IMG/VR virus record: IMGVR_UViG_3300020472_000160
Span: 1-24,450 of that record
DNA: 24,450 bases
From: a virus
Strand: one strand, 5' to 3'
Part shown: positions 1 through 24,450 of the stretch, piece after piece
Layout of the letters: each line of letters opens with the position of its first letter
How positions within the stretch are numbered: the first letter of the stretch is position 1
Made by a program: the position numbers and the translations under genes
The notes under the pieces: model-generated
What the model saw: the letters and a program-made list of their open reading frames with translations, nothing else
Database searches by the model: none
What the model was told of the DNA's origin: nothing

Positions 1-485
1 GCAGTAATAATTCCAACAGAATCTACATTCTTTACGTCTTCATAAGTTAAAGTTCCACCTATGGTTACATTACCTGTAAAGTTAGCACTAGATGCTGTAA
101 TGATACCCGATGTATTAATACTTCCTTGAGTTCCAATACCACCACTACCTGTATCTAAATCAGATGATTGTAGTTCAATAACTGTGTTTAATGCATTGAT
201 AGTAGCAGTAGTTGAACCATATGAAATCTTACCACCAAGAGTGGTTCTAGCTTCGTTCCAAGTTCTTGTTCTAAAATCACCAAAAGGAATATTATAAAGA
301 ACCAAATAATCTAATCCTTCTTCTTGAGTACGGTCAGTCTGAATGATATCTAACTTGGTTGCTTCTCCACTAGAAGACATCCTTGCTTGAATAGAACCAA
401 TAGCCTCAGGAGGTACCGACCTTGCTGCCTTACCAAAAACAACGTGAGTATCTTTTTTGTTTCTTTTTACAACGTATTGTGGCAT
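1..485 (-). CDS. Repeat-rich virion structural protein, N-terminal part (3' end outside window)
   Basis: An open frame runs from ATG at 485 to the left edge, giving 161 residues and no stop, so the C-terminal part is missing. The N-terminus (MPQYVVKRNKK...) is followed by a soluble region and then by Gly/Thr/Ser-rich beta-type sequence with GIITASSANFTGNV and NVTIGGTLTYEDV. Phrases of this kind (SVGIITA, VTIGGTLTYEDV) are what I remember from large tail-fibre or baseplate-associated structural proteins of marine T4-like phages. The start has a good ribosome site (TAAGGAT) that overlaps the stop of the upstream structural gene, 4 bp away, so the two are probably co-transcribed late. Structural role is likely; the exact virion location is not determinable. 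Confidence 0.75.
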   Translation of the reverse strand, partial: MPQYVVKRNKKDTHVVFGKAARSVPPEAIGSIQARMSSSGEATKLDIIQTDRTQEEGLDYLVLYNIPFGDFRTRTWNEARTTLGGKISYGSTTATINALNTVIELQSSDLDTGSGGIGTQGSINTSGIITASSANFTGNVTIGGTLTYEDVKNVDSVGIIT

Positions 486-489
486 ATCC

Positions 490-1785
490 TTAACCTATAA
501 TCGTGAAAAAGGCACAGTCTGTAACAGAACAGGTAGCATCTGCTCTTACTTGCACTATACCAGAACCCTTTTGACTGTCTTCATCTCCGACATAAAATGG
601 TAAAACAAACTGTTTCTCATACTCAACACCTGCTCCATCATTTAAAAGAGCATCAGCAGATTCAAGATAGAAAGTAAATCCAGATAAAGTAGTCCAAGCA
701 ATCCTAGTTTTAACTGTAGTATTATTTACATTAGGAATAAACTTAACACCCAATCTAAAAATAAGATGCCCATCTAATGGAAGTTGCTTTAGTAAAATCT
801 TATTAGTAGCTGCATCATAAACACAATCAACACCACTGTCTCTTGGTAACCATTGCCTCTTACTAGAACCTGATGTTCCATCATTAGTTAGTTGTGTCCA
901 AGTATCAGCAGCAAGATTAATAGGAGTAGTTTCTAAAGCCTTATCACTAACATACTCCCAACCATCATTATTAAGTTCACCACCTCCACCAACAGTTGCT
1001 AACTGTTGTTGTATTCTATTAATGAATAATCGATAATGTGATTGTAAATCATCTAAAGTAGCATACTTTTGATCCAATGGAGTTAGTGGATCAGAGTTAT
1101 CTACCCAAGGAGGAATATTTAAAAGACCTTCTTGAAGTGGTTTTTGTTCAAGAGGTTGTTGAACAACATCAACAGATTTATATGTATCTCTTACATACTC
1201 AATCTTCTCTTCAAGTCTCTTAATATTATTAGATACATCACCAGAAAGAATATCTTGTACTTCAGATAAAACTTCCTCTTTTATATCTTTAAGATTATTA
1301 ATCTGGGAGTCTTCAAATACAACTTTTACATTAGAAAGTTCTTTAGAAAGTTTATCTTGATGCTTCTCAAATACAGTAACCTCGGATTTTACATTAGAGA
1401 GTTCTTTACTAACGCTATCTTGAAGAACAATGCTTGATTGCTCATAATCATTCAATGCTCCATGAACTCTTCCTTCTAAAATTTGATTAGATTTCTCAAT
1501 CTCATCAACCTTATAGATAATTTCTTTTTGGAAAGAAGCAATTTTCTTATTAAATCCTTCTAATATTTCAGAATAATCATCAATAGATTTAAAATTCTTA
1601 TCTATAACCTCAGTTAAAGTACCATTTAAAGAACTAGCAACTGTATCAAGTTGAGTTCTAAGAGTATCTACTTTACCAAGTTCCTCTTTTATACGAGAAA
1701 AATCCTCATCCGCATTGGGTGAGGTTGCCTTAGAAGTTTTAAATTTTACATCATCAAATAATTCTGATGGTTTCTTTAACGGCAC
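490..1785 (-). CDS. Coiled-coil, fibre-like virion structural protein
   Basis: 431 residues from a GTG start; an in-frame TAA eight codons upstream leaves no ATG alternative near the N-terminus. Residues about 25-205 are charged and heptad-like (long coiled coil) and contain two copies of SKELSNVK 21 residues apart. A linker (about 206-265, with PPWVDNSDPLTPLDQKY) leads to a GGGG hinge near 266-269, and the last 160 residues are beta-rich (alternating hydrophobics, many Thr/Asn, ending CAFFTIIG). Coiled-coil shaft plus compact beta C-terminus is the usual plan of trimeric phage fibre or whisker proteins; that is inference from architecture, as I recognise no named family. It lies just after gp41 behind a late-promoter-like octamer, fitting a late virion gene. 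Confidence 0.65.
   Translation of the reverse strand: MPLKKPSELFDDVKFKTSKATSPNADEDFSRIKEELGKVDTLRTQLDTVASSLNGTLTEVIDKNFKSIDDYSEILEGFNKKIASFQKEIIYKVDEIEKSNQILEGRVHGALNDYEQSSIVLQDSVSKELSNVKSEVTVFEKHQDKLSKELSNVKVVFEDSQINNLKDIKEEVLSEVQDILSGDVSNNIKRLEEKIEYVRDTYKSVDVVQQPLEQKPLQEGLLNIPPWVDNSDPLTPLDQKYATLDDLQSHYRLFINRIQQQLATVGGGGELNNDGWEYVSDKALETTPINLAADTWTQLTNDGTSGSSKRQWLPRDSGVDCVYDAATNKILLKQLPLDGHLIFRLGVKFIPNVNNTTVKTRIAWTTLSGFTFYLESADALLNDGAGVEYEKQFVLPFYVGDEDSQKGSGIVQVRADATCSVTDCAFFTIIG
1324..1408 (-). repeat. 63-bp-offset direct repeat inside the coiled-coil gene
   Basis: A 22-base segment at 1324-1345 recurs at 1387-1408 with one or two differences. The offset of 63 bases equals 21 codons, i.e. 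three heptads, and both copies encode SKELSNVK. This looks like an internal duplication that kept coiled-coil register. Confidence 0.7.
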
Positions 1786-1807
1786 TTTATCAAGATTTCT
1801 TTTTTAC

Positions 1808-1815
1808 TATTTATT
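1808..1815 (-). promoter_or_regulatory. T4-type late promoter candidate before the structural genes
   Basis: The minus strand reads AATAAATA, 7 of 8 matches to the T4 late -10 box TATAAATA. It lies in the 33-bp gap between gp41 and the coiled-coil structural gene, 23 bp upstream of its GTG. Placement before a virion gene, in a phage carrying a gp55 homologue, supports late use. No -35 is needed for gp55 promoters. Confidence 0.5.
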
Positions 1816-1818
1816 ACA

Positions 1819-3192
1819 TCACGAAAACTTAAATCCCGCAAAAGATTTTTTAGGTTTTTCATCTTCATTAACATACTCTTCTTCTTGGCCACTATCTACT
1901 ATATCAGTCTGGGCACTTTGCTCACAATCATACAGTCTCATCTTGGCACGATCAATACCTACAACAAATCTCTTGAAGATGGTAGGATCATTATATCTAT
2001 TCTTCAACTGCTTAACCATTATCTGGTTTAAACCTTCCAACTCTTCTGTACTAATAAGAGCAAACATAAGATCAGCAGTAGCGGGAAGACCGAATGACTC
2101 ACTGGTATCAGTGAGATCGACATCACTACTAGCAAACCCACTACGAGTGGTTTGAGTTGCCGAGAAGATTGGAAGATTTGACTCAACCGCAAGTCCTCTA
2201 AGTTCTTCTGCAATTGCTTTAATGTATGAGTATGAGTTGACATTACTTCCTGCTCTATATCTAGAGGACGCACATATATTTAAGTAATCAATGAATATTA
2301 TATCAGGTTTAAACGATTTTTTCAATGCTAGTTCATTTAACAATGATTTAAAATGTCCTGAATGGGCAGATGCAGTAGGATACTCTTTAATAATAAGAGT
2401 TCCTTGTGTCTTTTTAGCAAGATTTGTAACCTTATTCTCAAACATCATCTGAGGAAGTTCTGTTATATCTTGAATAGGAACATTAAGTAAGTTAGCATCG
2501 ATCCTCTCCGCAATCTTTTCCTCTGCCATTTCGAGAGTGATGTAGAGGACATTCTTTCCTTGGAGGAGGACACTGCTAGCCACATGGCACATAAATAAAG
2601 ACTTTCCAACCCCTGTGCCAGCAAGAGCAATGTTGAGAGTCTTATTCGGAATACCTCCTTTCGTAATCTTGTCAAAGAGTTCCAAGTCGAACGGGATTTT
2701 ATCTTCTTTCCTATGGTACGATTCATACCTTTCTTCATAATCATTCAAATAATCGTGGCCTATATGATTGTCAAATGATACCGATAATGCATCAGAGAGA
2801 ATAGATGGTATAGCATCTCTATTCTTTTTCTCATCATTACCGTCAGCAATATGGATTGATTCCATAAGTGCCAAATATATAGCACGATCACGACACCATT
2901 TCTCAGTAGAATCAATCAACCACTGATTCTCCACAACAGATTCTGTTAGGTTCATTTCCCTAATCTCCTTTACCTCTGTTTCGGTAAGGTCTGTTCTATT
3001 TTCAGTCTCAATAGTTAGTGCTTCAAGTGTGATTGAAGAACCATATTTCACAATAAAGTTAGCAATCTCTTCAAAGATTATCTTTTCAGATCGTTGTTCA
3101 AAATATTCTGGTTGAATAAAAGGTATAACCTTCCTAGAATATTCTTCATTGTATATTAAGTTCTTGAGAATAGTAGTCTCAATTCGTTCCAT
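1819..3192 (-). CDS. gp41: Replicative DNA helicase (DnaB family, T4 gp41)
   Basis: 457 residues, close to T4 gp41 (about 475). The hexameric helicase unwinds the fork 5'-3' on the lagging strand and contacts primase. An N-terminal helical DnaB-like domain occupies about residues 1-110, followed by a RecA-type motor: Walker A AGTGVGKS at 191-198, the conserved ITLEMAEEK segment near 218-226, and Walker B IIFIDYLNI at about 298-306. Downstream blocks include SATQTTR and LKNRYND, as in DnaB motifs 3 and 4. The C-terminal tail is acidic and then basic (EEEYVNEDEKPKKSFAGFKFS region), resembling a partner-binding tail. The ATG overlaps the uvsX stop by 14 bp. This is the last replication gene before the structural genes. 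Confidence 0.95.
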   Translation of the reverse strand: MERIETTILKNLIYNEEYSRKVIPFIQPEYFEQRSEKIIFEEIANFIVKYGSSITLEALTIETENRTDLTETEVKEIREMNLTESVVENQWLIDSTEKWCRDRAIYLALMESIHIADGNDEKKNRDAIPSILSDALSVSFDNHIGHDYLNDYEERYESYHRKEDKIPFDLELFDKITKGGIPNKTLNIALAGTGVGKSLFMCHVASSVLLQGKNVLYITLEMAEEKIAERIDANLLNVPIQDITELPQMMFENKVTNLAKKTQGTLIIKEYPTASAHSGHFKSLLNELALKKSFKPDIIFIDYLNICASSRYRAGSNVNSYSYIKAIAEELRGLAVESNLPIFSATQTTRSGFASSDVDLTDTSESFGLPATADLMFALISTEELEGLNQIMVKQLKNRYNDPTIFKRFVVGIDRAKMRLYDCEQSAQTDIVDSGQEEEYVNEDEKPKKSFAGFKFS

Positions 3193-4186
3193 AACTAAAA
3201 TATTGCTTTGCTATAGCATCAAGTTTTTCCATTATATCATCAGTAAAGTATTCTGTAGGATTCTTAAGGATTTCTTTAGCATATATCTTTTTACCATTCA
3301 TTTCATAACGTCCAGCAACATTTTTCCACATTCCTCCAAGTTCCCCCAATTCTAGGAGACCATAATACCTATCAAGTCCTCTTTCATCATAATAGAGACG
3401 TATCTCTACTTGTTTATTTTCTTTTGAGAGTCTTGATTTATGTGTCTTAGCTTTAATAATGTTTCCAATAACCTCTTTCTGATCCTTTTCCTTTTTTTTA
3501 GTGAGATAAATGATCGTACTTGCGGCATATTTGAGACCAGAGCCTCCTCCCATTTCTTTAGTAGGGACGTAAGAGCCGATAACATCGTAGGTGTGGTTTG
3601 TAACTATTAGGGGTATGTTTGCTTGACCAAGTTTAAGTGTAAGCATTCTAAATGCTCCTTTAACAAGTTGGGATTTGGTCATATCCCTGACCTGCTTATC
3701 ATCTAATGCATCTCTAATCTCTTTCTCTGTAGAAAGCATACCTAGAGAATCTAACACAAACATACAAGGTTTGCGTTCTTCTTCAGATGTTTTTAAGTAT
3801 ATATCAACTGCCTTAAGTGCCTTGGTACGGAATTCCTCAATGGTCACCACATTGACGACCACCAGGCGTTTCATATCTATACCACGTGACTCAAGTAGTC
3901 CTTTATTAACAGCAGCTTCAGTATCGAAATAGAGACAGTAACCGTCAGGATTATTATCCAAAAAGTTCTTGACAACTGCGAGGGAGAAGAAAGTTTTACC
4001 AGTACTAGACTCACCAGCGATGGCAGTAATCTTATTGCCAGATACGCCACCAAAAATGGAACCGCTAACCAGTCCGTTAAAGATGTACGAACCTGTGTCG
4101 ATGAAGTCTTCTTTTTCTTCAATGTCTGCTGCGAGTCTGGTGTAGTCATCGCCAATCTCTTTTACAATTTCTTTCAAAAAATCCAT
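3179..4186 (-). CDS. uvsX: UvsX RecA-like recombinase
   Basis: 335 residues (T4 UvsX is about 390). It polymerises on single-stranded DNA and drives strand exchange for recombination-dependent replication and repair. Walker A is GESSTGKT at 58-65, with the RecA-like FDTEAAVNK segment at about 87-95 carrying the catalytic acid. Walker B is FVLDSLGM at about 143-150, and the LIVTNHTYDVIGSY segment matches the sensor/L2 area. The GGGSGLKYAASTIIYL block is typical of UvsX. The ATG sits in a TAATG overlap with the stop of the small gene upstream, so translation is probably coupled. Shorter length reflects a reduced C-terminus, usual in marine relatives. Confidence 0.95.
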   Translation of the reverse strand: MDFLKEIVKEIGDDYTRLAADIEEKEDFIDTGSYIFNGLVSGSIFGGVSGNKITAIAGESSTGKTFFSLAVVKNFLDNNPDGYCLYFDTEAAVNKGLLESRGIDMKRLVVVNVVTIEEFRTKALKAVDIYLKTSEEERKPCMFVLDSLGMLSTEKEIRDALDDKQVRDMTKSQLVKGAFRMLTLKLGQANIPLIVTNHTYDVIGSYVPTKEMGGGSGLKYAASTIIYLTKKKEKDQKEVIGNIIKAKTHKSRLSKENKQVEIRLYYDERGLDRYYGLLELGELGGMWKNVAGRYEMNGKKIYAKEILKNPTEYFTDDIMEKLDAIAKQYFSYGTN

Positions 4187-4356
4187 TAAATACTAATCCC
4201 CTTTTGTTCACGTAAAATTTTCTTGTAAGGTCCATCAGGATTAAGTTCCCTGACTTCTTTCACCTCTTTTAAAAGATGATATAATCTAGCATCGCCCCCC
4301 AATGATAATGCGTTTATTATTGTTGATAAATCTTTATCGTTAATAGGTAATTCCAT
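4186..4356 (-). CDS. Small conserved-type protein between gp43 and uvsX
   Basis: The frame is open from 4401 (71 residues), but I prefer the internal ATG at 4356, which forms a TAATG overlap with the gp43 stop and follows a TCTCCT-containing region. This matches the 1-bp coupling seen at its own stop with uvsX. The 56-residue product starts MELPINDKDLSTIINAL and is helical and charged, with GGDARLYHLLKEVKEVREL and a basic C-terminus (PYKKILREQKGISI). No signal peptide or membrane segment. I do not recognise a function. Conserved position between polymerase and recombinase suggests a replication or recombination accessory, which is inference only. Confidence 0.7.
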   Translation of the reverse strand: MELPINDKDLSTIINALSLGGDARLYHLLKEVKEVRELNPDGPYKKILREQKGISI

Positions 4357-6854
4357 TAGGAGAAAAATGACTCTAGGTTTGCTGTTTTTTCCACATCCCA
4401 TTCTATAGCATTTAGAATGGCTCGAAGTGGTTCCACGAAACTTTTATCAAATTGTAGATCATAATCAATGTATTTGTCAAGACCAAGTTCGTGAGGAAAA
4501 TCTTGAATAAAGGATAGCACATTTTCTTGAATAATGTTTGGTTTCTTCAAATAAAGAAACTTAACTTTCTCTCCATTTCCTATGAGAGAATACTTATTAT
4601 CCAATTTTTTTTGCTTCACATAATGATTGAAAAGCAATGCACCACGTATATGTATAGGAGTTCCTTTTGCATAGATTGTAGAATGTGCTTTATACTTTTG
4701 TAGATTGTTTGCTGTCCGTGGAAAAGCAATATCTTCAGGTGGAAGTTTTCTAAAATTAGTTCTACATTCTTCAATATACTTCTGAACATTCTCTTCAGTA
4801 TCATTCATAATCAACTTCAAAGCATCCTTAATCATTGCCCTACAAGGTGCTGGTGTAGAGGATTTAACTGCCTCAATACCCATCATCTTTAGTTTGGGTT
4901 CTTCATATCGAACACCCTCACTATCCCATACGTTTAAGATGTATCTTTTCTTGGCAGTCCATATACCACGTTCAGCAATGTTCTCCCTCTTCATGACCAT
5001 CTTATTATCATAGGCACTTACGTACTTGGCCAACGTTTCATAAGAACTCTCAATAAAAGGTTCAAATTGAGTTTCACACACCTTATTAAGGAACGTGACA
5101 ACGCCTTCATTAGTTTTCTCTCTGCCCTTGTATACAGCGTCAACCAGAGGCCCCATATTAAGATAAATGGAATCAGTATCTGAAGCAATAACATAATCAA
5201 CCTCCTCAGTTTTTAAAATATTATTGATGTGGGCATTCATCTTGTTCTCTATCCAACGAATAGATACCTGCCCACTTAAGGTAATGGCTTCAGCGTTAGC
5301 CAGTTTGTAGTATCGAAAATACTGATTGCCAATAGCACCATAAGCACTATTAAGTTGAATCTTTCTGGCCATCTGAATATTGTTACATCTAGCAATCTCC
5401 TTTTCAAGAGTCTTTGTTTTTGTTTTTTCATACTGCTGCTTTGCGGCAAGCATCTTCTTCTTGTAGATGGTGCGGTCTTTGTAAATCTTCTCCATGAGTT
5501 CAGGAAGGAACCCACGCACATCCTTCCTATATTGTGCTCCATTCGCACAAACTGCATAATCCCCATCAATTGTTATCTCCTGCTCTTCGAGGAGTCTATC
5601 AACTGTAACGGATGGATGCCGTTGTTCACAGAGGGTTTCTGGGGAAATATTATATTGCATAATAAGGTGAGGGTACAGACTGTTGAGATCAAAACTAACA
5701 ACCCAATCATACTTTCCTGCTTTCGGTTCCTTGACATAAGCACCTGCGTATTTTGCATCCTTATCGGATCTTTCTTTTGGGGGAATAACTATATTCCTCT
5801 TCTTTAAATAATTATAGATTATCGTATCCCACATACGAACCTGATAAAATACATCAGCATAGTTTGCCTTTGCGTCATATGCCATAACTATGGCAAGTTC
5901 AATCAGTTTCATCTTGTCTTCCATACGGTCAACAAGTTCCACGTCAATGATATTATACTCTACAAACTTCTGCCAACCATTTGTGTAGAAGTCCTTAAAA
6001 GTATCAAACTCACTGTGGTCTAACTTCTTCTGACCTAGTTCTACACTGGCAATATAATCCAACCTATAAGACTCTTGTGCCTTATAAGTAAACTTCCTAT
6101 ACAAGTTAAGATAATCAAGTTGAGTAACTCCACCCAAATCGTAGATAAGTTGCCTACGACCCATGATATGAGTTTCCTTTTCAGTAACCAATCCCCAAGG
6201 TGATAACCTTTTCTTTAGTTTCTCACCCAATATTCTATCCATACGACGTGCCAAGTATGGAATATCATACAACTCAATATTCCAACCAGTTACAATCTCT
6301 GGAGTATTCTCCTCAATCATCCACCATTCAATAAAACTTGAAAGGAGAGCATACTCTGTTTTAAATGATTTGTATATCACATTGGGTTGTTTATTGTCAA
6401 AAGGGCCCAAACCCCATGTGCGAATCTGTTTAGTATTGTAATCCTGAATACTAATAAGTAATACTTCTTCAGCAGCAGATTCTACATCAGGGAATCCATT
6501 CTCTGACTTAACCTCAATATCAAGTGTAGTTATTTTTATCTGACTTATATCAAACCTAATCTCTTCTTCTGGATAGTTATCCGAAATATATTGATATATA
6601 AATCTCTCATTACCATAAATCTTAAAGTTCTCAACCTCATCATACTTTTTAATAAACTCTCTACAATCTCTTACACTACCAGGTTTAATGGGTTCAACAG
6701 ACTCACCTTCCAATGTCCTGTATTTTGTTTTCCTTTTAGATGGTACAAATAAAGTTGGATTAAATGGTTCTCTAGTTGCAAAATGTCTTCCATTATCGAC
6801 ACCACGAACTAGAAAGTTGTTTCCAACCATCTGAACATTTGTATAAAATCGCAT
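4356..6854 (-). CDS. gp43: DNA polymerase, family B (T4 gp43)
   Basis: 832 residues, a little shorter than T4 gp43 (898). The 3'-5' exonuclease motifs are ExoI with D112 and E114 (TTLDIEV), ExoII N192-D197 (WNIELYD) and ExoIII Y300-D304 (YNIID). Polymerase motif A is DLNSLYP at 389-395, motif B has K498 with NSAYGAIGN at 502-510, motif C is DTDS at 559-562, and KKRY is at 635-638. All catalytic residues are present, so both activities should be intact. The C-terminus (VEKTANLESFFS) resembles the clamp-binding tail of T4 polymerase, an inference from its terminal position and hydrophobic residues. The gene begins in a TAATG overlap with an Sm-like gene and ends in one with the next small gene. 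Confidence 0.97.
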   Translation of the reverse strand: MRFYTNVQMVGNNFLVRGVDNGRHFATREPFNPTLFVPSKRKTKYRTLEGESVEPIKPGSVRDCREFIKKYDEVENFKIYGNERFIYQYISDNYPEEEIRFDISQIKITTLDIEVKSENGFPDVESAAEEVLLISIQDYNTKQIRTWGLGPFDNKQPNVIYKSFKTEYALLSSFIEWWMIEENTPEIVTGWNIELYDIPYLARRMDRILGEKLKKRLSPWGLVTEKETHIMGRRQLIYDLGGVTQLDYLNLYRKFTYKAQESYRLDYIASVELGQKKLDHSEFDTFKDFYTNGWQKFVEYNIIDVELVDRMEDKMKLIELAIVMAYDAKANYADVFYQVRMWDTIIYNYLKKRNIVIPPKERSDKDAKYAGAYVKEPKAGKYDWVVSFDLNSLYPHLIMQYNISPETLCEQRHPSVTVDRLLEEQEITIDGDYAVCANGAQYRKDVRGFLPELMEKIYKDRTIYKKKMLAAKQQYEKTKTKTLEKEIARCNNIQMARKIQLNSAYGAIGNQYFRYYKLANAEAITLSGQVSIRWIENKMNAHINNILKTEEVDYVIASDTDSIYLNMGPLVDAVYKGREKTNEGVVTFLNKVCETQFEPFIESSYETLAKYVSAYDNKMVMKRENIAERGIWTAKKRYILNVWDSEGVRYEEPKLKMMGIEAVKSSTPAPCRAMIKDALKLIMNDTEENVQKYIEECRTNFRKLPPEDIAFPRTANNLQKYKAHSTIYAKGTPIHIRGALLFNHYVKQKKLDNKYSLIGNGEKVKFLYLKKPNIIQENVLSFIQDFPHELGLDKYIDYDLQFDKSFVEPLRAILNAIEWDVEKTANLESFFS

Positions 6855-7138
6855 TACTTTTTAATCAGTGCTTGATACTTTTCAAGAATATTCTCTGCAG
6901 GTTCTGCAAGAGTTATTATCTTATCAGAACTTATCATAAATGTAGTATCTGGTGTAAAACTTTGTAACCATGGTTGAAGAAGAACCTTACCTTCCTCAAT
7001 AGTGAGTTTTTCTTCAGTAGTTTTTAATATTACTGGATGGATTAACTTACAATCAGGTTCTCCCATTTCAGCACCAACTTCTTCAATCTCACTTACTAGG
7101 ATTTCTTTGCTATTTAAAACTATTAGTTTAATTACCAT
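6854..7138 (-). CDS. Sm-like (LSm-type) small protein, copy A
   Basis: 94 residues from ATG 7138, chosen over an upstream TTG at 7165 because it gives an 11-bp overlap with the upstream gene and aligns with its paralogue's start. The sequence alternates short beta strands (IKLIVLNSKEILVSEIEEV, then VLLQPWLQSF, then FMISSDKIITLAEP) and ends in a helix (AENILEKYQALIKK). The same order, with PW-x-x-x and the IITL-x-x-P block, occurs in the adjacent gene at 7128-7433 and in the gene at 23129-23557. I recall a solved Sm-like protein of putative cyanophage origin with this type of sequence. RNA binding as a ring is therefore plausible but not shown. The stop overlaps the gp43 start (TAATG). Confidence 0.65.
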   Translation of the reverse strand: MVIKLIVLNSKEILVSEIEEVGAEMGEPDCKLIHPVILKTTEEKLTIEEGKVLLQPWLQSFTPDTTFMISSDKIITLAEPAENILEKYQALIKK

Positions 7139-7433
7139 TTGTCTTTTCCTTATACATTTCAACAATACTATCCACTGGATCTACGATTGTAACTATCCAG
7201 TCTTTAGTTACAGGAATCTTTTCATCTTTTGCCAGTACTATCCAAGGTGATAAAGAAACTTCAAGTTCACCAGAGGACTCTCCTTGATTCTCAGCAAGAA
7301 ACGTAGGCACATTCCACTCAACAAGATGAGGTTTTTTAAATAGGTATCCACATACTTTATCATCTGATACCAGTTCTTTAGCATCAGAGATTACGTTTTC
7401 TCCTGATTTCAATAAAGCAATTTTAATTGACAT
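7128..7433 (-). CDS. Sm-like (LSm-type) small protein, copy B
   Basis: 101 residues from ATG 7433, preceded directly by AAAAAGGAC. The pattern is IKIALLKSGENVISDAKEL, a variable loop, then LEVSLSPWIVLAKDEKIPVTKDWIVTIVDPVDSIVEMY. This matches copy A strand by strand (LxSxExxxS; LxPW; DxIVTIxxPxxxIxExY), so the two are tandem paralogues. The LKSGE and TIVDP elements are what I associate with phage Sm-like proteins; a small beta-barrel nucleic-acid binder is likely. It is the first gene after the terminator/promoter at 7454-7489, so it heads the transcript carrying gp43, uvsX and gp41. Confidence 0.68.
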   Translation of the reverse strand: MSIKIALLKSGENVISDAKELVSDDKVCGYLFKKPHLVEWNVPTFLAENQGESSGELEVSLSPWIVLAKDEKIPVTKDWIVTIVDPVDSIVEMYKEKTNGN

Positions 7434-7453
7434 GTCCTTTTTGCGTTACATCC

Positions 7454-7482
7454 ATTATAGCAATAAAAAAGGGTTCCGTCAA
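7454..7482 (-). promoter_or_regulatory. sigma70-type promoter heading the Sm-like/gp43/uvsX/gp41 cluster
   Basis: Minus strand: TTGACG at 7482-7477, a 17-bp spacer, and TATAAT at 7459-7454 with an upstream TGC (extended -10). The -10 ends 21 bp before the ATG of the first Sm-like gene. The -35 box overlaps the loop and first stem base of a terminator hairpin. Confidence 0.8.
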
Positions 7483-7489
7483 GGAACCC
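7465..7489 (-). terminator. Rho-independent terminator after hsp20
   Basis: Minus strand: 7-bp stem GGGTTCC/GGAACCC (7489-7483 with 7477-7471), 5-base loop TTGAC, then six T's (7470-7465). It follows the hsp20 stop by 26 bp. It separates the RegA-HAD-Hsp20 transcript from the polymerase cluster. Confidence 0.85.
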
Positions 7490-7512
7490 GTTTGATCCAT
7501 CTCGAACCACTT

Positions 7513-7520
7513 TATTTATA
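7513..7520 (-). promoter_or_regulatory. Exact T4 late-promoter octamer at the end of hsp20
   Basis: Minus strand TATAAATA, a perfect match to the T4 late -10 element, overlapping the hsp20 stop codon. A transcript from here would meet the terminator at 7465-7489 within about 30 bases. It may be a chance match in AT-rich sequence. Confidence 0.25.
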
Positions 7521-7950
7521 GATACTTCTTACGAGCATGATGATCTGGAACTATCTTCTTTAACTCCACGGTGAGGAGTCCGTCTGCAAACTCGACGGAT
7601 CCAATCTCCGTATCGTCGGAGACCGTCCAAACTCGTTCAAAACTTCGTTGGGCCAATCCTTTGTGGACAAACGTTCCATCAACTTTCGATTCTTCTTTTC
7701 TGCCTTCGACATATAACTTTCCAAACTCCGTGAAGACTTGTAGTTCATCTTTCTTAAACCCCGCAAGGGCGATCTCCAATTTTGATTCATGATTATTTAA
7801 CTGTATCAAGTTGTATGGTGGATAATTTGATTGTGGATAGTCCGAATTAAAGAATCTTTCTAGGTAATCATCCATACCTATTCCATTCTTTTGAATCCTT
7901 TCCATTAATTCTGGAAGGTTAGCTGCGTGATAGCGTTGTAGTGCGTTCAT
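7516..7950 (-). CDS. hsp20: Small heat-shock protein, Hsp20 / alpha-crystallin family
   Basis: 144 residues. An N-terminal helical arm (about 1-35) precedes an alpha-crystallin domain (about 45-133): YPPYNLIQ, the signature ALAGFKKDEL at 61-70, the LYVEGRKEE strand, the AQRSFERVWTV strand and FADGLLTVELKK. The short tail ends HARKKYL. The family holds unfolding proteins as an oligomeric ATP-independent chaperone. Hsp20 genes are a common feature of T4-like cyanophages, where assembly or stress roles have been proposed. A strong ribosome site AAGGAG lies 5 bases before the ATG, unusual among the weak sites of this window, so high expression is likely. Its transcript ends at the terminator just downstream. 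Confidence 0.92.
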   Translation of the reverse strand: MNALQRYHAANLPELMERIQKNGIGMDDYLERFFNSDYPQSNYPPYNLIQLNNHESKLEIALAGFKKDELQVFTEFGKLYVEGRKEESKVDGTFVHKGLAQRSFERVWTVSDDTEIGSVEFADGLLTVELKKIVPDHHARKKYL

Positions 7951-7961
7951 GGTTCTCCTTA
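7951..7961 (-). promoter_or_regulatory. Strong ribosome binding site of hsp20
   Basis: The minus strand reads TAAGGAGAACC immediately before ATG 7950, placing AAGGAG at the ideal distance. The 70-bp gap upstream (7951-8020) holds no further gene; a late-type ATTAAATAG string lies within it but has no clear partner. Confidence 0.7.
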
Positions 7962-8020
7962 AATAAGCGAGTGTAAATGTTGTCCCTTACGGCGACATTA
8001 CTATTTAATCACACATCTTA

Positions 8021-8734
8021 TTAGGAAGCATCGGTTAACTCTATAAGTTTGGTTCGGGTTTCCTTCCAATTTTTAACATGGTACGTATAACCGCCCATCT
8101 TCTTTACTGCTTCCCCTAAAGTATAATCATTCCCAGTAGTCTCCATTCTATCTCCAAAGAAATATATTTCATCATCTTTAGAAAAATCTCTTAATATTTG
8201 ACTCTTATCACTACCAGAAGGCCCAATATCAAGACCCGTCTGACCGCCCAATGCTACAGTTAAATCTGGAAATGTGTTCTTAATTCTATTAGCAATATCC
8301 TCTCTTTCCATTCTTTCCTCATCCCATTTCATATAATCCTTCCTTCCTACAGATGGATCTTTACCTCTTCCCAAAATACTAAAGTTAACTCCACCAGGTC
8401 TTCTTTCAATATGCAATCCATTACGAATAGGAAAACAACTGTATGCTAACTCATCCATTAAAAATTTCTCAACTTCTATTGGCAACTCCCAATCATCTCT
8501 ATAAACACTTACATCCTTTTCATAAACATCACTACCAGAACAGTTATATAACCGTTTAGCAGTATGGCATATATCCAATCCCAGTTGCTCTACTGTCTTC
8601 TGCCTATCACTACCAGTGACAAGATAAACATCATGTTCACGGCAGAATATAAGAAAAGGTGCCCAGAACTCATGTTTAATTTCTTTCCTACTAGGTGTCA
8701 AAGTCCCATCAACATCAAAAATAAATTTTCTCAT
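8021..8734 (-). CDS. HAD-superfamily phosphatase of the phosphomannomutase (PMM, HAD-IIB) type
   Basis: 237 residues, near the usual length of eukaryotic-type PMM (about 245). HAD motif I is FDVDGT at 6-11 with nucleophile D7 and acid/base D9. The cap region has NGLHIERRPGGVNFSILGR (about 105-123), matching the PMM segment with an Arg and an Asn that bind the sugar phosphate, and a WDEE-R block near 137-144. GGQTGLDIGPSGSDKSQ carries motif III Lys (K177), and FFGDRMETTGNDY (192-204) is motif IV with the metal-binding acids. PMM interconverts mannose-6-P and mannose-1-P for GDP-mannose. Whether this copy is a mutase or only a phosphatase is open. It lies between a small gene and hsp20. Confidence 0.8.
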   Translation of the reverse strand: MRKFIFDVDGTLTPSRKEIKHEFWAPFLIFCREHDVYLVTGSDRQKTVEQLGLDICHTAKRLYNCSGSDVYEKDVSVYRDDWELPIEVEKFLMDELAYSCFPIRNGLHIERRPGGVNFSILGRGKDPSVGRKDYMKWDEERMEREDIANRIKNTFPDLTVALGGQTGLDIGPSGSDKSQILRDFSKDDEIYFFGDRMETTGNDYTLGEAVKKMGGYTYHVKNWKETRTKLIELTDAS

Positions 8735-8737
8735 AAT

Positions 8738-8962
8738 TTAATAATCAAATTCATCCAATACATCCAATGCACTATTTAATGCTTGTTGAGCTGCCCATCT
8801 TTCCTTACTATCCCAATCAGGATACCAAGATTTGTTACCAATCCCCTTCTTTATATTAAGGAGTCTTGCTTCCATATCAGTTTTTTTAAGTCTTCCGTTC
8901 ATATAAGTTCTATACCTACTATCAGGCCAAGTACAACTAGCGTACTTCCGTGGAAATAGCAT
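8738..8962 (-). CDS. Small hypothetical protein, Trp/Arg-rich
   Basis: 74 residues from ATG 8962. GTG codons at 8968 and 8965 are in frame, but the ATG sits 6-7 bases after AGGAGG, the better start. It overlaps the upstream coiled-coil gene by 26 bp and stops 3 bp before the HAD gene. The product is basic in its first half (RYRTYMNGRLKKTDMEARLL) and helical at the end (ERWAAQQALNSALDVLDEFDY), with several Trp residues. No membrane segment or signal. I do not recognise the family. Confidence 0.65.
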   Translation of the reverse strand: MLFPRKYASCTWPDSRYRTYMNGRLKKTDMEARLLNIKKGIGNKSWYPDWDSKERWAAQQALNSALDVLDEFDY

Positions 8963-9146
8963 CACCACCCTCCTCCTGATTAAAGGTATCCTCTAATTTT
9001 TGTTTAAGAGCAATAAGTTGTTCTTTAAGCTCTGCGTTTTCTTGTTCTAGTTTTTGAATCTCGTTTTCGTAGACAGTAATCATGCGTTCTTGTTGTTCGT
9101 TGATTTCTTCTAGTTCAAACCAAGATCTTATGTGATCAAAGCCCAT
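8937..9146 (-). CDS. Small coiled-coil protein
   Basis: 69 residues, starting MGFDHIRSWFELEEINEQQER. Residues about 13-57 form one continuous charged heptad pattern (ENEIQKLEQENAELKEQLI), a probable parallel coiled coil, followed by an acidic tail (EEGGDAISTEVR). The ATG has an AAGGATGG ribosome site 5-6 bases upstream, which overlaps one arm of a small hairpin. It is the first gene after regA, following a 73-bp gap that may carry a promoter. Function unknown; an oligomerising adaptor is the simplest reading. Confidence 0.7.
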   Translation of the reverse strand: MGFDHIRSWFELEEINEQQERMITVYENEIQKLEQENAELKEQLIALKQKLEDTFNQEEGGDAISTEVR

Positions 9147-9155
9147 TGAACCATC

Positions 9156-9175
9156 CTTGTATAGTTATTTACAAG
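9156..9175 (-). promoter_or_regulatory. Hairpin overlapping the ribosome site of the coiled-coil gene
   Basis: 6-bp stem CTTGTA/TACAAG with an 8-base AT-rich loop. The 3' arm shares AAG with the AAGGA ribosome site before ATG 9146, so it could hide the site. It lies just downstream of regA, whose product represses translation at initiation regions; a link is speculative. Confidence 0.35.
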
Positions 9176-9185
9176 TTTTATATTT

Positions 9186-9193
9186 TCTTTATA
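9186..9193 (-). promoter_or_regulatory. Late-promoter-like octamer after regA
   Basis: Minus strand TATAAAGA, 7 of 8 matches to TATAAATA, inside the 73-bp gap between regA and the coiled-coil gene. No acceptable sigma70 -35/-10 pair was found in the gap. Weak evidence. Confidence 0.3.
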
Positions 9194-9219
9194 AGAGTTA
9201 ATATAGGTAAACGAAGACG

Positions 9220-9660
9220 TTATTGTTCTTCTTCAACCTTTTTCTTCTTACTACCTATATTATACTTGGTTTCTAAAATCCACTCACCTTTATCACGATA
9301 TGCTAATACTTTAATCTGATTAAGAGGTGCTATGTCTTGTATTTTAGTTGCATCTACGATACTAATAAGTCCCCAATCAGCAAGCAACTGAGCAATACGA
9401 TTCCTACGCTGAACGTCGTTAGCAGTAAAGTTAGCGTGTTTCCCGTCGAGGGCAAATAATTCTTTGAAGTGGACAAGGTAATACCTTCCTTGCTTATGCA
9501 GTATATGACACGATTGATATATCTTCTTTTCTTTTCTGGATGCTACTCCAATTCTTGTAAGAGTCTCTCTGACTTTTAAGAAATCATCAGGTTCGTTTAA
9601 AGTAACCTCGACCATTTGCTCAGGTGACCATTTCACCTCAGGTTCTTGAACCACACTCAT
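9220..9660 (-). CDS. regA: RegA translational repressor
   Basis: 146 residues. From residue 17 the sequence follows T4 RegA closely: MVEVTLNEPDDFLKVRETLT, RIGVASRKEKKIYQSCHIL, YYLVHFKELFALDGKHANFT, RRNRIAQLLADWGLISIV and a final KYNIGS. RegA binds AU-rich translation initiation regions of early phage mRNAs and blocks ribosome entry. T4 RegA is 122 residues; here there is a 16-residue N-terminal extension and a basic/acidic C-terminal tail (KKKKVEEEQ). The start at 9660 is chosen because it forms an ATGA overlap with the gp62 stop, but an internal ATG at 9612 corresponds to the T4 start. Position after gp62 is the same as in T4. Confidence 0.93.
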   Translation of the reverse strand: MSVVQEPEVKWSPEQMVEVTLNEPDDFLKVRETLTRIGVASRKEKKIYQSCHILHKQGRYYLVHFKELFALDGKHANFTANDVQRRNRIAQLLADWGLISIVDATKIQDIAPLNQIKVLAYRDKGEWILETKYNIGSKKKKVEEEQ

Positions 9661-10040
9661 TGTCTTCCTCCAGTTTCAAATTTAGATTTGATAAATTCAA
9701 GTTGTTCTTGTGTTAGGATTCTCAAAGCCTGTTTTGCCTTTTCATTACTATAACCATAATAACGTTTTACCAAGTCAAGGTCTTTGATCTCATCTTTACG
9801 TAACCAAGGAGAGAATCTCTTCTTAGTTCTCAAGATATTTAGAAAAAAATCATATTGAAGTTTTTTTGGTAAAAAATGATACTGGTTCATCTCATTTGCC
9901 ATCATAACAGAATCAAGATGTCCAGAATAAATGCGATTAATAATGTATGGAGAATACTCTTTCTCTAAAGAAGAATCCTCATCTATTAAGTTCTTTTTTG
10001 TTTGGTTGATTGATGATAACCACTCTTTCAATTCAGTCAT
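9657..10040 (-). CDS. gp62: Clamp loader small subunit (T4 gp62)
   Basis: 127 residues, shorter than T4 gp62 (187). With four gp44 subunits it forms the clamp loader that opens the gp45 ring using ATP. The sequence is helical with no ATPase motifs, as expected: LKEWLSSINQTKKNLI, EKEYSPYIINRIYSGHLDSV, MNQYHFLPKKLQYDFFLNIL, RTKKRFSPWLRK and KRYYGYSNEKAKQALRIL. The YSPYIINR-x-YS, H-x-LPK-x-Q-x-D and RFSPW-x-K elements are those I associate with gp62. Identity is supported by position directly before regA. ATGA overlaps mark both ends, coupling it to a small gene upstream and to regA. Confidence 0.88.
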   Translation of the reverse strand: MTELKEWLSSINQTKKNLIDEDSSLEKEYSPYIINRIYSGHLDSVMMANEMNQYHFLPKKLQYDFFLNILRTKKRFSPWLRKDEIKDLDLVKRYYGYSNEKAKQALRILTQEQLEFIKSKFETGGRQ

Positions 10041-10210
10041 GATAAATTCTTTCTTTTATAAGTTTCATCTAATTGTGCTTCAAGTATATATTCCATACTA
10101 TCCAAGTTCTCACGTAGATATTTTTCCCACTGATTACCTTCGATAAGATCATGAAGATGATCTATATGCTCTAAAGCAAACATTAGTTTAGTTTGTTCAT
10201 TCATTCTCAT
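10037..10210 (-). CDS. 57-residue hypothetical protein before gp62
   Basis: A short frame (57 residues) whose start and stop both lie in ATGA overlaps with its neighbours, which is the main evidence that it is a gene. The product begins MRMNEQTKLMFALEHIDHLH and continues as an acidic amphipathic helical protein (DLIEGNQWEKYLRENLDSME, then YILEAQLDETYKRKNLS). A GGAG-containing AAGGAGTTATC stretch lies 6 bases before the ATG. No known family recognised. Confidence 0.65.
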   Translation of the reverse strand: MRMNEQTKLMFALEHIDHLHDLIEGNQWEKYLRENLDSMEYILEAQLDETYKRKNLS

Positions 10211-10350
10211 GATAACTCCTTAATCTTATCTCGCCAATACTGACGGTCCTCATCACTTATCCAAGGATTATATTTATGAATATGTGCATGATTTAACCAC
10301 TGTTCTGTAGTCCAATCTTTCTTTGGTCCCAAGTGATCTTTAAGACTCAT
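10207..10350 (-). CDS. 47-residue hypothetical protein, Trp/His-rich
   Basis: Begins at ATG 10350, overlapping the upstream small gene by 11 bp, and ends in an ATGA overlap with the next. The product starts MSLKDHLGPKKDWTTEQWLN and has HAHIHKYNPWISDEDRQYW, rich in Trp and His. The first residues (MSLKDH) resemble those of the upstream gene (MSLEDH), possibly a shared N-terminal motif. No known family. Confidence 0.6.
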   Translation of the reverse strand: MSLKDHLGPKKDWTTEQWLNHAHIHKYNPWISDEDRQYWRDKIKELS

Positions 10351-10537
10351 TATGAATCTCTTTGTGCATCTTATCCATCTCTCTGGATTTATTCTTGATT
10401 ATGATTCTATCATTCTTATAATCAGGAACCATCTCTAGAACATCCATGTGATCCCAACATAGTTCTTCATAAAGCATATTAAGACGATCCATATCTTCAT
10501 ATAAATCATTAATGTGTTCGTGGTCTTCTAAGCTCAT
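10340..10537 (-). CDS. 65-residue acidic hypothetical protein
   Basis: Starts in an ATGA overlap with the DruA-like gene. The product is acidic and helical at first (MSLEDHEHINDLYEDMDRLN, then LYEELCWDHMDVLEMVPDY) and basic later (KNDRIIIKNKSREMDKMHKE). No membrane segment, no recognised domain. The tight coupling on both sides supports it as a gene; its role is unknown. Confidence 0.65.
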   Translation of the reverse strand: MSLEDHEHINDLYEDMDRLNMLYEELCWDHMDVLEMVPDYKNDRIIIKNKSREMDKMHKEIHNES

Positions 10538-11658
10538 CGGATAATTTGGATGTTATTGTCTTCAGTCCAGAGTTCGACTTTATCTCTGAATCTATTTTCT
10601 TGTTTAAGTTTCTCATATCTCTTGGTTGCTTTACGCTTCCACCAAGAAACAATGTTCTCTAAATGAAACTTGTCCCAGTTCTGACCTTTCCTTAATTTAT
10701 CATCTTCACCAAGTAGTACTTCACGAATGTTAGCATACCCATAATCAGAAATATAAAATCTTTTCTTTTGAGTGAGTCCGAATGCCATATCTATGACAGC
10801 ATTAAACTTCTCTAGTTTTTCAGTCTTACCATATTCCTTTAGAGAGTTTTTAGTCCAAGAAATCATTTTAGTCTGTCTCTTCATCTTCTTGGAAGATGCT
10901 TTATTATCTGTTAGAGGTTCATTACCATTCAGTTTGGTAAAGTGATCATGGAGTTTGTGAAACACGTCTGCATGGAGCAGAGGGAGGAACTTACTCTCTG
11001 TTAGACCTTTATACCTCATAAACGGTTTAAGACCGTCATACTGCGATGCTGATGTGGTAGAACCATACAAGGATGTAGTCTCAAATAAACCAATCTCCTT
11101 CTCAAACACTTCATTTAATGTTTCTCTAGCAAAATGAGAAAGACATAAAAGTGCCAGAAGTTTACCACCCAGATAATTATATCCAAAAGGTTGTGATGGA
11201 ACTATTACAAATCCCATCACGGCATGACGATTAAATATTGAAAGATTAGGTTGATGACCTAACCAAAGATTTCTCGGTTTAGAGTTAATAGTAGGAGACC
11301 CAAAACGAATAAATCCCAGTACCTGCTGAGACCTTTTCTCATAGACCATCCAACGAAGTTCTCTACCTGGTATATTACTTTCATTGTTATGTGACGAAAC
11401 TGCTTGTAGAAGGTTTACATAATGTTCTTGTGGAAGTGATTGCTGAAATCTTTTACCAATAAATTTAATATCAAACTCCATCTCTTCAGGATGGATATCC
11501 TCATTAAAAAACTCATCCTTTAATGATGTTAAAGGATTCTCTTCAGCAACTATTTCTCTCTTTACATATCGAAGATAATCTTCAATAGAGGTAAAGTTTT
11601 CAAAGTAATCAATAAATTCATCGGCAGCCCATTCGGCATCAGCCTCAGGAATAATCAT
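10534..11658 (-). CDS. DruA / DUF4338-like protein
   Basis: 374 residues from ATG 11658; a TTG at 11664 is in frame but less likely. After an acidic N-terminus (about 1-95), residues about 100-225 carry the elements I associate with DUF4338, the domain of DruA from Druantia defence systems: LRWMVYEKRSQQVLGFIRFG, RNLWLG, HAVMGFVIVP, NYLGGKLLALLCLSHFAR, GLFETTSLYGSTTSASQYDG and RYKGLTE. The C-terminal 140 residues are basic, with ISDYGYANIREVL and WWKRKATKRYEKLK, suggesting nucleic-acid contact. The biochemical activity is unknown to me. It sits in the clamp loader operon, overlapping the HTH-like gene upstream by 14 bp and coupled by ATGA to the gene downstream, which argues for a replication-linked role rather than imported defence. 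Assignment is by remembered motif only. Confidence 0.6.
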   Translation of the reverse strand: MIIPEADAEWAADEFIDYFENFTSIEDYLRYVKREIVAEENPLTSLKDEFFNEDIHPEEMEFDIKFIGKRFQQSLPQEHYVNLLQAVSSHNNESNIPGRELRWMVYEKRSQQVLGFIRFGSPTINSKPRNLWLGHQPNLSIFNRHAVMGFVIVPSQPFGYNYLGGKLLALLCLSHFARETLNEVFEKEIGLFETTSLYGSTTSASQYDGLKPFMRYKGLTESKFLPLLHADVFHKLHDHFTKLNGNEPLTDNKASSKKMKRQTKMISWTKNSLKEYGKTEKLEKFNAVIDMAFGLTQKKRFYISDYGYANIREVLLGEDDKLRKGQNWDKFHLENIVSWWKRKATKRYEKLKQENRFRDKVELWTEDNNIQIIR

Positions 11659-11839
11659 AATCAAGGGTCAATTGAATTTCATTATCAAAGTTGGTGTAAG
11701 TTGGCTCATGAAAAGCACAATACTCACTAAAGGTAATCATCATTTCCTTACGTGATAGATTACAATGTTTTGCTGCTTTTGGCAAGTTCCATTTAGCAGA
11801 AAACAACATTTCCATTGCTTCTCTAGTTTCTACTCTCAT
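11645..11839 (-). CDS. 64-residue helix-turn-helix-like protein
   Basis: Starts in an ATGA overlap with the gene upstream. Residues about 14-40 (AKWNLPKAAKHCNLSRKEMM) read as a helix-turn-helix: an Ala-Ala pair in helix 2, a Cys-Asn-Leu turn and a basic recognition helix. The rest (EYCAFHEPTYTNFDNEIQL) is acidic and aromatic. DNA binding is plausible but the domain is very small. It immediately precedes the DruA-like gene. Confidence 0.62.
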   Translation of the reverse strand: MRVETREAMEMLFSAKWNLPKAAKHCNLSRKEMMITFSEYCAFHEPTYTNFDNEIQLTLDYDYS

Positions 11840-12087
11840 ATGGCATCCATATCTCCACCATGCCTTGGTTGATGATTCTTCATACCATCATGGTTACCAT
11901 CATTAGGCAACTTACCTGACATCAAGTATTCAACAGTGTCTTTACATCCACGAAGATAATGAAGTTGAGCATCAACTTTAAGCCATTCTTCAGGTTGTTC
12001 TACCAATCCATCTCTTTTTTTAAGAACCTGGTCAAATCTTTTAGTAAATCTTTCTAAAAGTTGTTCATAGTTTTCTGTTTGTTTCAT
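11836..12087 (-). CDS. 83-residue hypothetical protein, coiled coil with His-rich tail
   Basis: Begins in a TAATG overlap and ends in an ATGA overlap. The first 57 residues are helical and charged (MKQTENYEQLLERFTKRFDQ, then VLKKRDGLVEQPEEWLKVDA and QLHYLRGCKDTVEYLMSGKL). The tail (NDGNHDGMKNHQPRHGGDMD) is rich in His, Asp and Gly and probably disordered; it could bind metal. No family recognised. Confidence 0.65.
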   Translation of the reverse strand: MKQTENYEQLLERFTKRFDQVLKKRDGLVEQPEEWLKVDAQLHYLRGCKDTVEYLMSGKLPNDGNHDGMKNHQPRHGGDMDAI

Positions 12088-12323
12088 TAATAAAACCTCT
12101 CATTATTATCGTAAGATCTTTCTAATTCAAGAACTACAGAATCCATAATACGATCAAAAGATCTTGACATCTGACGATATCCCGATCCAACATATAACTG
12201 GCCAGCAAATACTGACACCGTAGCAAGTCCCCAAAAGATATAATAGAACTTAGACTTTACTTGATTTCTTTGTTTTTCTTTTCTAACGCCCCATGATGGT
12301 GGCGGTGATCCATAACTAGTCAT
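12087..12323 (-). CDS. 78-residue single-pass membrane protein
   Basis: A Pro/Gly-rich then basic N-terminus (SPPPSWGVRKEKQRNQVKSK) precedes one hydrophobic segment at about 27-48 (FYYIFWGLATVSVFAGQLYV), followed by a charged helical C-terminus (RSFDRIMDSVVLELERSYDN). Basic residues before the segment predict an N-in topology. It is coupled by ATGA upstream and TAATG downstream. Function unknown. Confidence 0.65.
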   Translation of the reverse strand: MTSYGSPPPSWGVRKEKQRNQVKSKFYYIFWGLATVSVFAGQLYVGSGYRQMSRSFDRIMDSVVLELERSYDNNERFY

Positions 12324-12391
12324 TTTTTACTCCAAGGTTGATCATGATTTAAATTTAACCATTTTTTTATTTTATTCCATATTTTTTTCAT
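12320..12391 (-). CDS. 23-residue basic Trp-containing mini-protein
   Basis: A 24-codon frame whose start and stop are both in ATGA overlaps. The peptide begins MKKIWNKIKKWLNLN and ends DQPWSKK; it is strongly basic and amphipathic. No separate ribosome site beyond the overlap is clear. The four-base overlaps on both sides are the only strong evidence that it is translated. Confidence 0.5.
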   Translation of the reverse strand: MKKIWNKIKKWLNLNHDQPWSKK

Positions 12392-12453
12392 TTTAATAAG
12401 TTAATGTAAGCAGCAATAACTAGAAGAGTTAAACATAGTTGATTATACCTCAT
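12388..12453 (-). CDS. 21-residue hydrophobic mini-protein
   Basis: A 22-codon frame with ATGA overlaps at both ends. The peptide (MRYNQLCLTLLVIAAYINLL then K) is almost wholly hydrophobic and would span a membrane once. An AAGGAAT ribosome-like site lies about 7 bases upstream. It forms a series with the next basic mini-protein and the 78-residue membrane protein. Confidence 0.5.
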   Translation of the reverse strand: MRYNQLCLTLLVIAAYINLLK

Positions 12454-12671
12454 TTTTTATTCCTTAAGGGTGGTTTGGCTGGATAATATTGGAAACCAGT
12501 AGTTTTCTCTTCTAAATCTGACATCCTAAAGGTAATCATCTTATCCCAAGGTGTATGTGAATCCATAAGAACTGCTACATCATTACCACTAATTCTTTGA
12601 ACACATCCTTCATATCCAAGATATATAGATGTCTCATTAGTAACCGTAACAGTAGAACCTGGTAGTATCAT
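12450..12671 (-). CDS. 73-residue KOW/SH3-like small protein
   Basis: ATG 12671 is chosen because it gives an ATGA overlap with the gp44 stop; a GTG at 12683 is in frame. The product is beta-rich: MILPGSTVTVTNETSIYLGY, EGCVQRISGNDVAVLMD, WDKMITFRMSDLEEKT, then a Pro-rich basic end. The order GSTVxVT, EGxVxRI, AVLxD, W-K-ITFR resembles small SH3-like barrels such as KOW domains, and I remember similar small proteins in cyanophage replication clusters. Nucleic-acid or protein binding is possible. Confidence 0.65.
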   Translation of the reverse strand: MILPGSTVTVTNETSIYLGYEGCVQRISGNDVAVLMDSHTPWDKMITFRMSDLEEKTTGFQYYPAKPPLRNKK

Positions 12672-13609
12672 TTGAACTCGCACTCCACCATTATTTCAGT
12701 TAGACATGCAAGCATGTTTATTTCTTGGTCAGCGACGAATGCCATCTGATATTGATACTTAGCAATAACAAGAACAGCAGCAGGTATAGTAGTCGGAACC
12801 AAAGATTCGTAAAGACTATCATATATCCTACGGAATAGAACAGAAGTATCGTTGTCCATATTATTGTTGACCCACTTACGTACTTCAGGAAAGTTTTTTG
12901 CTTTAAGGTTTTTAATAAGGTCATTGACGGCAACATCAGAAAAAGCAGCTAATATACCACTATCTATTTTACCACCAACTGAGTATCTCTGACACTCATT
13001 CAATACTCTTCTCCAATCTGGAAAATGTTTATTGATAAGTTGAACTAATACTTTCTTATCTGCTTCTATCTTTTCCTGTTCAAGGATTTCGTTAATACGT
13101 TGAAAGAAGGCTGCAGCAATCTGCTGTTTCTCTTTTCCCCTAATACCGAACTCAATGACGGCACAACGGGAATGGAGGGGTTCAAGGATTTTGTTCTTAT
13201 AATTGCAGGTAAATATGAACCGACAGTTTCCTGCGAATTCCTCAATAAAGGCCCTAAGTAAGAGTTGAACGTCATTTCCTGTGTTGTCTGCTTCATCAAT
13301 AATTATAACTTTATGCTTTGCTTCAGATGTAAGAGAAACGGTAGATGCAAAGTTTTTTGCATTGTTTCGTACTGTGTCAAGGAATCTTCCTTCATCAGAT
13401 CCATTGATAACATAGAAGTCTACTCCAAGTTGATTACACAATGCTTTTGCTACAGTAGTCTTTCCTACACCAGGAGGACCAGCAAGTAACATATTTGGTA
13501 TCTCACCTTTACTAAGAAAATCTTTAAAAGTTTTCTTAATATTATCTGGAAGGATACACTCTTCAATTGTTTTGGGTCTGTATTTTTCAACCCATATAAA
13601 GTCACTCAT
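12668..13609 (-). CDS. gp44: Clamp loader ATPase subunit (T4 gp44)
   Basis: 313 residues (T4 gp44 is 319). An AAA+ ATPase that, with gp62, loads the gp45 clamp at primer ends. It starts with the RFC-type WVEKYRPKTIEECILP box. Walker A is GPPGVGKT at 44-51, Walker B IIIDEAD at 102-108, sensor 1 FIFTCNYK near 131-138, and the arginine finger SRC is at 147-149 (HSRCAVIEF). The remaining helical lid and collar region is present (FPDWRRVLNECQRYS). The start is in an ATGA overlap with a small gene, and the stop in another. A promoter-like pair lies inside the preceding small gene. Confidence 0.96.
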   Translation of the reverse strand: MSDFIWVEKYRPKTIEECILPDNIKKTFKDFLSKGEIPNMLLAGPPGVGKTTVAKALCNQLGVDFYVINGSDEGRFLDTVRNNAKNFASTVSLTSEAKHKVIIIDEADNTGNDVQLLLRAFIEEFAGNCRFIFTCNYKNKILEPLHSRCAVIEFGIRGKEKQQIAAAFFQRINEILEQEKIEADKKVLVQLINKHFPDWRRVLNECQRYSVGGKIDSGILAAFSDVAVNDLIKNLKAKNFPEVRKWVNNNMDNDTSVLFRRIYDSLYESLVPTTIPAAVLVIAKYQYQMAFVADQEINMLACLTEIMVECEFK

Positions 13610-13785
13610 TTTTTAGTAGTGTTGCTACGTGTTCTGTTTATTATACTAATAAACTTATCTCCTGCAAATGTGCCACCAAGACACACATCAATCTCATCAC
13701 CATCTTTCCAGTTAGTATCACCATTCATTTTAGTATGAGTCATGGCTACTTGAATCTTGTCAATAACTTCTTGTGTTAGTCTCAT
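13606..13785 (-). CDS. 59-residue hypothetical protein before gp44
   Basis: A 60-codon frame bounded by ATGA overlaps at both ends. The product begins MRLTQEVIDKIQVAMTHTKM, has an acidic middle (NGDTNWKDGDEIDVCLGG) and a basic end (INRTRSNTTKK). The compact mixed helix/strand pattern could be a small domain. No family recognised. The exact four-base overlaps argue strongly for translation despite its size. Confidence 0.68.
   Translation of the reverse strand: MRLTQEVIDKIQVAMTHTKMNGDTNWKDGDEIDVCLGGTFAGDKFISIINRTRSNTTKK
13640..13668 (-). promoter_or_regulatory. Possible sigma70 promoter for gp44
   Basis: Minus strand TTTGCA, 17-bp spacer, TATAAT (13645-13640). The -35 matches only 4 of 6 positions. 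It lies inside the 59-residue gene, about 30 bp before the gp44 ATG. The other promoters of the window share the 17-bp spacing, which gives it some weight. Confidence 0.4.
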
Positions 13786-14048
13786 AATACAGGATACTCC
13801 TCATTCCTTACGAATTCAGTTTTCATAGTCTTAAACTCTTCTGCCAATCTATAGACTTGTTTCTTATCAAGTCCAGCAAGATCGATACAGTTCTCTAAAC
13901 AACGATAGATACATTCTCTATCACTTATAGGTGGAGAAATCTCCCACCCTTGCTCATCATAATACTTCTTACCTTTAGTAACTTGTGCCTCTACATGAGA
14001 GAAGTCTTGTTTCTTGGAAGGGTTTTTATAGTTATGAGTTTCACTCAT
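13782..14048 (-). CDS. 88-residue hypothetical protein
   Basis: Starts in an ATGA overlap with the 23-residue mini-gene after gp45 and ends in one with the 59-residue gene. The N-terminus is polar and basic (NYKNPSKKQDFSHVEAQVTK); the C-terminal half is helical with two Cys (DRECIYRCLENCIDLAGLDK, then QVYRLAEEFKTMKTEF). Position between clamp and clamp loader suggests a replication accessory, but no family is recognised. Confidence 0.68.
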   Translation of the reverse strand: MSETHNYKNPSKKQDFSHVEAQVTKGKKYYDEQGWEISPPISDRECIYRCLENCIDLAGLDKKQVYRLAEEFKTMKTEFVRNEEYPVL

Positions 14049-14116
14049 TTTTTAAAGACCCCTAATTTAGAGAGTAACCACAATGTAACTATTGTCCACC
14101 CTATAACATACCACAT
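14045..14116 (-). CDS. 23-residue hydrophobic mini-protein after gp45
   Basis: A 24-codon frame starting 2 bases after the gp45 stop (TAG TT ATG) and ending in an ATGA overlap with the next gene. The peptide begins MWYVIGWTIVTLWLLSKLGV and ends FKK: a single hydrophobic segment rich in Trp with a basic end, as in tiny phage membrane peptides. Translation is inferred from the tight junctions only. Confidence 0.5.
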   Translation of the reverse strand: MWYVIGWTIVTLWLLSKLGVFKK

Positions 14117-14118
14117 AA

Positions 14119-14805
14119 CTATTCAAATGTAGAATCTGGTTCTAAAGCGATGTAATACTTAAGTTCCAAATTCTCATTAGTAAATTGAGAAAGTAACTTA
14201 TTAGATAAAACTACGTTATAAGCACCAGGTATAATCCTAATATTTTCAACCTTGAAGTTGAAAGCAAACTGCTTATCAGTCTCTCCAACAACGATAGCAA
14301 ACTCATTTGATGTATCGTTCTTTTTATCACGAACAACAAGTTTGATAACACCTGCTTCACCAACTGCTGATAGATCAGGCAACTGATAAACTGCAGCTGC
14401 TTTTAGAAGTTTCTCCATAACAGTATTATCCAACTGGAATTTTACATCTTCTGATGGAAGTGTAATATCCTTATCTGGAGGAGAAATAATAACTGCAGGA
14501 TCAGCATAGAAATACTTTACCCTACGTTTTCCTTCCTTGATTGTTATATAAGATTCTTGTCCAAAATCTAAATCAGGATCTTGGTGTAATCCCAATCCAT
14601 TAAGAAATTGATTCAAATCGTAAATAGCAAAGTCACGAGGAAACTCTTCATCAATAACTGCTTCTGCTAGAATGTTTTTAGCAACAGAAATGGTGCGAAG
14701 TTTTGTTCCTTCTTTAACCAAGATGGAGTTATTGATTCCAGCAAAGTTCTTTAGGATGGTCAGTGTTTGGTCCGATAGATTCATTGTTCGATCTCGAAGT
14801 TTCAT
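14119..14805 (-). CDS. gp45: Sliding clamp, DNA polymerase processivity factor (T4 gp45)
   Basis: The frame from 14805 gives 228 residues. It shares with T4 gp45 the LKNFAGIN element near the start, the YDLNQFLNGL segment (T4 YDLNGFLGIL), the FNF-x-V-x-NIRIIPGAYNVVLS region and the C-terminal YIALEPDSTFE (T4 YVVALEADSTHDF). The trimeric ring tethers polymerase and, in T4, also activates late transcription with gp55. The internal ATG at 14784 (MNLSDQTLTILKNFAGIN) aligns exactly with the T4 N-terminus and has a GAGAT site upstream, whereas ATG 14805 follows the upstream stop by 3 bases with no ribosome site. The true start may therefore be 14784 (221 residues). Confidence 0.95.
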   Translation of the reverse strand: MKLRDRTMNLSDQTLTILKNFAGINNSILVKEGTKLRTISVAKNILAEAVIDEEFPRDFAIYDLNQFLNGLGLHQDPDLDFGQESYITIKEGKRRVKYFYADPAVIISPPDKDITLPSEDVKFQLDNTVMEKLLKAAAVYQLPDLSAVGEAGVIKLVVRDKKNDTSNEFAIVVGETDKQFAFNFKVENIRIIPGAYNVVLSNKLLSQFTNENLELKYYIALEPDSTFE

Positions 14806-14808
14806 AAT

Positions 14809-15360
14809 TTAAGGCATGTTATAGTCAATTTCACCACTAGTCATTTTTGGTTTACCGTAGTGCTCATCAAAATGTAAGAGTAGCATAGCATAATGTATGA
14901 CTTTCATCAAGTCTTTCTTATTCTTTCCATCTTTACTACCATAGCGACTACCATACTTGAGTATGTTTGCTTGACAGAAATCAGAAGCAAGGTCTCTTGA
15001 TGCCATCAAGTCTATCGTCTGGACATTACGGTACTCAAATTTAGTTCCTGTGTAATGTCCATTATAAGTTCCTGAAACATAATCTTCAATATCCTTGATG
15101 ATTTCAGATTCATGGTACTTGTACCGATAATCACTTTTTCTTTCAGTTTCTGGTCTAATACCAATATGAGTTGTGATTTCTTGATCAACACCAGTAATAT
15201 TCACATCACCCAAGTCAATGTGAACAGTATCATAACCTTCATAACCTGTATAAAAGTCTCCAGCACTACCAGTACCACCAGTTCCTATTTGTATACTATC
15301 TTCATTCATTTTATCTTCTCCATAAAGTTCATCATAAAGTAACGCCCAAGAGTTAGTCAT
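14809..15360 (-). CDS. DUF3310-like protein with Gly-rich N-terminus
   Basis: 183 residues from ATG 15360, or 166 from ATG 15309, which has a better site (GGAG, 8 bases upstream) and starts MNEDSIQIGTGGTGSAGD. The first half is Gly/Thr/Asp-rich. The C-terminal part (about 105-175) has the order YNGHYTGTKFEYRNVQTIDL, ASDFCQANILKYGSRYGSKD, KKDLMKVIHYAMLLLHFDEH. This resembles DUF3310 phage proteins (H-Y-x-x-G-x-E-x-I-D, then F-x-x-GN-x-x-KY-x-x-R, then DL-x-KA-x-x-YL). The family has no firmly established activity that I can cite. It has its own promoter and directly precedes gp45. Confidence 0.6.
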   Translation of the reverse strand: MTNSWALLYDELYGEDKMNEDSIQIGTGGTGSAGDFYTGYEGYDTVHIDLGDVNITGVDQEITTHIGIRPETERKSDYRYKYHESEIIKDIEDYVSGTYNGHYTGTKFEYRNVQTIDLMASRDLASDFCQANILKYGSRYGSKDGKNKKDLMKVIHYAMLLLHFDEHYGKPKMTSGEIDYNMP

Positions 15361-15371
15361 GTTTATTTTCC

Positions 15372-15400
15372 ATTATAACACTATCATATTTGTTCGTCAA
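15372..15400 (-). promoter_or_regulatory. sigma70-type promoter before the DUF3310-like gene and gp45
   Basis: Minus strand TTGACG (15400-15395), 17-bp spacer, TATAAT (15377-15372) with extended -10 TGT. The TGA in the -35 box is the stop codon of the AAA+ gene. The -10 is 11 bp before ATG 15360, so a transcript would have a leader of only a few bases unless ATG 15309 is used. Confidence 0.8.
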
Positions 15401-16512
15401 GCGTTTTCATAAGTTTCTCTAGTTATTTGAGGTGTAATATCAAAATCAGGATCTACTTTATCATAAAGTTCCATGAATGACTGTTTAGTATCATCATCAA
15501 AACGATTTACACATACTTGAATCGCTTTTGTTTTATTATTAAAGATACTATAAGCACGGACAATGTGAACCAAACGACGAGTACTAATGATTTCTTCCAC
15601 ACCACCATCATAGAATGTCTTACGAATAATATCTGCCCAATCTACTAGTCTCTTACAGAATGCGGTATCAGTAACACCCAACTGTGAAGCAACTCCACCC
15701 AATATTCTAGACTCTACAGACGGTGCTGGATAATCCTGTTCAAATGTTACTGGGAATCTTTCAAGGAAGGCTTCATTAAGCACATTAGTTCCAATAAATC
15801 TTCCGTCGTCTGAACCTTTACCTTTAGTGTTTGCTGTTGCGATGACGTTGAATCCTTTTGCTGGTTTAACAAATGTTCCGATTTTTTTAAGGAAAACTCC
15901 GTTACCCTCAAGGATTGACTGGAGGCATAAGATTTTGTTTGAGGCGAGGTCAATTTCGTCAAGGAGCAAGACAGCTCCTCTGTTGAGAGCTTGAATAACT
16001 GGTCCGTCATGCCAGACTGTGGCACCATCAACAAGACGGAAACCGCCAATAAGATCGTCTTCATCTGTTTCAATTGTAATGTTTACACGAATAAGTTCAC
16101 GTCCTAGTTGAGCACATGCTTGCTCTACAGAGAATGTTTTACCATTCCCAGAAAGACCAGTGATAAAAGTAGGATAAAAAATCCTGCTTTGTATAATCTT
16201 TTTAAGGTCAGCAAATGAACCAAACTTAACAAAGGTTTCATCTTTTTCAGGAACAAGGTTTTGCTCAATAACTGGTTCTACAGCAGGAGCATTAAATGAT
16301 TTTTCAATATCTTCTACTACTTGAGTGGTAACTTCTAAACTCCATTTTCCTTTACCGACTTTATACTGTTTTATCTTCTTAGTTACAGTCTGGTAGGAAA
16401 TGTCATTAAGGGCACAAAATCCTTTTATATCAGCAGCAGTAAATTCTGTACCATAAGTACTTTTCAAAGAATCAATAATTTGATCTTCAGTCATTTTAAC
16501 TTCAAAAGGCAT
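15397..16512 (-). CDS. cobS: MoxR/CobS-like AAA+ ATPase
   Basis: 371 residues. An N-terminal region (about 1-90) with a helical MTEDQIIDSLKSTYG segment precedes an AAA+ module: Walker A GLSGNGKT at 119-126, ETDEDDLIGGFRLVDGATVW (about 148-167), Walker B LLLDEID at 182-188, and sensor 1 VIATANT near 223-229 followed by an Arg-containing EAFLERFP. This is the layout of MoxR/CobS proteins; marine T4-like phages usually carry a gene annotated cobS of this type. Real CobS inserts cobalt with CobT and CobN, but in phages the function is unproven. MoxR-type ATPases typically work with VWA proteins, and one is encoded two genes upstream. Confidence 0.85.
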   Translation of the reverse strand: MPFEVKMTEDQIIDSLKSTYGTEFTAADIKGFCALNDISYQTVTKKIKQYKVGKGKWSLEVTTQVVEDIEKSFNAPAVEPVIEQNLVPEKDETFVKFGSFADLKKIIQSRIFYPTFITGLSGNGKTFSVEQACAQLGRELIRVNITIETDEDDLIGGFRLVDGATVWHDGPVIQALNRGAVLLLDEIDLASNKILCLQSILEGNGVFLKKIGTFVKPAKGFNVIATANTKGKGSDDGRFIGTNVLNEAFLERFPVTFEQDYPAPSVESRILGGVASQLGVTDTAFCKRLVDWADIIRKTFYDGGVEEIISTRRLVHIVRAYSIFNNKTKAIQVCVNRFDDDTKQSFMELYDKVDPDFDITPQITRETYENA

Positions 16513-16524
16513 GATGTAGTGATT

Positions 16525-16532
16525 TATTTATG
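16525..16532 (-). promoter_or_regulatory. Late-promoter-like octamer before the AAA+ gene
   Basis: Minus strand CATAAATA, 7 of 8 matches to the T4 late box, 12 bp before the AAA+ ATG and downstream of a TATAAT. Could allow late expression of the ATPase. Confidence 0.35.
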
Positions 16533-16537
16533 AACAT

Positions 16538-16543
16538 ATTATA
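16538..16543 (-). promoter_or_regulatory. TATAAT -10 element after the terminator, before the AAA+ gene
   Basis: Minus strand TGC-TATAAT (extended -10). The hexamer 17 bp upstream (TACCAT) is a poor -35, and it falls in the terminator stem-loop. The context repeats that at 7454-7489: six T's, ATTGC, TATAAT. Confidence 0.5.
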
Positions 16544-16548
16544 GCAAT

Positions 16549-16571
16549 AAAAAAGGGGGTATGGTACCCCC
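16549..16571 (-). terminator. Rho-independent terminator after the Trp/His-rich gene
   Basis: 7-bp perfect stem GGGGGTA/TACCCCC with a 3-base loop (16555-16571), followed on the minus strand by six T's (16554-16549). It begins 15 bp after the stop of the gene at 16586. Confidence 0.85.
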
Positions 16572-16585
16572 AGTAGACACTTTAA

Positions 16586-17095
16586 TTATTGGACCCACCA
16601 AGGTTTTCTGGACGGGTCACGAAGGTAATTAGATGAAACCCAAGATTTGCTCCTAATATATTCCTTATAAGCAGTAAAAGTACTCATGAATGGATTTTTA
16701 AGTACATCAGGCATTGCACGGACAAACGATGTTGGCCTATCCATAGTAAATGGTATCATACTACCTGCTTCTAGTATAGTTTTTTCACAACTATGAACTT
16801 TTCCATAGCGATGAGTATATTCATCACATAATGCCATGCCATGAGCAACTAACCACCACGCATTTATGATAGATTCATTTGCCCATACCGTACAAGGATG
16901 ATTACGAAATGCACCTTTCTCTGTCTTGTATGGTGTACCATCTTTTTTATGAAGTACACCATATCCATGACCCCATTTATCAGAGCAGACAATAGCAAGC
17001 ATCTGACATGTTTCTAGGGGCATCTTGACTATATGCTTATCAGGTAAGCATTGAGCAGATACAGTTGGTGATGGATCGGTTACAAAAATATTCAT
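16586..17095 (-). CDS. Conserved phage protein with DKHIVKM / NHPCTVW / EYTHRYGKVH motifs
   Basis: 169 residues from ATG 17095; an upstream TTG is less likely. The product begins MNIFVTDPSPTVSAQCLPDK and has HIVKMPLETCQMLAIV, RNHPCTVWANES, WWLVAHGMALCDEYTHRYGK and a Trp-rich end. I remember many phage and viral proteins with this order of motifs (DKHxVKMxLE, then NHPCxxW, then EYxxRYGKxH), some labelled pyrimidine dimer glycosylase-like, but I cannot confirm that and do not assign it. Conserved Asp, His, Cys, Glu and Arg suggest an enzyme, perhaps on nucleic acid. It lies 7 bp after the VWA gene and is closed by a strong terminator. Confidence 0.7.
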   Translation of the reverse strand: MNIFVTDPSPTVSAQCLPDKHIVKMPLETCQMLAIVCSDKWGHGYGVLHKKDGTPYKTEKGAFRNHPCTVWANESIINAWWLVAHGMALCDEYTHRYGKVHSCEKTILEAGSMIPFTMDRPTSFVRAMPDVLKNPFMSTFTAYKEYIRSKSWVSSNYLRDPSRKPWWVQ

Positions 17096-17102
17096 AATAG
17101 TA

Positions 17103-19265
17103 TTATACCACAAGTTCTATAAATTCACCAAGTATTTTTTTATTCATTTTTTTAGTTTTAAGACTCTTAACAAAAGCACGTTTGATTTGTGCTTTAGTAG
17201 CATCTTCTTGAACCTCAAACTCTGAATCATCTGATAAAGAGTTTGCTGATAAACCAAAATAAGTATGGTATCCAGAACTTTTTATAGCAAAAGATTTTTC
17301 TTTTTTCCATCTCTTCATGATTCTTTCATAATCATTATTCTCATACCCAGTATAATCACGAACAAAGTGACCAGCATCTCTATTTTCCAAAACACGAATA
17401 CCAATAAGATTTACATTAGGAAAGGTCTGACGTAAATCTTCTAACAATATATTTGTTACATCCGCCCATCTACCCAATCCTTGACAAGAATAAGTATGAC
17501 CCGTTTTGCGATTACGTAATATACATCTATCATGAAGATAGTTACTTCCTAACCAAATTTCATCATCACCATTACTACGGTCAAATTCTTTACTATACCT
17601 TAATGGTTGAGATTCACCATCTGTAAGAATAACACATTGAACCTTTTCTATATTATTTTCATCTCTAAACTGTGGAATAATCTGATGAAGAGCAGTTACA
17701 GCTTCATTCAATGGAGTACCAGATAGATTCATTCCAATAGGAACATGATATTGTGTATAAATCTCATGATTAAACGTACAAGCTAATCTAAAAATATCTC
17801 TCATTTGAACTTCTAGTTCTCTACTCCTAGTTTTACTAGTGAACAGATTCATCATAGAAAAACATTCTGAAATAAGAGCAAACCCTTCTTTCTTCTCATA
17901 AGCAAGTCTATGATATGCTGATTCAACTGGAGGATATTCATTAGTAAAAGCATAAACTTCAAATGGAATATTAACTTTCTTACAGAACCATAATAGATTA
18001 TAAAGTTGCTTAAGAGTATCAAGCATAACTCTATTCATAGAACCAGACCAATCAAGGACAAATACCAATCCATGATTCTTACCTTCAGCAAGAGTAGTTA
18101 CTTTCTTGAATAAGTCTTCATTATATTTGTAAGTATGTAACTTGGCAGTATCTAAAACACCTGTTTTAGCAGTAGTGGCACGAGCATATGAACTAGCAGA
18201 TTTCTTACACTCAAACTCTTTGACAAGATAATTAACTTCTTTTTGAGCATTTCTTTTAAACTCTACAAACTTATCATCAACTTCCTCAAAAATATTATAA
18301 TATTTAAATCCAGAATCCTCTAATCTTTTTTTATTATCTTTCTCTTGCTCAACCCATTCTTTAGAAAGATTTTTATGTATTATTTCATTACTAACAACAA
18401 CTTTTTTTAAATCTAACTTGGGTAACTCAAAGTAAACATTCTCAAGATTATTTCTAATATCAGTAAGATCCTTAAGAGCATCTGCCAAAGAATTAGCAGT
18501 CTCAACATCTGGTTCTGATTCTGGTTCTACAGAAGAACCACCAGCATCCATCCCAGTATCAACAATGTCACCACAACTCCCGCCTTCCATAGGAGCATTA
18601 CCAGAAGACTCAGGAACGGCAAAATCGCCATCGTCACTATTATCATCAGGCATATTCCCGCCCCCTTCAAGATCCATTCCAGAATCGAGTTCAACTTCCT
18701 CTTTCTGCTTGTTCTCAATCTCTTCTTTGCAGAAATTATATAACGCTTCTGCTGCGGATAGGGTGTCATCAAACGTTTCGGCATTTTCAATTAAACGGAC
18801 AATCGGAGTTTCAGCATCTGAAAAAGAAATATCATTCCACGAACCAACCTTGTAATATAGATTAACCCTATCAGCAAGATTAAAATCAGTAAGATCTTTA
18901 CCATCTATATCAAAGAAATCTTCATCATTGAGTTCATTATACCCGTTATAGAAGGTTTTGGCAAGTCCAGCATATCTTCTCTTCATCAACTTTTCAATTC
19001 TAACATCCTCAACGATGTTCATGAACGAATGTGGGATGTTCTTTTCTTTCCACCAATCTCTATCAGGTGTATAGAGTGCGTGTCCTACTTCATGAGCAAC
19101 CAATGCGTCATATACATAATTACTTGCTTTATCCCAGTTTGGAAGAGTTAATACACGGGTACGAACTTCAAACTGTGCTGTTTGTACATTCTTGTGCTCA
19201 ACAATAAGGTCTTCTGTGGCAAGAAGTTTAGCAAGTTGGGATTTGATTTCGTGCTTGACTACCAT
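17103..19265 (-). CDS. Large HExxH metallopeptidase-like and VWA-domain protein (CobT/MoxR partner type)
   Basis: 720 residues. The N-terminal part carries HEVGHALYTP with HExxH at 58-62, followed by NIVEDVRIE at about 83-91, which could supply a third zinc ligand (E86). A low-complexity acidic/Gly/Ser linker spans about 190-255. The C-terminal half has a VWA fold: VFVLDWSGSMN with the MIDAS DxSxS at 405-409, NLSGTPLNEA with the MIDAS Thr, and CVILTDGES. The C-terminus is basic and helical. VWA proteins of this sort act with MoxR/CobS-type ATPases, and one lies nearby (15397-16512), so a chaperone or remodelling pair is likely. Protease activity is inferred from HExxH alone. The ATG overlaps the small basic gene by 38 bp. 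Confidence 0.85.
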   Translation of the reverse strand: MVVKHEIKSQLAKLLATEDLIVEHKNVQTAQFEVRTRVLTLPNWDKASNYVYDALVAHEVGHALYTPDRDWWKEKNIPHSFMNIVEDVRIEKLMKRRYAGLAKTFYNGYNELNDEDFFDIDGKDLTDFNLADRVNLYYKVGSWNDISFSDAETPIVRLIENAETFDDTLSAAEALYNFCKEEIENKQKEEVELDSGMDLEGGGNMPDDNSDDGDFAVPESSGNAPMEGGSCGDIVDTGMDAGGSSVEPESEPDVETANSLADALKDLTDIRNNLENVYFELPKLDLKKVVVSNEIIHKNLSKEWVEQEKDNKKRLEDSGFKYYNIFEEVDDKFVEFKRNAQKEVNYLVKEFECKKSASSYARATTAKTGVLDTAKLHTYKYNEDLFKKVTTLAEGKNHGLVFVLDWSGSMNRVMLDTLKQLYNLLWFCKKVNIPFEVYAFTNEYPPVESAYHRLAYEKKEGFALISECFSMMNLFTSKTRSRELEVQMRDIFRLACTFNHEIYTQYHVPIGMNLSGTPLNEAVTALHQIIPQFRDENNIEKVQCVILTDGESQPLRYSKEFDRSNGDDEIWLGSNYLHDRCILRNRKTGHTYSCQGLGRWADVTNILLEDLRQTFPNVNLIGIRVLENRDAGHFVRDYTGYENNDYERIMKRWKKEKSFAIKSSGYHTYFGLSANSLSDDSEFEVQEDATKAQIKRAFVKSLKTKKMNKKILGEFIELVV

Positions 19266-19434
19266 CTGTGTTTTTGATTATGAATCCATTATACGACGAA
19301 ACCCCACGTTGTGTGGGGTTTAGTAGACGGTTTATCAACTGTCTGCGTTTGGCTCTTGCAGAACGCAATGCCTGTGGTTTAAGTTTTCGTTTGGCCTCCT
19401 TCTTGGAGTGATGTTGCCAGTTTGGTGTTGTCAT
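19228..19434 (-). CDS. Small strongly basic protein after gp46
   Basis: 68 residues, starting in an ATGA overlap with the gp46 stop and preceded by AAAGGA. The first 45 residues are very basic (HSKKEAKRKLKPQALRSARA, then KRRQLINRLL), suggesting nucleic-acid binding. The 3' part contains a 9-bp hairpin (19299-19321) and a TATAAT, and its last 38 bp overlap the VWA gene. The dual use of this stretch makes the gene slightly less certain, but the start junction is convincing. Confidence 0.6.
   Translation of the reverse strand: MTTPNWQHHSKKEAKRKLKPQALRSARAKRRQLINRLLNPTQRGVSSYNGFIIKNTDGSQARNQIPTC
19288..19321 (-). promoter_or_regulatory. 9-bp hairpin followed by a TATAAT element
   Basis: Inverted repeat AAACCCCAC/GTGGGGTTT with a 5-base loop (19299-19321), then CGTCG and TATAAT (19293-19288) on the minus strand. 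It lacks a real T tract, so termination would be weak. No good -35 exists 17 bp upstream (CCACAC). Position just before the VWA gene resembles the two hairpin-promoter modules at 7454-7489 and 16538-16571. Confidence 0.45.
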
Positions 19435-21161
19435 TCCTTTGTTTCCATCCTAGACACTATACGTGAAAATCCCTTAACTTTGTCAAACTCTGTGACACTT
19501 TCAAATTTGTCATGTAGGTCATTCTTATGTGAAATGACAAATACATTAGCTCCTTTGATAACATATCTAATAATCTTAAGGAAGTCATCAGTACCTGATC
19601 CATCCAAAGCACTATCAAAAACTTCATCCATGATTAGAAGATTTGTATTGACAGAGTTTTTTACTCTAGCAACTTCTCTCCATGCAAATAGAATAGCCAA
19701 GTTTATACGAAGTTTTTCACCTTCTGAAAAAGATGAATATGAAAAATCCTCATGGATAGGAGACTGTACTGTCTCATTGAATTCCTCATCCAACTGAAAG
19801 TTGATATAGAAATCCATTAACTGTAAGTATCTATTAACTTGTTGATTTATAAACGGAAGATATTTCTTAATGATTTTCGTCTTTACTCCATCATCTTTTA
19901 GTAAGGAGTATGCGAAATCGTAGTTAATATGTTCTTCTCTTCTTGTCGAAATGTCTTCTGTTGTTTTTAAAAAATTGTTTCTAAACTCTTCTAACTTCTC
20001 ATGTTCAGTATTTCTGTTTTTAAGTCGTTCGGTAATTGTTTGAACTTCATCTTCAAGACCTCTGATTTGTCGTTGCTTGAGACTAATCCGAGTATTGTTT
20101 TGAGAAATGCCATGGTTGAGTTTAGTAATCTCCTCTGATAGTTGGGTAAAGTGACGTTCTCTCTCCGATTCTAACTTTATAGTCTCTTCCAGATCTTTAA
20201 AACCTTTCTTGAGATCCTTTGCTTTATTTTGAACGTCGGCAATTCTATTTACACGAAACTCTTCTTCTATATTTTGATCACACGTGGGACAAACTGTATT
20301 TTGTGTGAAGAACTTATGTTCCTTCGTAATAGACGCTACCTTTTGTGATATCTTACCCTTAAGAGTATTAAGTTTAACTAACTTTTTACAAGCATCAGTA
20401 ACTTCTTCTTGTTCTTTAACAAGGTCAGAAATATCTGCTTCTATCATTTCATTCTTTTCTATATGCGTATCAACCTCGACATTCAATGATTTGATATCAT
20501 TCTTTTTATTCCCAATGCTTGTTTTTCCTTGTTCCTCTATTTCCTCAATAAAGTTTTCTTGCATAGAAATCTTATCACTAATATTTTCCTTACGAAGTTC
20601 TAATGACTTTATTTTCTCTCTCTGCTCTCTCATCTTTTCTCTTAACAATCCATTCATCATAGAGAAGATACGGATGTCTAATAAATCCTCAATCACTTCT
20701 CTTCTAGTAGCAGTAGTTAGCTGCATAAAAGGAACAAACGTACTACTTCCTAATATAACGATTTGAGTAAAGGATTTATAGTTTACCTTAAGAATATTCT
20801 CTTCTAAAATCTTTTGATTACTTCTATCATCTGCTTCTTTATTTAAGACTGTACCCTCTACTTCAATATCAAATATATTAGGTTTAATACCTCTTCTAAT
20901 AACATACTCTCTACTATTAATACTAAACTCAACTTCGACTAAACAATCTCTCTCATTACTTGTATTGATTAGTTGTTGTTTTTTAATAGGACGAAATGCT
21001 TTATTAAATAACGCAAATGTAAGAGCATCTAAAAAGGTGCTCTTTCCAGCACCATTGGTTCCTACAATAAGATTGGTATTATAAGCAGTAAAATCAATTT
21101 CAGTAAACTGTGTTCCAGTAGACAGAAAATTCTTCCACCTCAATTTCTTGAAAGTTATCAT
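19431..21161 (-). CDS. gp46: Recombination endonuclease subunit gp46 (Rad50/SbcC-like)
   Basis: 576 residues (T4 gp46 is 560). An SMC-type ATPase that with gp47 resects DNA ends for recombination-dependent replication and host DNA breakdown. Walker A is GTNGAGKS at 34-41. Long coiled coils flank a zinc hook CPTC at 291-294. The ABC signature FSEGEK is at 478-483 and Walker B LLIMDEVFD at 508-516. All key residues are present. It has its own sigma70-like promoter, separate from gp47 by a DUF3110-like gene, and ends in an ATGA overlap with a small basic gene. Confidence 0.96.
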   Translation of the reverse strand: MITFKKLRWKNFLSTGTQFTEIDFTAYNTNLIVGTNGAGKSTFLDALTFALFNKAFRPIKKQQLINTSNERDCLVEVEFSINSREYVIRRGIKPNIFDIEVEGTVLNKEADDRSNQKILEENILKVNYKSFTQIVILGSSTFVPFMQLTTATRREVIEDLLDIRIFSMMNGLLREKMREQREKIKSLELRKENISDKISMQENFIEEIEEQGKTSIGNKKNDIKSLNVEVDTHIEKNEMIEADISDLVKEQEEVTDACKKLVKLNTLKGKISQKVASITKEHKFFTQNTVCPTCDQNIEEEFRVNRIADVQNKAKDLKKGFKDLEETIKLESERERHFTQLSEEITKLNHGISQNNTRISLKQRQIRGLEDEVQTITERLKNRNTEHEKLEEFRNNFLKTTEDISTRREEHINYDFAYSLLKDDGVKTKIIKKYLPFINQQVNRYLQLMDFYINFQLDEEFNETVQSPIHEDFSYSSFSEGEKLRINLAILFAWREVARVKNSVNTNLLIMDEVFDSALDGSGTDDFLKIIRYVIKGANVFVISHKNDLHDKFESVTEFDKVKGFSRIVSRMETKE

Positions 21162-21182
21162 ATCGAAAAGCTACCCTTGGGT

Positions 21183-21211
21183 ATAATACTATAAATGGAT
21201 CAAAAAGTCAA
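21183..21211 (-). promoter_or_regulatory. sigma70-type promoter before gp46
   Basis: Minus strand TTGACT (21211-21206), 17-bp spacer, TATTAT (21188-21183). The -10 ends 21 bp before the gp46 ATG. The TGA in the -35 box is the stop codon of the upstream DUF3110-like gene. Confidence 0.75.
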
Positions 21212-21471
21212 CTCTTTTTTATAGGTGGAATAACTATATCATTCGCAGTTATTATAGAATATTTGTATTCATGTAACTTACAAGTTTTTATTGCTAAAGC
21301 ATCTTCCACTTCAACTATATCCATTTCTCTATCTTCTTCTTCCTCAAGCATCATTGCGTAACGTTCAGCATCATCCTCTTCTTCAAATAAAAATAAAACC
21401 CTATCACCATACTTATCTTGTACAGCATAGGCACCTTCATCTTTTTGAGATTTGAGAGTAAGTAAATACAT
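21208..21471 (-). CDS. DUF3110-like small acidic protein
   Basis: 87 residues from ATG 21471, in a TAATG overlap with the gp47 stop; an in-frame TTG at 21486 is rejected. The core EGAYAVQDKYGDRVLFLFEE then EDDAERYAMMLEEEED, followed by VEVEDALAIKTCKLHEYKYS and IITANDIVIPP, resembles DUF3110, a small family typical of cyanobacteria and their phages (FEDEDDAxRFAxxLE... then xxxC). Function unknown. If the family call is right it points towards a cyanophage. Located between gp47 and gp46. Confidence 0.65.
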   Translation of the reverse strand: MYLLTLKSQKDEGAYAVQDKYGDRVLFLFEEEDDAERYAMMLEEEEDREMDIVEVEDALAIKTCKLHEYKYSIITANDIVIPPIKKS

Positions 21472-22505
21472 TAGCGAATTTCGCAAGCCTCTTGATACAG
21501 ATCTTTAAATATATCCTTTATTACACTTTTATCTAAACTAAATTCAGCTTCATCAATATATCTATTTAAAATAGAAATAGTATTCTCTTCTTCATCAACT
21601 TCAAAATCCGCACTTTGCTGAATAATAAAGTTCTCAATAATCTTCAAGTCTTGAACACCAACAGCATAAAGTTTATCAAGGAATCTTTCAAACTCTTTAA
21701 CGCTGGATTTCTTACGAACAATAACTTTTACAATCTTATTCTCATAAGGAGTAAAGTTGAATAACTTATAGTTAGTATCCTCATAGTATATGTTATGAAA
21801 TAATTTATAAGGATTATTTATTGGAGTATGTTCTAAAGTCTCTGTATCAAATAGATGAAATCCTCTTGGATCATTAACATCATTCCAATACAACTCATAT
21901 GGATTACCCAAATAATAAATCTTTCCATCATTAGACCTTGTATGGAAATGACCAGAATATACCTTTTCAAACTTATCAAAGATACCAACATCCATACCCG
22001 TTTCCATTAAATGGCCACGAGTTGCTTTAAATCCATTAACTTCAAGATGACCTAAAGCAACTTTTGCCTTGGTCTTCTTGATTGTTTTAGTAGTATGTTC
22101 AAAGTTCTCTGAATTAATCCAAGGAAGAAATAGCAACTTTGTTTTTGCTACTGTCACTTCCTGTGCTTTATTGTAAATCTTTATATTTGGATAATTACGT
22201 AATAACAATTCAGGAGAGTTTACATCATTAGTATTCTTATAATAACAATCATGATTGCCAAGAGTAAGATGAACCTTATATTTCTTAAGTGGTTCTAACA
22301 CTACCCTTTTAGTCCATTCAAGAGTCTGTAAGTCTATAGATTTACGACTATCAAATATATCACCCATATGGATGACAGTATCTATCTTATGCTCTTCTAA
22401 AGACGGGAAGAAGATATTCTTATAGAATAGTTCAAAGTAGTCGTGAAAGAATTTAGAACCCTTCCTAGCACCATAATGGGTGTCTGTTATAATGGCAACC
22501 TTCAT
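21471..22505 (-). CDS. gp47: Recombination nuclease subunit gp47 (Mre11/SbcD-like)
   Basis: 344 residues (T4 gp47 is 339). The metallophosphoesterase motifs are all present: DTHYG with D8 and H10, GDIFDS with D49, GNHD at 83-86, GHLE with H153 and GHFHTR at 185-190. These bind two metal ions for the nuclease that works with gp46. The C-terminal part (about 250-344) is charged and helical and probably contacts gp46. It is coupled by ATGA to gp55 upstream and by TAATG to the DUF3110-like gene downstream. Confidence 0.96.
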   Translation of the reverse strand: MKVAIITDTHYGARKGSKFFHDYFELFYKNIFFPSLEEHKIDTVIHMGDIFDSRKSIDLQTLEWTKRVVLEPLKKYKVHLTLGNHDCYYKNTNDVNSPELLLRNYPNIKIYNKAQEVTVAKTKLLFLPWINSENFEHTTKTIKKTKAKVALGHLEVNGFKATRGHLMETGMDVGIFDKFEKVYSGHFHTRSNDGKIYYLGNPYELYWNDVNDPRGFHLFDTETLEHTPINNPYKLFHNIYYEDTNYKLFNFTPYENKIVKVIVRKKSSVKEFERFLDKLYAVGVQDLKIIENFIIQQSADFEVDEEENTISILNRYIDEAEFSLDKSVIKDIFKDLYQEACEIR

Positions 22506-23017
22506 CTGTTTCTATATTGAATACTATCTTTTATACTATTATACTCACTAGCAGTACCTGATAGTGCTGTATCATCTACCACCATAACTTCATCAAAACC
22601 AGTCTTCTCAATAATCTTTGTTTTAATATCTAACTGCTTTTTCTCTTTCTGTATTCTACGGAGAAACGCATAATGTATAATCTGCGTAAAGTAAGCAAAA
22701 GGATTTTTAGATTTTTCAGGATCAAAGTTGTGTATGTATTGAACACAATTTTCAATTCCATCAGATATCATATCTTCCCTAAACATATAGTTTACAAAGT
22801 TTGGTTTGTATGATAAATGTGTTGCAATCTTTAAAAAACAAGAACCAAGATAGTTTGGAATAAGAGGTTTACCTTCCCAATAACCTGATTTAGGGGGATC
22901 TTCACCGTGCTTCTTTATGTACTTATCTTTCGCCTTAAAAACTTTAGCCCTATAGACAGTCATTGCCTCAAGTAGTTCTTTATTATTTACGTAATGTTCA
23001 GTCTTTCTTCTTGGCAT
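22502..23017 (-). CDS. gp55: Late transcription sigma factor (T4 gp55)
   Basis: 171 residues (T4 gp55 is 185). It directs host RNA polymerase to late promoters with a TATAAATA-type -10. Shared elements with T4 gp55 are HYVNNKELLEAM at the start (T4 YNYVNNKELLQAI), REDMISDGIENCVQYIHNFD (T4 [20 protein letters not shown]) and KNPFAYFTQIIHYAFLRRIQ KEKK. This is the reduced sigma region 2. The C-terminus lacks any clear clamp-binding motif. It has a strong sigma70-type promoter and is coupled to gp47 by ATGA. Confidence 0.93.
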   Translation of the reverse strand: MPRRKTEHYVNNKELLEAMTVYRAKVFKAKDKYIKKHGEDPPKSGYWEGKPLIPNYLGSCFLKIATHLSYKPNFVNYMFREDMISDGIENCVQYIHNFDPEKSKNPFAYFTQIIHYAFLRRIQKEKKQLDIKTKIIEKTGFDEVMVVDDTALSGTASEYNSIKDSIQYRNR

Positions 23018-23049
23018 AGCATACTTTACCTTTTGCTTTGGTTGATATT

Positions 23050-23078
23050 ATTATAGCATGAAAACAAGGCCTTGACAA
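23050..23078 (-). promoter_or_regulatory. sigma70-type promoter before gp55
   Basis: Minus strand TTGTCA (23078-23073), 17-bp spacer, TATAAT (23055-23050) with extended -10 TGC. The -10 ends 32 bp before the gp55 ATG. The -35 region is part of dyads CCTTGTCAAGG and CAAGGCCTTG, a possible operator or weak hairpin for the gene upstream. Confidence 0.8.
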
Positions 23079-23128
23079 GGATGCCATATTTGTGTAGAAT
23101 CACCTTTGTGGTGGATGAAAGGATGGGA

Positions 23129-23557
23129 TTAGCTAGTTTTAGGATTAATCTTATAGATAGTTTCTAGCTTCTTACGGGCCTCTTCAACGGAAGATACGTA
23201 ACCCATTCTAGAATCAGGTACAACTGGACCTTGTGATAAAGATTGTTTAGAAGGTTTAAGTTCTATAGGTTCTCTGTTATCTTCTAGGAATCTATTATAT
23301 ATTTCAATTATTTTTTCATCTTTAGTTTCAGTTATCGTAATAATCTTATCTAGTTTTATCATATACATATCATCATCACATAATTCAATCCACTGTTTAA
23401 TCTTAACATAATGACCATTAGGATTATAAATCATCTTCATCACTATAGGATTCTGACAAATTAAAATAGGGTCATCATTATTTTCATCTGACGAAACAAG
23501 AGCCATTATCTCTTCACCAGACACTAATTTAACTATAGCATAAAATTCTTCTTCCAT
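23129..23557 (-). CDS. Sm-like (LSm-type) protein with C-terminal tail, copy C
   Basis: 142 residues, coupled to uvsW by a TGATG overlap. Residues about 1-93 follow the same plan as the two proteins next to gp43: YAIVKLVSGEEIMALVSSDE, then ILICQNPIVMKMIYNPNGHY, VKIKQWIELCDDDMYMIKLD and KIITITETKDEKIIEIYNRF. The LxSGEExxA, PxxxxM, WIxL and DKIITI landmarks match. A further 48-residue tail (Pro/Ser/Gln-rich then helical) is absent from the other two. RNA or protein binding as a ring is plausible, unproven. A 111-bp gap downstream carries the gp55 promoter. Confidence 0.65.
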   Translation of the reverse strand: MEEEFYAIVKLVSGEEIMALVSSDENNDDPILICQNPIVMKMIYNPNGHYVKIKQWIELCDDDMYMIKLDKIITITETKDEKIIEIYNRFLEDNREPIELKPSKQSLSQGPVVPDSRMGYVSSVEEARKKLETIYKINPKTS

Positions 23558-24450
23558 CAGTTCTTTAAAGGTATGGTGACTATATCATAATTAAAGTTTT
23601 CTTCAGCATAGATTTTGATTCTTTCGATAAGATGATTTAATGTGTAGTTTTTTCTAGACTTGTAACTAATATCATCGGCAATATCATATAAAGTCGCACT
23701 TGTTTTTCTGTTTCCTTTCCTTAGGACTCTTCCGATAGATTGGAGATTTCTAATTCTAGACTTAGACGGAGAAGCAAAAATGACGTTATGAAGGTTTTTA
23801 ATATTAATACCTGTGGAGAAAGTTCCATAAGAGGCGACTATAATAGCATTGTTTTCTCGTTCAGTGATATCACGTATTTCTTCTCTATCAACAGTATCAA
23901 CGCCACCGTGAACAAAAAAGACACGACGATTTTCAATAATGTTACTATTATTTATTAAATTGTAAAGAGGTTCTCCATGCTTCTCTACTCTGGCAAATAA
24001 TATGAGTGTATTACCTTTTAAATCTAAAGCAAGATTTTTAATAAAGTTATTTCTACGATCATGCCCAATAATATATTGAACTTCTTCTTCAAAGTTTTCA
24101 AACTTATTTGGTGGGTGTTTCAATAAAAGCACATTAATATCCAACGTAGCAACATGACCTTTCTTCATGAGCTCGTCAGTTTTAATGATTTTATAAGAAG
24201 GACCAAATAATCCCTCTAATACCCATTTATGAGTCTGTGTTCCATCTAGAGTTCCCGTAAATCCAAACCTATATTTTGCATCCGAAAGTTTAGTCATTAT
24301 AGATATAAGTGATTTTGACTTAAACTGGTGAGCCTCATCCCCAACCACAACAGAGAATCTCTCAAAATATTTCCTGGGGAGTTTGTAGATTGATTGCCAA
24401 GTAGTAATAATGACTTGAGAGTCCGTCTCTCTTTCTTTACCTGCGTATAT
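23557..24450 (-). CDS. uvsW: UvsW-type DNA/RNA helicase, C-terminal part (5' end outside window)
   Basis: The frame is open to the right edge, giving the last 297 residues; the N-terminus and Walker A are beyond the window. Near the edge, ITTWQSIYKLPRKYFERF and VVVGDEAH (motif II, DEAH) match T4 UvsW (GTWQTVVKQPKEWF and NDECH). Then come FGFTGTLDG (motif III), NTLILFARVEKHG (motif IV), VASYGTFSTGINIKNLHNVI (motif V) and QSIGRVLRKG (motif VI). UvsW unwinds branched DNA and R-loops and drives fork regression in the switch from origin to recombination-dependent replication. No disruption is seen. Confidence 0.94.
   Translation of the reverse strand: MYAGKERETDSQVIITTWQSIYKLPRKYFERFSVVVGDEAHQFKSKSLISIMTKLSDAKYRFGFTGTLDGTQTHKWVLEGLFGPSYKIIKTDELMKKGHVATLDINVLLLKHPPNKFENFEEEVQYIIGHDRRNNFIKNLALDLKGNTLILFARVEKHGEPLYNLINNSNIIENRRVFFVHGGVDTVDREEIRDITERENNAIIVASYGTFSTGINIKNLHNVIFASPSKSRIRNLQSIGRVLRKGNRKTSATLYDIADDISYKSRKNYTLNHLIERIKIYAEENFNYDIVTIPLKN

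Follow-up and report, generated by a model that had tools for sequence, protein, structure and literature searches.

Two predicted Sm-like paralogues encoded in tandem ahead of the DNA polymerase gene of T4-like cyanophages

The window, i.e. the entire 24,450-nucleotide stretch of viral DNA analysed here, is a fragment of a T4-like cyanophage in which the minus strand carries, in this order, RegA, several other genes, hsp20, the two small genes denoted B and A, gp43, a 71-aa ORF, uvsX and gp41. The closest relatives of the gp43 DNA polymerase (4356–6854, minus strand), at about 80–84% identity, come from P-SSM2, P-SSM5, S-SRM01, S-SKS1 and marine single-cell virus records. Gene B (7128–7433, minus strand) encodes a 101-aa protein of PHROG_431 and the T4-GC 176 family, and gene A (6854–7138, minus strand, ATG at 7138) encodes a 94-aa protein of PHROG_483 and the T4-GC 177 family; both proteins belong to DUF6561 and are predicted to adopt an Sm-like fold. 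These coordinates and this strand agree with the preliminary description of the locus, and the overlaps that it reported are present as well: the end of B and the start of A share 11 nt (7128–7138, minus strand), with the Shine–Dalgarno (SD)-like site of A (AAGGA) lying inside B, and the stop codon of A shares 1 nt with the start codon of gp43 (position 6854, minus strand, TAATG). The gene for the translational repressor RegA (9220–9660, minus strand) lies upstream of hsp20 in an order that is conserved in relatives and serves here as context. A third gene, C (23129–23557, minus strand), encodes a 142-aa Sm-like paralogue (PF16243 Sm_like, PHROG_471) and its first base is also the final base of the uvsW-like helicase ORF ahead of it.

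The region between hsp20 and B appears to combine the end of one transcript with the beginning of the next. The predicted intrinsic terminator of hsp20 (7471–7489, minus strand; GGGTTCC-TTGAC-GGAACCC-TTTTTT) carries in its loop the -35 box of a sigma70-type early promoter (7454–7482, minus strand; TTGACG-N17-TATAAT, 11/12 bases, extended TG), which is separated from the start codon of B by about 20 nt. A predicted promoter with at least 11 of the 12 bases is present in 43 of the 57 distinct leaders, compared with 2 of 1140 dinucleotide shuffles, and where the promoter is clear (47 leaders), the -35 box is overlapped in 42 cases by a stable hairpin followed by a T-rich tail. Across the relatives, this interleaved element (7454–7489) comes in two different hairpin designs, with the -35 box either in the loop or in the descending arm. 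Upstream of B, there is also a T4-late-type promoter motif, TATAAATA (7513–7520, minus strand; motif as in PMC2984593), of which the window has no other exact copy; the motif NATAAATA is found upstream of B in 33 of the 57 leaders, compared with 5% in shuffles. Early genes of cyanophages are thought to use the unmodified host sigma70, and middle genes paired early and late promoters (PMC2984593). The conserved terminator and promoter between hsp20 and B support the earlier proposal that the pair heads the polymerase transcript, with B opening a predicted transcript that continues through A into gp43 as the third cistron. A second predicted promoter, TTGACG-N17-TATAAT with an extended TG, lies elsewhere in the window (15372–15400, minus strand), directly upstream of a DUF3310 gene (14809–15360).

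The cistrons of this predicted transcript differ in their translation signals. An SD-like core precedes A in 81 of 83 loci but gp43 in only 8 of 83, the window being among the loci where gp43 has none, and in the aligned junctions, the gp43 start mostly lies on the stop codon of A. Because gp43 mostly has no ribosome-binding site of its own, it is probably translated by re-initiation, i.e. by coupling to A. In S-PM2d, genes 131 and 132 (T4-GC 176 and 177), which correspond to B and A, respectively, by profile match, rise together with gp43, uvsX, gp41 and mazG during phosphate-starved infection of Synechococcus, with log2 values of 1.12 and 1.04, compared with 0.63 for gp43 (PMC10976474).

The pair is highly conserved in marine T4-like genomes. 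Among the 88 loci, which comprise the window and the loci found by A or B, the two genes are adjacent in 87; both are present, side by side, in all 13 complete cyanophage genomes searched, and they overlap in all 56 distinct pairs. A single extra gene separates A from gp43 in 12 of the 56 distinct loci, so that the linkage to gp43, expected in the preliminary description and borne out by these counts, is strong without being absolute; the probable coupling to gp43 itself would not be absolute either. In seven loci (L011, L066, L069, L079, L080, L084 and L089), the insert between A and gp43 is roughly 250 codons long, and in L084, its product starts with MKVLSIDLDYIMGPSIELYN. In the sole exception among the 88 loci, L014 (2172–2651), the B frame runs into the C-terminal half of A and gp43 follows directly; this could be either a natural fusion or an assembly artefact. 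P-HM2 (L126, 3612–4423) carries a tandem of two B-type genes (PHM2_150 and PHM2_151) ahead of gp43 and hence three Sm-like genes in this cluster. PSSM2_178/179 of P-SSM2 and PHM2_152 were considered as additional tandem paralogues and discarded because they do not match the A, B or C profiles. A cellular origin of the pair was rejected as well, the GTDB genome collection having yielded only two short MAG contigs.

The relationship between A and B is beyond chance, and the two proteins are paralogues by all sequence comparisons employed. Profile–profile alignment (hhalign) gives a probability of 97.9% and an E-value of 3.2e-13 over 83 columns, direct BLASTP comparison an E-value of 1e-5 across 38 residues, and both proteins pass the gathering cut-off of Pfam DUF6561 (PF20198; 27 bits), with 102 bits for A and 32.3 bits for B. 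The shared landmarks, from which the preliminary description had concluded that the two genes are related, are real (LNSKE and LKSGE, LQPW and LSPW, DKIITLAEPAENILEKY and DWIVTIVDPVDSIVEMY) save for one I to L departure in the last pair. Both families are conserved in sequence, with 16 invariant residues in B, and in the tree, each of the families A, B, C and D forms one side of a branch. In annotated cyanophages, members of these families (DUF6561, PHROG_483, PHROG_431, T4-GC 176/177) are found in tandem before gp43; the DUF6561, PHROG_483 and PHROG_431 families are listed without function, and the Sm assignment is added by the present analysis.

This assignment comes from both profiles and predicted structures. 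Profiles of the two families (22 sequences for A, 32 for B) match PDB 3BY7, described as ‘structurally similar to Sm/LSm-like RNA-binding proteins', with E-values of 9.5e-9 for A and 2.2e-6 for B (8.7e-6 for C). The AlphaFold model of A (pLDDT 86.8) consists of six strand segments and a C-terminal helix, and the model of B has a similar layout but a low confidence (pLDDT 67.5); the fold of the 3BY7 family, a barrel of about five strands followed by a C-terminal helix, can be recognized in both, for B at this pLDDT of 67.5 only. In Foldseek searches, 3BY7 is the top PDB entry among the matches listed for A (TM up to 0.88 by target) and also for B (TM up to 0.92 by target, for the low-confidence model), followed, among the same matches, by TIP60 and then by entries containing Sm/LSm domains, with E-values of about 0.01 and TM scores of about 0.45–0.55. 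The Sm-like fold put forward in the preliminary description is thus borne out, being well supported for A and supported for B, as judged from profiles and predicted models. The two results that would have spoken against that description, folds other than the Sm barrel and a lack of profile–profile similarity between A and B, did not materialize. Neither protein matches the PF16243 Sm_like model, and A and B are therefore best viewed as sister families rather than members of PF16243; among the three proteins, only C passes this model (36.5 bits, with a cut-off of 29.4).

Comparison with known systems places the pair close to 3BY7 and far from the classical RNA-binding rings. 3BY7, a cyanophage-type Sm-like protein from ocean metagenomes (PF16243; engineered form in TIP60, 7EQ9), belongs to the same superfamily as A and B by profile and predicted fold and shares with them the small size, the barrel with a C-terminal helix and the L-x-PW and ITI-x-x-P landmarks. 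Unlike 3BY7, A and B match another Pfam model, come from two overlapping genes beside gp43 and exceed the aligned segment of 3BY7 (pI 5.7) in acidity. To the Hfq, Sm and LSm rings, A and B are similar only distantly, by structure search (E-values of about 0.01), and differ from them in the strong acidity, the C-terminal position of the helix and the lack of the Sm2 Arg/Lys-Gly motif of the uridine pocket: neither an RG nor a KG dipeptide occurs in A or B, and the last hairpins of the two models read TFMI-SSDK-IITL and KIPV-TKDW-IVTI. The N-terminal helix that precedes strand 1 in Sm, LSm and Hfq proteins is absent from both models, which start with a strand and have their sole notable helix at the C-terminus.

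The sister families C and D extend the set of Sm-like genes beyond the polymerase. C adjoins uvsW, on the downstream side, in relatives too, and is longer than A and B, with a conserved C-terminal extension; the label ‘methylamine utilization', attached to PHROG_471 and widely used for the gene that follows uvsW, conflicts with the Pfam Sm_like match. Family D is found 3' of gp44 in S-CAM8, ACG-2014d and ACG-2014f, and far from replication genes in S-RIM8. In the window, the site held by D in other cyanophages, directly 3' of gp44, is occupied by an NdhS-like gene (12450–12683, minus strand; PF11623, NAD(P)H dehydrogenase subunit S) that may be an auxiliary metabolic gene.

The Sm fold, as modelled, predicts the formation of rings. 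A hetero-ring of B and A is hinted at by the strict co-occurrence of the two genes and a modest rate correlation. The distance correlation between A and B (r=0.59) is the highest among ten gene pairs, but that between RegA and B (0.55) is too close for rate correlation to be accepted as proof of a hetero-ring. The closest solved relative has been used as a pentamer, the LSm part of the engineered TIP60 cage being pentameric (PMC10374429), compared with the hexamer or heptamer named in the preliminary description; A and B are known here from sequence and predicted models.

With respect to function, the linkage of these families to the genes for the polymerase, the clamp loader and UvsW suggests that they act in the replication machinery. 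The four families are all acidic (median pI values of 4.3–4.7, as against 8.9 for RegA from the same window), and this charge, together with the absence of the Sm2 Arg/Lys-Gly from A and B, makes a protein-scaffold role in the replisome at least as likely as RNA control. The reading that we tentatively favour, while rating it somewhat short of probable, is that B and A are acidic Sm-fold paralogues of old standing, kin of 3BY7, whose genes would come first and second in an early sigma70-type transcript running on into gp43, with gp43 translation coupled to A. They would assemble into a small Sm-type ring, probably together, that might serve as an adaptor or scaffold in the phage replication and recombination machinery, in preference to a general RNA-chaperone role of the Hfq type; family C, behind uvsW, and family D, behind gp44, would be reserved for other parts of this machinery. 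A more specific version, in which A, B, C and sometimes D constitute a dedicated set of Sm-like subunits, each made with a different replication or recombination enzyme, and A and B form an obligate hetero-ring that serves the replisome or its mRNAs, is unlikely in this full form; if true, it would amount to a hetero-oligomeric Sm ring encoded by a phage. The remote location of D in S-RIM8 counts against the scaffold role. So does the nucleic-acid binding that Das et al., the authors of the 3BY7 structure, reportedly proposed in Proteins in 2009.

The main rival, adopted in the preliminary description, is that a homo- or hetero-ring of B and A binds RNA and controls phage mRNAs in the manner of Hfq or Lsm, perhaps jointly with RegA. 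The predicted Sm fold of both proteins and the presence of the RegA gene upstream of hsp20, within the same conserved block, are compatible with such control, and Hfq is missing in most Prochlorococcus strains (PMC2518516), so that there a phage Sm protein would face no host competitor, which leaves room for such a protein but does not prove its role. The acidity of all four families, so different from the charge of RegA, and the lack of the Sm2 R/K-G in A and B argue against this possibility and make it rather unlikely. Less plausible still, and indeed improbable, is that the acidic Sm-like proteins block a nucleic-acid enzyme of the host or of the phage. The precedent is Rof (YaeO), a small Sm-like protein that acts through protein binding, by binding and inhibiting Rho (PMC11018626), and to which A and B are comparable by description. 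The acidic charge and the early sigma70-type promoter would fit such a role. Rho is neither known nor expected in cyanobacteria, and the linkage to replication genes, being universal, suggests a partner from the phage rather than from the host. That the main role is exerted in cis, with A and B as short leader cistrons that set the gp43 output by translational coupling and proteins of little importance, would accommodate the lack of an SD-like site before gp43 in 75 of 83 loci and its start, in most cases, on the A stop codon, but is very improbable given the sequence conservation of both proteins, the paralogues C and D elsewhere and the retention of A and B even where a gene intervenes before gp43. 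Finally, a bacterial PH-like rather than Sm-like barrel, prompted by a weak, below-cut-off Pfam bPH_9 match to A (E=0.016) and by the C5 rings that bacterial PH domains also form (PMC2817789), is scarcely credible and was rejected on structure search, in which 3BY7 and then Sm/LSm-containing entries lead among the 50 matches listed, the 3BY7 profile matches being far stronger as well.

Knowledge of Sm-like proteins in cyanophages dates back to 2008, when 3BY7 was released, DUF6561 already exists, and one recent phage record labels C ‘Sm-like' and A and B DUF6561. As far as could be checked, three observations are new: the connection between DUF6561 and the Sm superfamily, the overlapping B–A tandem with its interleaved terminator and promoter in every cyanophage genome checked, and the set of paralogues beside replication genes. 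Each of the complete cyanomyovirus genomes checked has A and B, which head the predicted polymerase transcript and are mostly recorded as hypothetical, and their placement in the Sm superfamily provides testable functions for conserved genes of abundant ocean viruses. It also raises the question of why phages whose hosts often have no Hfq keep three or four Sm-like proteins beside the genes for the polymerase, the clamp loader and UvsW.

Elsewhere on the minus strand of the window (10534–11664), a gene encodes a protein of 376 aa that has a Pfam match of DruA type (PF14236); in S-SCSM2R, a gene labelled ‘mom' lies immediately before gp62.

Follow-up and report, generated by a model that had tools for sequence, protein, structure and literature searches.

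Gene content and anatomy of the locus

The window, i.e., the whole stretch of 24,450 nucleotides that was analysed, is a virus record that carries replication genes of T4-like cyanophage type, many of which it has in common with Prochlorococcus phage P-SSM2 (Kyanoviridae). According to the list of open reading frames (ORFs), almost all likely genes lie on the minus strand, including the co-directional genes for hsp20, DUF6561 and a gp43-type DNA polymerase (Table 1). The polymerase ORF matches the starts of annotated phage DNA polymerase genes at the DNA level, and P-SSM2 likewise has DUF-size genes ahead of gp43. A gene located 5' of hsp20 (8021-8734, minus strand) matches the eukaryotic phosphomannomutase family PF03332 (E 2e-22). 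The element described here sits between hsp20 and DUF6561.

On the minus strand the order is GGGTTCC, TTGAC, GGAACCC, TTTTTT, ATTGC, TATAAT, GGATGTAACGCAAAAAGGAC and ATG, starting with a terminator-type hairpin about 24 nt past the hsp20 stop. The first-pass annotation had placed a -35 box in the loop of a terminator, and this can be read directly from the DNA: the TTGAC loop forms TTGACG with the next stem base and is followed, after a spacer of exactly 17 bp, by an extended TATAAT. The 36-bp span and every coordinate given there agree with our reading as well, and the sequence anatomy bears out the view that the predicted stop and restart signals are packed together in a single element. The RNA of a 41-nt stretch folds with -12.5 kcal/mol (z -2.78), and 1 of 200 shuffles folded equally well. 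Because the predicted transcription start comes only after the hairpin, reading the element as an attenuator or as the leader of the next gene is ruled out; the ATG at 7433 follows this start by about 14 nt. T4 middle promoters have a MotA box near -30 and no -35, while here a -35 (TTGACG) is present 17 bp from the -10. An Rfam gathering search with the window and five loci gave no family at the element; the matches in other loci were manA, wcaG, a tRNA and PhotoRC-II.

The stretch from the hsp20 stop to the hairpin, GGTTCGAGATGGATCAAA (window 7490-7515), is kept at the equivalent place in the homologous loci L210, L241, L262, and L266. Overlapping the hsp20 stop codon, TATAAATA (7513-7520, minus strand) corresponds to the T4-type late promoter motif, given as TATAAAT (PMC3037559). 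It is replaced by TCTAAATA in some relatives, given which it may simply represent Leu-stop codons.

Table 1. Features of the window, with examples of fused cassettes in cultured cyanophages.
Feature	Position	Strand	Basis or remark
hsp20, 144 aa, predicted last gene of upstream transcript	7516..7950	-	PF00011 E 7e-13; phrog_432 E 3e-53
hsp20 stop codon	7518-7516	-	sequence
Terminator hairpin GGGTTCC(TTGAC)GGAACCC	7471..7489	-	sequence, fold; 7-bp stem (5 G-C)
Hairpin loop TTGAC, 5 bases	7482-7478	-	sequence
-35 hexamer TTGACG (five loop bases and first 3'-arm base)	7477..7482	-	sequence
T6 tract of terminator, within promoter spacer; predicted 3' end of hsp20 RNA	7465..7470	-	sequence
Extended -10, TGC TATAAT (hexamer 7459-7454)	7454..7462	-	sequence; TG one base before -10
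Predicted transcription start	7446..7448	-	from distance to -10
Shine-Dalgarno-like AAGGA ahead of ATG 7433	7435..7439	-	sequence
DUF6561, 101 aa, predicted first gene of downstream unit	7128..7433	-	PF20198 E 1e-7; phrog_431 E 3e-26
Second DUF6561 gene	6854..7165	-	PF20198 E 7e-30
DNA polymerase gene (gp43 type), predicted downstream unit, after second DUF6561	4356..6854	-	832-aa ORF
Second terminator, identical T6-ATTGC-TATAAT tail, loop cca	16538..16571	-	TACCAT in place of -35
Cyanophage fused cassette	P-SSM4 1923		behind gp32
Cyanophage fused cassette	P-SSM7 177775		before nrdC
Cyanophage fused cassette	S-PM2 124309		before hli gene

Chance expectation and further sites in the window

A promoter of this kind is not rare by itself, but its combination with a terminator is. 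Bases 1-20000 of the window hold 79 promoter-like sites, compared to 76.8 expected in shuffles, and only 5 of them, among them the promoter of the element, reach 11 of the 12 consensus bases. Of 300 shuffles of the window that preserved its dinucleotides, 4 contained a fused terminator/promoter of any sort, generously defined; the window itself has one. The 20-mer CCCTTTTTTATTGCTATAAT has two matches in the window with at most three mismatches, where 0.03 are expected. The CCY form of this 20-mer tail is carried by 103 viral contig stretches, and in the contig matches and the window together (105 sites, from a scan that did not require a -35) a -35 of at least 5/6 stands at 17 bp in 74 and is absent in 31. 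When TTGAC, CCC, T6 and TATAAT were fixed and the 5' arm was left free, at least 142 sites were retrieved, of which at least 139 could be read; 7/7 pairing of the 5' arm in strict register is seen at no fewer than 38 of these, and many of the remaining sites, among the matches listed, have hairpins in another register or compound hairpins.

The other match in the window is a second terminator with an identical tail (Table 1), which precedes a cobS-like gene (15397-16512) and possibly represents a second class of promoter that relies on the extended -10. The contigs L004 and L058 resemble this site, and P-SSM2 has a hairpin with TATAAT ahead of cobS as well (132757). Another promoter-like TTGACG-N17-TATAAT site (15400-15372, minus strand) stands ahead of ORF 14809-15360 and is not accompanied by a terminator.

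Conservation in homologs

Homologous loci were chosen by protein similarity on both sides of the element, and no DNA pattern of the element was used. For hsp20, 80 of 214 loci were kept, L316 was dropped because of too little downstream DNA, and the window was added. The resulting 66 unique downstream regions have a terminator in 37 cases and none in 29. In 33 of the 37 the terminator is fused to a promoter, with the -10 and the -35 each matching at 5/6 or better and the -35 beginning within the hairpin, while four are without a full promoter. These fused regions contain 19 distinct hairpin sequences, and the hairpins on this side include GGGTTCC(TTGAC), GGGGATC(TTGAC), AGCACCCT(TTGAC)A and compound forms, as well as GGGGTCT(TTAC)A, which yields the -35 TTTACA.

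For DUF6561, 80 of 122 loci were kept, with L235 and L274 dropped (too little upstream DNA) and the window added. A terminator is present in 47 of the 48 unique upstream regions, and 39 of the 48 are fused, 14 with simple and 25 with compound hairpins. The compound hairpins have a CTGGC..CCAG tip and the -35 in their 3' half; in GGGAGGCAACTGGCAAAATCCAGTTGACGCCTCCC, for example, TTGACG lies partly in the 3' arm and partly in an internal loop. A scan for simple hairpins was insufficient here, as 32 of 49 regions escaped it, mostly those with compound hairpins. Eight of the 47 terminators do not have a good -35 or -10. Since some orthologous terminators on both the hsp20 and the DUF6561 side lack a good promoter, the -35 is not indispensable.

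The first-pass annotation had suggested a comparison with related genomes to see if loop and -35 co-vary. They do: the stems and even the hairpin plan differ between relatives, while the -35 stays within the hairpin 16-17 bp before the -10. Among 22 distinct hairpins with a TTGAC loop, up to four types of Watson-Crick pair occur at stem positions 2-4, although these hairpins were selected for at least 6 pairs and are thus no independent proof of pairing. Rare in shuffles and kept in homologs that were not selected for it, the element is not due to chance.

The hairpin tip CTGGCAAAATCCAG (variants CACAAT and CACAAA) recurs in compound terminators of the upstream regions L209-L288 and is also found at S-SM2 121655, AG-345-L05 41280, and Syn9 164180, the last without a good promoter after it. 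It is kept despite a lost -35 in the L228 and L252 groups, and has no Rfam match among the loci searched.

Fused cassettes in T4-like genomes

Records of T4-like phages were scanned genome-wide for promoters of at least 11/12 consensus bases with a spacer of 16-18 and a terminator hairpin ending inside this spacer. In 10 cyanophage records, 16 of 301 strong promoters are fused (P-SSM2 3, P-SSM4 2, P-SSM7 1, P-TIM68 2, S-PM2 2, S-SM2 4, AG-345-L05 2), compared to 1 of 252 in three shuffles each; in seven other T4-like phages there are 5 of 216, all in nt-1, compared to 1 of 128, the shuffles being rough in both cases, as they follow a simple path that may stop early. No fused case was found in Syn9 (0/30 promoters), S-SSM7 (0/35), and P-HM2 (0/20), and of the 16 the cases at S-SM2 58164, P-TIM68 155625, and S-PM2 188754 look weak. 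An earlier, looser test had given one weak case in P-HM2 (-6.1 kcal/mol), which was dropped under the stricter scan, and a count that admitted every -10 of 5/6 or better behind weak terminators was too noisy, so that the stricter counts are used. The cases in cultured cyanophages whose neighbours were examined lie between co-directional genes or at their very end (Table 1).

Independent of any -35, six cyanophages show a peak of exact TATAAT sequences after strong terminators, at 10-11 nt counted from where the T tract begins, with 13 sites in these two bins compared to 0.45 per bin further away. RB49, T4, and KVP40 have no exact TATAAT at this distance from the T tract of strong terminators. 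An initial supposition that only cyanophages have fused forms proved wrong, as nt-1 and KVP40 have them too.

Proposed function and alternative explanations

The PeSL (promoter early stem loop) of T4-like phages is a small intergenic cassette that unites a stem-loop with a strong sigma-70-like promoter. The element is probably a compact cyanophage form of it, a fused terminator/promoter cassette at which, judged by its sequence, the hsp20 RNA would stop and the DUF6561-gp43 RNA would start. The RNA from hsp20 and the genes upstream is predicted to end at the T6 tract, while a host sigma-70-type polymerase would use the same DNA as a -35/-10 promoter, presumably an early one, and begin, about 18 bp beyond, a new RNA that covers the DUF6561-gp43 replication unit. 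The hairpin would work solely in the upstream RNA and the -35 solely as double-stranded DNA, which is why one sequence could serve both roles, and most of the 17-bp spacer consists of the 3' arm and the T tract, fixing the geometry. In this way the cassette would insulate the hsp20 unit from the DUF6561-gp43 unit. A plain stop and restart suffices to explain the anatomy, because the predicted RNAs (end at about 7465, start at about 7447) share no sequence. Cyanobacteria are not known to have Rho, and intrinsic terminators would then matter more. The same bases can apparently encode both kinds of signal, intrinsic terminator and sigma-70 promoter, if the hairpin loop provides the -35 and the spacer takes up the T tract, and several hairpin plans seem to have arrived at this loop/spacer geometry at the same phage promoters.

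An identical cassette stands before different genes. At 31 such sites the next gene is DUF6561 in 21, a member of a small-protein family in seven, a gene that we take to be PurH-like in one, another gene in one and unread in one, while hsp20 is upstream at 29. Varied genes behind one cassette are as expected if genes are exchanged there, and PeSLs are described as mediators of shuffling in a passage of the literature (PMC4503421). It is nevertheless unlikely that gene swapping at a short shared sequence is the main reason why the element is retained, with its roles in transcription being secondary. The 31 sites, with at least four kinds of downstream gene, are a partly biased sample, as hsp20 or DUF6561 served to retrieve many of the loci; conservation falls exactly on the bases of promoter and terminator; and the 19 kinds of hairpin diverge in a way that harms homology while preserving function.

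Stop and restart could also be linked by the polymerase itself, if it lets go of the hsp20 RNA but not of the DNA and starts again from the promoter beneath it, so that upstream transcription feeds downstream initiation. Single-molecule work indicates that, once an intrinsic terminator has acted, bacterial polymerase usually remains bound to the DNA and, provided that sigma is available, reinitiates close by, with reinitiation after 37% of terminations and after 55% with added sigma-70 (PMC6978380). Another study describes antisense initiation sites enriched near terminators (PMC6978322). Such reuse would be easiest where a promoter overlies a terminator, and at the second site of the window, as at some other terminators, an extended -10 is kept although there is no -35, which would be the extreme case if the hand-over were true. 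The restart in that study is mainly antisense, however, the results come from a bacterial polymerase other than the cyanobacterial one, and, as a mild argument, a good -35 would be unneeded by a polymerase that is delivered, yet most sites keep one. We regard this hand-over as distinctly unlikely at the element, and it is doubtful that fused elements in marine T4-like phages generally couple units in this manner, with upstream activity setting downstream initiation. For the question of whether polymerase is reused after termination, the element offers a natural template that is ready to use.

The switch raised in the first-pass annotation, in which a promoter-held polymerase blocks upstream elongation, strong upstream transcription blocks promoter binding and two transcripts alternate, is an improbable reading of the element. 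With the footprint size of the polymerase, a promoter-bound enzyme would cover the entire hairpin, and the terminator/promoter overlap is kept in many relatives. Mutual exclusion of elongating and promoter-bound polymerase is physically plausible, but for any promoter so near a terminator. We saw neither opposing regulators or operators nor a region common to both transcripts, compactness by itself accounts for the overlap, and the tandem PeSLs of RB49 and phi1, with a hairpin 7-34 nt upstream of the -35, imply that overlap is unnecessary for the job of the cassette. A switch is thus unnecessary to explain the anatomy, and nothing that we found points to regulation. Finally, that the extruded hairpin itself is recognised, as in the DNA-hairpin promoter of the phage N4 virion polymerase, is extremely improbable. 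The single DNA strand does fold (-7.5 kcal/mol, z -3.41), but the element is a canonical -35/17/extended -10 promoter, and in relatives the hairpins differ completely while the hexamers stay. Nor did a gene for a phage RNA polymerase stand out among those of the window.

Comparison with known PeSLs

Stop and restart at a fused cassette places the element beside the PeSLs of T4-like phages; it behaves like one, and probably is one. It consists of a strong sigma-70-like promoter with a stem-loop in a small intergenic cassette between co-directional genes of a T4-like phage, and the 24-kb fragment holds one full copy and one with the identical tail but no -35. The assignment draws on the general description of PeSLs, on a short passage of the literature (PMC4503421) and on phage sequences that were read directly. 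That passage judges PeSLs to be sparse in cyanophage S-PM2; the scan for fused forms gives candidates in 7 of 10 cyanophage records.

The PeSLs of RB49 and phi1, for which the source is reportedly work by Arbiol et al. from 2010, share with the element the pairing of a terminator with a strong early-type promoter. They are arranged in tandem, however, with a hairpin that ends 7-34 nt upstream of the -35 at 13 of 72 (RB49) and 12 of 69 (phi1) promoters, and fused promoters number 0/72 and 0/69, respectively; in the element the hairpin ends 12 nt downstream of the start of the -35. Closer are the PeSLs of the Vibrio phages nt-1 and KVP40, composite promoter-terminator motifs that are said to have been treated by Comeau, Arbiol and Krisch in 2014. 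Here the terminator and a sigma-70-like promoter are fused with the T tract near the -10, as in the element (5 of 21 strong promoters in nt-1; in KVP40, three hairpins whose -10 matches at 5/6 or better, in a relaxed scan). In contrast to the element, where the -35 is formed by the loop and the 3' arm, T6 and ATTGC precede TATAAT, their -35 (TTGAC after GGG) lies within the 5' arm and their -10 almost abuts the T tract, as in AAAGGGTTGAC(tacg)GTCAGCCCTTT-CTTG-TATTAT from the relaxed scan.

The cassettes of the cultured cyanophages P-SSM2, P-SSM4, P-SSM7, S-PM2, P-TIM68, and S-SM2 and of the single-cell virus AG-345-L05 resemble the element in that the hairpin ends in the spacer, often before TGC TATAAT, while they differ in their stems, in a spacing of 16 or 17 and in the -35 (TTTACA, TTGACA or TTGACT). 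Besides those in Table 1, they include P-SSM2 142801 and P-SSM4 40542. Cyanophages often place the -35 in the loop or 3' arm of the hairpin. A literature search, limited by licence, returned no published case of a -35 within a terminator loop. The PeSL kind is thus already known, and what seems to be new is the placement of the -35 in the loop or 3' arm, the repeated use of different hairpin plans at the same cyanophage promoters, and the fixed distance from the T tract to TATAAT.
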